DNA of 64,000 nt, taken from NCBI GenBank assembly GCA_017458125.1, contig JAFTGB010000011.1:30472-94471 (forward strand), written 5' to 3'. Below are positions 1 to 64,000 of the stretch, one piece after another. Below the pieces are notes generated by a model. The model was not told where the DNA came from and made no database searches. It saw only the letters and a program-made list of their open reading frames with translations. This DNA is from Prevotella sp. GTDB taxonomy: Bacteria > Bacteroidota > Bacteroidia > Bacteroidales > Bacteroidaceae. Position 1 is the first letter of the stretch. Every line of letters begins with the position of its first letter. A program made the translations under genes and the position numbers.

Positions 1-374
1 TCCAGCAGCGTGTAACCCAGAATTTTGCCTTCAGGGTCGAAACCCACCAGCACCTTCAGATCGCCGCCGAAGCCACCCGTAGTGGACTCCACGGCAGCAC
101 CGAGGTCCTTGCCCTGAGCGTCCTGAATCTGATAGATGGTATAGGTGAGCTCCTTGCCTTTGGCATCGTTCTGCTTCACCTCGTCAGTTTTTGCCACTTT
201 CAGGTCGCTGACACACATCACACTCTTGATGCCATCAGCCAGGGCTTTCTCCTTTTGTTCGTTGATGGGGCCTTCGGTCAGGTGATTTACTCCAGCCAGA
301 ATGGCACCCATGATGACTGCTACCCCCGTGAGTACCAGTACCATATTCGTCAATGATGATTCTAACTTCTTCAT
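1..374 (-). CDS. rnfG: RnfG, electron transport complex subunit G (partial, N-terminal part)
   Basis: RnfG is a membrane-anchored flavoprotein subunit of the Rnf complex, which couples ferredoxin:NAD+ oxidoreduction to ion pumping; FMN is bound to a threonine on the outer face. Only the first 124 codons lie in the window and the gene continues past base 1. The ATG at 374 opens with MKKLESSLTNMVLVL and one transmembrane helix (about residues 8-28), then a soluble segment including ESTTGGFGGDLKVLVGFD, typical of the FMN-binding domain. The flavinylation motif SGAT lies further on and is not seen. It follows rnfD by a 96-base gap on the same strand, as the last visible gene of the rnf operon; rnfE and rnfA probably lie off the left edge. 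Confidence 0.9.
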   Translation of the reverse strand, partial: MKKLESSLTNMVLVLTGVAVIMGAILAGVNHLTEGPINEQKEKALADGIKSVMCVSDLKVAKTDEVKQNDAKGKELTYTIYQIQDAQGKDLGAAVESTTGGFGGDLKVLVGFDPEGKILGYTLL

Positions 375-470
375 TTCTTTCGATTTTCGATTTATGTATT
401 TTCGATTTTCGATTTATTACACTTACGGACATACTATTCAATAGAAAATTGTAAATCCGTAAATCGTCAA
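375..470. repeat. AT-rich spacer with repeated TTTTCGATTTTCGATTTA motif
   Basis: The gap between rnfD and rnfG contains repeats of the type TTTTCGATTT. The same motif fills operon gaps at about 1470-1505, 16941-16975, 17877-17910, 26210-26245 and 35938-35972, so it is an interspersed low-complexity repeat rather than a promoter of one gene. No terminator is seen here, so the operon can read through. Confidence 0.6.
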
Positions 471-1463
471 TCATGCAGGTGCTTCACCAAAACGCTTGGG
501 TTTCACATACGTATTAATAAGAGGTGTAAAGGCGTTCATGATGAGGATAGCGAACGACATACCTTCTGGATAGGCTCCCCAGTTACGAATGACAACGGTA
601 AGGAAGCCAATGCAGACACCATAGATGAGTTGACCTTTGACCGTCATAGGCGACGTGACATAGTCGGTAGCCATGAAGATAGCACCCAGCATCAGACCAC
701 CGGAGAGAATCACCGAGAACGGGTCGGCGTAGGCAGGGCTGAGCAGATGGCAGATGCCTGCAAAGACGAATACCGTGCAGATGATGCTGACGGGGATGTG
801 CCACGTGATGATCTTCTTCCACAGCATGTAGGCCAGACCTATGAGCAGAGCCAGAGCACAGATTTCACCCATGGCACCGGCACCGTCGGGATGGTTGCCC
901 AGGAAGAGGTCGAGCGACGAAGGCAGCTGGTCGAGCACTGAGGCGTCGCCCGACTTAATGGCTTCCTTCATGATAGCCAGCGGCGTGGCACCTGTCTCAG
1001 CGTCGAGATAGCTGGTCAGCTGACCTACCTTCGGCCACGTCGTCATCTGAGCGGGGAAAGCCACCAACAGGGCGGCACGTCCCACCAGAGCAGGATTGAA
1101 GAGGTTATTGCCCAGACCTCCGAACGTCATCTTACCCACACCGATGGCAAACAGTGCACCGATGATGATAATCCAGATGGGGAGATTGCTGGGAAGGTTG
1201 AAGCCGAGCAGCAGACCCGTCAGCACGGCGGAGCCGTCGCAGATGGTGTTGCGCTCGCTCTTGAGCATAAACTTATTGATGGCCCACTCAAAGCATACGC
1301 AGGCCGCAACACTCGTAGCACAGACAATGGCCGAACCCAGGCCAAAGAAGTAGAACGACACGAGCAGCGCAGGCAGCAGGGCGATGATGACGCCATACAT
1401 GTTGCGCTCCACGGTATCCGTTCCGTGTGCATGAGGTGACAGTGATACTATTAATTTTCCCAT
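471..1463 (-). CDS. rnfD: RnfD, electron transport complex subunit D
   Basis: RnfD is an integral-membrane subunit of Rnf carrying a covalent FMN. The 330-residue protein has many hydrophobic helices (for example residues 25-60, 90-110, 120-140 and several after 200) and the conserved GATPL flavinylation motif near residues 158-162, with Thr160 the expected FMN attachment site. The ATG at 1463 gives MGKLIVSLSPHAHG, the usual RnfD start. It sits between rnfC and rnfG in the normal rnfBCDG order, about 37 bases after rnfC. Length agrees with the family. Confidence 0.95.
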   Translation of the reverse strand: MGKLIVSLSPHAHGTDTVERNMYGVIIALLPALLVSFYFFGLGSAIVCATSVAACVCFEWAINKFMLKSERNTICDGSAVLTGLLLGFNLPSNLPIWIIIIGALFAIGVGKMTFGGLGNNLFNPALVGRAALLVAFPAQMTTWPKVGQLTSYLDAETGATPLAIMKEAIKSGDASVLDQLPSSLDLFLGNHPDGAGAMGEICALALLIGLAYMLWKKIITWHIPVSIICTVFVFAGICHLLSPAYADPFSVILSGGLMLGAIFMATDYVTSPMTVKGQLIYGVCIGFLTVVIRNWGAYPEGMSFAILIMNAFTPLINTYVKPKRFGEAPA

Positions 1464-1500
1464 TGTATTATTTTCGATTTACACATTTTCGATTTTCGAT

Positions 1501-2877
1501 TTATTTCTTCTGTGCGGCAGCGGCACGGGCGCGGATGATGCCCATGACGGTGCCTTTGGCCTGACGGATGTTGTCGAGCAGCGGACGGTGAGCAGGACAC
1601 GTGAACTGGCACGAGCCACACTCTATGCAGCTGACCACCTCTTCCTTCTCGGCACGCTCCCAGTTCTTGACGGCAGCGAGCTTTGCCAGCAGGTAGGGTT
1701 CCAAGCCCATCGGACAGGCCGACACACACTTGGCACAACGGATGCAGGGGTTGGGCTCCTTGCGGAAGGCCTCCTCGTCGGAAATAATGGTCACCGAGTT
1801 GGTGCCTTTGCAAATAGGAACTTCGGTAGAGGTCAGTGCCTTACCCATCATCGGACCGCCGGCCAACAGTTTGTTGTCGCCTTCGGGCATGCCGCCACAC
1901 GCATCAATCAAGTCCTTCATCGGTGTACCCATACGCACGAGGAAGTTGCCGGGATGAGCCAGCTTCTTGCCCGTCACAGTGGTATAGCGTTCAAACAGTG
2001 GCTTATTCTTCATCACCGCCTCATAGACGGCAAAGGCCGTACCTACGTTCTGTACGATGGCACCCACATTGACAGGGATGGCAGGCGGTGCAGGCACTTG
2101 CCGGCGGATGACGGCATCGACGAGCTGCTTCTCACCGCCTTGTGGGTAGCGCTGCTTCAGGGGCACTACCTCAACATGGTATTCAGTGCCCCCAAACACT
2201 TCAGCACACTTCCGGGTGAGCAGTTCGATGGCCGGCATCTTGTTGGTCTCAATACCAATGTAGCCCGTAGTCACCTTGGCACCCTTCATGAGCAGTTCCA
2301 AACCAACCAGAATCTCATCGGCGTGCTCCATCATCAGACGGAAGTCAGCAGTGATGTACGGTTCACACTCCACGGCATTGATGATGACGCACTCGGCCTT
2401 GGCCGTAGGCGGAGGAGTCAGCTTGATGAAGGTGGGGAAACAGGCACCGCCCATACCTACCACGCCGGCAGCCTTGATGCGATTGACTATTTCCTCTGGT
2501 GTCAGCTCGGGATGCTCCTTGACCTTTTCCAACTTGTCCGAGCGGTCGATGGACTCTTCCCACTCGTCACCTTCCACATTAATTATAATAACAGGCTTGC
2601 GGTAACCCGTAGCATCGATGGCCGTGTCGATCTTAAACACGGTGCCGCTGACACTTGAGAAGATGGGAGCCGACACGAAGCCACCGGCCTCGGCTATCAT
2701 GGTTCCTACCTTCACCTTGTCGCCCTTTTGCACGACGGGCTTAGCAGGTGCTCCGATATGCTGGCTCAGGGGGAAGATGGCCTGCTTAGGCAGGGCAGCC
2801 ACCTGGGTCTTGGCCTCGTGGGTCAGTTTGTTCTCTTCAGGGTGGACACCACCTATACGGAATGTTCTAATGTTCAT
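1501..2877 (-). CDS. rnfC: RnfC, electron transport complex subunit C (NADH-binding, 4Fe-4S)
   Basis: RnfC is the peripheral subunit that takes electrons to or from NAD(H) through FMN and two 4Fe-4S clusters. The 458-residue protein has the N-terminal RnfC barrel/biotinyl-like part, a Complex I 51-kDa-like NADH/FMN region (GVVGMGGACFPTFIKL near residue 140), an SLBB-like middle, and a ferredoxin pair: CIRCAKCVSACP starting at residue 378 and CIECGSCQFTCP starting at 417. It is the short Bacteroidota form without the long repetitive tail of gamma-proteobacterial RsxC. Its ATG overlaps the rnfB stop by 4 bases, indicating translational coupling. Confidence 0.96.
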   Translation of the reverse strand: MNIRTFRIGGVHPEENKLTHEAKTQVAALPKQAIFPLSQHIGAPAKPVVQKGDKVKVGTMIAEAGGFVSAPIFSSVSGTVFKIDTAIDATGYRKPVIIINVEGDEWEESIDRSDKLEKVKEHPELTPEEIVNRIKAAGVVGMGGACFPTFIKLTPPPTAKAECVIINAVECEPYITADFRLMMEHADEILVGLELLMKGAKVTTGYIGIETNKMPAIELLTRKCAEVFGGTEYHVEVVPLKQRYPQGGEKQLVDAVIRRQVPAPPAIPVNVGAIVQNVGTAFAVYEAVMKNKPLFERYTTVTGKKLAHPGNFLVRMGTPMKDLIDACGGMPEGDNKLLAGGPMMGKALTSTEVPICKGTNSVTIISDEEAFRKEPNPCIRCAKCVSACPMGLEPYLLAKLAAVKNWERAEKEEVVSCIECGSCQFTCPAHRPLLDNIRQAKGTVMGIIRARAAAAQKK

Positions 2878-3776
2878 GCTTGTTCCTCCTTTCTTTCGTT
2901 AACGGTTGTCGGAGTTTCCTGATTAGCAGGAGCTTCCGGTTTTGGCTTGGGAGCCGGGAAGTTGACGGCATGGATAGCTCCTGTGGGACATGCTGCCACA
3001 CATTTCTTACAGAGGCGGCACTTGGTGTGGTCGATGTAAGCGACATTGCCTTCCACAGTGATGGCACCGAACTTACACTCCTTCTCACACTTGCCGCAAC
3101 CGATGCAGGCAGCGTCGCAGGCCTTCTTGGCCACAGGCCCCTTGTCCTTGTTGACGCAGGAGACGAACACTCTCCTACCCTTCGGACCTTTCTTGCGCAA
3201 TTCGATGATGTGTCGCGGACAGGCCTTGACACAGGCACCGCAGGCCACACATTTCTCTTCGTCCACCTCGGGAAGACCAGTCTCCTCGTTCATGTGGATG
3301 GCATCAAACTGACAGGCTGCGACACAGTCGCCACAACCCAGACAGCCAAAGCCACAGGCCGTCTCGCCAGCACCGCATGAGTTCATGGCTGCGCAGGTGC
3401 GCAGACCACTGTACTCCGCAATCTTCGGACGCAGCGCACATGTTCCGTTGCAACGTACTACGGCAACCATCGGTTCGCCGTTGGCAATGGCCATACCTAA
3501 GAGGTCAGCCACCTTGCCCATCACTTCCTGTCCGCCGACGGGACACATCAGCCCGTCCAGGCTTCCGGCATCAGCCCCTTTGACCAGAGCGTCGGCCAGT
3601 CCGCCACATCCAGCAAAGCCGCAGCCGCCACAGTTGGCACCGGGCAGCACCTCCTGAACCTGTGCTATGCGCGGGTCCTCGTAGACAGCGAACTTCTTGG
3701 AGCAGACATAGAGTACCAGAGCCGCTATCAGTCCGATAGCACCCAGCACTAATACCGCAATTAGAATGAAATTCAT
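2874..3776 (-). CDS. rnfB: RnfB, electron transport complex subunit B (ferredoxin-type)
   Basis: RnfB carries several iron-sulfur clusters and is the likely entry point for electrons from ferredoxin. The 300-residue protein has one N-terminal transmembrane helix (residues 2-25), the 4Fe-4S (Fes) domain with C49, C52, C57 and C78 (GANCGGCGFAGC), then two pairs of ferredoxin motifs: CGAGETACGFGCLGCGDC with CVACGACVKACP, and CIGCGKCEKEC with CRLCKKCVAACP. The tail is Pro/Lys-rich. It lies 33 bases after rseC and overlaps rnfC by 4 bases. Confidence 0.96.
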   Translation of the reverse strand: MNFILIAVLVLGAIGLIAALVLYVCSKKFAVYEDPRIAQVQEVLPGANCGGCGFAGCGGLADALVKGADAGSLDGLMCPVGGQEVMGKVADLLGMAIANGEPMVAVVRCNGTCALRPKIAEYSGLRTCAAMNSCGAGETACGFGCLGCGDCVAACQFDAIHMNEETGLPEVDEEKCVACGACVKACPRHIIELRKKGPKGRRVFVSCVNKDKGPVAKKACDAACIGCGKCEKECKFGAITVEGNVAYIDHTKCRLCKKCVAACPTGAIHAVNFPAPKPKPEAPANQETPTTVNERKEEQA

Positions 3777-3809
3777 AAAATACTTGTTATTGTTAGTTTT
3801 GTTTTAAAT

Positions 3810-4223
3810 TTATTTTTCTATAGAAAAAGCCAACTGCTCTCGCATCTTGTCGCGGAAGAGCCACAGGAGCAGGTAATACGGCTGCAAAGCTCCTATGGAG
3901 CAAAGTGCCGCAACGCCTTCGCTGTCAGTCAGTTTCAGAGCCACAAAGAGCACTGCCACCAAGACCAGAAAAGGCACACCGAAACCCCAAAGCAAGGCTC
4001 GTACTGCCACCTGTCCCGTCGTCGACACGGTCACCGGCTGGCCTTCGGTATAGCTTGCAGCATCCGCACAGGGCACGTCGATGACCTTCTCTTTCGACTC
4101 GGCGGCACTGCAGTAACCAGCCACCTTGCAGGCAGCACATGCCGACGCCTGGACAATGCGCACATGCACATATCCATTTTCAATGCTTTCAACGATGCCA
4201 GAATGACTTATTTTAGTACTCAT
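3810..4223 (-). CDS. rseC: RseC/SoxR-reducing-system family membrane protein
   Basis: This is a 137-residue protein of the RseC/RsxC-associated family, often encoded at the head of rnf operons and thought to help the Rnf/Rsx complex assemble or reduce its target. The ATG at 4223 (MSTKISHSGIVESI) is chosen because an upstream-extended frame would run through AT-rich promoter sequence. It carries the family Cys motif CAACKVAGYC near residues 29-38 and two transmembrane helices around residues 75-95 and 103-122. It is first in the rseC-rnfBCDG operon; a TATCTTTG -7 box on the same strand lies at 4258-4251. The precise biochemical role in Bacteroidales is unproven. Confidence 0.85.
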   Translation of the reverse strand: MSTKISHSGIVESIENGYVHVRIVQASACAACKVAGYCSAAESKEKVIDVPCADAASYTEGQPVTVSTTGQVAVRALLWGFGVPFLVLVAVLFVALKLTDSEGVAALCSIGALQPYYLLLWLFRDKMREQLAFSIEK

Positions 4224-4250
4224 TAGTTTGCAATCTCGAGTTTGCAAATG

Positions 4251-4258
4251 CAAAGATA
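4251..4258 (-). promoter_or_regulatory. Candidate -7 box (TATCTTTG) for the rseC-rnf operon
   Basis: Read on the minus strand the bases are TATCTTTG, matching the Bacteroidota TAnnTTTG -7 element, 28 bases before the rseC ATG. No good TTTG is found 19-21 bases upstream, so the -33 part is weak. Confidence 0.5.
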
Positions 4259-4319
4259 CGATAAAAAAGTGAATTATTCGCGCAATGATATGAGTTTTTT
4301 TGAAAAAAAATCGTAATCG

Positions 4320-4351
4320 TTTGCAATTGTCACATCTTTTGCTTACTTTTG
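4320..4351 (+). promoter_or_regulatory. Bacteroidota-type promoter for the gene at 4375
   Basis: TTTG at 4320-4323 and TACTTTTG at 4344-4351 are separated by 20 bases, matching TTTG-N19/21-TAnnTTTG. The box ends 23 bases before the ATG at 4375 and is divergent from the rseC promoter. Confidence 0.8.
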
Positions 4352-4374
4352 TATCGTCTAAAAATGAACCGGCG

Positions 4375-4818
4375 ATGAAAGCGACAGAACAAACATTGCA
4401 ACAATTGGAACGAGCCCTGCGAAAAGTGGCCGAAAAGTTTCCCGCAAGCGAAGAGGCGAGCCTGCTCACCGACATCCACCTGCAAGTGAATCAGGAGACG
4501 GGCGAGCTGACCGTCTTTGATGACGACGACAAGGAAATCACACGCTGCGTCGTCGAGCAGTGGATTGGCAACACCGACAGCAGTTTCTATAGCGATGCGG
4601 CTGCTGTGCTGCGCTCCCTGTTCAACAAGCATGCGAAGATGTTTGAGCAGATGTCCATCCTCAAACCCTACTCCTTTGTGCTGGAAAACGACGACCACGA
4701 GCATTTGGCCGAGTTGTACCTTGTAGACGACGACACCGTCATCATCAGCAAGGAGTTAATGACTGGGCTGGACAAGGATTTGAACGACTTCCTTGCAAAA
4801 CTGCTGAGCGAAGACTGA
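4375..4818 (+). CDS. Conserved hypothetical protein, 147 aa, acidic
   Basis: I do not recognise a named function. The ATG at 4375 (MKATEQTLQQLERAL) is chosen because it follows a well-formed promoter; a longer frame from 4300 would start upstream of the -7 box. The 147-residue product is cytoplasmic (no signal or membrane segment) and acidic, with a helical N-terminus, an FDDDDKEITRCVVEQWIG stretch, a helical middle and a strand-rich C-terminal half ending LLSED. It forms a single-gene unit convergent with the lipoprotein gene, whose stop is only 5 bases away, so their transcripts may overlap. Confidence 0.75.
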   Translation: MKATEQTLQQLERALRKVAEKFPASEEASLLTDIHLQVNQETGELTVFDDDDKEITRCVVEQWIGNTDSSFYSDAAAVLRSLFNKHAKMFEQMSILKPYSFVLENDDHEHLAELYLVDDDTVIISKELMTGLDKDLNDFLAKLLSED

Positions 4819-4823
4819 GCAGC

Positions 4824-5102
4824 CTACGGTTCAAAGGTCACATCCTCACCCCTCATCATACGCTCCATCTCCTCGTCCACGTTGGCCGGTGCCTTGCCGT
4901 GCTCAGGCTCCTGAGGCAGCACGGTCATGGGCTCATCGTCCCAGATGGCAGTATCCTCCTCCTCAACGACAGGTTCAACATGAACGGTGTCTTCCGGCAT
5001 CCGCATCTGAAGCATCTGCCTGCTGTGGTCATGCTTCACGCGCATCCTGCCGCAAGCACATAGCGTCATGACGACAGCAAAAACAAAAATCGCCTTTCTC
5101 AT
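4824..5102 (-). CDS. Small putative lipoprotein, 92 aa
   Basis: The ATG at 5102 (MRKAIFVFAVVMTLCACG) gives a clear lipoprotein signal: short basic n-region, hydrophobic core and lipobox LCAC, with Cys16 or Cys18 as the acylated residue. A longer frame from 5144 would bury this signal and run into the upstream gene. The mature part is short, acidic and Pro/Glu-rich (EPVVEEEDTAIWDD), without a recognisable domain, and is probably disordered. It starts 13 bases after the glucosaminidase stop, so the two are probably co-transcribed and may act together at the envelope. Confidence 0.75.
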   Translation of the reverse strand: MRKAIFVFAVVMTLCACGRMRVKHDHSRQMLQMRMPEDTVHVEPVVEEEDTAIWDDEPMTVLPQEPEHGKAPANVDEEMERMMRGEDVTFEP

Positions 5103-5115
5103 TATCTTCAACAGT

Positions 5116-6018
5116 TTATCTGACACGTAGCCTGTCACCCACACGAAGCTGATAGTCAGGAGTTAAGCCGTTCATCTTATACAGTTTCTTCAACCTGATG
5201 CCATACTTCTGAGCAATGCTATACATAGACTCTCCAGCCTGTACCAGGTGGGGCCGGTTCTTATACTCCTTGGGGGCTTTGGAACGTTTCTTCTCCAGCC
5301 ACACCACTTCGCCCTCTTCCAGTTGGTCGTTTTTGTCTCGCTCATTGTAGCGCGCCAATTTCCGGTACGAGATGCCAACCTCCTGGGCTATCAGCCTGAA
5401 CGTGTCTCCACGTCGTGCCAGCAGGTAGTAGTTCTTGTTGAAATGGTAGATGTGGCGCAGGTCTCCATGTTCTATCTGCTGCGTCTGGAACTTGTCGTAG
5501 CCCTTGGCCGTATCGTACTCGTAGAGCCGGTAAAGCTGTATGATTTCTATGAGTTTCGACGCATAGGTGGGACTGGTGGCATAACCACAGGCTTTCAGTC
5601 CGCGAGCCCATCCCTTGTAGTCAGTCAACTTGAGTTCAAAGAGTCGGCTGTAACGCTTGCTGGATGTCAAAAAGACTGAGTGGTCTTCGTAACTCTGATA
5701 GACGTTGTCGTAAGCACGGAAGCACTCGTTGCGCGCATCATCGTCATGGTATGTAGTCCGCCCTCTCCATCCGTTGCACTTGATGCCGAAGTGGTTGTTG
5801 CCATTGATGGCCAGCTCGCTTCTTCCCGCTGCCGACTCAAGCACCCCCTGAGCCAGAGTGATACTGGCCGGAATGCGGTGCTTAACCATTTGTTCGATGG
5901 CCAGCTCCTTATAACGGTCGAAATAGTCCTGATAGCGCTGCGTCCACACCATGCTCTGCGCCACCGCCGACAGTGCAGTCAAAAAAACAACAGAAAGGAA
6001 TAAAAAGCGTCGTTTCAT
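5116..6018 (-). CDS. Secreted N-acetylglucosaminidase-domain protein with two LysM domains
   Basis: This is a predicted peptidoglycan hydrolase exported by a Sec signal (MKRRFLFLSVVFLTALSAVAQ). The ATG at 6018 is preferred to an in-frame TTG at 6021. Residues about 30-170 match the mannosyl-glycoprotein endo-beta-N-acetylglucosaminidase (FlgJ/GH73-like) fold, with the catalytic-type Glu in ASITLAQGVLESAAGRSELA and the NGNNHFGIKC segment. Two LysM modules follow: one after YYLLARRGDTFRLIAQ and one after HLVQAGESMYSIAQKYG. These should anchor it to glycan strands. It is followed by the small lipoprotein gene. Role in division or remodelling is inferred. Confidence 0.9.
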   Translation of the reverse strand: MKRRFLFLSVVFLTALSAVAQSMVWTQRYQDYFDRYKELAIEQMVKHRIPASITLAQGVLESAAGRSELAINGNNHFGIKCNGWRGRTTYHDDDARNECFRAYDNVYQSYEDHSVFLTSSKRYSRLFELKLTDYKGWARGLKACGYATSPTYASKLIEIIQLYRLYEYDTAKGYDKFQTQQIEHGDLRHIYHFNKNYYLLARRGDTFRLIAQEVGISYRKLARYNERDKNDQLEEGEVVWLEKKRSKAPKEYKNRPHLVQAGESMYSIAQKYGIRLKKLYKMNGLTPDYQLRVGDRLRVR

Positions 6019-6037
6019 CAATAAACTTTGTTTTAAT

Positions 6038-6069
6038 TTTGCAAAAGTAAGGAAAAAGAATTATATTTG
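6038..6069 (+). promoter_or_regulatory. Bacteroidota-type promoter for cytidine deaminase
   Basis: TTTG at 6038-6041 and TATATTTG at 6062-6069 are spaced by 20 bases; the ATG of the deaminase is at 6089. The element overlaps nothing else and is divergent from the glucosaminidase gene. Confidence 0.8.
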
Positions 6070-6088
6070 CAACAAAAATCATCACATT

Positions 6089-6562
6089 ATGAAATATTTG
6101 GATGTAAAGCCCACCATCACGGTGGCACAGATGGAAGAGCTTTCGGAGTCGGAGCAGGGACTTATCAGACAAGCCATTGAGGCCACAGGACGCGCATACG
6201 CACCTTACTCCCACTTCCATGTCGGCGCGGCACTGATGCTGGAAAACGGCGTAACAGTCATCGGCTGCAACCAGGAGAATGCGGCCTTTCCGGCAGGCAT
6301 CTGTGCCGAGCGGTCAGCCATCTTTGCTGCCGGCGCACAATATCCCGACCAGCCCGTGGTGATGCTGGCCATTGCCGCCCGCACTCCGCAGGGCGAGCTG
6401 CAAGCGGAGCCTGTCAGTCCGTGCGGTACTTGCCGTCAGGTGCTCATCGAGACCGAGACACGTTTCCATAGGCCTGTCCGCATCTTGCTTTACGGCCAGA
6501 AACACATCTACATCGTCAACAGCATCAAAGAACTGATGCCCCTGTCGTTTTCAGAGTTCTGA
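6089..6562 (+). CDS. cdd: Cytidine deaminase
   Basis: The enzyme deaminates cytidine and deoxycytidine to uridine and deoxyuridine in pyrimidine salvage. The 157-residue protein starts at the ATG at 6089 (MKYLDVKPTITVAQ), just after a good promoter. It has the small-tetramer CDA layout: YAPYSHFHVGAAL, then the catalytic zinc site with CAERSA (Cys ligand and catalytic Glu) and PCGTCRQ (two Cys ligands). Three Cys ligands are typical of homotetrameric CDA. It is a single-gene unit, convergent with the HU-like gene, whose stop is 21 bases away. Confidence 0.95.
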   Translation: MKYLDVKPTITVAQMEELSESEQGLIRQAIEATGRAYAPYSHFHVGAALMLENGVTVIGCNQENAAFPAGICAERSAIFAAGAQYPDQPVVMLAIAARTPQGELQAEPVSPCGTCRQVLIETETRFHRPVRILLYGQKHIYIVNSIKELMPLSFSEF

Positions 6563-6583
6563 AAATGGCCATATATTCTCGCA

Positions 6584-7219
6584 TTACTCCCTGTCGCTTT
6601 GCACGGGTACATAGAATATTACACCACCTGATTTCTCTCGACTGAAAAGTGGGTGTTCGCCCTCGCACAGACTGTCGAGATAGCGTCTGGCCGACTTGTA
6701 TTTCAGATGACTGTAGACACAGAATGCCTTGATGGTGACAAAGCCATGCCTGCCCATGCTTTGCTGCAAAGCCTCCTGCATGGCCTGTTCGTCCTGCATC
6801 TGGGCATTACCCACATACGTGTCAACCTTGTGACAGCCACGATCGTATTGTTTCACTTTCCGTTTGAAAAATGCGGAGGGAGTATACTCTATGCCTGTCA
6901 TATCCACATTGCCGTTGCCAACCATCGCCGGGTCAGTAAACTCGCCTGTCATCTTCAGCTTAGGAGCAAACGTGCCTAAGGGGGTCTCGATACGGTATCC
7001 GTCAGCGATATACCTGCTCGTCACCACGGCAAATATCTCCATCATGCGGCGCACGTCACCCGGCTGGTATCTACCCTGCCCGCGAAACTCCTCGTCCAAC
7101 CAGTCAAGCGTCAGTTTGCGCCCGGGTTCTAAATGGGCATACAACAGCGGTTTCCCGTCCGCTCCCTTTGTCGGACGGGGCTGCAGGACGAAGGGTATTC
7201 CGTTTTTCTTTCTTGGCAT
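6584..7219 (-). CDS. HU-like DNA-binding domain protein, 211 aa
   Basis: The protein (MPRKKNGIPFVLQPRPTKGADG) resembles Bacteroidota HU-related proteins: an N-terminal HU-type body at about residues 20-115, containing a helix pair and GYRIETPLGTFAPKLKMTG, which corresponds to the beta-rich core of HU before the DNA-binding arm. The C-terminal part (residues 130-205) has a helix-turn-helix-like stretch FVTIKAFCVYSHLKYKSARRYL followed by a basic end. Whether it is a nucleoid protein or a regulator is unknown. It lies 55 bases downstream of the MmeI-like gene on the same strand and may be co-transcribed with it. Confidence 0.6.
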   Translation of the reverse strand: MPRKKNGIPFVLQPRPTKGADGKPLLYAHLEPGRKLTLDWLDEEFRGQGRYQPGDVRRMMEIFAVVTSRYIADGYRIETPLGTFAPKLKMTGEFTDPAMVGNGNVDMTGIEYTPSAFFKRKVKQYDRGCHKVDTYVGNAQMQDEQAMQEALQQSMGRHGFVTIKAFCVYSHLKYKSARRYLDSLCEGEHPLFSREKSGGVIFYVPVQSDRE

Positions 7220-7274
7220 AGCTTTATCTGATTTGATGGGTTAATGGTTCACTTTTCTTCACTTTAAAGTTCAG

Positions 7275-10217
7275 TTATTTACATTGCTTTGTTAATGTTT
7301 GATACATCTTAAACAGCTGCTCTACTATCGGGGACTCCAACTGGCTGTCAAGGATGCTGGTGTCGAAGCCGTATGCCTCCATCACTGCACGGTCATTCTG
7401 CTGGTGGGCACGACGCAGTTCTATGGGCATGGTCAAATCGTCATACAGGTCAGCCAGCGAGGACTCCGGATAGAGATTGCGGGCATCCAATATAGCCTGA
7501 GCTGTCTGCTCGATCTTCACTTTCTGTGCATCCGTTGGCGAAGGCCATGGGAAGTTGTTATAGACCACATCCTTTGAATAGCGGTAATCGCTCTTTAATC
7601 TGCCACATACCGCCCGCATCCATGCCATGTGGACATTGCTTTCCAATATACCGAAGTGGTAAAGGGTGGCATTGGGGATAATTTGAACAGAATCATTAAC
7701 AACTATATTAGGTGAAACAAACCCCATCGGAACATATTTTCTGTTCTCTGAAGAAACACGAGGTACTATCATATATTCACTATCCGGCTGTCTCACTTCC
7801 TGGAACAGCATGGAGGTGTCTGCCGACATCTGCGTTGCTTTCTTTGGACTGTTAAGCCTAAAACTATGCACTTTTTCTATTCGATTACGGATAAACGGTG
7901 AATTACGCAAGTCAGACGGACTGGCTTTTGTCAGCCATAAGCAATACCTCTCCTTGTTATTGATATATTCCGCAGAGCCATAAACTCTTTTGATGTACTT
8001 ATCAATACCTGGTTCTTTGTCAAGTGCCTCAAGTCGTTCCTCTGGAGTCAGGAATAAGAAACCGCCATCAACTGGTTTATTTCCATATAACATAGGGGGA
8101 ACGTCGCATATTGCCTTATTTCTGCTTCCCACATAAACATCGGGTGCATCAATCAGATAAGCATTGATATTCTTAGCTTGCTTTTGCTTGTCATTGTCAT
8201 AAATGACCTTGGATACATCTTTTTTACCGAAGCCAATAATGACACAATGCACATGAGCCTTTTGAGAGGCTTCGCTGTCCCAACGGAATGTACGGTAGGC
8301 AAAGTCAATATGAATACCAAACATTTCCTTCAGTGGCTTCCAGATGGATGCTACTTGCTCACCTTGCGTGATGCTATTGGTAGATACAAGAGCTGCACGG
8401 ATATGAGGATTGTAGCTTATCAGTTGCGATGCCTTGTAGTACCAACCTGCGACGTAATCTATCTTGCCTGCCGTCTTTGTCGATTTGCCATTCACACCTA
8501 AGAATATTCTTAGGAGGTCATCTTTCTGCTCCTTATTTTGCAATGAATAACCCACAAACGGAGGATTACCAATGATGTAATCGTAGTGAATTTCATATCG
8601 TTTGGCATTGGAAACCAGTCCGCGTTGATAATTGTCCACTACCAAATTAGCCTCTTCGTAGTCTAATGCCGACTCACCTGCCATGGGATGATATTCCTCC
8701 TCGTAGATATAATGAGCATTTTTTATGTGGAACATAGGAACATCTGACGGTACTTCTATTACATCCCACTCCATTCTCAGTGCGTTGCCCTCACGGATAT
8801 TGGTGTAGCTTTTCAACGGCAGGAAATCAATGTCCTGATGAATAATGCGTTCAGTTTCTGCTAACATCTGGGCCTCGGAAATCCAGAGGGCTGTCGTTGC
8901 AACAGTTACTGCAAAGTCGTTAATCTCTATACCATAGAACTGATGGATACTAACCTTGATAGGGTTCTTGAAAGCACCCATCATGGTCTGGCCATGATAG
9001 CGTTCACGAATAACTTCGTTTTCCAATCGACGCAAAGAAAGGTAAGTTTCTGTAAGAAAGTTTCCTGAACCACAGGCTGGGTCGAGGAATGTCAACGAGG
9101 CCAAACGGTTTTGGTATTCGTCAAGTTTCCTCTGTCGCTGTTTCTCAACTTTCACTTGCAATATGTCATCCAGTTCTTTGCGCAAATCATTCAAGAAAAG
9201 AGGGTCTATCACCTTATGGATATTCTCTATCGAGGTATAATGCATTCCCCCACTGCGGCGTGTCACGGGATTCAGCGTACTCTCAAAGACGGCACCGAAG
9301 ATAGTAGGCGAAATCTCGCTCCAGTCAAAATCAAGACTTGCATTTTCCAATAACACCTGTTTCAGTTCTTCGGTGAATTGGGGTATCTCTATGTCTTCGG
9401 TAAACAAGCCTCCGTTAGTATAAGGAAAAGCCTTTAAATCATCTTTTAAGTATTTGCTCCGCTTGTCGAGTGGCGTATTCATCACTTCAAACAAATCACG
9501 CAATGCCCGCCGAATATCCTCTGCCTGATTCTTCGCAAGGTAGTCGTGAAACTGGTCGTGACGGAAAATGCCCGCATCCTCTGCATATAAACAAAACACA
9601 ATGCGGACACAGAGAATATTCAACCAACGCAAGACCTCAGGAGAATCATCGCCATACTGATTCAGTAATGCCTCATAAATGCGTCCGACAATTTCCCCCG
9701 CTTGCATGGAAACCTGCATTTCTTTCTTAAGGTGTTCACTCCGACTGTCAACAAGAAATAGCAGTCTGTAATATTCCCTACCCAAGTCTGCAAGCCGAAT
9801 CTCCTCTGGTTCACCATGTGGCTGCTCCATATCATAAATGAGAAACGTTGAGAAATTGCAGGTCACTATCCAACGAGGACGTTCAGAATATGGAAGCTCA
9901 GCAGAATAACGCTTGGCTTGCTGAAAGGGATTGAGCACCGAACCGTCACTTTGGATGATGCCCTTGCGAAGGTCCTTGTCAATAGACTTCTGTTCTATCA
10001 GCACCTTGGTTGCAGCTATATGACCGTCGATGAAGTTGGTCTTATCCACCTTCACCTGCTCCTCAAAACGGATAAAGTCAGCAGCATTGTCAACACCGAA
10101 GACATCAGCCAGCAGTTCCATCCAAAACGGCTGGCTGTCGCCTTTCTCATATCCGCGCCCCTGCCATCGGGAGGCAAATGCCGCAGCCCGCTGGGCTATC
10201 TGTTTTTCTGTGTTCAT
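7275..10217 (-). CDS. MmeI-like single-chain restriction endonuclease / adenine-N6 DNA methyltransferase (type IIL/IIG)
   Basis: The 980-residue protein follows the MmeI architecture. It has an N-terminal nuclease with the PD-(D/E)XK residues D64, E75 and K77 (IDGHIAATKVLIEQK); a helical linker (150-300); an adenine-N6 methyltransferase with SAM motif I LDPACGSGNFL near 378-388 and catalytic NPPF motif near 553 (IIGNPPFVGYS); a target-recognition region after about 620; and a C-terminal helical bundle. Such enzymes cut at a fixed distance from the site and protect host DNA by methylating one strand. All key motifs are intact, so it is probably active. Its base composition is AT-richer than neighbouring housekeeping genes. 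A TACTTTTG box lies upstream at 10249-10242. Confidence 0.88.
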   Translation of the reverse strand: MNTEKQIAQRAAAFASRWQGRGYEKGDSQPFWMELLADVFGVDNAADFIRFEEQVKVDKTNFIDGHIAATKVLIEQKSIDKDLRKGIIQSDGSVLNPFQQAKRYSAELPYSERPRWIVTCNFSTFLIYDMEQPHGEPEEIRLADLGREYYRLLFLVDSRSEHLKKEMQVSMQAGEIVGRIYEALLNQYGDDSPEVLRWLNILCVRIVFCLYAEDAGIFRHDQFHDYLAKNQAEDIRRALRDLFEVMNTPLDKRSKYLKDDLKAFPYTNGGLFTEDIEIPQFTEELKQVLLENASLDFDWSEISPTIFGAVFESTLNPVTRRSGGMHYTSIENIHKVIDPLFLNDLRKELDDILQVKVEKQRQRKLDEYQNRLASLTFLDPACGSGNFLTETYLSLRRLENEVIRERYHGQTMMGAFKNPIKVSIHQFYGIEINDFAVTVATTALWISEAQMLAETERIIHQDIDFLPLKSYTNIREGNALRMEWDVIEVPSDVPMFHIKNAHYIYEEEYHPMAGESALDYEEANLVVDNYQRGLVSNAKRYEIHYDYIIGNPPFVGYSLQNKEQKDDLLRIFLGVNGKSTKTAGKIDYVAGWYYKASQLISYNPHIRAALVSTNSITQGEQVASIWKPLKEMFGIHIDFAYRTFRWDSEASQKAHVHCVIIGFGKKDVSKVIYDNDKQKQAKNINAYLIDAPDVYVGSRNKAICDVPPMLYGNKPVDGGFLFLTPEERLEALDKEPGIDKYIKRVYGSAEYINNKERYCLWLTKASPSDLRNSPFIRNRIEKVHSFRLNSPKKATQMSADTSMLFQEVRQPDSEYMIVPRVSSENRKYVPMGFVSPNIVVNDSVQIIPNATLYHFGILESNVHMAWMRAVCGRLKSDYRYSKDVVYNNFPWPSPTDAQKVKIEQTAQAILDARNLYPESSLADLYDDLTMPIELRRAHQQNDRAVMEAYGFDTSILDSQLESPIVEQLFKMYQTLTKQCK

Positions 10218-10682
10218 CGCCGTATGATTTATTACAACTTACAAAAGTACGAAGAAAAAAAGAAATAATGCGGTTAATCCAAAGAAAAAAAAATAGTTTG
10301 ATGAAGAAAGCGGCATTGTTGGAGGTGCAAGGAAGCTTGGTTTGAGGGGCGAAGTAACAGCCCAGGCAGGTCAAAGCAGCCCACTTGCATGGATGTCAGC
10401 GTTCGGAAAAAGAGTATTTCCCGCGCGGGATAAAAGCTTTTCCCTAAAGGAGAAAAACCGTGCCCCGCCTGGCAAAACCCTCTTCAGTACAACTTGATGG
10501 TTAAATATCCTTTTTATGACGTGCGTTCCAGTAGTTACCGTCGTTCGCTCACGCGCACATTCCTAAATTTATCATCTTATTAAGGGCAAAGTTACGAAAA
10601 AATTGCAAAATTCGAGTGAATTTCATGATTTTTTTGTATTTTTGCGACGGAAAAGAACATTATTTAATAATACACAAATTCT
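10218..10682. other. 465-bp intergenic region between MmeI-like gene and malic enzyme
   Basis: This divergent gap holds a minus-strand TACTTTTG box at 10249-10242 for the MmeI-like gene and a plus-strand TATTTTTG box at 10637-10644 for the malic enzyme. Between them, about 10300-10560, lies sequence more GC-rich than a typical Bacteroidales promoter gap, including the 12-bp perfect palindrome TCCCGCGCGGGA at 10419-10430 followed by an AAAGCTTT palindrome. No convincing gene or known riboswitch is seen; it may be a repeat or a small RNA. Confidence 0.5.
10637..10644 (+). promoter_or_regulatory. Candidate -7 box (TATTTTTG) for malic enzyme
   Basis: TATTTTTG matches TAnnTTTG, 38 bases before the malic enzyme ATG. 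A weak TTCG rather than TTTG lies 22 bases upstream (10611-10614). Confidence 0.55.
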
Positions 10683-12989
10683 ATGGTAAAGATCTCTAAA
10701 GAGGCTGCCCTTGAGTACCATGAGGCCGGCCGTCCTGGTAAAATTGAAGTAAAACCCACCAAAGCGTATCGTACACAGACTGACCTCTCGCTGGCCTACT
10801 CGCCCGGCGTGGCCTTTCCATGTCTGGAAATCCAACAGAACCCCGACGATGCGTATAAATATACGGATAAGGGTAATCTGGTGGCCGTCATCTCCAACGG
10901 TACTGCCGTCTTAGGACTCGGCGACATCGGCGCCATGAGCGGCAAGCCCGTGATGGAAGGTAAGGGACTGCTCTTCAAGATTTACGGCGGCATTGACGTC
11001 TTTGACATCGAGGTGGACGAGAAAGACCCCGAGAAGTTCTGTGAGGCCGTGGAGCGTATAGCCCCCACCTTCGGCGGCATCAACCTCGAAGACATCAAGG
11101 CCCCTGAGTGCTTCTATATCGAGGAACGCCTGAAGAAGAGCCTCGACATTCCCGTCATGCACGACGACCAGCACGGCACGGCCATCATCTCCGCTGCCGG
11201 TCTGAAGAATGCCTTGGAGGTTATCGGCAAGGACATCAGCAAGGTCAAGGTGGTGGTCAACGGTGCCGGTGCCGCAGCCATCTCATGCACCAAGCTGTAT
11301 ATGGCACTGGGCGTTCTGAAGGAGAATATCGTGATGCTTGACTCTAAGGGCGTCATCAGCACCATCCGCCAGGACCTCAACGAGCAGAAGCGCTTCTTCG
11401 CCACCGAGCGTACAGACATACACACCCTGGAGGAAGCCGTCAACGGTGCCGACGTCTTCGTCGGCCTTTCCAAGGGCAACGTGCTCTCGAAGGACATGGT
11501 GAGGACTATGGCCAAGGACCCTGTCATCTTTGCGCTCGCCAACCCCATACCCGAGATTTCCTATGAAGATGCGATGGATGCACGCCCCGACGTGCTCATG
11601 TCAACAGGCCGCACCGACTATCCCAACCAGATCAATAACGTCATCGGCTTCCCCTACATCTTCCGCGGAGCCCTTGACGTGCACGCCACGGCCATCAACG
11701 AGGAGATGAAGATGGCTGCCGTTCACGCCATCGCCGACCTCGCCAAACAACCCGTCCCCGACGTGGTGAATGACGTCTACAAGGTGAACAACCTGACCTT
11801 CGGCCGTGACTACTTCATCCCCAAACCCGTCGACCCGCGCCTCATCACCGAGGTCAGTGCCGCCGTAGCCCGCGCAGCCATGGAAAGCGGCGTGGCACGT
11901 AAGCACATCGAGGACTGGGACGAGTACAAGCGGTCGCTCAGCGTGCTCTTAGGACAGGAGACCAAGCTCACTCAGAAGCTCTATGCCACGGCTGCCGCCC
12001 ATCCGCAGCGCGTGGTCTTCGCCGAAGCCATCCACCCCACCATGCTCAAGGCTGCCGTACAGGCCAAGGCCGAAGGCATCTGCGTACCCATACTGTTAGG
12101 CAACGACGAAGTCATCCAGAAGTTGGCCGACCAGTTGGACCTCAACATCGAAGGCATTGAGATTGTCAACCTGCGTCACCCCTCCGAGCGTGAGCGTCGT
12201 GAGCGTTACGCCCGCATCCTGACCGAGAAGCGCCAGCGCGAGGGCTACACCTTCCAAGAGGCCAACGACAAGATGTTCGAGCGCAACTACTTCGGCATGA
12301 TGATGGTGGAGACGGGCGAGGCCGATGCCTTCATCACGGGTCTCTACACGAAATATTCGAACACCATCAAGGTGGTCAACGAAGTCATAGGCATCCGTCC
12401 GCAGTACAAGCACTTCGGTGCCATGCACATCATCAACTCCGCCCGCGGCACACTCTACATCGCCGACACACTGGTCAACGAGAACCCCGACACCGACACC
12501 CTCATCGACATTGCCAAGCTGGCATCGAAGTCGGTCAAGTTCTTCAACGAGAAACCTGTCATCAGCATGATTAGCCACTCCAATTTCGGCAGCAACCAGA
12601 ACGACGGTGCCAAGAAGGTGAAGCGTGCCGTGGAGTACATGCAGGAACACTACCCCGACCTGCCCATCGACGGCGAGATGCAGATAGGCTTTGCCTTGGA
12701 CCGCGAGCTGCGCGACGAGCAGTACCCCTTCACCAAGCTCAACGGCAAAGACGTCAACACGCTGGTATTCCCCAACCTGACGTCAGCACGCTCCAGCTAC
12801 AAGATGCTGCAGATGCTCGATGCCGACGTCGAAATTATCGGCCCCATCCAGATGGGACTCAACAAGCCCATTCACTTCATCGACTTCGGAGCCTCCGTGC
12901 GCGACGTTGTGAACATCGTAGCCGTGGCTACCATTGACGCCTACGTCGACAAGGTGAAGAAGAACATCAACGAGGCTTTGGCTGAGTAA
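10683..12989 (+). CDS. maeB: NADP-dependent malic enzyme with C-terminal phosphotransacetylase-like domain
   Basis: The enzyme oxidatively decarboxylates malate to pyruvate with NADP+. The 768-residue protein has the MaeB architecture: a malic enzyme N-terminal domain (residues 1-160, with [10 protein letters not shown] and [11 protein letters not shown]), the NAD(P)-binding domain ([13 protein letters not shown] near 195) to about 400, and a phosphotransacetylase-like domain (about 430-765). The latter is usually regulatory rather than catalytic in MaeB. The ATG at 10683 follows a -7 box. A strong intrinsic terminator follows at 13021, so it is monocistronic. Confidence 0.95.
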
Positions 12990-13020
12990 TCATCCACTGT
13001 CCTGAGCACTACGACGCAAT

Positions 13021-13068
13021 AAAACAGTCCGGCAGTTTTTTCCCACCTGCCGGACTGTTTTGTACCTT
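13021..13068 (+). terminator. Intrinsic terminator after malic enzyme
   Basis: Perfect 15-bp inverted repeat, left arm 13021-13035 and right arm 13047-13061, with an 11-base loop; the outer stem ends in a T-run on the right arm. It lies 31 bases after the maeB stop. Confidence 0.9.
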
Positions 13069-13124
13069 ACCATCTTGACCTAAGTCAAAAAGGCGGCATA
13101 AGAAGGAAAAATATCATGGAAACG

Positions 13125-13156
13125 TTTGTTGTGTTCGCACACAATTCGTATCTTTG
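13125..13156 (+). promoter_or_regulatory. Strong Bacteroidota-type promoter for a tiny ORF
   Basis: TTTG at 13125-13128 and TATCTTTG at 13149-13156 are spaced by 20 bases. The only reading frame between here and the terminator at 13322 is the 21-codon ORF at 13215, leaving a leader of roughly 50 bases. Confidence 0.8.
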
Positions 13157-13214
13157 CATCGTCAAAAGGACAAAAAGATTAGTTTTCAAGGTTAACATTT
13201 AAAGGTTTTAGGTT

Positions 13215-13280
13215 ATGATTATTTTGAATTATGTAGTAGTATCGCTTGCCAGCAAAGCCATCTCTTTCATTAAGAAATAA
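13215..13280 (+). CDS. Putative 21-residue amphipathic small protein
   Basis: The ORF encodes a 21-residue peptide: hydrophobic N-terminal half MIILNYVVVSLA followed by SKAISFIKK and a TAA stop. The hydrophobic half with a Lys-rich end suggests a membrane-associated small protein or an amphipathic helix. Support comes from context: a good promoter ends 58 bases upstream, a 13-bp hairpin lies about 40 bases downstream, and there is nothing else for the transcript to encode. It is convergent with glnN. No function can be assigned; it could also be the translated part of a small regulatory RNA. Too short for standard gene finders. Confidence 0.5.
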   Translation: MIILNYVVVSLASKAISFIKK

Positions 13281-13321
13281 GATAAAGCTGGCAGATTCAC
13301 TCCGAGGGAATGAACAAAAGC

Positions 13322-13357
13322 GAAGCCCTGCGCCAAATGTGGTGCAGGGCTTCATTC
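13322..13357. terminator. Bidirectional terminator between the tiny ORF and glnN
   Basis: A 13-bp stem (13322-13334 with 13341-13353, one G-U pair) and a 6-base loop. It is followed by a T-rich stretch on the plus strand and by CTTTTGTTC on the minus strand, so it can end both the small plus-strand transcript and the minus-strand glnN transcript, whose stop is at 13363. Confidence 0.75.
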
Positions 13358-13362
13358 GTTAT

Positions 13363-15579
13363 TTAGCGGATGAACAGCAGTTCGCGATACTTAGGCAGGG
13401 GCCACAGCGAGTCGTCGACGATGAGTTCCAGCTTGTCTATCTGGTAGCGGATGTTGTCCAGAAGAGGCTCCACCGTGTCGTGATAGACTATGGCCTTCTG
13501 GTGCTCGTCGTCAATCTTGTTGGCCTGTTTGCGGGCGTTGACCAGTTCCTCAACACCTTTCTCTATGGCCGATGTGCGCTCGGCTATCTCCTCGATGAGC
13601 TTCAGGTTGCGGGCAGAGAGTTTCCCGGCCTTGTCGTCATCAAACACCTCAGCCATGTTCTCCACATTCTTCAGCAACTGCGTCTGGTAGCGCGTAGCCA
13701 CGGGAATGATGTGGTTCATCGAGATGTCACCCAAGACACGGGCCTCAATCTGAATCTTCTTCGTGTACGTTTCCCACTTCACCTCATTACGGGCTTCCAG
13801 CTCCTTGCGTGTCATCACACCCAGACGCTCAAACATGCAGATGCTTTCCTCGTCAAGGTAACGCTCGAAAATCTTCGGGCACGACTTCTCGACGTCAAGA
13901 CCACGCTTCTCGGCCTCTATCACCCACTCGTCAGAGTAGCCGTTGCCGTCGAAACGAATGGGTTTGCACGTCTTGATGTCCTCGCGCAGCACGTCGATGA
14001 TGGCATGCATGACGGGACTGTGATCCGTACCGGCCAACTGTTTCTCGAACTCGGGGATGCGGGCGTCCACACGCTTCTTAAAGTCAACCAAGGCTTCAGC
14101 CACTGCCGAGTTGAGTGCTATCATGGCCGAGGCACAGTTGGCTTCGCTACCTACGGCACGGAACTCAAAGCGGTTACCCGTAAAGGCGAAGGGACTGGTG
14201 CGGTTGCGGTCGGTGTTGTCGATGAACAGTTCCGGTATCTCAGGAATGTCCATCTTCATGCCCTGCTTACCTGCCATGGCGAGAACGTCAGCGACGTCGG
14301 CTCGCTCTATATGGTCTAACAACTCTGACACCTGCTTGCCCAAGAAGCTGGAAATGATGGCAGGAGGAGCCTCGTTGGCACCCAAGCGGTGGGCGTTGGT
14401 AGCCGACATAATGCTGGCTTTCAGCAGACCGTTGTGGCGGTAGACACCCATCAGCGTCTCTACGATGAAGGTGGCGAAACGCAGATTCTGCTCTGCGGTC
14501 TTGCCGGGAGCGTGCAGCAACACGCCATTGTCTGTCGAGAGGCTCCAGTTGTTGTGTTTGCCCGAGCCGTTGATGCCGTCAAAGGGCTTCTCGTGCAGCA
14601 GCACGCGGAACCCATGCTTACGGGCCACGCGTTTCATGACCGACATGAGCAACATGTTATGGTCGACGGCCAGATTGGTCTCCTCAAAGATGGGAGCCAG
14701 CTCAAACTGGTTGGGAGCCACCTCGTTGTGACGCGTCTTGCAGGGGATGCCCAGTTCGAGAGCCACTATCTCCAGTTCACGCATAAAAGCGGCAACACGC
14801 TCGGGTATGGCCCCGAAGTAGTGGTCGTCCATCTGCTGGTTCTTGGCCGAGTCATGCCCCATCAGCGTGCGCCCCGTCAGCAGCAGGTCGGGACGTGCTG
14901 CGTAGAGTCCTTCGTCAACGAGGAAGTATTCCTGTTCCCATCCTAAGTTCGACGTCACCTTCTTGACCGAGGGGTCAAAGTAGTGGCAGACCTCCGTGGC
15001 AGCCACGTTGACGGCATGCAAGGCACGCAACAGGGGTGCCTTGTAGTCAAGCGCTTCACCGCTGTAACTGATGAACACGGTGGGGATGCACAGCGTATCA
15101 TCAATAATGAACACGGGGCTGGTGGGGTCCCAGGCAGAGTAGCCACGGGCCTCGAAGGTAGAGCGGATGCCACCGCTGGGGAACGACGAGGCATCGGGTT
15201 CTTGCTGCACAAGCAGCTTGCCGGTGAACTCCTCCACCATGCCGCCCTTGCCGTCATGCTCTATGAACGAGTCATGCTTCTCGGCTGTTCCTTCGGTCAG
15301 TGGCTGGAACCAGTGCGTGTAATGCGTCACGCCATTCTCCGTAGCCCATTGTTTCATGCCTACAGCGACAGCATCGGCCACGCTGCGGTCCAGACGGGCA
15401 CCGTTGTCAATGACGTCAAGCATCTGCTCGTAGACCTCCTTGGGCAGGTACTTATACATCTTCTCGCGGTTAAACACTTTCTTTCCAAAATACTGGGCGG
15501 GACGCTCCGCCGGTGCTTTTACGTCAAGCGGCTTCTTCTTGAAAGCCTCTCCGACAACCTGAAATCTTAATGTTTCCAT
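13363..15579 (-). CDS. glnN: Type III glutamine synthetase
   Basis: GlnN makes glutamine from glutamate, ammonia and ATP. The 738-residue length and sequence (METLRFQVVGEAFKKKPLDV) are typical of the type III (GSIII) family of Bacteroides and Prevotella, distinct from the ~450-residue GSI. The ATP/metal-site segment INGSGKHNNWSLSTDNG and NEVAPNQFELAP are present. It is the last gene of the minus-strand gltB-gltD-dapF-dapL-glnN series and ends at a bidirectional terminator. The 54-base gap from dapL is AT-rich repeat. GSIII is a main route of ammonium assimilation in this group, matching the neighbouring glnK and amt. Confidence 0.96.
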   Translation of the reverse strand: METLRFQVVGEAFKKKPLDVKAPAERPAQYFGKKVFNREKMYKYLPKEVYEQMLDVIDNGARLDRSVADAVAVGMKQWATENGVTHYTHWFQPLTEGTAEKHDSFIEHDGKGGMVEEFTGKLLVQQEPDASSFPSGGIRSTFEARGYSAWDPTSPVFIIDDTLCIPTVFISYSGEALDYKAPLLRALHAVNVAATEVCHYFDPSVKKVTSNLGWEQEYFLVDEGLYAARPDLLLTGRTLMGHDSAKNQQMDDHYFGAIPERVAAFMRELEIVALELGIPCKTRHNEVAPNQFELAPIFEETNLAVDHNMLLMSVMKRVARKHGFRVLLHEKPFDGINGSGKHNNWSLSTDNGVLLHAPGKTAEQNLRFATFIVETLMGVYRHNGLLKASIMSATNAHRLGANEAPPAIISSFLGKQVSELLDHIERADVADVLAMAGKQGMKMDIPEIPELFIDNTDRNRTSPFAFTGNRFEFRAVGSEANCASAMIALNSAVAEALVDFKKRVDARIPEFEKQLAGTDHSPVMHAIIDVLREDIKTCKPIRFDGNGYSDEWVIEAEKRGLDVEKSCPKIFERYLDEESICMFERLGVMTRKELEARNEVKWETYTKKIQIEARVLGDISMNHIIPVATRYQTQLLKNVENMAEVFDDDKAGKLSARNLKLIEEIAERTSAIEKGVEELVNARKQANKIDDEHQKAIVYHDTVEPLLDNIRYQIDKLELIVDDSLWPLPKYRELLFIR

Positions 15580-15633
15580 CTTTTTTGATTTACGATTTAA
15601 CGATTTACTATTTACTATTTATTTACGATTTGC
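15580..15633. repeat. Low-complexity AT-rich spacer between dapL and glnN
   Basis: Short units of the type TTTACTATTT and TTACGATTT, the same low-complexity family as at 19340-19440 and 35975-36042. No promoter box or terminator is recognised. Confidence 0.5.
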
Positions 15634-16896
15634 TTATTTTACCCAATTCTTAATACGTTCCAGTGCTTCCCTCGTCTGCTCGTGACTGCCGAAGGCGGTA
15701 AAGCGGACGTAGCCCTCGCCACTGGGACCGAAGCCGACACCCGGTGTGCACACCACGTTGGCACCATAGAGCAGCGACTCGAAGAACTTCCAAGAAGAAG
15801 TCGGTGCCATAGCGCCAACTTCCTCTTGGAAGCCGTCGGGTGTGCGCATCCATACGTAGGGAGCATTCTCGCCGCCATAGCACTCGAAGCCGAGACTGCG
15901 CAGCGTGGTGAGCATCTCGTGGGCGTTCCGCATGTAGTAGGCTATGGTCTGTTGCACCTGCTGCTTGCCATCCGGCGTGTAGATGGCCTCTGCCGCACGC
16001 TGACTGACGTAGCTCGTACCGTTGAACTTTGTAGTCTGGCGGCGCAACCACAGTTGGTTCAAGGGTATGCGCTCACCTTCAAAAGTAGATACCGTCACCT
16101 CCTTGGGTACGATGGTGTAGCCACAGCGGATGCCTGTAAAGCCTGCTGTCTTTGAGTAGGAACGGAACTCGACGGCACACTTGCGGGCGCCACGAATCTC
16201 ATAGATGCTATGCGGGATGGACGCATCCTGGATGTAAGCCTGATAGGCGGCATCGAAGAGGATGAGGGCGTCGTTCTTCAACGCATAGTTCACCCACTTG
16301 CGCAACTCCTGCTTGCTGATGACCGTACCCGTAGGATTGTTGGGGTAGCACAGATAGATGACGTCTACAGGACGGCCCTTGGGCAACTCCGGCACAAAGC
16401 CGTTCTCTGCCGTGATGGGCATATAGCGCACGTTGGTCCAACGGCCGTCGCGGTAGCTGCCGCAGCGTCCTATCATCACGTTGGAGTCGATGTAGACAGG
16501 ATAGATGGGGTCGGTGACACCAATGAAGTTGTCCCAGTGCAGCAGTTCCTGGAAGTTGCCGGTATCGCTCTTGGCACCGTCGTTGATGAAGACCTCATCC
16601 ATGTCGAGGTGTATGCCACGAGGCACGAAGTCGTTTTTCAGGATGGCTTCGCGCAGGAAGTCATAGCCTTGCTCAGGACCGTAGCCGCGGAACGTGGCCG
16701 CCTGCGCCATCTCGTCGGTGGCGCGGTGCATGGCCTCTAATACGGCAGGACATAGCGGTTGCGTGACATCACCGATGCCAAGGCTGATGATGTCGGCTTT
16801 GGGGTGCGTCACCTTGAAAGCATTCACCTTCTTGGCAATGTCTGCAAAGAGGTAGTTTGCCTGAAGGTTCAGAAAGTGGATGTTTACTAATGCCAT
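15634..16896 (-). CDS. dapL: LL-diaminopimelate aminotransferase
   Basis: DapL converts tetrahydrodipicolinate directly to LL-2,6-diaminopimelate using glutamate as amino donor, a short route to lysine and peptidoglycan DAP. The 420-residue class I/II aminotransferase starts MALVNIHFLNLQANYLF and has the DapL segments ISLGIGDVTQPL and TFRGYGPEQGYDFLRE, plus the PLP-lysine motif SYSKTAGFTG. Length is normal. It sits beside dapF, so substrate and product are handled by adjacent genes, and beside gltBD/glnN, which supply its glutamate. No other dap genes are in the window. Confidence 0.95.
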   Translation of the reverse strand: MALVNIHFLNLQANYLFADIAKKVNAFKVTHPKADIISLGIGDVTQPLCPAVLEAMHRATDEMAQAATFRGYGPEQGYDFLREAILKNDFVPRGIHLDMDEVFINDGAKSDTGNFQELLHWDNFIGVTDPIYPVYIDSNVMIGRCGSYRDGRWTNVRYMPITAENGFVPELPKGRPVDVIYLCYPNNPTGTVISKQELRKWVNYALKNDALILFDAAYQAYIQDASIPHSIYEIRGARKCAVEFRSYSKTAGFTGIRCGYTIVPKEVTVSTFEGERIPLNQLWLRRQTTKFNGTSYVSQRAAEAIYTPDGKQQVQQTIAYYMRNAHEMLTTLRSLGFECYGGENAPYVWMRTPDGFQEEVGAMAPTSSWKFFESLLYGANVVCTPGVGFGPSGEGYVRFTAFGSHEQTREALERIKNWVK

Positions 16897-16940
16897 GGGG
16901 ATATTTTACTATTTGACTATTTTACTATTGGACTATTGTT

Positions 16941-17051
16941 ATTTTCGATTTACGGATTTTCGATTTTCGATTTATTTCTTTATCCGCTTCGTCATTTCTT
17001 CATTTCTCATTTACATTTCTCATTACTCATTACTCATTTCTCATTTGGAAC
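16941..17051 (+). repeat. 111-bp direct repeat, copy 1 (downstream side of dapF)
   Basis: These 111 bases are identical to 17877-17987. The unit combines a TTTTCGATTT part with a run of CATTTCTCATTACTCATT-type repeats and ends in TTTGGAAC. It overlaps the last codons and stop of dapF, encoding the end FQMRNE on the minus strand. Confidence 0.95.
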
Positions 17052-17848
17052 GTCAGTTCCTCAATTTCGCCGTCGAAGACAAAGGTGGCGGGGCCAGTCA
17101 TGTAGACGTGATTATCGCTTTCGCACCACTCGATATGCAGTGTGCCGCCGTCCATGACGATGTGCGACCGTTGCCCGGCCTTGCCGGTGACGAAGGCGGC
17201 AACGGCGGTAGCACAGGCTCCTGTCCCGCAGGCCTGCGTGATGCCGCTGCCCCGTTCCCAGACACGCGTGCGGATGGTGTCACCCTCAATGCGTGCAAAC
17301 TCAATGTTGCAGCGTTGCGGGAAGGCGCGATGATGTTCGAGGGCCGGACCTTTCTCTGCTATTTTGTCGACGTCATCGGTAAAGATAACGTAGTGCGGAT
17401 TGCCCATCGAGACAAAGGTGCCTGTATCAAGACCACCATCCGGCAGGAACTGTCCTACCACGTCGAACTGCGGTTCGCCCATATCGACGGTGACGCTCTC
17501 CACCACCTTATTATATATATGCAGGCTGAGCGTCTTGATGCCTGAGAGCGTCAGCAGACGGATCTCCGTTTTGTCCGTGATGCCTTTCTCGTAGAGATAC
17601 TTCCCAATACAGCGCGAGGCATTGCCGCACATCATGGCCTCGCTGCCGTCGGCATTGAAGATGCGCATGGAGAAGTCGGCTTCGGGCACCGGCGAACGGT
17701 CGATGAGTACGAGTCCATCCGACCCGATACCCTTATGGCGGTCGCTGTACTTGACAGCGAACGCTGCCGGGTCGGCTATGGGGTACTGCGTGACGTCGAC
17801 ATAGATGTAGTCGTTGCCGCAGCCGTGCATTTTGGAAAAACTAATCAT
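17030..17848 (-). CDS. dapF: Diaminopimelate epimerase
   Basis: DapF converts LL-DAP to meso-DAP by a two-cysteine racemase mechanism. The 272-residue protein has both catalytic Cys motifs: ASRCIGKYL near residue 79 ([11 protein letters not shown]) and [13 protein letters not shown] near residue 221, plus the N-terminal [13 protein letters not shown]. The ATG at 17848 gives [13 protein letters not shown]. The last six codons lie inside the 111-bp repeat, so the natural C-terminus appears replaced by repeat-encoded residues. It is bracketed by the two repeat copies between gltD and dapL. Confidence 0.95.
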
Positions 17849-17876
17849 TGGACTATTTGATTATTTGACTATTGCT

Positions 17877-17987
17877 ATTTTCGATTTACGGATTTTCGAT
17901 TTTCGATTTATTTCTTTATCCGCTTCGTCATTTCTTCATTTCTCATTTACATTTCTCATTACTCATTACTCATTTCTCATTTGGAAC
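17877..17987 (+). repeat. 111-bp direct repeat, copy 2 (upstream side of dapF)
   Basis: Identical over all 111 bases to 16941-17051, with an offset of 936 bases. It overlaps the end of gltD and provides its last codons (VPNEK) and stop. Perfect identity in a non-selected sequence suggests recent duplication or ongoing gene conversion. Confidence 0.95.
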
Positions 17988-19334
17988 ATTACGGAGGTAT
18001 TCGTTTACTCTTTTTGCTGTCTCTATGCCACTGGCCATGGCACGCACGACGAGGGATGCGCCGTTCTTTGCATCGCCACAGACGAAGACGTTCTCCGGGT
18101 AGTCCGGGTGCTCGGGCTTCAGAAATCCCATGGCCAGCAGCACCATCTCAGCCTTGATGACTTCGGGCTTGCCTTTCTCCACCATCAGCGGACGGCCACC
18201 ATTGGGGTTGGGCTGCCAGTCTATCTCTTGCACTCGGACACCCGTCAGCCGACCGTCCTTGCCCAGGAATTCCAGCGTATTGATGTTCCAGCGTCGCGTG
18301 CAGCCCTCCTCATGACTCGACGTCGTCTTCAGTGTACGCGGGAAGTCAGGCCAAGGGTTCTTGGGGTCTTCGGGACCCTCTACGGGGCGCGGCATGATTT
18401 CTATCTGCGTCACGCTGCGGCATCCCTGACGGTGTGCCGTGCCGATGCAGTCCGAACCCGTGTCGCCACCGCCGATGACCAGCACGTCTTTGTCTTTGGC
18501 GCTGATGCGCTCGTCCTTGCTGAACTCCATGCCAGCCAGCACACGGTTCTGCTGCGATAGCAGTTCGAGTGCTAAGTGTACGCCCTTCAGCTTGCGACCC
18601 GGTATGTTGAGGTCGCGTGCCGTAGGTGTGCCGGTGGCGAGGACATAAGCCTCCCACCCGTCCTCCCCTCGGGGAGGGATAGAGAGGGGGCTATTATACC
18701 TGAACTCAACGCCTTCCTGCTCCATCAGTCGGATGCGACGGTCGATGACGGCTTTGTTCAACTTGAAGTTAGGAATGCCATAGCGCAGCAGTCCGCCAGC
18801 GGCCTCATTCTTCTCAAAGACACAAACCTTGTAGCCCATCTGGTTGAGGGCGTCAGCAGCGGCAAGACCGGCGGGGCCTGCACCGACGACGGCGACCCGC
18901 AGACCGTTGCGGCTGCCGGGTATGCGGGGCTGAATGTATCCTTCGCGGTAGGCCGCTTCAATGATGGCGCACTCGTCTTCGCGGTTGGTGGTCGGCTCGT
19001 GGTTGAAGAGGTTCAGCACACAAGCCTTCTCGCACAAGGCGGGACAGATACGTCCCGTGAACTCCGGGAACGGATTGGTAGACGTAAGCAGACGGAAGGC
19101 CCTCTCCCACTCTCCCTTATATAAGGCGTCGTTCCACTCTGGTGCCTTGTTGCCCAGCGGACAAGCCCAATGGCAGAAAGGCACGCCGCAGTCCATACAG
19201 CGGCTGGCTTGTTCGCGGCGCTGATGGGTGTTCAGCGTCTGTTCCACTTCCCCAAAGTCACGTATTCTGTCGTGAACAGGACGGTAGCCAGCCTCCTGTC
19301 TGTGTATCTCTAAAAATGCTTTCGGATTTCCCAT
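17970..19334 (-). CDS. gltD: Glutamate synthase (NADPH) small subunit
   Basis: GltD feeds electrons from NADPH through FAD and 4Fe-4S clusters to GltB. The 454-residue protein has the N-terminal cysteine clusters (CMDCGVPFCHWACPLGN and CPALCEKACVLN), an FAD-binding VVGAGPAGLAAAD near 150 and an NADPH-binding VIGGGDTGSDC near 290. Around residue 218 the normal loop is replaced by SPLSIPPRGEDGWEAY, encoded by a GC-rich palindromic repeat; flanking motifs are intact, so the protein should work. The C-terminus VPNEK comes from the 111-bp repeat. It follows gltB by 110 bases of simple repeat. Confidence 0.95.
   Translation of the reverse strand: MGNPKAFLEIHRQEAGYRPVHDRIRDFGEVEQTLNTHQRREQASRCMDCGVPFCHWACPLGNKAPEWNDALYKGEWERAFRLLTSTNPFPEFTGRICPALCEKACVLNLFNHEPTTNREDECAIIEAAYREGYIQPRIPGSRNGLRVAVVGAGPAGLAAADALNQMGYKVCVFEKNEAAGGLLRYGIPNFKLNKAVIDRRIRLMEQEGVEFRYNSPLSIPPRGEDGWEAYVLATGTPTARDLNIPGRKLKGVHLALELLSQQNRVLAGMEFSKDERISAKDKDVLVIGGGDTGSDCIGTAHRQGCRSVTQIEIMPRPVEGPEDPKNPWPDFPRTLKTTSSHEEGCTRRWNINTLEFLGKDGRLTGVRVQEIDWQPNPNGGRPLMVEKGKPEVIKAEMVLLAMGFLKPEHPDYPENVFVCGDAKNGASLVVRAMASGIETAKRVNEYLRNVPNEK
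18650..18702 (-). repeat. GC-rich palindromic element inside gltD
   Basis: Core CCTCCCCTCGGGGAGG with a tail of G/A-rich sequence, same subfamily as 20383-20430, 24786-24826 and 24866-24900. It is in frame and encodes about SPLSIPPRGEDGWE in GltD. Confidence 0.85.
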
Positions 19335-19444
19335 CGTTTTATTTTACTATTTCACTATTTCACTATTTCACCATTTTACTATTTCACTATTTTACTATTT
19401 CACCATTTTACTATTGTTGCGGCATTTGTCCAATAGTCCAATAG
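19335..19444. repeat. Simple repeat spacer between gltB and gltD (ACTATTTC/ACTATTTT units)
   Basis: About ten near-copies of an 8-10 base unit of the type TTTCACTATT, then CAATAGTCCAATAGTCAAATTG. No terminator or promoter box is visible, so gltB and gltD are probably co-transcribed through it. Confidence 0.75.
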
Positions 19445-22400
19445 TCAAATTGTCAAATTGTCCAATTGCCTGATTTTCTGCTGTAGCTTCTTCATCTGCT
19501 CCTCCTGCAGCACACGCTTGTACTCAATGGGAAGCACCTGGATGAAATCGTCCGCATAGTGCTGCCAGTCGTCGAGCATGCGTCCGGCCAGTGCCGACCC
19601 CGTATGCAGGTAGTGCTGACGGATGAGCTCAAGCAGCTCCTTGCGCGAACTGCTGTCCTCGACCAGCGACAGCTCCACCATGTCCATGTTGCAGAAGTAG
19701 TCGAACGTGTGAGCAGGGTCATAGACGTAGGCCACGCCTCCCGACATGCCTGCCGCAAAGTTGCGTCCTGTCTGGCCGAGCACCACCACGCGTCCTCCTG
19801 TCATGTACTCACAGCAGTGGTCGCCGGCACCCTCTATGACGGCAATGGCTCCCGAGTTGCGCACGCCGAAGCGCTCGCCCACCCTGCCGTTGACGTAGAG
19901 TTCGCCCGAGGTGGCACCGTAGAGTCCGGTATTGCCTGCAATGACGTTGTCTTCTGCACGGAAATCATCGTTGCATCGCGCCGGTGGCAGTATGGCCATG
20001 CGCCCTCCCGACAGTCCCTTGGCAAAATAGTCGTTGCACTCCCCTTCCAGTTTCAAGTTCAACCCCTTCACGGCGAAGGCGCCGAACGACTGGCCGGCAG
20101 CACCCTTGAAGCGTATGTTGATGGTGTCGGCAGGCAGTCCTTCCTCGCCATACTTCCTGGCTATGAGTCCTGACAGCATCGTCGTTACGGCACGGTCAGT
20201 ATTCTTGATGGCAAAGTCCAGGTTGACAGGTTCCTTACTCTCAACGGCCTTCCGGGCAGCAGCTATGATCTCCTCGTCCTTCACGCCGCTGACCTTCGTG
20301 AACTCGCCGCGGTCCCAATACAGGGCCTTGTCAGTCTCAGGCCGGTGCAGCAGACGGCTGAAGTCGATGGTTGCCCATTTGGAGGCCCCCCAACCGCCCT
20401 CCCCTCGGGGAGGGATGGGGAGGGGGCTGAACTCTATCAAGTCAGTCCTTCCGATGATGTCCTTCAGGTGAGTGACCCCTATCTCGGCCAGATACTCACG
20501 CACCTGCCGAGCCAGGAAGGTGAAGTAGTTGACCACATAGTCAGCACGCCCCATGAAGTGCTTGCGCAACTCCGGGTTCTGCGTGGCCACGCCCATAGGG
20601 CAGGTGTTGGTGTTGCACTTGCGCATCATCACACAGCCCAGGACGATGAGCGGCAGCGTGCCGAACGAAAACTCGTCGGCGCCGAGCATGGCCATGATGA
20701 CGACGTCCTTGGCGGTCTTCAGCTGGCCGTCCGTCTGCAGGCGCACCTGGTTGCGCAGTCCGTTCCCCACCAGCGTCTGCTGCGTCTCGGCCAGTCCTAT
20801 CTCCGGCGAGATGCCGGCGAACCGCATGCTGCTGGCCGGTGACGCTCCCGTGCCGCCCTCGGCCCCGCTGATGACGATAAGGTCTGCCTTGGCTTTAGCC
20901 ACTCCGGCGGCTATGGTGCCCACTCCGCTCTCGGCCACCAGTTTCACCGATACGGCAGCCGTGGGGTTGATGTTCTTCAAGTCAAAGATAAGTTGTGCTA
21001 AGTCTTCTATGGAGTAGATGTCGTGGTGAGGGGGCGGCGATATGAGCGAGATGCCGGGAATGGAGTGGCGCGTCCTGGCGATGACCTCGTTCACCTTAAA
21101 TCCGGGCAGCTGTCCGCCCTCGCCGGGCTTGGCACCCTGGGCCACCTTAATCTGTATCTCCTCTGCATTCACCAGATACTCGGCAGTCACGCCGAAGCGG
21201 CCCGACGCTATCTGCTTGGTCTTGCTCGACAGGCTGACACCAATGGATTTACCATTTGCAGATTTACAATTTACTATTTGGTGGTAGCGTCGATTGTCCT
21301 CGCCGCCCTCGCCGGTATTGCTGCGTGTCCCCAGCCTGTTCATGGCCAGTGCCAGGGCTTCGTGGGCCTCGATGCTCAGTGCTCCGAACGACATGGCACC
21401 GGTGACGAAGTGTCTGACGATGGACTCCACGGGTTCCACATCAAGACTCTCTCCCTGCCCCTCCCTGTGAGGGAGGGGAGTAGACACTTTCTTAAAAGTG
21501 AGGAAATCGCGAAGGAAAATGGGTGACTCTTTTTCATCAACAGCCTTTGACCATTCTTTAAACATTTCATAGTCTCCCCTGCGACAAGCCAACTGCAATT
21601 TCGCAATCGTTTCTGGGTTCCAGGCATGCTTAATACCATCCTTGCGCCAGGAGAATTGCCCCTGATTAACAAGGTAGCCACTCCCCTCCCTCACAGGGAG
21701 GGGCCGAGAGAGGGTCTGCATCCTTATCTGGTCGCGCGCTATCTCCTTCAGCCCAATGCCGCCGATGGTGCTCACCTCAGTGCCGAAGTATTGGCGCAGC
21801 AGTTCCTCACCCAGCCCGATGCTCTCGAAAATCTTTGCACCACGGTACGAACGGATGGTCGATATGCCCATCTTCGACATGATTTTTTTCAGCCCCTTGT
21901 CTACGGCCTGGATGTAGTGGGCCTCGGCAGTGGCGTATTCCTCCTGCATCTTGCCTCGCTTCACCAGGTCGTCCAACACGGCAAACACCATGTACGGACA
22001 CAGTGCCGACGCACCGTAGCCCAGCAGTAGGGCGGCATGCATGGTCTCGCGCACCTCGCCGCTCTCCACGATGAGCGCCGTCTGCACGCGCTTGCCTACA
22101 GCTATCAGATAGTGGTGAACGGCCGAGACAGCGAGGAGGGAAGGGATAAAGAAAGACCCAACCAGACTCTCCCCCGTCCCCTCCCTGTGAGGGAGGGGAG
22201 TAGATAGTTCTGCGTCTTCTATAGGCAATTTGTCTGTCAGTATGATGTAGTTGTAGCCATCATCCACCGCCTGTTCCGCATCCTTGCATAGTTTGTCGAG
22301 CGCCTCCCTTAAGGCCTCTCCGGCTTGAGAGTAATCACTCCCTTCCCTCACAGGGAGGGGCCGGGGGTGGGTCTTCATCGACAGCTTCTTGGTCTTAAAC

Positions 22401-24106
22401 CCCTTGTACCTGATGTTACATAGTATATCGAGCTGCGTATTGGTCAGCACGGGTTGTGGCAGCCGCACCATCTTGCAGTTGGCCGCATCGGGGGTAAGAA
22501 TGCTGGTACCCACAGCACCGATATACTCCGTCAGCGACATCACCAGTTCCTCACGAATGGGGTCGATGGCCGGATTGGTCACCTGGGCAAACTGCTGCCT
22601 GAAGTAGTTGAACAGCACTTGCGGACGGCCGTCCACCACGGCCAGCGGCGTGTCGTTGCCCATAGCGGCAACAGGCTCCTGCCCCGTGGTAGCCATGGGG
22701 ACGATGGTGCGGTCAATGTCTTCCTGTCCGAAACCGAACTGCACCAGCTTCCGCTCCAGCCCTTCTACGCTGTTGTCCACATGACGGCCGCTCTTCAGCG
22801 TCTCTAACTGTATGCGGTTCGTCGAGAGCCATTCGCGGTAGGGGTAGGCCTTGGCTAACTGCTCCTTGATTTCGCCGTCATAGTATATCCTGCCCTCCTG
22901 CGTGTCGACGAGCAGAATCTTGCCCGGCTGCAGGCGCCCCTTCTGCACCACGTCGCCCGGTTCAAAGTCCGTCACGCCCACCTCCGACGCCACCACCATC
23001 ATCCCTTGTCGGGTGATGGTGTAGCGCGAGGGGCGCAGACCGTTGCGGTCCAGCATGCCGCCGGCGTAGCGACCGTCCGAGAACAGCAGCGCCGCCGGGC
23101 CGTCCCACGGTTCCATCAGTATGGAGTGATACTCGTAGAACGCCTTCAAGTCGTCGCTGATGGGGTTCTTTTCGTTGAAACTCTCCGGCACCAGTATGGC
23201 CATGGCCTGAGGCAGCGACATGCCGCTCATGACAAGAAACTCAAACACGTTGTCCAGCGATGCCGAGTCGCTCATGCCCTCCTGGACAATAGGGGCGATG
23301 TCTGACGTAAAAGCCTCCCCAAGCAGCACGCTCTCACGGGCTTTCATCCAGCCCCGGTTGCCACGTATGGTGTTGATCTCTCCGTTGTGGGCCAGCAGTC
23401 GGAAGGGCTGCGCCAGCGACCATGTGGGGAAGGTGTTGGTTGAGAAACGCGAGTGCACCACGGCCAGTCCGCTCGTCAGATAGGGGTTCGACAGGTCGGG
23501 GAAGTAGCGCCGTAGCTGTCCGCTGGTCAGCATGCCTTTATAGACAATGTTCCTGGTAGACAGCGAACAGATGTAGAAGTCCTTGTCGGTCACCCTCCGC
23601 TCTATGCGCTTCCTTATTATATATAAGGTGTAATCGAGGTTATCGGCACTGCCCGTCACAAACACCTGCTTGATGACGGGTTCCACCGCGCGGGCTGCCT
23701 TGCCCAAGACCTCCGGACAGGTGGGCACCGTGCGGGTGTGCATCAGCTGCAGGCCCTCGCGCTCCGTCTCCTCCATCATAATGGAGAGTATCTGTAGCTG
23801 CGCCTCCTCGTCCCGGGGCAGAAACACGAGTCCCGTGCCGTAGCATCCCTTCTCGGGTACGGGAATGCCTTGCAACAGGATGAACTCATGCGGTATCTGC
23901 AGCATGATGCCGGCACCGTCGCCAGTCTTGTCACGCGTCTCCGCTCCCCGGTGTTCCATGTTTTCCAGCACGTGCAGTGCCTGGTCGACTAGTTCATGGC
24001 TCTTGCCACCGTGTATGTTGACCACCATGCCCACACCGCAGGCATCGTGTTCGTAGGCCGGCTGGTAGAGTCCTCTGGTCATGTCGTCTTGCTTACGTTT
24101 TGTCAT
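19445..24106 (-). CDS. gltB: Glutamate synthase (NADPH) large subunit
   Basis: GltB transfers the glutamine amide to 2-oxoglutarate, giving two glutamates. The 1553-residue protein has the class II amidotransferase domain (nucleophile in HDACGVGMV near residue 23, so a short propeptide or an internal start MTRGLY is possible), the central domain, the FMN synthase domain with the 3Fe-4S motif CVMMRKCNTNTCPMG, and the C-terminal GXGXG beta-helix (GGRVVVLGQTGRNFAAGMSGG). Five palindromic elements add peptides such as HPRPLPVREGS and STPLPHREG near residues 580, 640, 800, 880 and 1235. All lie between conserved segments and keep the frame. A minus-strand promoter lies at 24148-24178. Confidence 0.96.
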   Translation of the reverse strand: MTKRKQDDMTRGLYQPAYEHDACGVGMVVNIHGGKSHELVDQALHVLENMEHRGAETRDKTGDGAGIMLQIPHEFILLQGIPVPEKGCYGTGLVFLPRDEEAQLQILSIMMEETEREGLQLMHTRTVPTCPEVLGKAARAVEPVIKQVFVTGSADNLDYTLYIIRKRIERRVTDKDFYICSLSTRNIVYKGMLTSGQLRRYFPDLSNPYLTSGLAVVHSRFSTNTFPTWSLAQPFRLLAHNGEINTIRGNRGWMKARESVLLGEAFTSDIAPIVQEGMSDSASLDNVFEFLVMSGMSLPQAMAILVPESFNEKNPISDDLKAFYEYHSILMEPWDGPAALLFSDGRYAGGMLDRNGLRPSRYTITRQGMMVVASEVGVTDFEPGDVVQKGRLQPGKILLVDTQEGRIYYDGEIKEQLAKAYPYREWLSTNRIQLETLKSGRHVDNSVEGLERKLVQFGFGQEDIDRTIVPMATTGQEPVAAMGNDTPLAVVDGRPQVLFNYFRQQFAQVTNPAIDPIREELVMSLTEYIGAVGTSILTPDAANCKMVRLPQPVLTNTQLDILCNIRYKGFKTKKLSMKTHPRPLPVREGSDYSQAGEALREALDKLCKDAEQAVDDGYNYIILTDKLPIEDAELSTPLPHREGTGESLVGSFFIPSLLAVSAVHHYLIAVGKRVQTALIVESGEVRETMHAALLLGYGASALCPYMVFAVLDDLVKRGKMQEEYATAEAHYIQAVDKGLKKIMSKMGISTIRSYRGAKIFESIGLGEELLRQYFGTEVSTIGGIGLKEIARDQIRMQTLSRPLPVREGSGYLVNQGQFSWRKDGIKHAWNPETIAKLQLACRRGDYEMFKEWSKAVDEKESPIFLRDFLTFKKVSTPLPHREGQGESLDVEPVESIVRHFVTGAMSFGALSIEAHEALALAMNRLGTRSNTGEGGEDNRRYHQIVNCKSANGKSIGVSLSSKTKQIASGRFGVTAEYLVNAEEIQIKVAQGAKPGEGGQLPGFKVNEVIARTRHSIPGISLISPPPHHDIYSIEDLAQLIFDLKNINPTAAVSVKLVAESGVGTIAAGVAKAKADLIVISGAEGGTGASPASSMRFAGISPEIGLAETQQTLVGNGLRNQVRLQTDGQLKTAKDVVIMAMLGADEFSFGTLPLIVLGCVMMRKCNTNTCPMGVATQNPELRKHFMGRADYVVNYFTFLARQVREYLAEIGVTHLKDIIGRTDLIEFSPLPIPPRGEGGWGASKWATIDFSRLLHRPETDKALYWDRGEFTKVSGVKDEEIIAAARKAVESKEPVNLDFAIKNTDRAVTTMLSGLIARKYGEEGLPADTINIRFKGAAGQSFGAFAVKGLNLKLEGECNDYFAKGLSGGRMAILPPARCNDDFRAEDNVIAGNTGLYGATSGELYVNGRVGERFGVRNSGAIAVIEGAGDHCCEYMTGGRVVVLGQTGRNFAAGMSGGVAYVYDPAHTFDYFCNMDMVELSLVEDSSSRKELLELIRQHYLHTGSALAGRMLDDWQHYADDFIQVLPIEYKRVLQEEQMKKLQQKIRQLDNLTI
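20383..20430 (-). repeat. GC-rich palindromic element in gltB, copy 1
   Basis: Core CCCTCCCCTCGGGGAGGG with a G-rich tail; encodes about SPLPIPPRGEGGW near GltB residue 1235. Same subfamily as the gltD copy and the two intergenic copies at 24.8-24.9 kb. Confidence 0.85.
21444..21486 (-). repeat. Palindromic element in gltB, copy 2
   Basis: Core CCCCTCCCTGTGAGGGAGGGG followed by AGTAG; encodes about STPLPHREGQGES near residue 880. Opposite orientation to copy 3, 195 bases away. Confidence 0.9.
21681..21722 (+). repeat. Palindromic element in gltB, copy 3
   Basis: Core CCCCTCCCTCACAGGGAGGGG with tail CCGAGAGAGGGTCT; encodes about QTLSRPLPVREGSG near residue 800. Confidence 0.9.
22164..22206 (-). 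repeat. Palindromic element in gltB, copy 4
   Basis: Core CCCCTCCCTGTGAGGGAGGGG followed by AGTAG; encodes about STPLPHREGTGES near residue 640. Forms an inverted pair with copy 5, about 130 bases away. Confidence 0.9.
22337..22378 (+). repeat. Palindromic element in gltB, copy 5
   Basis: Core CCCTTCCCTCACAGGGAGGGG with tail CCGGGGGTGGGTCT; encodes about KTHPRPLPVREGS near residue 582. Confidence 0.9.
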
Positions 24107-24147
24107 TTTATCCTTATTCTATTTAGCGTTAAGTCTGATTTTGCGTG

Positions 24148-24178
24148 CAAAGTTATATCATTTTGTCGTAATAACAAA
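24148..24178 (-). promoter_or_regulatory. Promoter of the gltB-gltD-dapF-dapL-glnN series
   Basis: On the minus strand TTTG (24178-24175) and TAACTTTG (24155-24148) are spaced by 19 bases; the gltB ATG is at 24106. Confidence 0.75.
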
Positions 24179-24344
24179 AGTTTTGTTTACACTTTTGTGC
24201 TACATTCGCATTACATCTTACATTTTGTTACTAAATCGTTCTATTTCTCGTCAAAGTGTCAAACGCAAAGGTTTTCGTGACTTTCCAACGTTTACAATTT
24301 GTCAGAAGATAATATTTTTTACATTCAAAGATTACTCTTTCTGC

Positions 24345-24374
24345 TTGTCTTCAGCGCCAAAGCCCGTATCTTTG
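24345..24374 (+). promoter_or_regulatory. Promoter of glnK-amt
   Basis: TTG at 24345-24347 and TATCTTTG at 24367-24374 are spaced by 19 bases, 60 bases before the glnK ATG. Confidence 0.7.
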
Positions 24375-24433
24375 CACCGTCGAAACGTTTCAGTACAGCA
24401 AAGAAAGTAAACAAAGGTAAAAAGTAAAAAGGT

Positions 24434-24781
24434 ATGAAAAAGATTGAAGCAATTATCCGCAAGACTAAGTTTGAGGAGTTGAAGGAAGCCCTGCTCTCGT
24501 CGGATATCGACTGGTTTGAGTACCACGACGTGCACGGCATCGGGCAGAGCCGTCAGGAACGCGTGTACCGCGGCGTGCAGTATTCGACGGATGTCATCGA
24601 GCGCGTCTGCATCACCATTGTGTGCCGCGACATCATCATGCAACCCACCGTCAACGTCATCCTGAAGGTGGCGCATACGGGACAGGTCGGCGACGGCCGC
24701 ATCTTCGTCAGTGACGTCATCGACACGTGGAGCATACGCACTGGCGAACACGGCGACACGGTGCTGAGAGACAAGAAGTAA
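24434..24781 (+). CDS. glnK: PII-family nitrogen regulatory protein
   Basis: PII proteins sense 2-oxoglutarate and ATP/ADP and bind AmtB and nitrogen enzymes. The 115-residue protein starts MKKIEAIIRKTKFEELKEAL, has a T-loop ending RVYRGVQY with a Tyr in the usual place, and the B-loop/C-terminal GQVGDGRIFVSDVID. The T-loop is slightly different from enteric GlnB/GlnK. It precedes amt, the usual glnK-amtB pairing, so it probably blocks the ammonium channel when nitrogen is plentiful. Whether it is modified on Tyr cannot be told. Confidence 0.93.
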   Translation: MKKIEAIIRKTKFEELKEALLSSDIDWFEYHDVHGIGQSRQERVYRGVQYSTDVIERVCITIVCRDIIMQPTVNVILKVAHTGQVGDGRIFVSDVIDTWSIRTGEHGDTVLRDKK

Positions 24782-24785
24782 AAAG

Positions 24786-24826
24786 GGGAGGAGCCCCCTC
24801 CCCGACCCTCCCCGAGGGGAGGGTAT
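24786..24826 (+). repeat. GC-rich palindromic element between glnK and amt, copy 1
   Basis: Contains CCCTCCCCGAGGGGAGGG preceded by AGCCCCCTCCCC; same subfamily as the copies inside gltB (20383-20430) and gltD. Here it begins just after the glnK stop and could also act as a hairpin in the mRNA. Confidence 0.85.
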
Positions 24827-24865
24827 GTCAACACAAAACACAAACACAAGACCCAATGCCCCCGC

Positions 24866-24900
24866 TTAGGTCTTCCCCCTCGGGGGATTAGAGGGGGGCT
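24866..24900 (-). repeat. GC-rich palindromic element between glnK and amt, copy 2
   Basis: Core TTCCCCCTCGGGGGATT with a GAGGGGGGCT tail, inverted relative to copy 1. It ends about ten bases before the amt ATG, where it would sit over the ribosome-binding region. Confidence 0.8.
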
Positions 24901-24909
24901 ACGATTATT

Positions 24910-26163
24910 ATGGACACATTAGCATTATCACTTGATACAGTATGGATGCTGCTTGCAGCCATGTTGGTGTTCTGGATGCAGCCCGGTTTTGCCCTGTGCG
25001 AGGCAGGCTTCACACGCAGCAAGAACACCGTCAACATTCTGATGAAAAACTTCGTCGACTTCATGTTCGGCTCACTGCTTTTCTTCTTCCTCGGCTTCGG
25101 ATTTATGTTCGGCAGCGAGGGAGCCGGTTTCATCGGCGCACCCAACTGGGGCGACCTGTCGTTCTACAAGGGCGACCTGCCCGTGGAGGGTTTCCTCATT
25201 TTCGAGACCGTCTTCTGCGCCACCAGTGCCACCATCGTCAGCGGTGCCATGGCTGAGCGCACCAAATTCTCGATGTACCTCATCTATTCGGCCGTCATAT
25301 CGCTCATCATCTACCCCGTCGAGGGCCACTGGACGTGGGGCGGCGGATGGCTGTGCAACGCTGCCGACGACTCGTTCATGATGACTACCTTCGGCGACGT
25401 GTTCCACGACTTTGCCGGTTCGGCCATCGTCCACAGCGTGGGCGGCGTGCTGGCCTTCGTCGGCGCACTGGCACTGGGTCCGCGCCGTGGCAAGTACGGA
25501 CGCGACGGCAAGAGCCGTGCCATACCCGGCCACAACCTGGCCATGGCCGCCCTCGGTGTCTTCATCCTCTGGTTGGGCTGGTTCGGCTTCAACCCGGGTT
25601 CGCAGTTAGCCGCCTCCGGCGAGGTCAACCGCATCGCCATCAGCCATGTGTTTCTGACCACTAATCTTGCCGCCGTAGCCGGCGGTACGGCCACCATGTT
25701 CCTCACCTATATCAAGTACGGCAAGCCGTCGCTGTCGCTGACGCTCAACGGCGTGCTGGCCGGACTGGTGGGCATCACGGCGGGTTGCGACCTTGTGTCG
25801 CCCGTGGGCGCCGTCATCATCGGACTGGTCTGCGGCATCGTGCTGGTCTATGCCATTGAGTTCATCGACCACCGTCTGCACATCGACGACCCCGTAGGTG
25901 CCAGCTCGGTGCATGGTGTCTGCGGCATTCTGGGCACACTGATGACGGGTCTGCTCTCCACCTCCAACGGTGCCTGTTATGGTCATGGCTTCGGGTTCTT
26001 CGGTGCCGAGCTGTTCGGCATTCTGGTCATCGACTGCTGGGCTGCCCTGTGTGGCATCATCCTCTTCTATGGCATCAAGAAACTGCACGGCCTGCGCGTC
26101 GACGACCGTATCGAGGACGAAGGACTGGACATCTATGAGCACGGCGAGACGTGCTATAACTGA
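24910..26163 (+). CDS. amt: Ammonium transporter (Amt/MEP/Rh family)
   Basis: A trimeric inner-membrane channel for ammonium. The 417-residue protein has about eleven hydrophobic helices and the pore signature: FHDFAGSAIVHSVGG containing the first pore His (about residue 175) and SSVHGVCGILGTL with the second (about residue 338). It lacks the cleavable signal found in many proteobacterial AmtB; the ATG at 24910 gives MDTLALSLDTVWMLL. It follows glnK by 128 bases that hold two palindromic repeats. The C-terminal EGLDIYEHGE segment, which usually mediates PII gating, is present. Confidence 0.95.
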   Translation: MDTLALSLDTVWMLLAAMLVFWMQPGFALCEAGFTRSKNTVNILMKNFVDFMFGSLLFFFLGFGFMFGSEGAGFIGAPNWGDLSFYKGDLPVEGFLIFETVFCATSATIVSGAMAERTKFSMYLIYSAVISLIIYPVEGHWTWGGGWLCNAADDSFMMTTFGDVFHDFAGSAIVHSVGGVLAFVGALALGPRRGKYGRDGKSRAIPGHNLAMAALGVFILWLGWFGFNPGSQLAASGEVNRIAISHVFLTTNLAAVAGGTATMFLTYIKYGKPSLSLTLNGVLAGLVGITAGCDLVSPVGAVIIGLVCGIVLVYAIEFIDHRLHIDDPVGASSVHGVCGILGTLMTGLLSTSNGACYGHGFGFFGAELFGILVIDCWAALCGIILFYGIKKLHGLRVDDRIEDEGLDIYEHGETCYN

Positions 26164-26282
26164 CGTCCAAATGAGAAAGAACTATTCTCTTGCTTTCTAC
26201 CTCTATTAAATCGAAAATCGAAAATTCGAAAATCGAAAATAAATCGCATAATTGTCAAATCGTAAAATAGTAAAATAGTAAA
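26164..26282. repeat. Interspersed repeat after amt
   Basis: Begins with CCAAATGAGAA, then CTCTTGCTTTCTACCTCTATTAAATCG and AAATCGAAAAT units, ending in AATAGTAAAATAG units. It closely resembles the sequence after purF (35896-36044), so the same compound repeat sits between different gene pairs. It also leads into the next gene without a terminator. (Described in pieces because of length.). Confidence 0.7.
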
Positions 26283-26990
26283 ATGGTGAAAAAGATTGTT
26301 TTATTTGCAATGGGACTGGTGGCTACTGCCACCGCCCTTGCACAGGACCGCGTGGAGACGACCATCAAGGGCGACTTCGTGAACGAGTACATCTGGCGTG
26401 GATTGAAGCTGGGCGACGTAGCCGTACAGCCCACCCTCGGCGTAGGCTACAAAGGACTGAGCCTTACGGCCTGGGGCAGCTACGGACTGTCGAACAAGGA
26501 CGACGCCAAGGAGATGGACCTGACCCTGGCCTATAGCACGGGCGGCCTCAATATCGGCGTGACGGACTATTGGTTCTCGGCCGGCCTCGACCCCGACAAC
26601 CGCTACTTCAGGTACAATGCGCACTCGACAAACCACGTCTTCGAGGCTTTCGCCAGCTACGACTTCGGAGTGGCCTCGGTAGGATGGTACACCAACTTTG
26701 CCGGTAACGACGGCACAAACAAGGACGGCAAACGGGCCTACAGCAGCTATGTCGAAGCCGTTGTCCCATTCAGCCTTGCTGGCGTCGACTGGACCGCCAC
26801 GGCCGGTGCCGTCCCTTATGCCAGCACCTACTACGGCACGACGGGCTTTGCCGTCACCAACGTCACCTTGCGGGCCACGAAGGACATCCGCGTCAGCGAC
26901 TCGTTCTCCATCCCCGTCTTCGGACAGCTGACCGGCAACCCCTGCGCGCAGAAAGCCTACCTGGTATTCGGATTTACGCTGCAACCATAA
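26283..26990 (+). CDS. Putative outer-membrane beta-barrel protein (TorF-like porin)
   Basis: The 235-residue protein has a Sec signal (MVKKIVLFAMGLVATATALAQ) and then alternating amphipathic strands rich in Gly, Tyr and Trp (DFVNEYIWRGLKLGDVAV, LTAWGSYGLS, FEAFASYDFG), ending in a hydrophobic strand YLVFGFTLQP as expected for a barrel inserted by BAM. This fits the small putative-porin family often annotated TorF-like. It lies downstream of amt, suggesting outer-membrane passage of ammonium or an amine, but that is inference. A strong terminator follows at 27008. Confidence 0.75.
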   Translation: MVKKIVLFAMGLVATATALAQDRVETTIKGDFVNEYIWRGLKLGDVAVQPTLGVGYKGLSLTAWGSYGLSNKDDAKEMDLTLAYSTGGLNIGVTDYWFSAGLDPDNRYFRYNAHSTNHVFEAFASYDFGVASVGWYTNFAGNDGTNKDGKRAYSSYVEAVVPFSLAGVDWTATAGAVPYASTYYGTTGFAVTNVTLRATKDIRVSDSFSIPVFGQLTGNPCAQKAYLVFGFTLQP

Positions 26991-27007
26991 TCTTTCGCCA
27001 GGTGCGC

Positions 27008-27042
27008 CCCCTCTCTTGCACGGCCGCAAGAGAGGGGTTTTT
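27008..27042 (+). terminator. Intrinsic terminator after the porin gene
   Basis: Perfect 12-bp stem (27008-27019 with 27026-27037), 6-base loop, followed by TTTTTC. It closes the glnK-amt-porin unit. Confidence 0.9.
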
Positions 27043-27060
27043 CTATGCGCTCATCTAAAA

Positions 27061-27280
27061 ACATCAGCGTTGCGATGGGAAAACATCAGCGTTGCGATGG
27101 AAAAGTATCAGCGTTGCGATGGAAAAGTATCAGCCGCAGTGGTAAAAAACATCAGCGACAGTAGCGAATTTCATGTCTGACGGTTCCAGATTTGATTAGC
27201 CGATTTACCACAACGGATGATACTTTTTACCACCGCGGGGCATAAAATTCGGTGCCGCGGGGCATAAAATTTCAACGCAA
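27061..27280. repeat. 22-bp-periodic repeat array with both orientations
   Basis: From 27061, units of 22 bases start at 27061, 27083, 27105, 27127 and 27149, with consensus like ATCAGCGTTGCGATGGAAAA, the later ones diverging. Further on, TACCAC recurs at 27206 and 27228 and CCGCGGGGCATAAAATT at 27233 and 27255, again exactly 22 bases apart; read on the minus strand the TACCAC units resemble GTGGTAAAAA of the fourth unit. So the block is 22-bp periodic throughout, with forward and reverse halves. It has no long open reading frame. Confidence 0.85.
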
Positions 27281-27421
27281 TGAACATCAGATACTTACAA
27301 ATGCACTAAAGAAGCAAATAATACTACACAAAGTTTTGACAGATGATTATTGGGAAAATTTACCGAGAACGCGAAGGAATACGACATTAAAATGTGATTA
27401 TTTGCTAAATATATGAGCATT

Positions 27422-27454
27422 TTTGTGTTCTTTCAGAGAAAATGAGTAACTTTG
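27422..27454 (+). promoter_or_regulatory. Promoter of the restriction-modification operon
   Basis: TTTG at 27422-27425 and TAACTTTG at 27447-27454 are spaced by 21 bases; the ATG is at 27478. The region 27281-27421 is AT-rich with no gene. Confidence 0.75.
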
Positions 27455-27477
27455 TACCAAAACTATAGCATTCCATC

Positions 27478-29754
27478 ATGGATATTAAAATCGAAGGCAA
27501 CAAAATATACTCGCCTATCAAAAACAAGATGCTTGTACTGAAACCAGAAGAAGAGGTTCGGCAAAAATACATCTGCCGTTTAGTCAACAACTATGGGTTC
27601 AGTATTGAGCAGATGGATCAGGAAAAACAAGTTAACAACACTCATAGGGGTACAGGCAGTGCACGTGCAGACATTATAATCTGGAAAAGTAAAGAAGATA
27701 AGCTTTCCGACCCACAGAAAAGCCCCATTATCATCGTTGAGTGTAAGGCTGAGTCTGTGACGATTCATGAAGAAGACTATTATCAGGGATATAACTATGC
27801 ATTGATTGCTGGAGCAGATTTCTTTGTCACCACCAACCTAAAGGAAACAAGAATATTCAAGGTAATAAAAGGTGAAATGCCAAAACGGTTGGAAGAAATC
27901 GTTGACATCCCCAATGCAGAAAAAGCAAAAGACCAGAAAGAGCTGGAAAAACTACTCAGCCAGACCAAGGCTTTCACTCGTGACGAGTTCTCGCGTCTTC
28001 TCTTCAAATGCCATAATATCATTCGGAATAATGACAAGCTGTCGCCAGAAGCCGCTTTCGACGAAATCAGCAAGATTCTGTTTATTAAGATTCGTTATGA
28101 ACGAAGCAATGAAGAAGGCCAGATTTTTTCCAAAGAAAGGTTTGTGGAAAACCGAAAGGCATACGAGAAGCTGAATAAGGAAATGGGGGTGAAAGATGCT
28201 ATTCCGTTCTATCAGAATCTTTTCACTAAGACCAAAGAGGATTTTGCTGGCCAGCATCTCTTTGAACCTAATGAAATCATCAAGATTCGTGAGAACAGCT
28301 TCGAGCAGATAGTTAAGGAACTGCAAATTTACAACCTTTCTACAACCTCTGATGACGTGAAAGGCATCGCCTTTGAGAAATTCCTCGGCCGTACTTTCCG
28401 TGGAGAGTTGGGACAGTTCTTCACTCCCCGCACGATAGTGGACTTTATGGTTAGCGTCCTCGATCCACAAGAGGGCGAATATGTCTGCGACCCTTGCTGC
28501 GGCTCTGGCGGTTTCCTGATTCGTGCTTTTGAATATGTACGTCAGCATATTGAAGAGGATATTGAGCAACAAAAGGAAACCATCAAGCAGTCGTACTATA
28601 AAGACGACTACGACCAGCTGCCGAAGAAAAAGCAGGAGGCGATAGACAAGAAAGTGTCCGAAGTGTTCAGCCGCCTGAACGAAGAGTTGGACATCAACAA
28701 TTCACAAGGTCGCCTGCGCTCTCTGTCGTTCGACTGCATTTATGGCACGGATGCCAACCCACGTATGGCTCGAACGGCCAAAATGAACATGATTATGCAT
28801 GGCGATGGTCACGGTGGAGTGCATCATCACGACGGACTGCTGAATGTGAATGGCATCTTCCGTGAACGCTTCGACGTGATACTTACCAATCCGCCGTTTG
28901 GTGCAAGAATAGAGAAGGACTTGGTGATTTCTGAGGCCGACCGCTTCACAGACCAAGCCATGATTGACCAATACATAGAACGATACGGCCCTCAATACGA
29001 AGAGGCACTTCGTGAGGTAAACGACCATATAGGCGAATCGCTCTTAGAGCAATATGATATAGGCAAGATGAGTTCTCTGACAGAAGTGCTATTTATAGAA
29101 CGGTGCCTCAACCTGCTGAAACCCGGAGGAAGGATGGGCATTGTGCTTCCCGAAGGCACGCTCAACAACGACAACCTGCAGCGTGTGCGCGAATATGTGG
29201 AGAGCCGTGCAAAGATATTGCTCATCGTGTCTATTCCCCAAGATGTATTCATGGCTTCGGGTGCTACGGTGAAGCCAAGCCTGATGTTCTTCAAGAAATT
29301 TACATGCGAGGAAGCAGAGGAATACCACAAGATTTCGTCTACGGCAAGAATTGAAGTGCTTGCAGAATATCAGGAAGAATTGGACGATATTGCTGCTAAA
29401 CTGAGCAAGCGAGGCAAGGAGGCTGTCGCGAAGGATGAAAGGAAGCAACTGACCGCAAGGCGCAAGCAGATAGAGCAAGAGATAGAGCAGCGGGTGAAGC
29501 GGCTCGTCAAAGAGCGGTTCGACTATATTATTCCCATTGCAGAGATTCAGAAGGCTGGCATCAGTTCGACTGGCGCAGAGATAGAGAATGAACTTATCCC
29601 ATTGGAGAAAGAGTTTACGCCTTATCGCAAAGAAAACCAGCTATGGACAAAGCCTGTCAAATCAATGGTTTATAACGTTGTGGAAGGTAATGTCATGCGT
29701 GTAAGAATAGCCGACGGCATAGCTTCCGAGCCAGAAGTGTTTTACAGATATTAG
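27478..29754 (+). CDS. Fused PD-(D/E)XK nuclease and adenine-N6 DNA methyltransferase (BcgI-like/type I-like RM subunit)
   Basis: The 758-residue protein joins an HsdR-N-like nuclease to an HsdM-like methyltransferase. Residues 20-130 contain D65 and E89-x-K91 (ADIIIW and IIVECKAE) plus the downstream YYQGYNYA motif. Residues 170-600 are the N6-methylase: helical N-domain, QFFTPR at 313-318, SAM motif I DPCCGSGGFL at 338-347 and catalytic NPPF at 471-474. A coiled coil spans about 610-690. No DEAD-box translocase is encoded here or nearby, so this is not a normal type I system; with the next gene it resembles the two-subunit type IIB BcgI layout. Cleavage position cannot be predicted. Confidence 0.85.
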   Translation: MDIKIEGNKIYSPIKNKMLVLKPEEEVRQKYICRLVNNYGFSIEQMDQEKQVNNTHRGTGSARADIIIWKSKEDKLSDPQKSPIIIVECKAESVTIHEEDYYQGYNYALIAGADFFVTTNLKETRIFKVIKGEMPKRLEEIVDIPNAEKAKDQKELEKLLSQTKAFTRDEFSRLLFKCHNIIRNNDKLSPEAAFDEISKILFIKIRYERSNEEGQIFSKERFVENRKAYEKLNKEMGVKDAIPFYQNLFTKTKEDFAGQHLFEPNEIIKIRENSFEQIVKELQIYNLSTTSDDVKGIAFEKFLGRTFRGELGQFFTPRTIVDFMVSVLDPQEGEYVCDPCCGSGGFLIRAFEYVRQHIEEDIEQQKETIKQSYYKDDYDQLPKKKQEAIDKKVSEVFSRLNEELDINNSQGRLRSLSFDCIYGTDANPRMARTAKMNMIMHGDGHGGVHHHDGLLNVNGIFRERFDVILTNPPFGARIEKDLVISEADRFTDQAMIDQYIERYGPQYEEALREVNDHIGESLLEQYDIGKMSSLTEVLFIERCLNLLKPGGRMGIVLPEGTLNNDNLQRVREYVESRAKILLIVSIPQDVFMASGATVKPSLMFFKKFTCEEAEEYHKISSTARIEVLAEYQEELDDIAAKLSKRGKEAVAKDERKQLTARRKQIEQEIEQRVKRLVKERFDYIIPIAEIQKAGISSTGAEIENELIPLEKEFTPYRKENQLWTKPVKSMVYNVVEGNVMRVRIADGIASEPEVFYRY

Positions 29755-29764
29755 CAACGCAGAA

Positions 29765-31096
29765 ATGAATACAGCTTATCAGTTTCTTCACTTCGTGCAG
29801 TATGCTGCCATCCGTAACTGGAGTGTGCAGTATATGATTGGTGGTAACAAGATTTCCTCCCTCTTTCCTATCCGTACACTAGGGACATATATAAATGAAG
29901 AAAACGAACGTTATGAAATCTCTGACCCATCAAAAGAATATGGAATATTAGGAGTAAACAATCAGGCGGGCATATTTGACGCCTATAAAGAAAATGGAGC
30001 GAAGATAAAGCAGAAATACAAGAAAATGCAAGAAGGATGGATTGCCTTTAATCCATACCGTGTGAACGTTGGCTCTGTGGGGGTGAAAAGGAGTTGCCAT
30101 CAGAATGAGTACATCAGCCCTGCTTATGTGGTTTTTTCATGTAAGAAAGGTTTGTTACCAGACTTCTTATATCTCTTAATGAAGACACAAACTTTCAACC
30201 AAACAATCAGATTGAATACAACTGGGTCTGTACGGCAAAGTCTGTCTTTCAAAAATTTGAGTGCCCTAAGCATCCCTATGCCAAGTTTGGAGGAGCAAAA
30301 CAAATTGATGCATTCTTACAACACTATTATCGGTAAATTTCGGAGAATAGAGCAAAATAATGCCGGAATAGAATTAAAGACTGAGCAATATATAAGAAAA
30401 GCATTAGATTTGGATAAGGACAACGGAAATAGAGACAATAGACTGTTGAGATTTATACATTTTAAGAATACGTTGAACAGATGGGATTCTTATGCCATAA
30501 AAGAGCAATATAAAAGTAAATGGCCTATTGTAAAATTAGGCGAACTAATTACGAGCATCTCCACAGGAACTACACCACCAACAATCCATAAAGAATACTT
30601 TAATGGCAATATCAGATTTTATACACCTGCCGACATAACCGGTGAAATGTATCTTGGTAATACAGAAAGACATATTTCAAAAGAGGCTGTTGATAAAGGA
30701 GCGGCGAGAGTCTTTGAAAAAGGAACAATACTGTTTGTAGGCATTGGCTCTACTGTTGGCAAAGTCGGCATTGTAAATGAGGATATGGTATCATCTAATC
30801 AACAAATAACAGGCTTTATGGTGGATGAACGTTTAGTGTGTCCAGAATACGTTTATTGCTTTTTGTATTACAACAAAGATATATCAACGGCTGAACAATC
30901 AAAAACAACGCTCCCAATAGTTAACCAGTCCAAGATATCAAGAATTCCTATTCCCATACCTTCCAAGGAGATTCAAGAAGAAATTGTTTCCAATGTGAGT
31001 GCCGCCAAAGCACGCATCCGTGAGTTAAAGTCCAAAGCCACATCATTAAAGGCCCAAGCCCTTCAGGATTTCGAGCGAGCACTATTCATACTATAA
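29765..31096 (+). CDS. Specificity (S) subunit with two target-recognition domains
   Basis: HsdS-like protein of 443 residues that should direct the fused nuclease/methylase to a bipartite DNA site. First recognition domain about residues 25-185, ending in the conserved region SLSFKNLSALSIPMPSLEEQNKL; second about 250-420 (WPIVKLGELITSISTG to ISRIPIPIPSKEIQEEIV), each followed by a coiled-coil helix (200-235 and 410-440). The ATG at 29765 lies 10 bases after the methylase stop, in one operon. Base composition is clearly AT-richer than the nitrogen genes, as usual for acquired S subunits. Confidence 0.9.
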   Translation: MNTAYQFLHFVQYAAIRNWSVQYMIGGNKISSLFPIRTLGTYINEENERYEISDPSKEYGILGVNNQAGIFDAYKENGAKIKQKYKKMQEGWIAFNPYRVNVGSVGVKRSCHQNEYISPAYVVFSCKKGLLPDFLYLLMKTQTFNQTIRLNTTGSVRQSLSFKNLSALSIPMPSLEEQNKLMHSYNTIIGKFRRIEQNNAGIELKTEQYIRKALDLDKDNGNRDNRLLRFIHFKNTLNRWDSYAIKEQYKSKWPIVKLGELITSISTGTTPPTIHKEYFNGNIRFYTPADITGEMYLGNTERHISKEAVDKGAARVFEKGTILFVGIGSTVGKVGIVNEDMVSSNQQITGFMVDERLVCPEYVYCFLYYNKDISTAEQSKTTLPIVNQSKISRIPIPIPSKEIQEEIVSNVSAAKARIRELKSKATSLKAQALQDFERALFIL

Positions 31097-31127
31097 TAAC
31101 CAGTGTAGAATAAACGTTTATGAAGAT

Positions 31128-31238
31128 ATGAAAGAAATAGGAATAATAGATAAGGACTATTGGCAATGGATAAAAGCCCTTTTCACGCGCTACCGCCAAA
31201 GCCAGATAAAAGCTGCGATGAAAGCAAACCAAGCGTAA
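31128..31238 (+). pseudogene. N-terminal fragment of a YhcG/DUF1016-type nuclease
   Basis: A 36-codon frame, MKEIGIIDKDYWQWIKALF then TRYRQSQIKAAMKANQA and a TAA. The pattern W-IK-x-RYRQSQIKAAxKxN matches the start of DUF1016 (YhcG) proteins, PD-(D/E)XK family nucleases that often sit next to hsdS and rhuM genes. The rest of the roughly 350-residue protein is absent. I read it as a remnant left after deletion; expression as a short peptide is possible but unlikely. Confidence 0.5.
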
Positions 31239-31256
31239 ACGGTCAAATAAACAAAT

Positions 31257-32258
31257 ATGGAAAGTAATATTATACTATACACAACTGACACTGGAAGCGT
31301 TAGCGTCCAAGTACAGTATGAGGACGGCACATTTTGGCTGACACAGAAACGCATGGCTGAGCTGTTCGGGGTGGAAGTACCTACAATAAACTACCATCTA
31401 AAAGAGATTTATAATAGTGGAGAGCTGACAGAAGAGGCAACTATTAGAAAAATTCGAATAGTTCAGCAGGAAGGTAAGCGCAATGTAGAGCGTGAACTGG
31501 ATTTCTATCAGTTGAAAGCCATCCTTGCAGTAGGCTACAGGGTGAATAGCAAAGAAGCTACAGCTTTTCGCAGATGGGCGACGAACACTCTGGATGAGTT
31601 TGTCACCAAAGGTTATGTTCTCGACAAGGAGAGGTTGAAGAAGGGACCACAGTTCGGAAAGGACTACTTTAAGGATTTACTGGAACAGATTCGTGAGATT
31701 CGCGCCAGTGAGCGTCGGTTCTATCAAAAAATCACAGACATCTACGCCCTTTCCACAGACTACGATAAAGATGCACCACAAACACGCGAATTCTTCGCAA
31801 CTGTGCAGAACAAACTTCACTGGGCCATCTCCGGAAAGACGGCCGCAGAGATTATCTACTACACGGCAGATGCCACCCAACCTCACATGGGACTAACAAC
31901 ATGGCGACATGCGCCAGAGGGGAAAATTCTGAAATCTGATGTCACTGTCGCCAAAAACTATTTGCCGGAAAAACATATCAAAGCGCTTGAGCGCATTGTG
32001 TCTGCTTATCTGGACTTGGCAGAAGACCGCGCTGAGCAGGAACTGCCAACGACAATGGCACAGTGGGCACGCATCCTTGATAACTTTCTGACCGTGGCCG
32101 AGCGACCTCTGCTAATGGATGCAGGTACCATATCGGCATTGGAGGCTAAGATAAAAGCAGAAAGTGAATATGAAGTATTCCGCAAAATTCAAGACCAACA
32201 ATACGTCTCAGACTTTGACAAGGAAATAAAGCGGCTAAAGGGTGATGAACATCAATGA
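31257..32258 (+). CDS. RhuM-family protein
   Basis: The 333-residue protein matches RhuM proteins, named from a Salmonella pathogenicity island but most often found within restriction-modification loci. It shows a Bro-N/KilA-like DNA-binding N-terminus (LTQKRMAELFGVEVPTINYHLKEI, about residues 28-52), the family signature YQLKAILAVGYRVNSKEATAFRRWAT (about 83-108), and a helical C-terminal half. The molecular role is unknown; a regulator or accessory factor of the neighbouring RM genes is the usual guess. It starts 160 bases after the S subunit and ends the island. Confidence 0.85.
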   Translation: MESNIILYTTDTGSVSVQVQYEDGTFWLTQKRMAELFGVEVPTINYHLKEIYNSGELTEEATIRKIRIVQQEGKRNVERELDFYQLKAILAVGYRVNSKEATAFRRWATNTLDEFVTKGYVLDKERLKKGPQFGKDYFKDLLEQIREIRASERRFYQKITDIYALSTDYDKDAPQTREFFATVQNKLHWAISGKTAAEIIYYTADATQPHMGLTTWRHAPEGKILKSDVTVAKNYLPEKHIKALERIVSAYLDLAEDRAEQELPTTMAQWARILDNFLTVAERPLLMDAGTISALEAKIKAESEYEVFRKIQDQQYVSDFDKEIKRLKGDEHQ

Positions 32259-32417
32259 CAAGGTACGCAATATCTTTGATATAGACAGCAACTGTCACAT
32301 TGTAACAAAAAGACACGCTTTCAAAGCAAAACGAAAGCAAAATGAAAGTCATTTCAGCCACAAACTTTACATAACGGAACTTAAAACGCAAATTAACAAT
32401 CAAAACAACACCGAAAG

Positions 32418-32449
32418 TTTGCAAAAACTTACAAAACCACTTACCTTTG
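32418..32449 (+). promoter_or_regulatory. Promoter of pyrG
   Basis: TTTG at 32418-32421 and TACCTTTG at 32442-32449, spaced by 20 bases; the pyrG ATG is at 32474. Confidence 0.8.
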
Positions 32450-32473
32450 CAGTCCATAAAAACATATGGGTTT

Positions 32474-34162
32474 ATGGAAACAAAATACATCTTTGTCACA
32501 GGCGGTGTCGTTTCCTCATTGGGAAAGGGCATCATCGCGGCCAGCATAGGCAAGCTGTTGCAGGCTCGCGGATACAAGGTCACCATACAGAAGTTCGACC
32601 CCTACATCAACATTGACCCGGGGACGCTGAACCCCTACGAGCACGGCGAGTGCTACGTGACGGCCGACGGCATGGAGACCGACTTGGACCTGGGGCACTA
32701 CGAGCGGTTTACGGGCATTGAGACCAGCCGCCACAACTCGATAACGACGGGACGCATCTACAAGACTGTCATCGACCGCGAGCGTCATGGCGACTACTTG
32801 GGCAAGACCATCCAGGTGGTGCCGCACATCACGGACGAAATCAAGCGGAGGATGCTGAGAAGTGAAGAGTTAAGAGTGAAGAGTGAAGAATTCGTCATCA
32901 CCGAGGTGGGCGGCACCATAGGCGACATAGAGAGTGCACCGTTCATGGAGGCCATACGCCAACTCAGATGGGAACTGGGCAGGAACGCCGTGTGTGTGCA
33001 CCTGACCTACGTGCCCTACCTGAAAGCAGCCGACGAACTAAAGACCAAGCCCACACAGCACAGCGTCAAGGAACTGCAGTCGATGGGCATACAGCCCGAC
33101 ATACTGGTGCTGCGCACCGAGCGCCACTTGGACGACGCGCTGCGCACGAAGGTGGCCTCGTTCTGCAATGTCGACCTGGAGTGTGTAGTGCAGAGCGAGG
33201 ATATGGCCAGCATCTACGAGGTACCCGTCAGCATGCAGCGACAGGGACTCGACGTTGCCATACTGAGAAAACTAAGCATCACCCCCAACCCCTCTCCCAA
33301 GGAGAAAGGAGTAGCGGGCATGGACTCATGGATGGCTTTCCTTGACATGCAAAAGCGTGCCACGCGTGAGGTGCACATCGCACTGGTGGGCAAGTACGAC
33401 CTGCAGGACGCCTATAAGAGCATCCGCGAGAGCCTGAACCTGGCGGGTATATATAATAATGTAAAGGCACGGTTGCACTTCGTCAACAGCGAGGAGGTGA
33501 CGACGGAGAATGTCGCCAGGCTATTAGAGGGCATGGCGGGTGTCATCATCTGTCCGGGCTTCGGCCAGCGCGGCATCGAGGGGAAGATAGCTGCCGCCGA
33601 ATATTGCCGGACGCACGACGTGCCGACCTTCGGCATCTGCCTCGGCATGCAGATGATGGTGATAGAGTTTGCGCGGAATGTGCTGGGCTATCAGGATGCC
33701 AACAGCAGCGAAATGTCAGCAGACACCCATCACCCCGTCATCGACCTGATGGAGGAACAGAAGACGGTGACGAATATGGGCGGCACGATGCGACTTGGAG
33801 CATACGAATGTCTGCTGTCTCCTGATAGTAAAACCTATGCAGCATATAAACAGATGCAGCCATCTACTCCCCTCCCTCACAGGGAGGGGCCTGGGGTGGG
33901 TCTGCTTATCAAAGAGCGTCACCGCCACCGCTACGAGTTCAACAATCAGTATAAAGAGGTGTACGAGCAGGCCGGCATGAGGTGCGTGGGCATCAACCCT
34001 GACGTTGACTTGGTGGAGATTGTGGAGATAGCCGACCACAGATGGTACATCGGCACGCAGTTTCACCCGGAATACTCGTCGACGGTGCTGCATCCGAACC
34101 CGCTGTTCATGAGTTTCGTCAAAACATGCAGCAGTGAAGAGTGTAAAGTTGATAGTGAATAG
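32474..34162 (+). CDS. pyrG: CTP synthase
   Basis: PyrG aminates UTP to CTP using glutamine. The ATG at 32474 (METKYIFVTGGVVSSLGKG) is the normal start; a longer frame from 32447 overlaps the promoter. The synthase domain covers residues 1-270 and the class I amidotransferase 310-550, with nucleophile FGICLGMQ and HPEYSS. At 562 residues it is longer than most bacterial PyrG (about 535-545): extra peptides occur at about 133 (RSEELRVKSEE, A/G-rich repeat), 274 (TPNPSPKEKG) and 470 (STPLPHREGPG), the last two from palindromic elements, all at domain borders or loops. The C-terminus is also repeat-encoded. Confidence 0.95.
   Translation: METKYIFVTGGVVSSLGKGIIAASIGKLLQARGYKVTIQKFDPYINIDPGTLNPYEHGECYVTADGMETDLDLGHYERFTGIETSRHNSITTGRIYKTVIDRERHGDYLGKTIQVVPHITDEIKRRMLRSEELRVKSEEFVITEVGGTIGDIESAPFMEAIRQLRWELGRNAVCVHLTYVPYLKAADELKTKPTQHSVKELQSMGIQPDILVLRTERHLDDALRTKVASFCNVDLECVVQSEDMASIYEVPVSMQRQGLDVAILRKLSITPNPSPKEKGVAGMDSWMAFLDMQKRATREVHIALVGKYDLQDAYKSIRESLNLAGIYNNVKARLHFVNSEEVTTENVARLLEGMAGVIICPGFGQRGIEGKIAAAEYCRTHDVPTFGICLGMQMMVIEFARNVLGYQDANSSEMSADTHHPVIDLMEEQKTVTNMGGTMRLGAYECLLSPDSKTYAAYKQMQPSTPLPHREGPGVGLLIKERHRHRYEFNNQYKEVYEQAGMRCVGINPDVDLVEIVEIADHRWYIGTQFHPEYSSTVLHPNPLFMSFVKTCSSEECKVDSE
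32858..32890 (+). repeat. A/G-rich GTGAAGAGT repeat inside pyrG
   Basis: Short units AGTGAAGAGTTAAGAGTGAAG within the coding sequence, encoding about RSEELRVKSEE. The same units occur at the end of pyrG (34131-34176). Confidence 0.65.
33278..33315 (-). repeat. Palindromic element in pyrG, copy 1 (diverged)
   Basis: CACCCCCAACCCCTCTCCC then AAGGAGAAAGGAGTAG; same layout as the gltB elements with a changed core. Encodes about ITPNPSPKEKGVA in the linker between the synthase and amidotransferase domains. Confidence 0.75.
33863..33904 (+). repeat. Palindromic element in pyrG, copy 2
   Basis: CTACTCCCCTCCCTCACAGG then GAGGGGCCTGGGGTGGGTCT; nearly identical to gltB copies 3 and 5. Encodes about STPLPHREGPGVG. 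Confidence 0.9.
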
Positions 34163-34176
34163 TGAATAGTTGACAG
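34131..34176 (+). repeat. AGTGAAGAGT/AGTGAATAGT repeat at the pyrG-purF junction
   Basis: Tandem-like AGTGAA(G/T)AGT units encode the PyrG C-terminus (SSEECKVDSE) and its stop and fill the 14-base gap before purF. Relates to the repeat inside pyrG at 32858. Confidence 0.6.
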
Positions 34177-35910
34177 ATGACTGAAGAACTGAAACATGAG
34201 TGTGGAGTGGCCATGATAAGGCTGCTGAAGCCCATAGCATACTACGAACAGAAATACGGCTCATGGGCGTGGGGCTTCAACAAGCTCTACCTGATGATGG
34301 AGAAACAGCACAACCGAGGACAGGAGGGTGCGGGGTTCGCCACCGTCAGTCTGACGACGGAGCCGGGCAATGAATACATGTTCCGCGAGAAAGCCGAGGG
34401 CAAGAACGCCATCACCGACATCTTCTCGCGTGTCAGCAGGCAGATGGCGGGCGAACTCTACATGGGACACCTGCGCTACTCGACAACGGGGAAGAGCGGT
34501 CTGCAGTACGTGCACCCCTTTCTGCGCCGCGACAACTGGAGGGCTAAGAACCTCTGCCTGTGCGGCAACTTCAACATGACCAACATCGACGACGTGTTCA
34601 GGAGCATGGTGGCGCAGGGACAGTCGCCACGCATCTACAGCGACTCCTACATCACGCTCGACCTGATGGGGCACCGGCTGGACCGTGAGGTGGAGCGAAA
34701 CTACGAGGAAGCCGTACGGCGGGGACTGCAGGGACAGGACATCACACACTACATTGACGAACACGTGGACATGGCACGCGTGCTGCGCACCACACTGGCT
34801 GACTACGACGGCGGCTACGTCATGTGCGGACTGACGGGCAGCGGCGGATTCTTTGCCGTGCGCGACCCGTGGGGCATACGACCCGCCTACTACTACCAGA
34901 ACGACGAGGTGGTGGCCGTAGCCTCGGAGCGGCCCGTCATCCAGACCACCTTCGACCTACAGACGGAGGACGTCAGGGAACTGCTGCCGGGCGAGGCACT
35001 CATCGTGGGGAAAAGCGGCGTGTGTCAGCTGGAGCAGGTTTTGCCTGCACGGCAGAGGACGGCATGCTCGTTTGAGCGCATCTACTTCAGCCGCGGCAAC
35101 GACCGCGACATCTACCGGGAGCGCAAGCGCCTGGGCGAACAGCTTACGCCAGCCATCATGCAGGCTGTGGACGGCGACATGGAGCACACGGTATGCTCGT
35201 TTGTGCCCAACACGGCCGAGGTGGCGTTCTACGGCATGGTGGAGGGGTTCCGCAAGATGGGGCACGACGTGCGCACGGAGAAGGTGGCATGGAAGGACAT
35301 CAAGCTGCGAACCTTCATAGCCGAGGGGGCGGAACGCAACGACCTGGCCGCCCACGTCTACGACATCACCTACGGTTCGCTGGAGCCTGACACGGACAAT
35401 CTGGTCATCATCGACGACAGCATCGTGCGCGGCACCACGCTGCGCGAGAGCATCTTCAAGATACTGGACCGGCTGCATCCCAAAAAGATTGTGATGGTCT
35501 CCAGCGCGCCCCAGATACGCTACCCTGACTTCTACGGCATTGACATGGCCCGCTTAGAGGAGCTCTGCGCCTTCCGCGCCGCCATGGCCTTGATAGAGGA
35601 GCGTGGCATGCAGCACCTCGCAGACGAGGTGTATCGGAGCTGCAAGGAAGACCCTTGCTCGGCCAACCACGTACGCCGCATCTATGCTCCCTTCACCGTC
35701 GGCGACATCAACCGCAAGATAGCCGAGATGTTGCGCCCTGAGGGCATGCGGGCACCTATAGAGCTGGTGTTCCAGAGCATTGAGGGACTGCATCAGGCCT
35801 GTCCGCACCATCGGGGCGACTGGTACTTCACCGGCCACTACCCCACCCCCGGCGGCGTACGCTTAGTCAACCAGTCCTTTGTCAACTATATGGAACTTCG
35901 TTCCAAATGA
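34177..35910 (+). CDS. purF: Amidophosphoribosyltransferase (PurF-type glutamine amidotransferase)
   Basis: The family makes 5-phosphoribosylamine from PRPP and glutamine, the first step of purine synthesis. The 577-residue protein has an N-terminal Ntn amidotransferase (nucleophile Cys9 after an 8-residue leader MTEELKHE, then GVAMIRL) and a C-terminal phosphoribosyltransferase with the PRPP loop VIIDDSIVRGTT near residue 410. Sequence is of the Bacteroidota type, which is rather different from enteric PurF. It lies between pyrG and asnB, so three glutamine-using enzymes are adjacent. A second PurF elsewhere in the genome is possible, so a paralogous role cannot be excluded. Confidence 0.85.
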   Translation: MTEELKHECGVAMIRLLKPIAYYEQKYGSWAWGFNKLYLMMEKQHNRGQEGAGFATVSLTTEPGNEYMFREKAEGKNAITDIFSRVSRQMAGELYMGHLRYSTTGKSGLQYVHPFLRRDNWRAKNLCLCGNFNMTNIDDVFRSMVAQGQSPRIYSDSYITLDLMGHRLDREVERNYEEAVRRGLQGQDITHYIDEHVDMARVLRTTLADYDGGYVMCGLTGSGGFFAVRDPWGIRPAYYYQNDEVVAVASERPVIQTTFDLQTEDVRELLPGEALIVGKSGVCQLEQVLPARQRTACSFERIYFSRGNDRDIYRERKRLGEQLTPAIMQAVDGDMEHTVCSFVPNTAEVAFYGMVEGFRKMGHDVRTEKVAWKDIKLRTFIAEGAERNDLAAHVYDITYGSLEPDTDNLVIIDDSIVRGTTLRESIFKILDRLHPKKIVMVSSAPQIRYPDFYGIDMARLEELCAFRAAMALIEERGMQHLADEVYRSCKEDPCSANHVRRIYAPFTVGDINRKIAEMLRPEGMRAPIELVFQSIEGLHQACPHHRGDWYFTGHYPTPGGVRLVNQSFVNYMELRSK

Positions 35911-36044
35911 GAATTCTCTTGCTTCCTACCTCTATTAAATCGAAAATCGAACATTCGTAAATCGAAAATAAATCGTAAAATAGTCAAATAGTAAAATTGT
36001 ATAATAGTAAAATAGTAAAATAGTCAAATAGTAAAATAGTCATC
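35896..36044. repeat. Compound interspersed repeat between purF and asnB
   Basis: Starts inside the purF end (TTCCAAATGAGAA), continues with CTCTTGCTTCCTACCTCTATT, AAATCGAAAATCG units, then AATAGTAAAATAGTCAAATA units up to the asnB ATG. The order of parts matches that after amt (26160-26282). Confidence 0.75.
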
Positions 36045-37757
36045 ATGTGTGGAATTGTAGCAATATTGAACGTAAAGCAACAGACGCAACAACTGCGTGA
36101 GAAAGCGTTGAGAATGAGTCAGAAAATCCGTCACCGCGGACCTGACTGGAGTGGAATATACTGCGGAGGATCGGCCATACTGGCACACGAACGACTGAGC
36201 ATCGTAGACCCGGAGAGCGGCGGGCAGCCCCTCTACTCGCCCGACAGGAAACAGGTGCTGGCCGTCAACGGCGAGATATACAACCATCAGGAAATCCGCC
36301 GCCGCTTTGCCGGACACTATGACTTCCAGACGGGCTCGGACTGTGAGGTCATCCTCGCCCTTTACCGTGAGAAAGGCATTGACTTCCTGGAAGAACTCAA
36401 CGGCATCTTCGCCTTCGTGCTCTACGACGAAGAACGCGACATGTTTCTGATAGCCCGCGACCCCATTGGCGTGATACCGTTATATATAGGCTACGACAAC
36501 GACGGCACCGTCTATGTGACCTCTGAGCTGAAAGCGCTCGAAGGGCAGTGCGACCGCTACGAGCCCTTCCTGCCCGGACACTACCTCTTGGGGGGGGCAG
36601 AGTTGGCTGCTCATGATAAAAAAAACGATGAACTATGCACTATAAACTATAAACAGAAAAGGTATTATCAGCGTGACTGGTTCAACTATGACGCCGTCAA
36701 GGACAATGCCGCCAGCGTCAGTGCCGTACACGACGCCTTGGAAGCAGCCGTCAGGCGACAGCTGATGTCCGACGTCCCCTACGGCGTGCTCCTCTCTGGA
36801 GGACTGGACAGCAGCGTCATATCCGCCATCGCCGAGAAATACAGCGAGCACCGCATAGAAGACAACTCCAAAACGCGTGCCTACTGGCCGCGCCTGCACT
36901 CCTTCGCCGTAGGACTGAAAGGGGCACCGGACCTGACTAAGGCGCGGCTGGTGGCCGACCACATAGGCACCGTACACCACGAAATCAACTACACCATTCA
37001 GGAGGGGCTTGACGCTATACGCGACGTCATATACTACATCGAGACTTACGACGTGACCACGGTACGGGCTTCGACGCCCATGTACCTGCTGGCGCGTGTC
37101 ATCAAGTCGATGGGCATCAAGATGGTGCTTTCAGGCGAGGGTGCCGACGAGGTGTTCGGCGGGTACCTCTACTTCCATAAGGCTCCGTCGGCCCGTGAGT
37201 TCCACGAGGAGACGGTCAGAAAACTCTCGAAGTTGCACCTCTACGACTGTCTGCGGGCCAACAAGAGCCTGTCGGCATGGGGCGTAGAGGGACGCGTGCC
37301 CTTCCTCGACAAGGAGTTTCTAGACGTGGCCATGCGCCAGAACCCGGAGGCGAAGATGTGCCGGGGGGAAACCATAGAGAAAAAGATGGTCCGGGAGGCC
37401 TTTGCCGACTTGCTGCCCGAGGCGGTGGCCTGGCGACAGAAGGAACAGTTCTCGGACGGTGTGGGCTATTCGTGGATAGACACGCTGAAAGCCGTCACCG
37501 CTGCGGCCGTCAGTGACGAGCAGATGGCACATGCGGCTGAACGGTTCCCCGTCAATCCGCCCAAGAACAAAGAGGAATACTACTACCGCAGCATCTTTGC
37601 CGAGCACTTCCCCTCGGACTCCGCAGCACGTAGTGTACCCTCGGAGGCCAGCGTGGCCTGCTCGACGGAGAAAGCACTGGAGTGGGACGCAGCCTTCCAG
37701 GGCATGAACGACCCCAGCGGACGGGCCGTCAAGGGCGTGCACGCAGAGGCGTACTAA
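36045..37757 (+). CDS. asnB: Glutamine-hydrolysing asparagine synthetase
   Basis: AsnB makes asparagine from aspartate, ATP and glutamine. The 570-residue protein begins MCGIVAILNV, with Cys2 the amidotransferase nucleophile, and has the synthetase PP-loop VLLSGGLDSSVISAIAEKY near residue 248 and LSGEGADEVFGGYLYFHKAP near 363. Between the two domains, about residues 185-205, the sequence AAHDKKNDELCTINYKQK looks inserted and is encoded by A/T-rich ACTATAAACTATAAA-type repeat. A PurF-asnB-type neighbourhood with gltBD is consistent with nitrogen metabolism. Confidence 0.95.
   Translation: MCGIVAILNVKQQTQQLREKALRMSQKIRHRGPDWSGIYCGGSAILAHERLSIVDPESGGQPLYSPDRKQVLAVNGEIYNHQEIRRRFAGHYDFQTGSDCEVILALYREKGIDFLEELNGIFAFVLYDEERDMFLIARDPIGVIPLYIGYDNDGTVYVTSELKALEGQCDRYEPFLPGHYLLGGAELAAHDKKNDELCTINYKQKRYYQRDWFNYDAVKDNAASVSAVHDALEAAVRRQLMSDVPYGVLLSGGLDSSVISAIAEKYSEHRIEDNSKTRAYWPRLHSFAVGLKGAPDLTKARLVADHIGTVHHEINYTIQEGLDAIRDVIYYIETYDVTTVRASTPMYLLARVIKSMGIKMVLSGEGADEVFGGYLYFHKAPSAREFHEETVRKLSKLHLYDCLRANKSLSAWGVEGRVPFLDKEFLDVAMRQNPEAKMCRGETIEKKMVREAFADLLPEAVAWRQKEQFSDGVGYSWIDTLKAVTAAAVSDEQMAHAAERFPVNPPKNKEEYYYRSIFAEHFPSDSAARSVPSEASVACSTEKALEWDAAFQGMNDPSGRAVKGVHAEAY
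36598..36660 (+). repeat. Low-complexity insertion in asnB
   Basis: After a run of seven G (36591-36597 region), A/T-rich sequence with AACTATGCACTATAAACTAT units sits at the amidotransferase/synthetase linker of AsnB, in frame. Lower confidence than the GC-rich elements. Confidence 0.45.
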
Positions 37758-37772
37758 AAAAGCGGCAAGGGA

Positions 37773-38414
37773 CTATAGGGCCGCACGTACCAGGGCGTAG
37801 AGCACCAAAAGGCACAACACACCAACAGGAACCAGCAGGTCGCGCGGCTCATAATGGGCTGGCTTGGCGTAACGGCGGTAGAGCCGGTAGACAAGCCAGC
37901 CTACGAAACCGCCCCAGAGCAGCCCTACAGTGATGTCGCCGGGATAGTGGACTCCAAGGTAGAGACGGGTGTAGCAGTTGACTAACGACCAAGCCACCAT
38001 GGCACAGACGAAGAAGCGTCGGCGTACCATCAGCGAGAAGAAGACGGCAATGCTGAACGTGTTGGCGGCATGGGCCGAGAAGAAGCCGTAGTTGCCTCCG
38101 CGATAGCCATTGACGACATCGACAAGATGACCAATCTCCGGGTCGTGGGTGGGACGCCAGCGCGCCACAAGGGGTTTCACGATTTCGTCGTCGACAGCAC
38201 CGGCGAGCAACACGCACATGCCGGCAGCCAACAGCACCAGCAGCGTCTGGCGCACATCGCGGTGAGCGCGCCACACGACGTAGAGCAGTGCCAAATAAAG
38301 GGGTATCCACGTCTGCGCCGTGGTCAGCGTCATGATGAGGGAGTCGAGGAACGTGCTCTCGCTGCCGTTCAAAGTCAGCAGCAGTTGCTTGTCTAATTGG
38401 ATGAGTTCGTGCAT
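37773..38414 (-). CDS. PAP2-family membrane phosphatase
   Basis: Integral-membrane phosphatase, perhaps acting on undecaprenyl pyrophosphate, lipid A or other phospholipid phosphates. The 213-residue protein has about six transmembrane helices and the three PAP2 motifs: KPLVARWRP (about residues 79-87), GFFSAHAAN (about 109-117, with the central His) and TRLYLGVHYPGD (about 149-160, with the catalytic His). The PSGH motif is in the FSAH form often seen in Bacteroidota. It is convergent with asnB (15-base gap) and 8 bases after the BatD/E stop on the same strand. Substrate unknown. Confidence 0.88.
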   Translation of the reverse strand: MHELIQLDKQLLLTLNGSESTFLDSLIMTLTTAQTWIPLYLALLYVVWRAHRDVRQTLLVLLAAGMCVLLAGAVDDEIVKPLVARWRPTHDPEIGHLVDVVNGYRGGNYGFFSAHAANTFSIAVFFSLMVRRRFFVCAMVAWSLVNCYTRLYLGVHYPGDITVGLLWGGFVGWLVYRLYRRYAKPAHYEPRDLLVPVGVLCLLVLYALVRAAL

Positions 38415-38421
38415 GGTGGTT

Positions 38422-41034
38422 TCAAATCATTTCTATTTCCTTTGCTTGCAGCCAGCCCTCCTTGCCGTCGGCCACACGCACGCGTCGCCACTGGCGCATG
38501 GTGGCATCGGTAACGGAGACCTTAGTGCCTTCATGCAGAATGAAGAGGTCGGTGCCGCCAACGGAGGGCGTACTCTTGACGGTGACGGCCGACTGGATGA
38601 TGACGGCGCCCGTGCGGTGGCTGAGTTCGTGCTTCTGCTGCCAGGCGAAGAGGTTGCTGAGCAGGAACACCAACAGCAGCAGAAGACCGCCGAAGAACCC
38701 TACCTTGCGCAGCCAGATGCGGTCGGAGAAGAGGTAGACCAGCGCCAGAACGATGACCACGACGAGGGCTACCAACGACAAACGAGCCCAGGCATCAACA
38801 CTCTGCACGTTGACAACAGCGTGGTACCAGGTGACAAAGAACATCTCTGATTCCGGGGTAATCTTGTCGATGGTCTTTGACCTGGCCATTTGCAGGTTGA
38901 AGCGGATGTCACGGTCGCCGGGCGAAAGCAGCAGGGCGCGCTCGTAGTTCAGCACGGCCTTCGTGATGTTGTCCATACGATAATAGCTGTTGCCCAGGTT
39001 GTAGTACAGGTCGGCCGAAACACCACGCTGCAACAACTGCTCGTAGCAGGCTGCCGCCTTCTGGTAGTGCTCCTGAACGTAAGCGCTGTCGGCTTCGGCC
39101 TTGGTCACCGCAGCAGAAGAGGCAAGGGGGAAGAGGCAAGAGGCAGCAAGAAGCAAGAGGCAAGAGAAATGTCTGAGGCTTGAGGCATCCTCTTGCTTCT
39201 TGCCTCTTGCACCATACATCTTTCTCCTCATCGTTGTGGCGATGTTCGTAATAGCCGTCATGGCGGCGTCATATACCTTATTCATATTTCCTGTAGCGTC
39301 ACCGGGAGCATAACGGGCGTACTCACACTCGTCCAAAGCACCGATGAACTGCTGAATAGTTTCATTAGAGACATGGCGGGCCTCCAACTGCTGGGCGATG
39401 TTCTCACGTGAAAGCTGCTCAACGGGCATGCTTAACTTATCGCCGACATAACCCCAGAGCGCACGGAGCACCTCGTCATAAAACTCGTTCTGCCTGCCTG
39501 CCGACATCAGCTTGTGGGCCTTCTTCAGTCGTTTGGTTGCCACCTTATTGGCACGGCCGGCACGTTGCTTCACAATGTCGGCACGCTCAATGGCACGCTG
39601 ACGGAAGATGACAAACAACGAAACGAAAGCAGCCAGCAGGACAGCCAGCGTCACCCAGTAACGGGTTGAGGCAAAGAAGAAGTCATCGACAGCATGCTGG
39701 CGGGTGTCGCCGGTCTTGATGTAACGAATGTCGCTATTCAGCTGGCGTACGTCTTCCTGACCGGTATAGGCTGAGGCACCGCCCGAACCAGAACCTTTGG
39801 CCACATGGAGTGTGAAAGGCTGGCTACTGACGGTCTTATAGTCACCTAAAGAGGTGTCGTAATAGGTATATTGTATGGCTGGAATCTCAAAGGTTCCCTG
39901 ATGGCGGGGCACGGCCAAGAAGTCGTAGACGATGCTGCCTTCCAGTCCTTGGGTGGTCAGCTTGGTCTGGTCGGTGACCTTGGCATCGTAATGGTCGAAG
40001 TCTTTGGGAAACTTCACCTCGGGTTCTTTCAGCAACTTCATATTGCCCACGCCGCTGACGACAACACGCAAGCGGACAGGATCGTTGGCTTTTACCTCGG
40101 TCCTGTCAAGGGTAGCGGTGATGGTGTACTTACCAACTCCGCCAGAGAAGCCCGCAGGACGCTGGGGCAAAGGGTCTACCTGAATGGTGATGCCAGGAGC
40201 CTTGATTTGCTTTTTCACCTCGATATAGCCGGAACCTCCGTTGAAGAATGCCTCAAAGGGGTCTACATTGCGATTACGCTGAACTACGATGCCCTCATAG
40301 GTCAGGCTGGGAACTTCCAACTTTCCCGTAGACTGGGGAAACAGTACGTACTGTTGCCAGGTGACAGTGCGGTAGGGTTTGCCGTTGAGCCTCTCTATAT
40401 GGAACTGCTTCTCTTGAGGCAGGGGCACCTCACGGGTATAGAAGCTCTTCAGGTCGGCCATCTTGCCATTGAGCTGCGTCAGTCCGACAAGGGTGTAGAC
40501 CTTGTAGGTCAGCAGAATGGGCTCCTGCTCACGGACACGCTGCTTGGAGGCGATGACCTTGATGAAGAGGTCGCTACCCGATATGGCCGTACCGGCATCG
40601 CGCACCTCACCATTGTCGTTTGGCTGCTGACGACCGCCTTGCTGAGAGTTACGCGAATCTCCGGCCACCTTGACACGCACCTCGTTGGAGGTGACGGTCT
40701 TGCCATCAACGGTGACGTGGGCAGCAGGAATGGTGAACGTGCCGTTCTTGGTAGCCGAAAGGATATAGGTGTAGGTGATGCTGGACGAACTGGACATGTG
40801 GCCGTTGACCATCTGGTAGCTGGACTGCGTGGACGTAGACGGTCCCATGAGAACATCGAAGGCATCGGGGATGTTTCCGGCACGGAAGCCCTTGGCATCC
40901 TGTGTGTTGACCGTGTAGCTCAGCCGGAACTGTTCGCCTACGGCAACCTGCGAGGGAGCACGGCCCGTCAGCGTCTGGGCTGACGAAATGAGCAGTGAAC
41001 TGTGGGTAATGAAAAATGCCAATAGTAGCCTCAT
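38422..41034 (-). CDS. BatD-BatE fusion: oxygen-tolerance domain plus TPR/SH3 protein
   Basis: The first ~600 residues are BatD: Sec signal (MRLLLAFFITHSSLLISSAQ), Ig-like strands (GRAPSQVAVGEQFRLSYTV) and a transmembrane helix near RYWVTLAVLLAAFVSLFVI. The last ~260 are BatE: TPR repeats (HYQKAAACYEQLL, YYNLGNSYYRM), two membrane helices and a C-terminal SH3-like domain. In Bacteroides these are separate genes. Here a hydrophobic stretch at the junction, HFSCLLLLAASCLFPLASSA, is encoded by a palindromic repeat and looks like the BatE signal peptide, now internal. The start is placed at the ATG at 41034 for the signal; an in-frame ATG at 41106 in repeat sequence is possible. Confidence 0.85.
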   Translation of the reverse strand: MRLLLAFFITHSSLLISSAQTLTGRAPSQVAVGEQFRLSYTVNTQDAKGFRAGNIPDAFDVLMGPSTSTQSSYQMVNGHMSSSSSITYTYILSATKNGTFTIPAAHVTVDGKTVTSNEVRVKVAGDSRNSQQGGRQQPNDNGEVRDAGTAISGSDLFIKVIASKQRVREQEPILLTYKVYTLVGLTQLNGKMADLKSFYTREVPLPQEKQFHIERLNGKPYRTVTWQQYVLFPQSTGKLEVPSLTYEGIVVQRNRNVDPFEAFFNGGSGYIEVKKQIKAPGITIQVDPLPQRPAGFSGGVGKYTITATLDRTEVKANDPVRLRVVVSGVGNMKLLKEPEVKFPKDFDHYDAKVTDQTKLTTQGLEGSIVYDFLAVPRHQGTFEIPAIQYTYYDTSLGDYKTVSSQPFTLHVAKGSGSGGASAYTGQEDVRQLNSDIRYIKTGDTRQHAVDDFFFASTRYWVTLAVLLAAFVSLFVIFRQRAIERADIVKQRAGRANKVATKRLKKAHKLMSAGRQNEFYDEVLRALWGYVGDKLSMPVEQLSRENIAQQLEARHVSNETIQQFIGALDECEYARYAPGDATGNMNKVYDAAMTAITNIATTMRRKMYGARGKKQEDASSLRHFSCLLLLAASCLFPLASSAAVTKAEADSAYVQEHYQKAAACYEQLLQRGVSADLYYNLGNSYYRMDNITKAVLNYERALLLSPGDRDIRFNLQMARSKTIDKITPESEMFFVTWYHAVVNVQSVDAWARLSLVALVVVIVLALVYLFSDRIWLRKVGFFGGLLLLLVFLLSNLFAWQQKHELSHRTGAVIIQSAVTVKSTPSVGGTDLFILHEGTKVSVTDATMRQWRRVRVADGKEGWLQAKEIEMI
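39113..39210. repeat. Inverted repeat at the BatD/BatE junction
   Basis: GCAAGAAGCAAGAGG at 39146-39160 and its exact reverse complement at 39189-39203, embedded in GCAAGAGG-type purine repeats. On the coding strand it encodes LLLLAASCLFPLASS. Confidence 0.8.
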
Positions 41035-41133
41035 CGCCCAACGTCCTCTCCTTTGTCCTATTTCAATATATCTTGTGAAGTTCATTTCTTCATTTCTCAT
41101 TTTCATTTTTCTTATTTCTCATTTACACAGGAG
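41035..41133. repeat. CATTTCTCATTT-type repeat between batB/C and batD/E
   Basis: Units like TTCATTTCTTCATTTCTCATT, similar to the right half of the 111-bp repeat near dapF. In frame with BatD upstream of the chosen start, giving MKMRNEEMN if translated. Confidence 0.6.
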
Positions 41134-42816
41134 TTACCAGTTCTTCTGAAGCTGGCGCCGCTGCGGTTGTTGCTGGGCTTTCTTCATACGCTCTTGGGTC
41201 TGCTTCTCTTCCTGCATGGCTGCATTGAGCAACTGCTCGGCATTCTCCTTGCTCATCTGCTGGCGGTCTGGCTGGGGTTTCTGCTGATCCTGCTTTTGCT
41301 GCCGGTCTTGCTGCTGCTGGTCTTGGTTCTTTTTCTGCTGATCCTGGTTCTGCTGGTTCTGATTCTGCTGTTGGTTCTGCTGCTGACGCTTGCAGAGTGC
41401 AAGGTTGTAGCGTGTCTGATCGTCAGTAGGGTTGTTGCGCAGGGCTTCTTTGTAAGCCTCTATGGCCTCACTAAACATCTGGTGCTGCTGACAGATAACA
41501 CCCATATTGTGATAGGCTTGGGCACGACGCAAGGGATTGGTCTCCAGCTTGGCGGCCTTCTCGTACTGCATGATAGCCAGCGAGTCCTTGCGTTGCTGCA
41601 TCAGTGCATTGCCCAAGTTATAGTTAGCTTGCGGGTTGCGCTGGTTCTTCTCGACTGCCTTCCGGTAAGACACCTCAGCCTCAGCGGCATTGCCAAGACG
41701 AAACTGTTTGTTACCCTGACGCACCAACTGGCGGTCGGTCTGGGCCTGTGCTCCTGTTGCCGCCAGCAACAACAGTAGCAGTGCTACAGTTTTACGGCTG
41801 CGTTTGAACAGCGACACGTTCTTCAGCATGGGATTCTTGATTTCCAAAATGCAAACCTCGATGATGAGCAATAACAGTACCAAGATGCCCACAGCCTGGA
41901 ACTGCTCATCGAAGTCGCTGTAGATGGTACTTGAAATCTCCTTCTTGGCCAACTTGTCCAACTCGTTGTCGAGCTGTTCCTGAGCATGGCTGTTATTCTC
42001 GACATGGATATAGGCACCGTGGCCGGCATCGGCCAGTTGACGACACATCTCCTCATTCAGACCTGTCATGACGGTCTGACCTGTATTGTCCTTCAGATAG
42101 TCACCATTTCCGGTAGGAATAGGTGCACCCTGGGGCGAACCCACACCCAGAACATAGGTGTTCATGCCTTTATCTAAGGCTTCCTTGGCAGCCTCCATAG
42201 CACCACCCTCATGGTCTTCACCGTCGGTAATGACGATGATAGCCTTGCCAACACCTTCCTGTTGGGTGAAACTGTGGGAGGCCATACTGATAGCAGCAGC
42301 AATGTCGGTGCCCTGGGTAGCCATCATCGACGGGTCGATGCCTGACAGGAACATCTTAGCACTGACATAATCGCTGGTAATGGGCAGTTGGACGAAGGCA
42401 TTGCCGGCAAAAACGATGAGACCAATCTTGTCATTGGTGAAATGGTCAATCAGGTTTTCAACCATCATCTTAGAACGCTCCAAACGGCTGGGGGCCACAT
42501 CCTCGGCCAGCATCGAATTGCTGATGTCTAAACAGATGATGGTCTCAATGCCCGTACGCTTCTCATGGCTGATCTTCGTACCAAGCTGGGGACGGGCCAG
42601 CATGACGATGAGCAAAGCCAAAGCTCCTGCCAGCAAACAAAACTTGACTGCGGGACGGAAACGGGACACATCGGGCATCAACTGACGCACCAACTCAGGG
42701 TCGCCAAAACGGCGCAGCCGTTTCTTCTGTTGGCGAACCATCAGCCAACGGATGATGAACAGCAGTGGCACGACTGCTAAGAGATAGAGATATGTAGGGT
42801 CTTCAAATCGAAACAC
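41134..42816 (-). CDS. BatB-BatC fusion: VWA-domain protein plus TPR protein
   Basis: Residues 1-330 are BatB: two N-terminal membrane helices, a von Willebrand A domain with the MIDAS motif DISNS near 95 (CLDISNSMLAEDV) and a further helix. Residues from about 340 are BatC: LFKRSRKTVALLLLLLAAT then GAQAQ resembles a signal peptide, followed by TPR repeats (ANYNLGNALMQQRKDSLAIMQYEKA, AYHNMGVICQQ) and a Gln/Lys-rich tail. Bacteroides has batB and batC as separate genes; here no stop intervenes. The start is a GTG at 42816. Part of the aerotolerance operon; role in envelope stress is inferred from family. Confidence 0.87.
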   Translation of the reverse strand: MFRFEDPTYLYLLAVVPLLFIIRWLMVRQQKKRLRRFGDPELVRQLMPDVSRFRPAVKFCLLAGALALLIVMLARPQLGTKISHEKRTGIETIICLDISNSMLAEDVAPSRLERSKMMVENLIDHFTNDKIGLIVFAGNAFVQLPITSDYVSAKMFLSGIDPSMMATQGTDIAAAISMASHSFTQQEGVGKAIIVITDGEDHEGGAMEAAKEALDKGMNTYVLGVGSPQGAPIPTGNGDYLKDNTGQTVMTGLNEEMCRQLADAGHGAYIHVENNSHAQEQLDNELDKLAKKEISSTIYSDFDEQFQAVGILVLLLLIIEVCILEIKNPMLKNVSLFKRSRKTVALLLLLLAATGAQAQTDRQLVRQGNKQFRLGNAAEAEVSYRKAVEKNQRNPQANYNLGNALMQQRKDSLAIMQYEKAAKLETNPLRRAQAYHNMGVICQQHQMFSEAIEAYKEALRNNPTDDQTRYNLALCKRQQQNQQQNQNQQNQDQQKKNQDQQQQDRQQKQDQQKPQPDRQQMSKENAEQLLNAAMQEEKQTQERMKKAQQQPQRRQLQKNW

Positions 42817-42861
42817 GGTAAATACTTAATATTTATTATTTTACTTTTTTCAATTAAACGC

Positions 42862-43860
42862 TTACGGCAGCTTGCGGAAAACGGTGATGCGCAACAAAAT
42901 CTCCAGCAACAGCAACAGGACGGCAGCAGCAGCAAAAGGCTGGTAGGCCTCGTAGCGGCGGCTGAACTTCTTGACGTTCAGCTTCGACTTCTCCAACTTG
43001 TCGATTTCCTTGTAGATGTTCTGGAGCTCGCGGTTGTTGGTGGCACGGTAGAAGTCGCCGTCTGTAGCAGCAGCTATGTCGCCAAGCGTCTTGTTGTCAA
43101 TCTCGACAGGAATGTTGACATACTGAACACCTCCTGCCACCTGCATAGGATAAGGAGCGACTTTGTTGGTGCCCACACCAATGGTGTAAACACGAATGCC
43201 CAGACTCTTGGCAATCTCGGCAGCAGTCATAGGCGACAAGTCACCACGGTTGTTGGAACCGTCAGTAAGCAGAATGACCACACGGCTCTTGGCCTTAGAG
43301 TCTTTCAGACGACTGACAGCATTAGCCAGTCCCATACCGATGGCTGTACCGTCTTCTATCAGTCCGCGAGCAGCAATGTCGGTACGCACGTTCTGCAACA
43401 GCGACAACAGCGAGGCATGGTCAGTAGTCATAGGACACTGGGTAAAAGCCTCACCGGCAAAGATGCTCAATCCGATGTTGTCGTCGGGACGACCGGCAAT
43501 GAACTCGGCAGCGACTTGCTTGGCAGCCTCTATACGGTTAGGCTTCAAATCCTCAGCTAACATGGAGGTGGAGACGTCCATGGCCAACATGATGTCAATG
43601 CCCTCTACTGACTGGTTCTTCCAGGAATTCTGCGTCTGCGGACGAGCCATGACGAGCACTAACAGCACAAAGACGGCCATGCGCAACAGCGGCTGCAGGG
43701 GCATCAGCGTCACCTTCCACGAGCGCGGAGCATAACGGTAGGCATTGGTATCGCTCAGGCGCATCGTAGGCTCGCTCTTCTTCCTATACATCAGATACCA
43801 AATGATATAAGGTATCAGCAGAAGCAGCAGAAACAGATATTCTTTATTGGCAAATTCCAT
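42862..43860 (-). CDS. batA: BatA, VWA-domain membrane protein
   Basis: The 332-residue protein has membrane helices near residues 7-25 and 56-72, a von Willebrand A domain with MIDAS DVSTS (LAMDVSTSMLAEDL near 95) and conserved Thr/Asp further on, and a C-terminal helix (FAAAAVLLLLLEILLRITVF). Bat VWA proteins are thought to form a complex with BatB and the MoxR ATPase. It precedes batB/C with a 45-base gap and starts with ATG at 43860. Original Bat work in Bacteroides fragilis linked the operon to oxygen tolerance; later work questions direct peroxide sensing. Confidence 0.9.
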   Translation of the reverse strand: MEFANKEYLFLLLLLIPYIIWYLMYRKKSEPTMRLSDTNAYRYAPRSWKVTLMPLQPLLRMAVFVLLVLVMARPQTQNSWKNQSVEGIDIMLAMDVSTSMLAEDLKPNRIEAAKQVAAEFIAGRPDDNIGLSIFAGEAFTQCPMTTDHASLLSLLQNVRTDIAARGLIEDGTAIGMGLANAVSRLKDSKAKSRVVILLTDGSNNRGDLSPMTAAEIAKSLGIRVYTIGVGTNKVAPYPMQVAGGVQYVNIPVEIDNKTLGDIAAATDGDFYRATNNRELQNIYKEIDKLEKSKLNVKKFSRRYEAYQPFAAAAVLLLLLEILLRITVFRKLP

Positions 43861-43914
43861 TATTTACGTTCTTTCGTTGTTATCGTTAATCCATACCGTT
43901 TACGACACATGAAG

Positions 43915-44958
43915 TCAGACCAGCAGCTGCCAAACCTTGTAGACAACAAAGCAGAACAGAGCTGACGACACCAAGGCGAAACACCAAATGACAGTCTTCA
44001 GCACACGACGCTCCTGCTGAGAACGCTGGTCTGCCTCGGACAATTGCGGACGCTCGACCTCCTCCTGAGGCTGGTTTTCGAGCTTGGTCTGATTAATGAA
44101 GTCGATGGCATTGACCAGATTGGCATCGTTTTCGTTTATCATGGTGGAATACTTAGCAAACTTCACCAGGTCAGCAGTCATGAAAAGCTGGCGGAGTTCC
44201 GAAAGTGACTGCTGGTCGCCATCGGATGTCAGCCGCTCAATAATCTCCGAACTGGTCATCTCCATGGCCGAGAAACCATAACGTTCTTCGATGTACTTGC
44301 GCAGGGTGTCTGTCAGCTTGGTATAATATTCCTTGGGGTTTTCAGCACTAACCATCTTGTCGGCCTTAATCTGTTCTATCTCCTTCATAGCCTTCTGATG
44401 CGGCAACAGGCGCTTCACTATCTTAATATGAGCAATGACGGGCTTATTGTCACGCAGACGCAGATAGAACCAGTAGCCAATGGCTATCATCACCAGCATG
44501 AGCACACTCAGCCAGAAAGCCGGTGACCACTCGCTCCAGAGGAACGGATTGTCCTGAACGTCTTTGGGACCGTAGAATTTGTTCAGCTGTGTGGTGTCCA
44601 CCTCGACCTCAACAACTTTCAAGGCCAGCTGCTCGGTCTGCACTTCCTTGCCATCGACCTTCACCTTAAAAGGAGGCAAGGGATAAAGATTGCCGTCGAA
44701 CGAGGTCAGCACCAGCGTCATGGTATGATTGGAGGGATGGTGGAAATTGAGCACTTCAACCCCTGGAACAAGTTGCTGGCGCGGCTTCAGCGACGGCCAC
44801 TCCACCTTGGCATTATCGGCAGCCTGAACGGTCAGTGTGACCACAGCCTGCTCGCCAATCATCATTTCAATAGGGTTGATACTGGCCTGCACGCTTACTT
44901 GCGCAACAGAGCTCAACCAGCTGGTGACCAAGAATATAAACAACAGTATTCTCTTCAT
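43915..44958 (-). CDS. Bat-operon membrane protein (BatF-like position), hypothetical
   Basis: A 347-residue protein with Sec signal MKRILLFIFLVTSWLSSVAQ, a beta-rich periplasmic part (VQASINPIEMMIGEQAVVTLTVQA), a transmembrane helix near residue 155 (FWLSVLMLVMIAIGYWFYLRL), a cytoplasmic helical part with KEYYTKLTDTLRKYIEERYG, and a C-terminal helix at about 322-345. The DUF4381/BatD-like layout and position between DUF58 and batA match the unnamed protein usual in these operons. Role unknown; probably an adaptor between MoxR/DUF58 and the VWA proteins. Confidence 0.75.
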   Translation of the reverse strand: MKRILLFIFLVTSWLSSVAQVSVQASINPIEMMIGEQAVVTLTVQAADNAKVEWPSLKPRQQLVPGVEVLNFHHPSNHTMTLVLTSFDGNLYPLPPFKVKVDGKEVQTEQLALKVVEVEVDTTQLNKFYGPKDVQDNPFLWSEWSPAFWLSVLMLVMIAIGYWFYLRLRDNKPVIAHIKIVKRLLPHQKAMKEIEQIKADKMVSAENPKEYYTKLTDTLRKYIEERYGFSAMEMTSSEIIERLTSDGDQQSLSELRQLFMTADLVKFAKYSTMINENDANLVNAIDFINQTKLENQPQEEVERPQLSEADQRSQQERRVLKTVIWCFALVSSALFCFVVYKVWQLLV

Positions 44959-45828
44959 CTAACTTCTTTGTTTAAACAGCATCAAAAGGGCTTTCACATA
45001 GTCCTCATTAGTTGCTATCGACACCAAATCAACATTGCTCTTGTTCATCGTCTCTCGTAACAAGTCCTGACGTTGACGCCAATAACGCTCGTGAGCCTGA
45101 CGAAGGCGGCGGCTACTGGTGTCAATGTACTGCTCAAATCCTGTCTCAGCATCGACCACACGCATCAAGCCAACATCAGGCAACTCACGGGCACACAGGT
45201 CATAGACCTGCAAGGCCACCACATCATGCTTACGATTGGCTATCTGCAGGGGTTGAAGAAAGTCCTGACGGTCGTAGAAGTCGCTGAGAACGAAAGCCGT
45301 ACAGCGGCGTTTCGACACGCTGGTCAGGAACTCTAACGCCTGCTTCACGTCGGTACGGTGGGATTCGGGCTTGAAGTCAAGCAGTTCGCGGATGATATAG
45401 AGGATATGCTTGCGTCCCTTCTTGGGCGGAATGTACTTCTCTATGCGGTCTGAGAAGAACACCACACCAATCTTGTCGTTATTCTGGATGGCTGAGAAGG
45501 CTATGGTGGCAGCTATCTCCGTCACCATGTCGCGTTTCATCTGCCGCTGTGTACCGAAGTCGAGCGACCCGCTGACATCGATGAGCAACATGACAGTAAG
45601 CTCACGCTCCTCTTCAAACACCTTGACATAGGGGCGGTGAAAGCGGGCGGTCACATTCCAGTCAATGTCACGAACATCGTCGCCATACTGGTACTCACGC
45701 ACCTCGCTGAACGCCATACCCCTACCCTTGAAGGCCGAATGGTACTGTCCGGCAAAGACGTTTGAGCTCAGACCACGAGCCTTAATCTCAATCTTACGAA
45801 CTTTCTTTATAATCTCTGATGTCTCCAT
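44959..45828 (-). CDS. DUF58-domain protein of the MoxR-Bat operon
   Basis: The 289-residue protein shows the DUF58 signature YQYGDDVRDIDWNVTARF (about residues 47-64), followed by a degenerate VWA-like fold (LIDVSGSLDFGTQ). DUF58 proteins partner with MoxR ATPases. The ATG at 45828 overlaps the moxR stop by one base (TAATG on the coding strand), and the stop sits next to the start of the following gene, so translation is coupled. No membrane helices, so cytoplasmic. Confidence 0.9.
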   Translation of the reverse strand: METSEIIKKVRKIEIKARGLSSNVFAGQYHSAFKGRGMAFSEVREYQYGDDVRDIDWNVTARFHRPYVKVFEEERELTVMLLIDVSGSLDFGTQRQMKRDMVTEIAATIAFSAIQNNDKIGVVFFSDRIEKYIPPKKGRKHILYIIRELLDFKPESHRTDVKQALEFLTSVSKRRCTAFVLSDFYDRQDFLQPLQIANRKHDVVALQVYDLCARELPDVGLMRVVDAETGFEQYIDTSSRRLRQAHERYWRQRQDLLRETMNKSNVDLVSIATNEDYVKALLMLFKQRS

Positions 45829-46823
45829 TAAGGAACTTCCACCTTATTGATAATCTTTGAAACGATTTCCTCGCTGGTCACATTGGAAGCTTCAGCCTCG
45901 TAAGTCAAGCCAATACGGTGGCGTAACACATCATGAGACACAGCACGAACGTCTTCGGGTACCACGTAGCCACGACGCTTTATGAACGCATAGGCACGGG
46001 CAGCCTTGGCCAGATTGATACTGGCACGGGGAGAACCGCCAAAGGAAATCAGGTCTTTCATTTCCTTCAGACCATAACGGTCCGGATAACGGGTGGCAAA
46101 CACGATGTCGGCAATGTACTGTTCTATCTTCTCGTCCAGATAGACCTCACGCACTACCTGACGGGCTTTCAATATCTCTGCCGCTGTCGTCACCGGTGTC
46201 ACTTTGGGCAGGCCCTCGCCGATGTTCTCACGGATAATCTTCTTCTCCTCCTCTATGGTGGGATAGCCGATGACCACCTTCAGCATAAAGCGGTCTACTT
46301 GGGCTTCAGGCAACGGATAAGTACCCTCCTGCTCGATAGGGTTCTGGGTAGCCATGACCAAGAATGGGTTCGGAAGGTCGAAAGTCTCGGAGCCGATGGT
46401 CACCTGCTTTTCCTGCATCGCTTCCAACAGGGCGCTCTGCACTTTGGCCGGCGCACGGTTTATCTCGTCAGCCAGCACAAAATTGGCAAACACGGGACCA
46501 CGCTTCACCTGAAATCTCTCGTCCTTCTGCGAGTAGATCATCGTACCCGTCACGTCGGCAGGTAACAGGTCGGGGGTGAACTGAATGCGACTGTACGTAG
46601 CATCTATCAGTTGTGCCAGCGTCTTGATGGCCAACGTCTTGGCCAAGCCAGGCACTCCCTCCAACAGGATGTTGCCATCACTCAGCAAACCGATAAGCAA
46701 CGAATCCACCAAGTGCTTCTGTCCTACGATTACCTGATCCATGCCCGTCACAAGGTTGGTCACGAATCCACTCTGTTGTTCTATCCGGATGTTTAACTCA
46801 CGGATGTCAATAGCTTCTGCCAT
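45828..46823 (-). CDS. moxR: MoxR-family AAA+ ATPase
   Basis: First gene of the Bat operon. The 331-residue ATPase has Walker A GVPGLAKT (about residue 56), Walker B FVLADEINRAP (about 119) and sensor ATQNPIEQEGTYPLPEAQ (about 163), typical of MoxR. MoxR proteins act as chaperone-like ATPases for VWA partners such as BatA/BatB. A TACATTTG -7 box on the minus strand at 46877-46870 lies 47 bases upstream, so the operon probably starts here. Confidence 0.93.
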   Translation of the reverse strand: MAEAIDIRELNIRIEQQSGFVTNLVTGMDQVIVGQKHLVDSLLIGLLSDGNILLEGVPGLAKTLAIKTLAQLIDATYSRIQFTPDLLPADVTGTMIYSQKDERFQVKRGPVFANFVLADEINRAPAKVQSALLEAMQEKQVTIGSETFDLPNPFLVMATQNPIEQEGTYPLPEAQVDRFMLKVVIGYPTIEEEKKIIRENIGEGLPKVTPVTTAAEILKARQVVREVYLDEKIEQYIADIVFATRYPDRYGLKEMKDLISFGGSPRASINLAKAARAYAFIKRRGYVVPEDVRAVSHDVLRHRIGLTYEAEASNVTSEEIVSKIINKVEVP

Positions 46824-46869
46824 GATATTTTACAAATTACAAAATTATTGTTTTCTTGATTTCAAGCTG

Positions 46870-46877
46870 CAAATGTA
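46870..46877 (-). promoter_or_regulatory. Candidate -7 box (TACATTTG) for the moxR-bat operon
   Basis: Minus-strand TACATTTG matches TAnnTTTG; no clear -33 TTTG at the expected distance. Confidence 0.5.
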
Positions 46878-46920
46878 CGCATTTCCGCGCGTATTACGTG
46901 CGCCCGCATACCTAAATAAT

Positions 46921-46960
46921 ATTAAAAAAGTTTCCCAAAACTTATATTTTAGGAAACTTT
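46921..46960 (-). terminator. Terminator after the HU-TM-LysM gene
   Basis: 9-bp stem GGAAACTTT/AAAGTTTCC (46927-46935 with 46952-46960), followed on the minus strand by TTTTTTAAT. It ends the ftsY-rimO-hup series before moxR. Confidence 0.8.
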
Positions 46961-46998
46961 CAGAATAGGTGTAAAAACAAAGCAAAACCCACCAGGGA

Positions 46999-48147
46999 CT
47001 ACTTGCGTTTCTTCTTCAACTCAAGCTTGGGAATCTTTATGATCTGACCAGCCTTGACAGTAGGATTCTGAGGAAGGTTATTATACACTTCAACATAACA
47101 CTCCATGTCAGGACCAAGATTGGCACGGCAGATGCTGTAGAAAGTCTGTCCTGCCAGTACCTTCACTTCGTGGTCAAGCCCCACAATGCGATAGGCTCCA
47201 TAACGCACACGGGCATCCTTTTGGGCATATTTGTCAGCAGTCTCTGCGGGGGTAGCTGCTGACTTCTTCTCAACAGGTTTCGGCACCGTCTTTTCTGCAG
47301 GTTTCACCTCTGGCATATCTTCATGCTTAGCATCTTTCTGCTTATCACTCTCAGTAAGCGGAACATTTTTCTCTACATCGGCTTTCTTCAATGTGTCGGC
47401 CTTTGCCTTAACCACTTCCTTTACATAGACGGTATCGGGTAAGACATCAGGAGCCACCGCCCTCGTCATTTCAGCATAGTAATATCCTCCAAGGGCCGAT
47501 AATGCCATCAAGACAAGAATTCCAAGCAGATTACGCAGCCAACTCCACGAGCGTTTCTTCTCTTTGATATGCTTATGCAAATGGCTGGTAACGAATTCTG
47601 GTACCGGCTCTGATTCAGGTTCTGGGGCAGGCTCAGGGGCAGATACGGACTCGGGCTCTGATTTCGGTTCAGGCTCAGGTTCGGACTCAGGGACATCCAT
47701 CTCTACCAAAGGGGCAACCACTGGAACTTCTTCTACCAATTCTGCTTCAGTTACCTGTTCCTCGCTTTCTGTCTCTGCCTCCGAATCGAGTACAGGCTCC
47801 TCATCCTTCATGTCGTCAAACTCGACACCTTCGTTCAGCACCACCGTCTCAAACTGAGAGAAAGGCTTGTTGACCAGTTCCTTCATTGTGGCATCCGGCG
47901 TGAAAGTAACTTTAGAATGACCGTCGATGACCACTCGTTCACCTGTGCGAACGCTAACACTCTCGCGGGCTTCAACACCAATAATCTTGAAAGTGCCGAA
48001 ACCTTTCACCTTGACTATCTGGTCAGTCTCTAAACGTTCCTGTATCAAGGAAAACATTGCTGCAGTAAATCGGTTGGCATCCGACTTATCCATGCCGTTC
48101 TTTTCCATCAGCACAGCTGCAATCTCTTGTATTGTCAGTTTTCCCAT
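46999..48147 (-). CDS. HU-domain protein with transmembrane helix and C-terminal LysM
   Basis: An unusual chimera of 382 residues. Residues 1-90 are an HU/IHF-like domain (MGKLTIQEIAAVLMEKNGM, then VKVKGFGTFKIIGVEARESV). An acidic, Pro/Glu/Ser-rich low-complexity linker follows (about 110-195, with PEPEPEPKSEPES-like repeats), then a transmembrane helix near 211-228 (LLGILVLMALSALGGYYYA), a Lys/Pro-rich linker and a LysM domain (HEVKVLAGQTFYSICRANLG to the end). Topology predicts HU in the cytoplasm and LysM in the periplasm. The ATG at 48147 is preferred to an upstream GTG. It starts 4 bases after hup. Confidence 0.85.
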   Translation of the reverse strand: MGKLTIQEIAAVLMEKNGMDKSDANRFTAAMFSLIQERLETDQIVKVKGFGTFKIIGVEARESVSVRTGERVVIDGHSKVTFTPDATMKELVNKPFSQFETVVLNEGVEFDDMKDEEPVLDSEAETESEEQVTEAELVEEVPVVAPLVEMDVPESEPEPEPKSEPESVSAPEPAPEPESEPVPEFVTSHLHKHIKEKKRSWSWLRNLLGILVLMALSALGGYYYAEMTRAVAPDVLPDTVYVKEVVKAKADTLKKADVEKNVPLTESDKQKDAKHEDMPEVKPAEKTVPKPVEKKSAATPAETADKYAQKDARVRYGAYRIVGLDHEVKVLAGQTFYSICRANLGPDMECYVEVYNNLPQNPTVKAGQIIKIPKLELKKKRK

Positions 48148-48151
48148 AGAC

Positions 48152-48436
48152 CTACCTGCCACCTCCTTTCAATTTGTCCTTCCACGACTGATTTGGTTTG
48201 AACGACAACACCAATTTAGGCGGCACCAACATACGTTGTCCCGTAGAAGGGTTGACGATGACACGCTCCAACTTCTTCTTAGCCTCGAACGTCCCGAAAT
48301 TAGGAACCAACACGGCACTGTCCTCCTGAAAGGCATCTCCCATTGCATTGATGATATTGTTCACCAACTTCTGGGTGTCCTTAGGCGTGTAGCCAGTACG
48401 AGCAGCAAGTTCGGTAATAAATTCCTTGTTATTCAT
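48152..48436 (-). CDS. hup: HU-family DNA-binding protein
   Basis: A 94-residue HU-type nucleoid protein: helical N-terminus (MNNKEFITELAARTGYTPK), the strand NFGTFEAKKKLERVIVNP with the arm motif NPSTGQRMLVPP, where the Pro intercalates DNA, and a basic end. Its ATG overlaps the rimO stop by 4 bases and it is followed by the HU-TM-LysM gene, giving two HU domains side by side. Divergence from the usual RNPxTG arm is modest. Confidence 0.9.
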   Translation of the reverse strand: MNNKEFITELAARTGYTPKDTQKLVNNIINAMGDAFQEDSAVLVPNFGTFEAKKKLERVIVNPSTGQRMLVPPKLVLSFKPNQSWKDKLKGGGR

Positions 48437-49743
48437 AGTCTTGTCGTTGCATATAAGTCAAATTCTTCGGCATCAGTGATGCGAGCCTCGTAGAAACAGC
48501 CTATGGTCAGGTGTTCACTACTCGGAATCAGCACCTCCGGATCTACCTCTGGCGAGCAGAACTCGGTACGTCCTACATACCACTCTCCTTCTTTCCTGTC
48601 TATGACAACCTTCAGCGTCTGACCTATCTTCTGCGCCTCTAACTCTGCGGAAATATTTTGCTGAACGCGCATCAGCTTGTCAAGCCGCTGCTGTTTCACC
48701 TCAGCAGGCACATCGTCAGTATAGTGCTCTGCCGAATAGGTTCCGTCTTCCTCTGAGTAAGCAAAGGCTCCCATGCGTTCAAAACGTGCCCACTTGACAA
48801 AATCCACCAGTTCGCGGAAGTCATCATCCGTCTCTCCCGGGAAACCAACCATCAGCGTGGTGCGCAGATGAATGCCGGGAACTTCCTTACGCATGCGCTC
48901 TATCATTTCGTATGTTTCCTGACGGGTGAACTGCCGTCTCATACGCGATAACATGTGGTCTGTGACATGTTGAAGAGCAATATCCAGATAGTTGCATACA
49001 TTCTGCCGCTCTCGCATTACGCGCAAAAGGTCCCAAGGGAAGTGGGCCGGATAGGCATAATGCAGACGAATCCACTCCACACCTTCGATATCAGCCATAC
49101 GCTCTACCAGTTCGGCAATGTGCTGTCGCCCGTCAATGTCAACACCATAATAGGTCAGTTCCTGAGCTATCACCTGCAGTTCTCTGACGCCCTGGCTCAC
49201 CAACCAACTTACTTCATTAAGGATTTCATCCATCGGACGACTCCTATGATGTCCCGTAATCAGCGGAATGGCACAATAAGCACAGTGACGGTCGCAACCT
49301 TCACTGATTTTAAGATAAGCATAATGAGAGGGGGTGGTAAGCTTTCGGAAAACTGACGAAGGCTCCTCGGTGATTGGAAGCGGGGCTTTCAAATCTTCAG
49401 CAAGCTGGCGATAGTTGAACTTGCCATACCAACCGTCCACCTCTGGTATCTCTGCTTCAAGGTCTGCCAGATAACGTTCTGACAGGCAACCCATCACATA
49501 GATACGCTTCAGTCGCCCTTCTGCTTTGGCCTGAGCAAATTCTAAGATGGTATCGATGCTTTCCTGCTTGGCATCTTCTATGAAACCACATGTGTTGACA
49601 ACCACTATTTCGCCTTGTGGGTTTTCACTGTCATGAGTGACATGATAGCCACAAGACTCAAAGAGTGCCATAAGCCTCTCGCTGTCCACCAGATTCTTCG
49701 AGCACCCAAGCGTTATGAAATCTATTGTAGGTTTCTTGACCAT
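48433..49743 (-). CDS. rimO: Ribosomal protein S12 methylthiotransferase RimO
   Basis: Radical-SAM enzyme that methylthiolates Asp of ribosomal protein S12. The ATG at 49743 (MVKKPTIDFITLGCSKNLVDSE) is chosen since the longer frame from 49770 overlaps ftsY. The 436-residue protein has the UPF0004 N-domain with three Cys (LGCSKN, NTCGF, MGCLSE), radical-SAM CX3CX2C CDRHCAYC near residue 146, and a C-terminal TRAM domain (IGQTLKVVIDRKEGEWYVGRT). Follows ftsY and precedes hup on one strand. Confidence 0.95.
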   Translation of the reverse strand: MVKKPTIDFITLGCSKNLVDSERLMALFESCGYHVTHDSENPQGEIVVVNTCGFIEDAKQESIDTILEFAQAKAEGRLKRIYVMGCLSERYLADLEAEIPEVDGWYGKFNYRQLAEDLKAPLPITEEPSSVFRKLTTPSHYAYLKISEGCDRHCAYCAIPLITGHHRSRPMDEILNEVSWLVSQGVRELQVIAQELTYYGVDIDGRQHIAELVERMADIEGVEWIRLHYAYPAHFPWDLLRVMRERQNVCNYLDIALQHVTDHMLSRMRRQFTRQETYEMIERMRKEVPGIHLRTTLMVGFPGETDDDFRELVDFVKWARFERMGAFAYSEEDGTYSAEHYTDDVPAEVKQQRLDKLMRVQQNISAELEAQKIGQTLKVVIDRKEGEWYVGRTEFCSPEVDPEVLIPSSEHLTIGCFYEARITDAEEFDLYATTRL

Positions 49744-49766
49744 CTCCGCAACAAAAAGCAATAAAC

Positions 49767-50720
49767 TCAACTTTTGAACAGTGAGTCCACAAACTGGCGT
49801 TTGTTGAACAACTGCAAATCTGTCATTCCTTCACCCAACCCGATGTATTTGACGGGCACCTTCAACTGGTCGGAGATACCGATAACCACACCACCCTTAG
49901 CCGTACCGTCCAGTTTGGTGATGGCCAAACTCGTTATCTGGGTCACTGCCGCAAACTGGCGAGCCTGCTCGAAGGCATTCTGTCCTGTTGAGCCGTCCAG
50001 AACCAGCAATACTTCGTCAGGAGCCTCAGGCAGCACCTTCTTCATGACCTCCTTGATTTTCTTCAATTCGTTCATCAGCCCTACCTTATTGTGCAAGCGG
50101 CCGGCGGTGTCGATAAGCACGACATCAACGCCATTGGCCTTGGCACTCTGCAGGGTGTCGAAAGCTACAGATGCAGGGTCGGACCCCATCTGCTGCTTAA
50201 CAACAGGGACACCCACGCGCTCCCCCCAAATGCATAACTGCTCTACAGCCGCAGCGCGGAAGGTGTCAGCAGCTCCCAAACAGACTTTCTTGCCTGCCTG
50301 CTTGAATTGCCATGCCAGTTTGCCAATGGTTGTGGTCTTACCCACCCCGTTGACGCCAACTACCAGGATTACATAAGGCTTATGGTCGCCGGGCAGGTCC
50401 CAGTTGTCGTTGTCTTCACTATTGTTCTCTGCCAGCAGTGCTGCTATCTCGTCGCGCAGAATGCCGTTCAGTTCGTTGGTGCTGACATACTTGTCGCGTG
50501 CCACACGCTCCTCGATGCGCTCAATGACTTTCAGCGTCGTCTCCACACCTACGTCCGAGGTGATGAGCACCTCTTCCAAATTGTCGAGAACATCGTCATC
50601 AACCTTCGACTTGCCGGCCACGGCACGCGCCAATTTATCGAAAACACTGGTCTTGGTCTTCTCAAGACCTTTATCCAACGTCTCTTTTTTCTCTTTATTG
50701 AAGAAACCAAAAATACCCAT
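49767..50720 (-). CDS. ftsY: Signal recognition particle receptor FtsY
   Basis: SRP-receptor GTPase that docks SRP-ribosome complexes at the membrane. The 317-residue form has a short N-terminal part, the helical N-domain and the G-domain with VVGVNGVGKTTTIGKLA (about residue 120), DTAGRLHNK (about 200) and TKLDGTAKGG (about 268). It lacks the long acidic A-domain of E. coli FtsY, as usual in Bacteroidota. A TACCTTTG -7 box lies on the minus strand at 50747-50740. Next genes are rimO and hup. Confidence 0.95.
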   Translation of the reverse strand: MGIFGFFNKEKKETLDKGLEKTKTSVFDKLARAVAGKSKVDDDVLDNLEEVLITSDVGVETTLKVIERIEERVARDKYVSTNELNGILRDEIAALLAENNSEDNDNWDLPGDHKPYVILVVGVNGVGKTTTIGKLAWQFKQAGKKVCLGAADTFRAAAVEQLCIWGERVGVPVVKQQMGSDPASVAFDTLQSAKANGVDVVLIDTAGRLHNKVGLMNELKKIKEVMKKVLPEAPDEVLLVLDGSTGQNAFEQARQFAAVTQITSLAITKLDGTAKGGVVIGISDQLKVPVKYIGLGEGMTDLQLFNKRQFVDSLFKS

Positions 50721-50739
50721 AATATTCCTATTTACAGCG

Positions 50740-50747
50740 CAAAGGTA
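50740..50747 (-). promoter_or_regulatory. Candidate -7 box (TACCTTTG) for ftsY
   Basis: Minus-strand TACCTTTG, 20 bases before the ftsY ATG; the expected -33 position falls in the preceding terminator and has no TTTG. Confidence 0.5.
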
Positions 50748-50750
50748 ATA

Positions 50751-50780
50751 AAAAAAGCTGAAACCGCATAGGATTTCAGC
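50751..50780 (-). terminator. Terminator after the rpmB-rpmG-DUF4295 operon
   Basis: Stem GCTGAAA/TTTCAGC (50757-50763 with 50774-50780) extended by CC/GG after a bulge, followed on the minus strand by TTTTTTATT. Confidence 0.75.
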
Positions 50781-50803
50781 CTTTTCTATTTAGTTTTTTA
50801 TTC

Positions 50804-50962
50804 TCAATTCTTAAAGAAGTCCTTAACAGCCTCGTTAGGAACCATCTGCTCGTCGAAGATGTAAGCTCCAGTCTTGGGGCTCTTTACCATCTTGATTACC
50901 TTTGTGTATGCGCGACCATCCTTCGAGCCTTCATGGAGGGTTGCAACGGTTTTCTTTGCCAT
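50804..50962 (-). CDS. DUF4295-family small protein, 52 aa
   Basis: A 52-residue basic protein, MAKKTVATLHEGSKDGRAY to DFFKN, matching the DUF4295 family, which in Bacteroidota is regularly encoded right after rpmG. It is likely ribosome-associated by genomic context, but no function has been demonstrated to my knowledge. It starts 14 bases after rpmG and is followed by a terminator, so it is the last gene of the rpmB-rpmG operon. It is too short for common ORF cutoffs. Confidence 0.85.
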   Translation of the reverse strand: MAKKTVATLHEGSKDGRAYTKVIKMVKSPKTGAYIFDEQMVPNEAVKDFFKN

Positions 50963-50975
50963 GCTCTAATTCGGA

Positions 50976-51167
50976 TTATTTAATCTCCTTATGCACAGTC
51001 ATGCGCTTCAGGATGGGATTATACTTCTTCAGTTCCATTCTCTCGGGAGTGTTCTTACGGTTCTTGGTGGTGATGTAACGGCTTGTTCCGGGGAGTCCAC
51101 TCTCCTTCATCTCCGTGCATTCCAGAATGACCTGAACGCGGTTACCCTTTGCTTTCTTTCCTGCCAT
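50976..51167 (-). CDS. rpmG: 50S ribosomal protein L33
   Basis: A 63-residue L33 ([20 protein letters not shown], then [24 protein letters not shown]). It has only one Cys and lacks the two CxxC pairs of the zinc form, so it is the zinc-independent type. It lies 5 bases after rpmB in the usual rpmB-rpmG order. Confidence 0.96.
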
Positions 51168-51172
51168 AGTTG

Positions 51173-51436
51173 TTAGTCTCCTATTACTTTAATGTCCTTC
51201 CAGTCAACATAACCCTTGGCAACAGCCTGCTTCAGGGCAGCGTCCAGACCCACTTTATTAATCATACGCAGACCAGCGGCGCTGATCTTCAACTGAATCC
51301 AGCAAGCCTCCTCGACATAGTAGAACTTCTTGCTGAACAGGTTAACGTCAAAGACGCGCTTTGTGCGGTGCTTTGAGTGCGACACATTGTTACCACGCTG
51401 TGCCGTCTTTCCCGTAATCTGACAAATTTTAGACAT
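51173..51436 (-). CDS. rpmB: 50S ribosomal protein L28
   Basis: An 87-residue L28 ([27 protein letters not shown]). It has no zinc-type CxxC pairs. First gene of the rpmB-rpmG-DUF4295 operon, with a TACCTTTG -7 box on the minus strand at 51496-51489, about 53 bases upstream. Confidence 0.96.
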
Positions 51437-51488
51437 CTCTATCTACTTTTATTTGTTCCTTAAATTATAACTTATTCCAAACAGGGTG

Positions 51489-51496
51489 CAAAGGTA
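51489..51496 (-). promoter_or_regulatory. Candidate -7 box (TACCTTTG) for rpmB
   Basis: Minus-strand match to TAnnTTTG upstream of rpmB; no clean -33 TTTG found in the AT-rich sequence beyond. Confidence 0.55.
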
Positions 51497-51568
51497 CTAA
51501 AAAGTTTAGAGTTTAAAGTTTAAAGCTCAGAGAAATATCTGACTATTAAGTTTTTTTAACCATCCGCT

Positions 51569-52087
51569 CTATCCTTCCGTCACTACTTCCAGCGATTTTG
51601 CCTCTTCCTTGATGAAGTCGAGCAACATCTGCATGGCATGATTGGTGGCAATGGCAAGGTTGATGTCACGTCCGTAGTCTTCCTGCACCACCTTGGCCAC
51701 CTGACGCTCTGGTGTGCCGACGGCAAGCCAGATGGTGCCGACGGGGATGTCCTTGGTGCCTCCCGTAGGCCCGGCAAAACCTGTGGCCGAGACGGCATAG
51801 TCCGTGTTCAGCGTCTTGCATGCACCGGCTACCATCTGGCAGGCCACTTCCTCACACACTGCCGTTTTCTCGGCCAACACATCGGCACTGACTCCAAGCA
51901 TGTTTTCCTTCACCTCGTCGACATAGGATATGATGCCGCCTTTAAAATACTTTGAAGCTCCAGGCACCGAGATGATGGCCTCGGCAATGCGCCCTCCCGT
52001 GCAGCTTTCTGCCGTGCTCACGGTTTTCTCCATCTCCCACAGCAGCTGGCTGATCTCTCTGCTGATAATCTTGCTTTCAAAATCCAT
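51569..52087 (-). CDS. pncC: CinA C-terminal-type nicotinamide-nucleotide amidase
   Basis: A 172-residue stand-alone CinA-C domain. Such proteins deamidate nicotinamide mononucleotide to nicotinate mononucleotide in NAD recycling. The catalytic Ser/Lys region TVSTAESCTGGRIAEAIISVPGAS (about residues 21-44) and DYAVSATGFAGPTGGTKDIPVG (about 102-125) are present. The N-terminal MoaB-like half of full-length CinA is missing, as in E. coli YgaD/PncC. Follows tsaD by about 50 bases of AT-rich repeat. Confidence 0.9.
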   Translation of the reverse strand: MDFESKIISREISQLLWEMEKTVSTAESCTGGRIAEAIISVPGASKYFKGGIISYVDEVKENMLGVSADVLAEKTAVCEEVACQMVAGACKTLNTDYAVSATGFAGPTGGTKDIPVGTIWLAVGTPERQVAKVVQEDYGRDINLAIATNHAMQMLLDFIKEEAKSLEVVTEG

Positions 52088-52139
52088 CTGTTCTTATTTA
52101 CGATTTTACGATTTACAATTTACGATTTAAGCGGTCCGG

Positions 52140-53165
52140 CTACTTGAACGTCACTCTCGAAAATGCTGGAGCATCTATGGAGCAGAACTCGCCGTCCAAA
52201 TACTTGTAGTACCCCACGACACCTATCATGGCAGCATTGTCGGTGGTATAGCTGAACTTGGGTATATAGACCGTCCATCCGTAGCGGCGGGCATGGTCGT
52301 GGAAAGCATTACGCAACCCATTGTTGGCACTAACACCGCCGGCCACAGCTACATGTTTGACACCTGTCTGCTTAACGGCCTGACGGAGCTTCTTCATCAG
52401 AATGTCCACAACTGTCCATTCCAGCGATGCCGCAATGTCCTCCTTGTGGTGCGCTATGAAGTCGGGGTCTTCCTCTATCCACTTGCGTAAGCTGTAGAGG
52501 AAGGAGGTCTTCAGCCCCGAGAAACTGTAGTCCAAGCCCGGAATGTGAGGTTCTGCGAACTGGTAAGCCTTCGGATTGCCCTGACGGGCCAGACGGTCGA
52601 TGATGGGACCGCCGGGATAACCCAGGCCCATGACTTTCGAGCACTTGTCGATAGCCTCGCCTGCAGCATCGTCAATAGTCTGTCCCAGCACCTCCATGTC
52701 GTTGTAGGCACGTACTAATACAATCTGGGAGTTGCCGCCACTCACCAGCAGGCAGAGGAAGGGATAAGGAGGGATGTTGGCAGCCTCGTCTGGCGTTTTG
52801 ATAAAGTGCGCCATCACATGCCCCTGCAGGTGGTTGACATCGATGAGAGGAATGCCTAACGAACGGGCAAAGCCCTTGGCAAAGTTAACACCGACCAGCA
52901 GTGAGCCCATCAGTCCGGGACCACGGGTGAAGGCCACAGCCGACAGCTGCTCCTTGGTGATGCCGGCGCGCTTGATGGCCTCGTGAACCACCGGCACGAC
53001 GTTCTGCTGATGAGCACGGCTGGCCAGCTCAGGCACTACGCCGCCGTAGGACTCATGGACGGCCTGTGACGCCGTGACGTTCGACAGCAGCACATCGTTG
53101 TGCAGCACGGCGGCCGACGTGTCGTCACAACTCGACTCTATACCTAATATATATATATCGTTCAT
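52140..53165 (-). CDS. tsaD: tRNA N6-threonylcarbamoyladenosine synthase TsaD
   Basis: TsaD transfers the threonylcarbamoyl group to A37 of ANN-decoding tRNAs. The 341-residue ASKHA-fold protein opens ILGIESSCDDTSAAV and has the metal motif HLQGHVMAH (about residues 114-122), LLVSGGNSQIVLV and the C-terminal VAVAGGVSANNGLR, DNAAMIG. Length is normal. Lies between map and pncC on the minus strand. Confidence 0.96.
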   Translation of the reverse strand: MNDIYILGIESSCDDTSAAVLHNDVLLSNVTASQAVHESYGGVVPELASRAHQQNVVPVVHEAIKRAGITKEQLSAVAFTRGPGLMGSLLVGVNFAKGFARSLGIPLIDVNHLQGHVMAHFIKTPDEAANIPPYPFLCLLVSGGNSQIVLVRAYNDMEVLGQTIDDAAGEAIDKCSKVMGLGYPGGPIIDRLARQGNPKAYQFAEPHIPGLDYSFSGLKTSFLYSLRKWIEEDPDFIAHHKEDIAASLEWTVVDILMKKLRQAVKQTGVKHVAVAGGVSANNGLRNAFHDHARRYGWTVYIPKFSYTTDNAAMIGVVGYYKYLDGEFCSIDAPAFSRVTFK

Positions 53166-53204
53166 CTTTTTTCGGAATAACGGAATTACAGGATTACACG
53201 GAAA

Positions 53205-54077
53205 TCAGTACGTCAGCACCTCCACGCCATGCTCCGTCATCAGCAGCGTATGCTCCCACTGGGCCGAAGGCTGCTCGTCCTCCGAGATGACTTCCCAGCC
53301 GTACGGGTCGTCGGCATCAATGAAAACCCGCCATGTCCCCATGTTAATCATCGGCTCGATGGTGAACACCATGCCCGGCACCAGCAGCATGCCCTTTCCG
53401 CGCTGCGAGAAGTGGGCCACCTCGGGCTCTTCGTGGAAGTCAAGCCCTACCCCATGACCGCACAAGTCGCGCACCACGCCGTAGTGATACTTCTTGGCGT
53501 GCTTCTCGATGGCCCTGCCTATATCGTTGACATAGCCCCAAGGCTTGGCAGCCTCCATGCCAATCTCCAGACACTCCTTGGTGACGCGCACCAGCTGCTC
53601 CTTCTCGGGCGTCGTCTTACCTATTATATACATACGCGAGGCGTCAGCGTAGTAACCGTCCAGGATGGTGGTGAAGTCGACGTTGATGATGTCGCCCTCC
53701 TGCAGTATATCATCCGCCTTGGGAATGCCGTGGCACACCACCTCGTTGATGCTCGTGCAGACACTCATGGGAAACGGCACCGTCTCCTCGTCGCCGCCGT
53801 AGTTCAGGCAGGCCGGGATGGCACCGTGGCAATCGCAGTAGTCGCGGCATATCTGGTCTATCTCCAGCGTCGACATGCCGACATGGATGGCCTCGCCCAC
53901 GGCGTCCAGCACCCCCGTGTTCACCACTCCGGCGCGGCGGATGCCTTCCACCTGCTCCGGTGTCTTCACCAGGTCCGGTGTAGGCACCAGGCCCCCCTTG
54001 TTCTCTAAATACATGATGCGCTTGTCAAACTCCGTAGGCTGTTGCCCGGACTTGCAGTGCCACCTTCTTTTCATCAT
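53205..54077 (-). CDS. map: Type I methionine aminopeptidase
   Basis: Removes N-terminal Met from nascent proteins. The ATG at 54077 (MMKRRWHCKSGQQPTEFDKRI) is preferred to an upstream TTG at 54101. It has a short N-terminal extension of about 35 residues before the catalytic core. The five metal ligands are visible: Asp in NVDFTTILDGYYADASRM (two), His in CGHGVGLDFHEEP, Glu in FTIEPMINMG and Glu in TEHGVEVLTY. A TACCTTTG -7 box lies at 54106-54099 on the same strand. Precedes tsaD. Confidence 0.95.
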   Translation of the reverse strand: MMKRRWHCKSGQQPTEFDKRIMYLENKGGLVPTPDLVKTPEQVEGIRRAGVVNTGVLDAVGEAIHVGMSTLEIDQICRDYCDCHGAIPACLNYGGDEETVPFPMSVCTSINEVVCHGIPKADDILQEGDIINVDFTTILDGYYADASRMYIIGKTTPEKEQLVRVTKECLEIGMEAAKPWGYVNDIGRAIEKHAKKYHYGVVRDLCGHGVGLDFHEEPEVAHFSQRGKGMLLVPGMVFTIEPMINMGTWRVFIDADDPYGWEVISEDEQPSAQWEHTLLMTEHGVEVLTY

Positions 54078-54098
54078 CGTTTCATTTGAATTTGGGTG

Positions 54099-54106
54099 CA
54101 AAGGTA
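54099..54106 (-). promoter_or_regulatory. Candidate -7 box (TACCTTTG) for map
   Basis: Minus-strand TACCTTTG about 22 bases before the preferred map start, which also argues against the TTG at 54101 lying inside this box. No -33 TTTG is clear. Confidence 0.5.
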
Positions 54107-54181
54107 CTACTTTTTTTTGAATATGGCACGATATTTGCTATTTTACGATCAAAAAGTTTAATCAAGTTATAACATCAGAAC

Positions 54182-56242
54182 ATGCAAAAAGGTAACATCG
54201 GGGTTACTACCGAGAACATCTTCCCCGTCATCAAAAAGTTTCTCTATTCAGACCACGAAATATTCCTGCGCGAGATGGTGTCCAACGCCGTCGACGCCAC
54301 GCAGAAGCTGAAAACGCTGGCCCAGCAGGGCGAGTTCAAGGGCGAACAGGGCGACCTGACGGTGCGTGTCAGCCTGGACGCTGACAAGGGCACGCTGACC
54401 ATCTCCGACCGCGGCATCGGCATGACCGAGGAGGAGATTGACAAGTATATCAACCAGATAGCATTCTCTGGAGTCAACGACTTCTTGGAGAAGTACAAGG
54501 ACAACGCCAACAACATCATCGGACACTTCGGACTGGGTTTCTACTCCAGCTTTATGGTGTCGAAGAAGGTCGAGATTGTCACACTCTCCTACAAGGAGGG
54601 TGCAAAGGCCGTCAAGTGGAGCTGCGACGGCAGCCCTGCCTACGAGATAGACGAGGCAGACAAGACAGACCGCGGCACCGACATCATCCTGTATATCGAC
54701 GACGACTGCAAGGAATTCCTGGAGCGCGAGCGCATCAGTCAGCTGCTTAATAAATACTGCAAGTTCATGGCCGTACCCGTAGCTTTCGGCAAGAAGCAGA
54801 AGTGGTCCAGCGATGAGAAGAAAATGGTTGACACCCAGGAGGACAACGTCATCAACAGCGTGGAGCCGCTGTGGACAAAAGCTCCCTCGACACTGAAAGA
54901 CGAAGACTACAAGTCGTTCTACCGCACGCTCTACCCGATGTCGGACGAGCCGATGTTCTGGATTCACCTCAACGTCGACTATCCCTTCAACCTCACGGGT
55001 ATTCTCTATTTCCCCCGCATCAAGTCGAACATCGACCTGCAGCGCAACAAGATACAGCTCTACTGCAACCAGGTCTTCGTCACCGACCAGGTGGAGGGCA
55101 TCGTGCCGGAGTTCCTCACCCTGCTGCACGGCGTCATTGATTCGCCCGACATTCCGCTGAATGTTTCACGCTCTTATCTGCAGAGCGACCGTGAGGTGAA
55201 GAAGATTTCGACCTACATCACCAAGAAAGTGGCCGACCGTCTGCAAAGCATCTTCAAGGAGGACCGCAAGCAGTATGAAGAGAAATGGGACGACCTGAAA
55301 CTCTTCATCAACTACGGCATCCTCAGCGAGGAGTCGTTCTACGACCGCGCCAAGGATTTCGCACTCTTCAAGGATGTCGACGGCAAGCACTTCACCTTCG
55401 ACGAGTACAAAGCCCTCATCGAGGGAGCACAGAAGGACAAGGACGGCAACCTCATCTACCTCTATGCCACCGACCGTGACGAGCAGTATTCCTACATCAG
55501 TGCTGCCCGTGACAAGGGCTACTCCGTGCTGCTGCTTGACGGCCAGCTCGACGTGCCCACCATCCAGACGCTGGAGCAGAAGTTTGAGAAGAGCCGCTTC
55601 ACACGTGTCGACGCCGACATCATCGACCGCCTCATTCAGAAGGACGACCAGCCGAAGTCTGCGCTCACCGACGACGAGTCTGCCAATTTGTCAGAGGTAT
55701 TCCGCTCGCAGATGCCGAAGATGGAAAAGACGGAATTCATGGTCGAAGTGCAGTCGCTTGGCGCAGAGCAGCGTCCTGTTGTCATCACCCAGAACGAATG
55801 GATGCGCCGCATGAAGGAGATGAGCCGCTTCCAGCCCGGCATGAACTTCTACGGACAGATGCCGGACTCGCTGAACCTCGTGCTCAACAGCGACCACCCA
55901 TTGGTAAAGCGGGTGCTCGACGACACAAAGGCTGCTACCGACGAAACACTGAAGCCCATCCTCTCTGAACTGAAGGGCCAGGAGGCCCGACTGGCCGCCA
56001 TACGCCAGCAGCAGGAGAAGAAGAAGCCCGAGGAACTCACTCAGGACGACAAGGACATGAAGACCGAGTGCGAGAAGGCCGTCGAGGAGCAGAAGCACAA
56101 GAAGCAGCAGGTGCTCACCGACTATGCCACGAAGAACGACATCGTTCACCAGCTCATCGACCTGGCCTTGCTGCAGAACGGTCTGCTGAAGGGTGAGGCT
56201 TTGGACAAGTTCCTCAAACGCTCGGTAGACCTCATCAAGTAA
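54182..56242 (+). CDS. htpG: Hsp90-family chaperone HtpG
   Basis: ATP-dependent chaperone. The 686-residue protein has the GHKL ATPase domain (MVSNAVDATQKL near residue 35, DRGIGM near 80, GHFGLGFYSSFMV near 118), the middle domain with the catalytic-loop Arg region (NVSRSYLQSDREVKK near 330), and a long C-terminal domain with a Lys/Glu-rich helical insert (QEKKKPEELTQDDKD near 610). It is longer than E. coli HtpG (624), as in other Bacteroidota. Single-gene unit with terminator at 56254; divergent from map. Confidence 0.96.
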   Translation: MQKGNIGVTTENIFPVIKKFLYSDHEIFLREMVSNAVDATQKLKTLAQQGEFKGEQGDLTVRVSLDADKGTLTISDRGIGMTEEEIDKYINQIAFSGVNDFLEKYKDNANNIIGHFGLGFYSSFMVSKKVEIVTLSYKEGAKAVKWSCDGSPAYEIDEADKTDRGTDIILYIDDDCKEFLERERISQLLNKYCKFMAVPVAFGKKQKWSSDEKKMVDTQEDNVINSVEPLWTKAPSTLKDEDYKSFYRTLYPMSDEPMFWIHLNVDYPFNLTGILYFPRIKSNIDLQRNKIQLYCNQVFVTDQVEGIVPEFLTLLHGVIDSPDIPLNVSRSYLQSDREVKKISTYITKKVADRLQSIFKEDRKQYEEKWDDLKLFINYGILSEESFYDRAKDFALFKDVDGKHFTFDEYKALIEGAQKDKDGNLIYLYATDRDEQYSYISAARDKGYSVLLLDGQLDVPTIQTLEQKFEKSRFTRVDADIIDRLIQKDDQPKSALTDDESANLSEVFRSQMPKMEKTEFMVEVQSLGAEQRPVVITQNEWMRRMKEMSRFQPGMNFYGQMPDSLNLVLNSDHPLVKRVLDDTKAATDETLKPILSELKGQEARLAAIRQQQEKKKPEELTQDDKDMKTECEKAVEEQKHKKQQVLTDYATKNDIVHQLIDLALLQNGLLKGEALDKFLKRSVDLIK

Positions 56243-56253
56243 ACCCTAAAAAC

Positions 56254-56297
56254 AAGACTCCTTTTCAGACTTACGGTTTGGAAAGGAGTCTTTTTTG
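56254..56297 (+). terminator. Intrinsic terminator after htpG
   Basis: 11-bp stem AAGACTCCTTT/AAAGGAGTCTT (56254-56264 with 56282-56292) followed by TTTTG. Confidence 0.9.
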
Positions 56298-56349
56298 TGT
56301 CAGCCCGTCAGCAACGCGGAGACGAAAGCAGCGTTGACGCAGACGATTT

Positions 56350-56982
56350 TTATTTCGCGTATTTCCTTCCGCCTTTGATGACGACGCCCTTGTGACCGGC
56401 AGAAGGACGAACACCGTTCAAAGTATATTCAGGCGAACAGGAGTGCACGGCAGCAACTGTGACGGCGGCAACGCCGGATGCACCACCGGCGGCCTCCACC
56501 CGAATAGTCCCTGAGAGGTTCCTGACACCTGCGGCACCGTCAACGGCTTTGCCGAGGATATAGAGTCCGCTGTAGCGGCTGGCAGCACCATAGTACATCA
56601 CGACATTACCCCATGGCGAGAACAGTGCCAGCGTTCCGGCAGGACAATCGCCCTCGATGCAGTCGGCTCCATGGCTGACAGCCATGGGCGGATAGAATAT
56701 TTTCTCGTTGCTGCCGTAGTCCTGCACCGCTACCTCCAAGGGCAGCATCTGATAGAGCGACTTGGCTGCGCTGGTTTCATTCAGTTCGTAGACGATAGTG
56801 TTTGTTCCGTCTGACACCCGTATCTTCATGGCATCCGATGTGTTGTTGTCCATAAAATCAGCCTTTTGAAGCCCAATGCTGACTATCGAGGTATCATTGC
56901 CTTCCTGCGACGAGCGTTTACCCTGCCCCCACGCCATGGCGGATGTCAACATCAGAGTGAATAATAAGAATGTTCTTTTCAT
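56350..56982 (-). CDS. Secreted cyclophilin-like-fold protein
   Basis: The ATG at 56982 gives a Sec signal (MKRTFLLFTLMLTSAMAWGQ). After a linker, residues about 45-165 match the cyclophilin-like fold domain (MKIRVSDGTNTIVYELNETSA, then LPLEVAVQDYGSNEKIFYPP and DCPAGTLALFSPWGNVVMYYG), also found in flavin-dependent or small periplasmic proteins. The C-terminal 40 residues are Gly/Ala/Val-rich (AAGGASGVAAVTVAAVHSC) and basic at the end. No enzymatic residues can be claimed. It is a single gene convergent with htpG. Confidence 0.75.
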   Translation of the reverse strand: MKRTFLLFTLMLTSAMAWGQGKRSSQEGNDTSIVSIGLQKADFMDNNTSDAMKIRVSDGTNTIVYELNETSAAKSLYQMLPLEVAVQDYGSNEKIFYPPMAVSHGADCIEGDCPAGTLALFSPWGNVVMYYGAASRYSGLYILGKAVDGAAGVRNLSGTIRVEAAGGASGVAAVTVAAVHSCSPEYTLNGVRPSAGHKGVVIKGGRKYAK

Positions 56983-57149
56983 GTCTTTTTTTATGTTTCT
57001 TTGAATGCTTGTTATCACCTCATCCATTCTAAATAACGAATGCAAAATTACAAAAAAACGGGCAAAAGAAAGAGTACCTTTTCAAATAATTTTGTAAACA
57101 AGAAAAAAAATGACATCGACTCCCCTGCAGCCAGAAATCAGGAAATTCA

Positions 57150-57181
57150 TTTGGCCGTGTCAGAAATTAATATTAATTTTG
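57150..57181 (+). promoter_or_regulatory. Promoter of the gene at 57207
   Basis: TTTG at 57150-57153 and TAATTTTG at 57174-57181, spaced by 20 bases; the ATG follows 25 bases later with an AAGGAGAGAAGG stretch before it that resembles a ribosome-binding site, unusual here. Confidence 0.75.
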
Positions 57182-57206
57182 CAACAAAAAGGAGAGAAGG
57201 AACTAT

Positions 57207-57662
57207 ATGGAGCTTATTTCTATTTTCTTTAGTTTGCTTGCCCTCGGCTTTGTTCTGTGGATTCTTGGAGTGGCTGCGTTATATGTCTTAAAAGTTGTGA
57301 TAGGCTTTTGCAGTATTCCTTTCTTGTTGTCCGGAGACAGTCCTGCCCCGAAAAAAGAATCTGCAAAAACCTTAGCCCCAAAGACAAAAGGGGCTGTCAA
57401 GCTCTCATTCAGTAGCGATAATTCGTTCTACATAATAGACGAGGAACCGGAAGAAAGAAAAATCAAGAGATACTCTGCGAACAACATTATTTTCAGTCTA
57501 TATAAGGAAAACAGCCTTTACCTGTCCAATGTCAAGAACCTGCGCATGGGACAAAGTATGAATTTAAAGGCCACAAACGCAACAGACATGATTCGTCAGA
57601 TAGAGAGTTATTTCTGCAAATGGAGCATCGACGATCCAGGTCGTCATTTCGCATACGAGTAA
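57207..57662 (+). CDS. Membrane-anchored hypothetical protein, 151 aa
   Basis: Function not recognised. The protein starts MELISIFFSLLALGFVLWIL with one or two closely spaced transmembrane helices (residues 4-40), then a Lys/Pro-rich linker and a soluble domain of about 80 residues (KLSFSSDNSFYIIDEEPEE, then NNIIFSLYKENSLYLSNVKNLRM). A good promoter precedes it and no other gene follows before tRNA-His. AT-rich codon use suggests a recent or lineage-specific gene. Confidence 0.7.
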   Translation: MELISIFFSLLALGFVLWILGVAALYVLKVVIGFCSIPFLLSGDSPAPKKESAKTLAPKTKGAVKLSFSSDNSFYIIDEEPEERKIKRYSANNIIFSLYKENSLYLSNVKNLRMGQSMNLKATNATDMIRQIESYFCKWSIDDPGRHFAYE

Positions 57663-57720
57663 TCCCTCTTTTCCCTCAAAACCCTCACCGATAGCGGACT
57701 GTTGTACTTCATCAACCATA

Positions 57721-57786
57721 GGTCGGAGCGACTCCTTCCTCAGGTTGGTGACGCTTCTTCCGGTGGTTGGTGACGCTCCATCCCCG
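57721..57786 (+). repeat. 22-bp-periodic repeat upstream of tRNA-His
   Basis: GGTTGGTGACGCT occurs at 57743-57755 and 57765-57777, exactly 22 bases apart; the preceding 22 bases (57721-57742, GGTCGGAGCGACTCCTTCCT) are a diverged unit. Same period as the array at 27061 although the sequence differs. Confidence 0.65.
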
Positions 57787-57832
57787 TAAAGCGTTGAATT
57801 CTATCGAAGAAAAGTGTACGACAAGACACATT

Positions 57833-57854
57833 ATTCAACGATAATTCAACGATA
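57833..57854 (+). repeat. Tandem 11-bp duplication ATTCAACGATA
   Basis: Two exact adjacent copies, 57833-57843 and 57844-57854, about 80 bases upstream of tRNA-His. Confidence 0.8.
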
Positions 57855-57887
57855 AAATGTGATTTTTGCAAAAAAATCGGCGAAATA

Positions 57888-57919
57888 TTTGGCAGTTCGG
57901 AAGAAAAAGACTACCTTTG
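57888..57919 (+). promoter_or_regulatory. Promoter of tRNA-His
   Basis: TTTG at 57888-57891 and TACCTTTG at 57912-57919, spaced by 20 bases, 17 bases before the tRNA. Confidence 0.8.
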
Positions 57920-57936
57920 CACCCGCTATTCAGATG

Positions 57937-58010
57937 GTGCCCGTAGTTCAGTTGGTTAGAGCGTCAGATTGTGGTTCTGAATGTCGACGGTTCGAGTCCG
58001 TCCGGGCACC
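57937..58010 (+). tRNA. tRNA-His (anticodon GUG)
   Basis: Cloverleaf folds with acceptor GTGCCCG/CGGGCAC, D-arm around AGTTGGTTA, anticodon stem CAGA/TCTG with loop containing GTG, T-arm GACGG-TTCGAGT-CCGTC, and C73. A G at 57936 can pair with C73 as the G-1 specific to tRNA-His. The CCA end is not fully encoded. A good promoter and terminator flank it, so it is an independent unit. Confidence 0.97.
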
Positions 58011-58023
58011 CAAAAGTTAAAGT

Positions 58024-58052
58024 CCTGTAAGTTAATTACTTACGGGATTTTT
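58024..58052 (+). terminator. Terminator after tRNA-His
   Basis: 8-bp stem CCTGTAAG/CTTACGGG (58024-58031 with 58039-58046, one G-U pair), followed by ATTTTTG. Confidence 0.75.
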
Positions 58053-58072
58053 GTTTCCTAAATATTTCAAAG

Positions 58073-58094
58073 TTGTAGGCACATTGTAGGCACA
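58073..58094 (+). repeat. Tandem 11-bp duplication TTGTAGGCACA
   Basis: Two exact adjacent copies, 58073-58083 and 58084-58094, between the tRNA-His terminator and the AAA ATPase gene. Confidence 0.85.
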
Positions 58095-58114
58095 CTATAA
58101 TCGACTTATTAGTA

Positions 58115-59317
58115 TCACAGGTTAAATCCGATTTTATTGCGACGCTCATAAGGGATGGAGCATATATCTTCTGCTGTTATCTCTCTATCCAATGTTCCGC
58201 CTTTGCCATATCGCATAGCTCGTTTTACGTAACAGTTCTCTATTATACTCTTTACAGAACGTGCATTTGCCCATGTCTTTGTTCTGCTCGCCATTGCCTT
58301 TGATAGTTCCTCGCGGAAAGCTGCCAAACCGTCTAAAGAAAAGGTGTGCCCAAAGGACTTTAGGTAACGGATTCCTATCTCGGTAAGCTCATCGAGAGTG
58401 TAATCTTTGAACTCGAAGCGATTCACAAATCTGGAGTATAGGCCGGGATTCTGTTCTATCATCTTATCGAGTTTGTCTTTATAGCCGCAAAGGACAACTG
58501 CGAAATCCTTGTTCTTTTCATCAGCAAGTGCAGATAACAGAAGTGGCAACACCATCTTGTTAGGGTCTTCACTATGTACTCCCTCCAACAGGTATGCTTC
58601 ATCAAACATCAAGATGCCACCTTTGCTCATTTCAATGAGTTCCGGAATCATTGCCTCTGTGTCGCCGAAACAATCTCCACAGAATATATTCCTGTCTGCA
58701 ACCACCACATGGCCTTTGCTCAGCAGTCCCGCTTCCTTCAAGAGCGCACCATATAGGCGGCAGATTGTGGTCTTACCCGTACCTGGGTTTCCATAGAAGA
58801 CAGAATGGAGGAAAATCTGCATGACAGGATACTCCCTTGATTGACGAAGACAAGCCTTATTATACTCAGCAAGACTTTTGAACTCTTCCAACCGATGCTT
58901 AATATCTTCACAGCCAACCATGTTGTTTAACTTTACAAAGGGGTGAGACGGCGGCACAAGGACATCGACAATGATTTTCCTCTTACCAGCGCACATGCGT
59001 CCGTCAGGATAACCTTCCTCAACAGGTGTAAGCTTTTCGAAATGCGGTCTGACTTCAATGTAGTCCCTTTCGTCATCAATAAGGATATTCTCTTGATTAT
59101 CGATGTTAATAACCCCCACACATCTGTCAAGACACCATGAATGTCCTTTGTAAACGGGTGTTAACGCATTGAAATTCTCAGCTGTAATCCTTTGCGGAAC
59201 TGAAGGGCTTGCATCCTTGTCTGTATTGTCTTGAACAAGAATCTGGTAGTGTCCCATATTCTTTACCTGATAGAACCTTAGTCCTGCATCATTAAAATGA
59301 AATACTCTTTCTTCCAT
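58115..59317 (-). CDS. CbxX/CfqX (SpoVK)-type AAA ATPase
   Basis: The 400-residue protein has an N-terminal domain of about 125 residues of no known family, then a CbbX-type AAA+ module: Walker A YGNPGTGKTTICRLYG near residues 176-190, Walker B GGILMFDEAYLL near 235-245, sensor CGYKDKL near 279 and arginine finger NPGLYSRF near 292, and a lid domain ending KIGFNL. CbbX-type ATPases remodel a partner protein. The ATG at 59317 is used rather than a GTG at 59323. It lies 13 bases after the DUF559 gene and likely shares its promoter. Biological role unknown. Confidence 0.82.
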   Translation of the reverse strand: MEERVFHFNDAGLRFYQVKNMGHYQILVQDNTDKDASPSVPQRITAENFNALTPVYKGHSWCLDRCVGVINIDNQENILIDDERDYIEVRPHFEKLTPVEEGYPDGRMCAGKRKIIVDVLVPPSHPFVKLNNMVGCEDIKHRLEEFKSLAEYNKACLRQSREYPVMQIFLHSVFYGNPGTGKTTICRLYGALLKEAGLLSKGHVVVADRNIFCGDCFGDTEAMIPELIEMSKGGILMFDEAYLLEGVHSEDPNKMVLPLLLSALADEKNKDFAVVLCGYKDKLDKMIEQNPGLYSRFVNRFEFKDYTLDELTEIGIRYLKSFGHTFSLDGLAAFREELSKAMASRTKTWANARSVKSIIENCYVKRAMRYGKGGTLDREITAEDICSIPYERRNKIGFNL

Positions 59318-59329
59318 ATTCACTATAAT

Positions 59330-59866
59330 TTAAGATAGATATTCATATAAGTTCCTGATTCTCTTATGCCGGTGCGTATTGACAAGACTCATTTCTGGAA
59401 TGTAATCCAATGAAGTCCAAAGTTGAATTTCTCTGTCACGCATTGATTTCAGTTCTTTTATGTAAATGGGGATGGTAGCCCTGTTTCCATTCTGATCAAT
59501 TTTTGAAAGGCCTTCTATGAGCCTTTCCCAAAACGAAACGTTGACACTGGTATCCTCATTCTTGATGCGGATAATTGCAAAATCGTTATCACCGAACACT
59601 TGGTCTTTTCTCTCATCACGGCCAATTTGTTTTTGCCCGTTGTGGTAGCCACCGTCTATCTCGATAATAATTTGCTCATCTAACAGAACAAAATCAGGAT
59701 AATAGGCCGTATCATAGCCTTCAAAAGCAATGGGATAGTTCCTCTTCACATTGGCCTTCATCTTTTCAGGGAAATACCAGTATGCAGTATTCTCTTCTTT
59801 CGAACGCGAAGATAGTTGCTCATGCGCATACGCCATTTCTTGGGTTGTTAATGTTCTATACTTCAT
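59330..59866 (-). CDS. DUF559-type (PD-(D/E)XK, Vsr-like) nuclease-domain protein
   Basis: The 178-residue protein shows the DUF559 core at about residues 45-115: YYPDFVLLDEQIIIEIDGGYHNG, where Asp58, Glu69, Asp71 and His75 form the expected nuclease site, then QIGRDERKDQVFGDNDFAIIRI. DUF559 is related to very-short-patch-repair endonucleases. Unlike the shortest family members it has an N-terminal helical part and a C-terminal extension of 60 residues. It is the first gene of a two-gene operon with the AAA ATPase, under a promoter that contains a palindromic operator. Substrate unknown. Confidence 0.75.
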   Translation of the reverse strand: MKYRTLTTQEMAYAHEQLSSRSKEENTAYWYFPEKMKANVKRNYPIAFEGYDTAYYPDFVLLDEQIIIEIDGGYHNGQKQIGRDERKDQVFGDNDFAIIRIKNEDTSVNVSFWERLIEGLSKIDQNGNRATIPIYIKELKSMRDREIQLWTSLDYIPEMSLVNTHRHKRIRNLYEYLS

Positions 59867-59890
59867 TGTAGTAAATGTTTAATACTAACG

Positions 59891-59922
59891 CAAAGGTAGT
59901 TGATTTTAATCATACCACCAAA
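59891..59922 (-). promoter_or_regulatory. Promoter of the DUF559-AAA operon
   Basis: On the minus strand TTTG (59922-59919) and TACCTTTG (59898-59891) are spaced by 20 bases, 24 bases before the ATG. The spacer contains the palindrome TGATTTTAATCA. Confidence 0.85.
59901..59912. promoter_or_regulatory. Candidate operator 1 (TGATTTTAATCA) in the DUF559-AAA promoter
   Basis: Palindrome TGATT-TT-AATCA lying between the -33 and -7 elements, where a bound repressor would block RNA polymerase. Followed by TACC. Confidence 0.65.
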
Positions 59923-59942
59923 CAATTTGCAATGTTTTTGAA

Positions 59943-59954
59943 TGATTTTAATCA
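59943..59954. promoter_or_regulatory. Candidate operator 2 (TGATTTTAATCA)
   Basis: Exact second copy 42 bases from operator 1, close to four DNA turns, so both face the same side of the helix. A third, 10-of-12 match in the reverse direction lies at 60057-60068, next to the start of the XRE gene. Confidence 0.65.
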
Positions 59955-60041
59955 TACTTAACAATAATGCAAATGTATGACGATAATCTTAAATTATTTT
60001 AATAATGTATGTGTATATGCAATAATATTAAAAGTTTTATC

Positions 60042-60049
60042 TAATTTTG
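60042..60049 (+). promoter_or_regulatory. Candidate -7 box (TAATTTTG) of the XRE regulator gene
   Basis: TAATTTTG matches TAnnTTTG, 25 bases before the ATG at 60074; no -33 TTTG is seen, so it may be a weak or activated promoter. The third operator-like site lies just downstream. Confidence 0.55.
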
Positions 60050-60073
60050 CCTGCACATATTAAAATCATACAT

Positions 60074-60331
60074 ATGGATGTTAAGTCAATAATAAAGGAA
60101 AAGGGCTGGACGATAGAACGAGTTGCAGCTGAAATGGGAATCACACGTGTTACCCTTTCCCAAAATCTTAGTCGGAACCCAACAGTCAATACCCTACAAC
60201 GTATAGCAGATGTTATAGGGTGTAATGTCGGTGATTTCTTTCGTGATGAAGTTGACTTGCTTCCTTCTTCTGGTATTTGCCCTCACTGTGGGAAGCCTAT
60301 CATAATAAAGACTGAACTGTTGAAAGAATAG
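60074..60331 (+). CDS. XRE-family HTH regulator with C-terminal zinc knuckle
   Basis: The 85-residue protein has a lambda-Cro/XRE helix-turn-helix at residues 3-60 (IIKEKGWTIERVAAEMGITR, then TLSQNLSRNPTVNTLQRIADVIG) and a short tail with CPHCGK, a possible half zinc site. It is divergent from the DUF559-AAA operon across a 207-bp gap carrying repeated TGATTTTAATCA palindromes, which are therefore its most likely binding sites. Convergent with the 60413 gene through a shared terminator. The ATG at 60074 fits the -7 box; the longer frame would begin within the promoter. Confidence 0.82.
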   Translation: MDVKSIIKEKGWTIERVAAEMGITRVTLSQNLSRNPTVNTLQRIADVIGCNVGDFFRDEVDLLPSSGICPHCGKPIIIKTELLKE

Positions 60332-60357
60332 AAGAAGAGTGAAGTATATTAATAAAT

Positions 60358-60391
60358 AGCGGTACGACCAATTTTGATCGTACCGCTCAAT
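60358..60391. terminator. Bidirectional terminator between XRE gene and 60413 gene
   Basis: Perfect 10-bp stem AGCGGTACGA/TCGTACCGCT (60358-60367 with 60378-60387), 10-base loop, AT-rich on both sides. Confidence 0.75.
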
Positions 60392-60412
60392 TATTTCAGA
60401 TTGCAATGCCAG

Positions 60413-61819
60413 TTACTTGATGGTGAAGAAAAATGCTCCTTCCGTTAAAACGGAAATGTCAAAGTTCTGAAGATCTTTGTCCTCCGACTCTTCTTTCATC
60501 TGCTTAAAATACTGCTCAACTTCTGGCTTGCGAATTATGAAGGCATATTCTCCTGGTTCTGCATCTATAGTAATATCAAGGGCTGTCACATGACCAATCT
60601 TACGAGTATTGGATGACATCCTTACGTTCTTGGCAGCAGGAATAATGCTCGTGTAAAGGAACTTGTCTTTATTCTGACGCATCTCCAAGAGTTTCCCAAC
60701 CTTGAATTGGAATTCCATCTTGTCTATTGCTTTGAATAGTTCATCGTCAGAGAGTTTTTGATTGATATTTGCATCAATGTACCCTTCATTAACCAGACGC
60801 TTGCTGATATAATCCATCAATTCACTCTGCTTATAGTTGATCTTTGAATACATATACTCCATGTATCGGCATCCAATTCCCTTATGTACCTTGAATACAA
60901 AAATATTCTTAGGGTCAATCGGTTCTGTGAAATCTGAAATCTTACGAGAAAGGAACTCATTGACTTTTAATTCCTGCATGTTTGTTTCAAGGTTAGAGTA
61001 AAGTGTGAACCTTGCCGTCCCCTTAAACTGTTCGTCAGCGTGCCTATTATTGTATATCATGTAATTCTGTACACTATCAACAATCTCCCTGTCTGCAAGA
61101 GGCTTTTTTAAAAACGCTATATAGTTCTGCACATACTGTTTTATAGCATCCTGTCCGAAATCGGGCACAGGCTTCTCGTCAGTAATTGCCTCATATTTGG
61201 TAATACCCATTGGTTTCATACCATTGGCAAAGCGGGCAAATACGCCAACTGAGTCATTAAGAGTCTCCATGCCTTGGTATTCAAAGGTTGTTCCATACTT
61301 CTCATTCAGGTAGGTTGCTTCCTGCATAGTAGGCTGACGTTGTTCTGCCATAATCTTCTTGAAAACAGGATCGTCCTGAAATCCCGACATTCTCTGGGCT
61401 TTTGTATAAGCATCCTGGAACTCCTTGCTGTCGTAGTCAATCCCCGCTTCTTCCAGCATTTTTCTGGTCATCTCCTCCTGAGACATACCGCCGTATTTTT
61501 CTTCGTAGTACTTCTTCAAAGCAGCCGTATCACCTTGCATCTCCATAAGTTTCTTAAGCTCAGGATTGTTTTCGTACATCCGTTGCTGTGCTTCAGCCAT
61601 AGCTTTCTTGTACTCGACACTGGCAGTGTCGATGGTGGCATCTCTACGGATGTCTTTCACTTTTGTATTGCCCCATGCTTCCTGGGCCTTCTTCTTTGCT
61701 TTTCGTGCATCATTAGCAGCCTTGGCTCCTTTGAGCAAACCGCCGAGACCACCGAATTGAGCTTGACACGGTGCTGTGCATAGTGTCAATGTAAATAGAA
61801 TTGATAGTAACTGTTTCAT
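60413..61819 (-). CDS. Secreted hypothetical protein, 468 aa
   Basis: Not recognised. Sec signal MKQLLSILFTLTLCTAPCQAQ is followed by a Gly-rich then Lys/Ala-rich segment (FGGLGGLLKGAKAANDARKAKKKAQEA), a helical region with many charged residues (residues 60-170), and a mixed alpha/beta C-terminal half ending in a strand (ILTEGAFFFTIK-like). The protein probably lives in the periplasm or outer surface. It is the last gene of a minus-strand series after two zinc-ribbon proteins and a protease, with a 9-base gap. Confidence 0.7.
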   Translation of the reverse strand: MKQLLSILFTLTLCTAPCQAQFGGLGGLLKGAKAANDARKAKKKAQEAWGNTKVKDIRRDATIDTASVEYKKAMAEAQQRMYENNPELKKLMEMQGDTAALKKYYEEKYGGMSQEEMTRKMLEEAGIDYDSKEFQDAYTKAQRMSGFQDDPVFKKIMAEQRQPTMQEATYLNEKYGTTFEYQGMETLNDSVGVFARFANGMKPMGITKYEAITDEKPVPDFGQDAIKQYVQNYIAFLKKPLADREIVDSVQNYMIYNNRHADEQFKGTARFTLYSNLETNMQELKVNEFLSRKISDFTEPIDPKNIFVFKVHKGIGCRYMEYMYSKINYKQSELMDYISKRLVNEGYIDANINQKLSDDELFKAIDKMEFQFKVGKLLEMRQNKDKFLYTSIIPAAKNVRMSSNTRKIGHVTALDITIDAEPGEYAFIIRKPEVEQYFKQMKEESEDKDLQNFDISVLTEGAFFFTIK

Positions 61820-61828
61820 AATATACCG

Positions 61829-62689
61829 TTATTTGTTTTTCAAAAGATACTTATGCGCTGTATATATAGCATAAACCCAGACAATACTGCTTAGGAATGC
61901 TGACCATAAATATATTGTTGGGTCATAACCTGATCGCAACAAAGTTCTAAGAATGATAAACGCGATAATGACATTTGCAATGAATGCCTTGCCGATATTG
62001 ACAAGCATTGAATCCTTTTCATTTTTCAAAATAAATCCATTAATAGCCATTAGGATTACGAGCAATATACCAAGCACCAGTAGAATTCCTCCTTCCATAA
62101 AACAACCAATAATATTACTTGCAACATATAAAATGGAAAGGGCTCTTAATAGAAGAGATGTGGCATCATCATCTCCTCCTTCGGCTTTCTTTTGGCTCCT
62201 GATACAGTCAGCAACGTTCCATAAAAGAAATATCGTTCCGATACCATCAAGGACAGCTCCTATCCATGATGGGACAGCACGACCGTAGCTTACAAATTGT
62301 CCTACCAATCCACCTACTTCTGATGTGTATTCTTCAGCAAAATCATTTGCAAAGGAAAGAATGTTTCCTAATATTACTGCCCCAAATGCAAACTGAATAT
62401 AATACTTGTAAGGAATGCTTTCTTCTGCATTATTAGAGTCCTTATTACATTCAATTGTCTTTGGAACATGTGGATTAGTTGTTATCTCATTGTCTTTCTC
62501 TTCATTCGTGGGTTCTTTGCAGTGTGGACAGATTATGAGACCTTCATCTACAAGTTCACCGCAGATGGGACATGGTTTCTTTACCTTTGGAGTCTCTTTA
62601 GGCTCCAACCACTCCCCACAGTGCTTACATTTCTTGGCAACGGCAAGAATCTCTTCCCCACAATACGGGCAACGTTTTGTCTCTTCCAT
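61829..62689 (-). CDS. Double-zinc-ribbon multi-pass membrane protein
   Basis: The 286-residue protein begins MEETKRCPYCGEEILAVAKK with two zinc-ribbon modules: CPYC/CKHC (about residues 7-27) and CPIC/CPHC (about 40-60). About five transmembrane helices follow (for example YIQFAFGAVILGNILSFA, GIGTIFLLWNVADCI, SILYVASNIIGCFMEGG, LLVLGILLVILMAIN). Zinc ribbons of this type are common at the N-terminus of bacterial membrane proteins of unknown role. The ATG at 62689 is preferred to a TTG at 62698, which would overlap the preceding gene. The first 25 residues match closely those of the next gene, so they share a common module. Confidence 0.72.
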   Translation of the reverse strand: MEETKRCPYCGEEILAVAKKCKHCGEWLEPKETPKVKKPCPICGELVDEGLIICPHCKEPTNEEKDNEITTNPHVPKTIECNKDSNNAEESIPYKYYIQFAFGAVILGNILSFANDFAEEYTSEVGGLVGQFVSYGRAVPSWIGAVLDGIGTIFLLWNVADCIRSQKKAEGGDDDATSLLLRALSILYVASNIIGCFMEGGILLVLGILLVILMAINGFILKNEKDSMLVNIGKAFIANVIIAFIILRTLLRSGYDPTIYLWSAFLSSIVWVYAIYTAHKYLLKNK

Positions 62690-62690
62690 A

Positions 62691-63491
62691 TTATTCAACT
62701 CCCATTGTTTCTAATGCTTTTTTAGCTTTCTCATATTCTTGTGCTGCAGAACGCTGCATCCACATTATCGCCGCATCTCGGTTTTTCCCAACACCGATGC
62801 CATCCCAATAACACCACGCAATATTATGTTGAGCATATTTATTGCCCTTTTCGGCAGCGGAAAGGTAGTAGGAAGCTGCTTTTGACAGATTCTTGGCACA
62901 TCCTTTCCCTTGCGCATACATATTACCTATTTTGTTCAATGCTGCAGGATCACCCGTCTCAGCAGCCTTTTGATAGTAGTAGAAGGCTGTTTCGTGGTTT
63001 TCTTCAACACCGATTCCCTTCTCGTAACTTTCTCCACGACTCAAATATTCTTCAGAACCGTAGTTATCCATTACAGCAGTGTCAGCGTCAACTTGCTCTA
63101 TGACATCTTCATGCTTCTCGATTTCAGGAGTCGGCTGTTCGTTTTCCTTCCTATGATATACCATTCCGTCCTCAGTTCCTTCTGGCTCAGCAAAGTTGAT
63201 GACAGGATCTTCCTTAATTGTCTGCGCCATACTATCTTCTTTGCTTTGATGGCCTGGTATTATAATGAGGCCGCCAATAACAAGTGCCAGTAGAACTAAT
63301 ATGGCAATAATTACTCCTTTACTTATGCCTTTTCTCTTTGGCATAATTGTTTGCTCTGGCTGTGAAAGTTGTGGTTCTGAATGTGAAGCAGGCTTCACGT
63401 CCTCATCCAGCCACTCACCGCAATGCCTACATTTCTTTGCTACGGCTAATATCTCCTCGCCGCAATAAGGGCATTTCTTTGTCTGTTCCAT
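62691..63491 (-). CDS. Zinc-ribbon, single-TM protein with Sel1-like repeats
   Basis: The 266-residue protein has an N-terminal zinc ribbon (MEQTKKCPYCGEEILAVAKK, then CRHCGEW), one transmembrane helix near residues 57-76 (GVIIAILVLLALVIGGLIII), a low-complexity Glu-rich linker, and three Sel1-type repeats (residues 145-255, e.g. YEKGIGVEENHETAFYYYQK, MYAQGKGCAKNLSKAASYYL, CYWDGIGVGKNRDAAIMWMQ). Sel1 repeats usually bind partner proteins. It starts 4 bases after the protease gene, so they are likely coupled. Confidence 0.8.
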   Translation of the reverse strand: MEQTKKCPYCGEEILAVAKKCRHCGEWLDEDVKPASHSEPQLSQPEQTIMPKRKGISKGVIIAILVLLALVIGGLIIIPGHQSKEDSMAQTIKEDPVINFAEPEGTEDGMVYHRKENEQPTPEIEKHEDVIEQVDADTAVMDNYGSEEYLSRGESYEKGIGVEENHETAFYYYQKAAETGDPAALNKIGNMYAQGKGCAKNLSKAASYYLSAAEKGNKYAQHNIAWCYWDGIGVGKNRDAAIMWMQRSAAQEYEKAKKALETMGVE

Positions 63492-63495
63492 ATTA

Positions 63496-64000
63496 CTATT
63501 CTTTCAAAAAGTCTTTTATCAGATTCATTGGGATGCCAAAGTTGAAATCATCATTGAGGGTAGCTTTGGCAAAGTTAACTCCCCTAAGAGTTCCGTCCTC
63601 GTCAAAAACGGGGCTTCCTGATGACCCTTGCATCGTTGGAATACTGTAGAGTAATCTCACGCCATCGGGTAGTTGGGTAATCTTCCCGCTCGTCATCTGT
63701 GCTTTGATTCCTTCTCTGGTCTGAGCTATAGCAATACCGTGGTTATAGCCTATCATATAGAGTTGTTGATCCATCTTCAGGTCATCTGCTTCAACCTCTT
63801 CGGTTACTGTCTCGCCAAAGAAAATCTGATTAACGTAGTCACCAAAGGACTTTGTTTCCTTTTCCTTCATAACCTTTCCAGAGACATCAAACACATGTGC
63901 ATGCTCTGGAGTCTGCTTCTTCTTTAGTTGTATGATTGCCAAGTCTGCATCCTCGCGTCTTGATATTTTACGGACGGTGCAAGGATTACCTTTCAAAAAG
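63496..64000 (-). CDS. Trypsin-like serine protease domain protein (partial)
   Basis: Only the C-terminal 167 codons are in the window; the frame stays open past base 64000. The serine nucleophile motif MQGSSGSPVFDEDGTLRGVNFA (about 120-100 codons before the stop in reading order) and an Asp in REDADLAIIQLK are the expected members of a trypsin/HtrA catalytic triad; the His lies off the edge. It likely acts at the membrane or periplasm and heads an operon with two zinc-ribbon proteins and a secreted protein. Natural substrate unknown. Confidence 0.75.
   Translation of the reverse strand, partial: FLKGNPCTVRKISRREDADLAIIQLKKKQTPEHAHVFDVSGKVMKEKETKSFGDYVNQIFFGETVTEEVEADDLKMDQQLYMIGYNHGIAIAQTREGIKAQMTSGKITQLPDGVRLLYSIPTMQGSSGSPVFDEDGTLRGVNFAKATLNDDFNFGIPMNLIKDFLKE

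Follow-up and report, generated by a model that had tools for sequence, protein, structure and literature searches.

Of five short GC-rich palindromes inserted in frame in the gltB gene of a Prevotella genome, four (family A) are arms of a dispersed paired element and one belongs to a second family. The four stand as two outward-facing inverted pairs around native segments of the gene, and in related genomes genes for a small predicted nuclease, DUF559, lie between arms of the same families. The segment between a pair of gltB arms is a distinct allele lineage that tracks the presence of the arms. We give an even chance to a reading in which a palindromic mobile element has the family A palindromes as its two ends, with copying at two ends, started by a nuclease, making the arrangement arm-segment-arm.

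Five palindromes lie in the gltB reading frame

The window, the whole stretch of DNA that was analysed, is 64,000 nt in length. Within it gltB (19445–24106, minus strand) encodes the large subunit of glutamate synthase as an uninterrupted frame of 1553 amino acids that matches the solved GltB 7mfm. Among the records found the gene is closest to Prevotella and Prevotellaceae entries, with up to 84–85% protein identity in the best segment. Following the gene from its 5′ end, a family A arm at site P1 (22328–22374, minus strand; 67.9 bits with the covariance model R1, described below) is followed by the 117-nt native segment M12 (22211–22327, minus strand) and then by the arm at P2 (22164–22210, plus strand; 69.1 bits). 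The second pair, at P3 (21671–21717, minus strand; 65.3 bits) and P4 (21444–21490, plus strand; 69.0 bits), encloses the 180-nt native segment M34 (21491–21670, minus strand), both segments being defined by orthologue alignment. The GC3 of M34 is about 48%, and that of its flanks 68–77%. In order of position the four arms run +,−,+,− on the window strand, and in both pairs the AGACCC tip points away from the enclosed segment. The fifth palindrome (about 20383–20428, from core matches) belongs to family B. In the gltB frame the palindromes read THPRPLPVREGSDYS (P1), STPLPHREGTGESL (P2), LSRPLPVREGSGYL (P3), STPLPHREGQGESL (P4) and SPLPIPPRGEGGWG (family B).

An earlier note, made from the letters of this DNA, had described five in-frame palindromes of two subfamilies, including inverted pairs around native GltB sequence. 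All five lie where it placed them, far beyond chance, and the R1 and core searches divide them into four of family A, making up the two pairs, and one of family B. Family A occurs in both orientations. The family B palindrome is symmetrical, and no partner for it was seen. With up to three mismatches the family A core CCCTCCCTGTGAGGGAGGG has nine matches in the window against 0.01 expected from dinucleotide shuffles, and the family B core three against 0.00, counts that cover both strands so that one palindrome may count twice. Core matches place further family B palindromes within gltD (18649–18692, in the gene at 17970–19334) and in an intergenic region (24792–24823). Another family A arm is in frame in pyrG (33857–33903, minus strand, 62.8 bits; ORF 32447–34162), where a weak arm-like match (33275–33321, plus strand; 13.6 bits, E 0.48) is its doubtful partner.

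The alignment with orthologues that the note had proposed shows that the P1/P2 sites, judged by insert length, are empty in 57 of 81 GltB sequences (80 loci and the window's own), and 7mfm has gaps at both. No Rfam family was found in 17900–34400, and a structure model of a GltB fragment was set aside with a mean pLDDT of 45. A copy of an intergenic repeat of the ATTTACGATTTAC type is also present in frame within gltB, at 21245–21286.

Anatomy and distribution of the arms

An arm starts with its tip, AGACCC and then a C-rich stretch, continues as an 8-bp stem CCCCTCCC/GGGAGGGG closed by a TGTGA loop, and ends with a tail. In some arms the tail after the stem is AGTAG, whose letters include the GTAG that marks one end of the stem-loop in REP elements, in an orientation that is ambiguous relative to the published type; in others it is AGTGATTAC or similar. 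Model R1 was built from 16 arms, including the four family A arms of gltB. In the genome that holds the window (an assembly of 3.37 Mb with an estimated completeness of 88%) it finds 18 strong matches (at least 53 bits). Such a search had been suggested together with the view that the palindromes are of a mobile type and tolerated in the enzyme; the additional copies here and in relatives, and the open frame of gltB, agree with both. In the genus, 33 of 60 genomes sampled, the window's genome included, have R1 matches; in a sample from across the order only 3 of 148 other genomes do.

Where examined in relatives, the matches mostly form outward-facing pairs. In genome G059, 135 matches give 54 neighbouring pairs within 1 kb, with 45 outward (31 tight and 14 wide), 4 inward and 5 direct. 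For the best 30 of the 135 the nearest neighbour is outward in 25 cases, inward in three and direct in two, in a tally that counts both arms of some pairs. Ten arms were chosen in the window's genome; seven have an outward partner, and three have none within 1.5 kb. The contents of the pairs vary between filler, a DUF559 gene, a gene resembling a RAYT (REP-associated tyrosine transposase) and a host segment. Short copies consist of the arms and about 40 nt of filler. Fourteen of 15 tight elements in G059 are read through by a host ORF of at least 200 amino acids, compared with 429 of 600 control windows of 300 nt, so the tight elements lie in coding sequence at least as often as random stretches.

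Two other arrangements were seen. At one locus (L013, G000:C42) an arm pair surrounds the leuA–leuC intergenic stretch, and by eye one of the arms may contain the start of leuC. The window's genome also has an unrelated palindromic pair in high copy number, CCCCTCCTTGGAAAGGAGGGG, which encloses GGTTGAT and has a repeated spacer; it is often at contig ends, L060–L067 among them.

DUF559 genes between the arms

In relatives, DUF559 genes were found inside arm pairs that had been located independently (C19, C1 and C8 of G059, and C22 of G050). In a set of 24 genomes, 12 of them rich in arms and 12 without an R1 match, 10 of the former and 5 of the latter have DUF559; G022 and G032 gave no DUF559 match despite 28 and 20 R1 matches, respectively. 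Flanking inverted repeats reach a score of at least 12, the 99th percentile of 690 control windows in the alignment test, in 20 of 30 DUF559 rows, and 18 exceed the highest control (15); the rows include two loci listed twice and one gene of another type at chance level (L221), counted among the 20. At L212 and L223 R1 arms lie further out. The arms at L218 are of family A, and those at L233 of the I type. The similarity of the arms correlates with that of the DUF559 proteins (Mantel test, r = 0.39, 0/5000 permutations) for 18 loci, chosen from the 19 arm-bearing loci among the DUF559 rows. A tree of DUF559 labelled by host gene was set aside, since wrong frames had entered it at L239 (once), L244 and L265 at least.

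The DUF559 protein is similar to 3hrl at E = 2.7e-13 and, at E = 7.4e-5, to 3r3p, 'Mobile intron protein', which we take to be I-Bth0305I. With these matches and its conserved D and E-x-D residues, it is predicted to have the EDxHD/Vsr-like fold and catalytic residues. Several DUF559 frames are joined to host genes, whose names were assigned by eye. There are in-frame fusions with a sugar epimerase (L213), a DegT-type aminotransferase (L229) and a GAF protein (L228), and DUF559 lies in frame before gmk (L215 and L227) and ispF (L211 and L232). Among 56 gmk matches, open frames of at least 320 amino acids occur in eight; a DUF559 match was seen in all six of these that were inspected for one.

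We infer that DUF559 drives the mobility of the element. The window's own genome, at 88% completeness, has no arm-bracketed DUF559 and one distant, unbracketed match. In the window, 59330–59866 (L017) encodes a DUF559-like protein (PF04480, 32.9 bits) with no R1 arms nearby; it was rejected as the mobilising gene, being unbracketed and distant from the mobile DUF559 proteins (32% identity over 56 residues). The literature searched, which covered few subscription papers, names DUF559 in 14 papers but contained no report of DUF559 genes with palindromic ends, of such elements in Prevotella or of host segments bounded by arms.

Bracketed segments of gltB are separate allele lineages

The 81 GltB sequences have three pairs of sites, S1/S2, P1/P2 and P3/P4, without inserts in most species. 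The arm family that fills a given site differs between species, and within a pair the two arms match in family (14 S pairs and 17 P1/P2 pairs, 0/5000 permutations for each), with exceptions at L116 for S and at L075, L092 and L113 for P1/P2. The partner is the single best match of an arm in only 6 of the 14 and 3 of the 17. The corresponding test of P3/P4 gave no signal, with only two usable pairs.

The enclosed segment falls into two classes according to whether the arms are present. For P1/P2 the protein identity of the segment is 81% between filled alleles, 80% between empty alleles and 61% between filled and empty, while the flanks have 94–95% in all three comparisons. The S segment gives 58, 65 and 48% respectively, with 88–90% in the flanks. 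These analyses cover 69 (S) and 79 (P1/P2) of the 81 sequences, those omitted being intermediate in insert length; the family-match test additionally required a minimum length. Compared by segment, 69/69 sequences (S) and 79/79 (P1/P2) have a nearest neighbour of their own class, against 59/69 and 60/79 by flanks. Between the arms the excess of within-class similarity amounts to 7.6–14.1 points; it does not go above 4.5 in adjoining windows or reach 2 elsewhere. With the parts next to the arm tails left out, the segments still place 69/69 (S) and 78/79 (P1/P2) sequences in the same class and recover all filled alleles (14/14 and 22/22); of 78 and 51 control windows, the best recover 71 and 68%. 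Synonymous sites separate the classes clearly for S (43% between filled and empty, 55–57% within classes) and weakly for P1/P2 (42% between, 44–47% within), which leaves room at P1/P2 for a segment that has adapted to its inserts.

Linkage is looser at P3/P4. Fifteen sequences have arms there, six with both, six with the right arm only and three with the left only, and those with the right arm only keep the linked sequence just near that arm. Relative to the rest of the gene, the GC3 of the S segment is −25.7 in filled and −11.3 in empty alleles, and that of the P1/P2 segment −17.0 and −3.5. Low GC3 fails as a mark of every enclosed segment, since those of pyrG and of the C27 permease are host-like.

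Individual comparisons show the borders. The gltB of Prevotella communis (L071, complete genome) and that of Xylanibacter brevis ATCC 19188 (L104) have 59% identity in the P1/P2 segment and 87–90% at its sides. L131 and L077 share the left S arm and segment at 94–97% and the right arm at 82–89%; identity is 92–94% just past the right arm and mostly 74–86% at greater distances, so that the border on the right is blurred. L112, which is empty, has 58–62% identity with L131 in the S segment. L071 and L094 share a near-identical block, which is weak evidence alone, L094 being a metagenome assembly in which a deletion next to the left arm breaks the frame. Taken with the matched arm families, the linkage of segment and arms means that the unit arm-segment-arm behaves as an exchangeable block.

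A model for the formation of bracketed segments

The outward rule, the matching of families within pairs and the free choice of contents together suggest that the ends are recognised, or copied, from the tip inward. The longer copies of the element, in related genomes, carry DUF559, a small Vsr-like nuclease related to a homing-intron endonuclease, which would make or exploit a break. Each broken end might then be lengthened with the element as template, the copying running inward from the outer tip (AGACCC). Ends that both remained on the element would insert the whole of it; were both to switch back to homologous gltB sequence once an arm had been copied, the product would be left flank, arm, gene segment, inverted arm and right flank, with the arms facing outward and of one family. 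The bracketed segment could afterwards spread between species as a block by homologous recombination.

The two-ended copying step is thus inferred from the arrangement of its presumed products, and several observations sit badly with it. A young insertion together with its empty twin, which would show a pair at its birth, was not found, and partners are rarely best matches to each other. The model leaves unexplained why unrelated simple repeats also seem to be paired (at L103 and in gltD, below). As to the nuclease, the lack of a bracketed DUF559 gene in the window's genome and of any DUF559 match in the arm-rich G022 and G032, the DUF559 genes of genomes with no R1 match, and the better fit of D-type arms to a RAYT-like locus all count against the role given to DUF559. 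A stronger form, natural cleave-and-rescue, in which the nuclease cuts the unbracketed allele and the divergent, resistant bracketed copy serves as repair template and is driven across populations and species, seems to us improbable. If it is true, a piece of an ordinary enzyme gene spreads as part of a selfish element.

Alternative explanations

The alternative that fares best, which we hold to be distinctly less probable than two-ended copying, involves no nuclease step on gltB. Old insertions, single or paired, in exposed loops would have been shuffled by ordinary recombination, the heterologous arms blocking the mixing of segments. The interleaving of filled and empty species on the gltB gene tree is in keeping with this, as are the existence of single arms (P3 or P4 alone in 9 of the 15 sequences with either) and a divergence among filled segments that resembles that among empty ones. 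Alone it does not account for the outward rule or for the family match within pairs.

Somewhat less probable again is that these are REP/REPIN elements moved by a RAYT (Y1) transposase, with DUF559 a passenger like TnpB in IS605. The earlier note had likened the layout to REP sequences moved by RAYTs and proposed a search for a Y1 gene. A Y1_Tnp match was found in 9 of 13 genomes (12 arm-bearing relatives and the window's genome); G047, G032, G026 and G003 have none at E ≤ 0.001, with a model that a diverged RAYT could escape, yet carry 22, 20, 57 and 38 R1 matches. Just one of the 20 Y1 loci, L338 in G038, has R1 matches (E ≤ 0.01). Its RAYT-like gene (957–2007; NF047646 REP_Tyr_transpos 72.3 bits, below the cut-off of 80) lies between D-type arms with an extra inner inverted repeat. 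For family A, movement by a RAYT is not supported; the D-type arms speak in its favour. The tight pairs do resemble REPINs, and 8 of the 20 Y1 loci have flanking inverted repeats scoring at least 12 (four above 15), of other sequence families by eye, so being bracketed does not by itself distinguish DUF559 genes. When the left arms of 35 gltB sequences were compared with both kinds of locus, 26 fitted DUF559 loci better, two tied and seven did not; among those seven are five D-type arms that fit L338 best, ahead of every DUF559 locus. Control gmk loci without DUF559 were beaten in 27 of the 35 comparisons, most control scores coming from L264, which itself holds an arm-like copy. Family A therefore points to DUF559 and the D-type arms may point to a RAYT; the D-type result and the flanking repeats of the Y1 loci weigh against a reading with DUF559 only.

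We also consider it unlikely, on a level with the cleaving nuclease, that a single arm was inserted and its inverted partner arose by template switching, through fold-back copying or hairpin-directed repair, either of which would also keep partners matched. Pairs are mainly inverted, simple repeats seemingly included, and by eye the two arms of the C34 pair have a rare TGGCA loop in common. This origin predicts as many inward as outward pairs, against the 45 and 4 of G059, and partners that are seldom each other's best match do not favour it. Finally, inverted repeats flanking coding segments could in principle let the enclosed DNA flip and switch gltB off, which we regard as very improbable, the segment being in its native orientation in all 14 S-filled and 22 P1/P2-filled alleles compared.

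Relationship to known systems

Palindromic elements in coding sequence, REP sequences with RAYTs, terminal inverted repeats with TIRYTs and Vsr-like homing endonucleases are all known already. REP/REPIN elements with RAYTs, and TIRtrons with TIRYTs, in which RAYT-like genes are flanked by long inverted repeats, are described in PMC3733652. As there, the present palindromes are short, dispersed in many copies, often in inverted pairs and in some cases within genes, and L338 resembles the RAYT-like genes with long flanking repeats. REP sequences are mostly extragenic, unlike the tight copies tested, of which most are in coding sequence; between family A-like arms the gene usually found is DUF559, and some pairs enclose segments of host genes. 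No RAYT bracketed by family A arms was seen among the 20 Y1 loci.

The earlier note had also likened the palindromes to those of Rickettsia, and this likeness is supported. Rickettsia palindromic elements are about 100–150 bp, lie in frame in metabolic genes and are kept in the protein (PMC10969869); the peptides in GltB are likewise predicted to be retained. The present elements are set apart by their bacteria and presumably their sequences, and by an associated nuclease gene and bracketed host segments.

The EDxHD or Vsr-like homing endonucleases such as I-Bth0305I (PMC3943268) have in common with DUF559 a related nuclease and insertion in conserved genes, and DUF559 recurs at particular places, before gmk and ispF. 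They differ in that on inspection no intron or intein was noticed around DUF559, several frames running straight into the host protein, and in that the present elements have inverted palindromic ends and an insert carried by the host protein.

TnpB-only elements of the IS200/IS605 group are small, with hairpin ends, a nuclease gene and short empty derivatives. The elements described here share all of these features; the nuclease is of another family, and the ends are long inverted copies of each other. Invertons are found in both orientations, unlike the filled gltB alleles compared.

The association connects the uncharacterised protein family DUF559 with a class of mobile element whose ends can be recognised. 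The arms provide a handle for searches, and pairs of DUF559 and arm are candidate enzyme–substrate pairs for direct testing. Segments of a core enzyme gene are inherited and exchanged as blocks bounded by the element, a mobility below the level of the gene that ordinary gene trees would misread.

Paired sites in other genes and further repeats

The C27 permease has a similar pattern of paired sites with other arm families, by eye. In pyrG the right-hand site is filled in G050 too, and the left arm of G050 lies at a place that is empty in the pyrG of the window. One loop of GltD holds many unrelated repeats (L072, L081, L091 and others), among them simple repeats that seem to be inverted pairs, EELRMKNEE...NSSLFTLHSSL and NGQLTIDN...CQLSIINYQ. 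The simple repeat of L103, unrelated to DUF559, also seems to be paired.

The window contains other repeats. AT-rich 8-bp tandem repeats of the ACTATTTC type, with inverted copies, are intergenic at 16885–16953, 19323–19423, 26241–26295 and 35970–36048, and a 22-bp direct repeat is present in three copies at 27057–27134.
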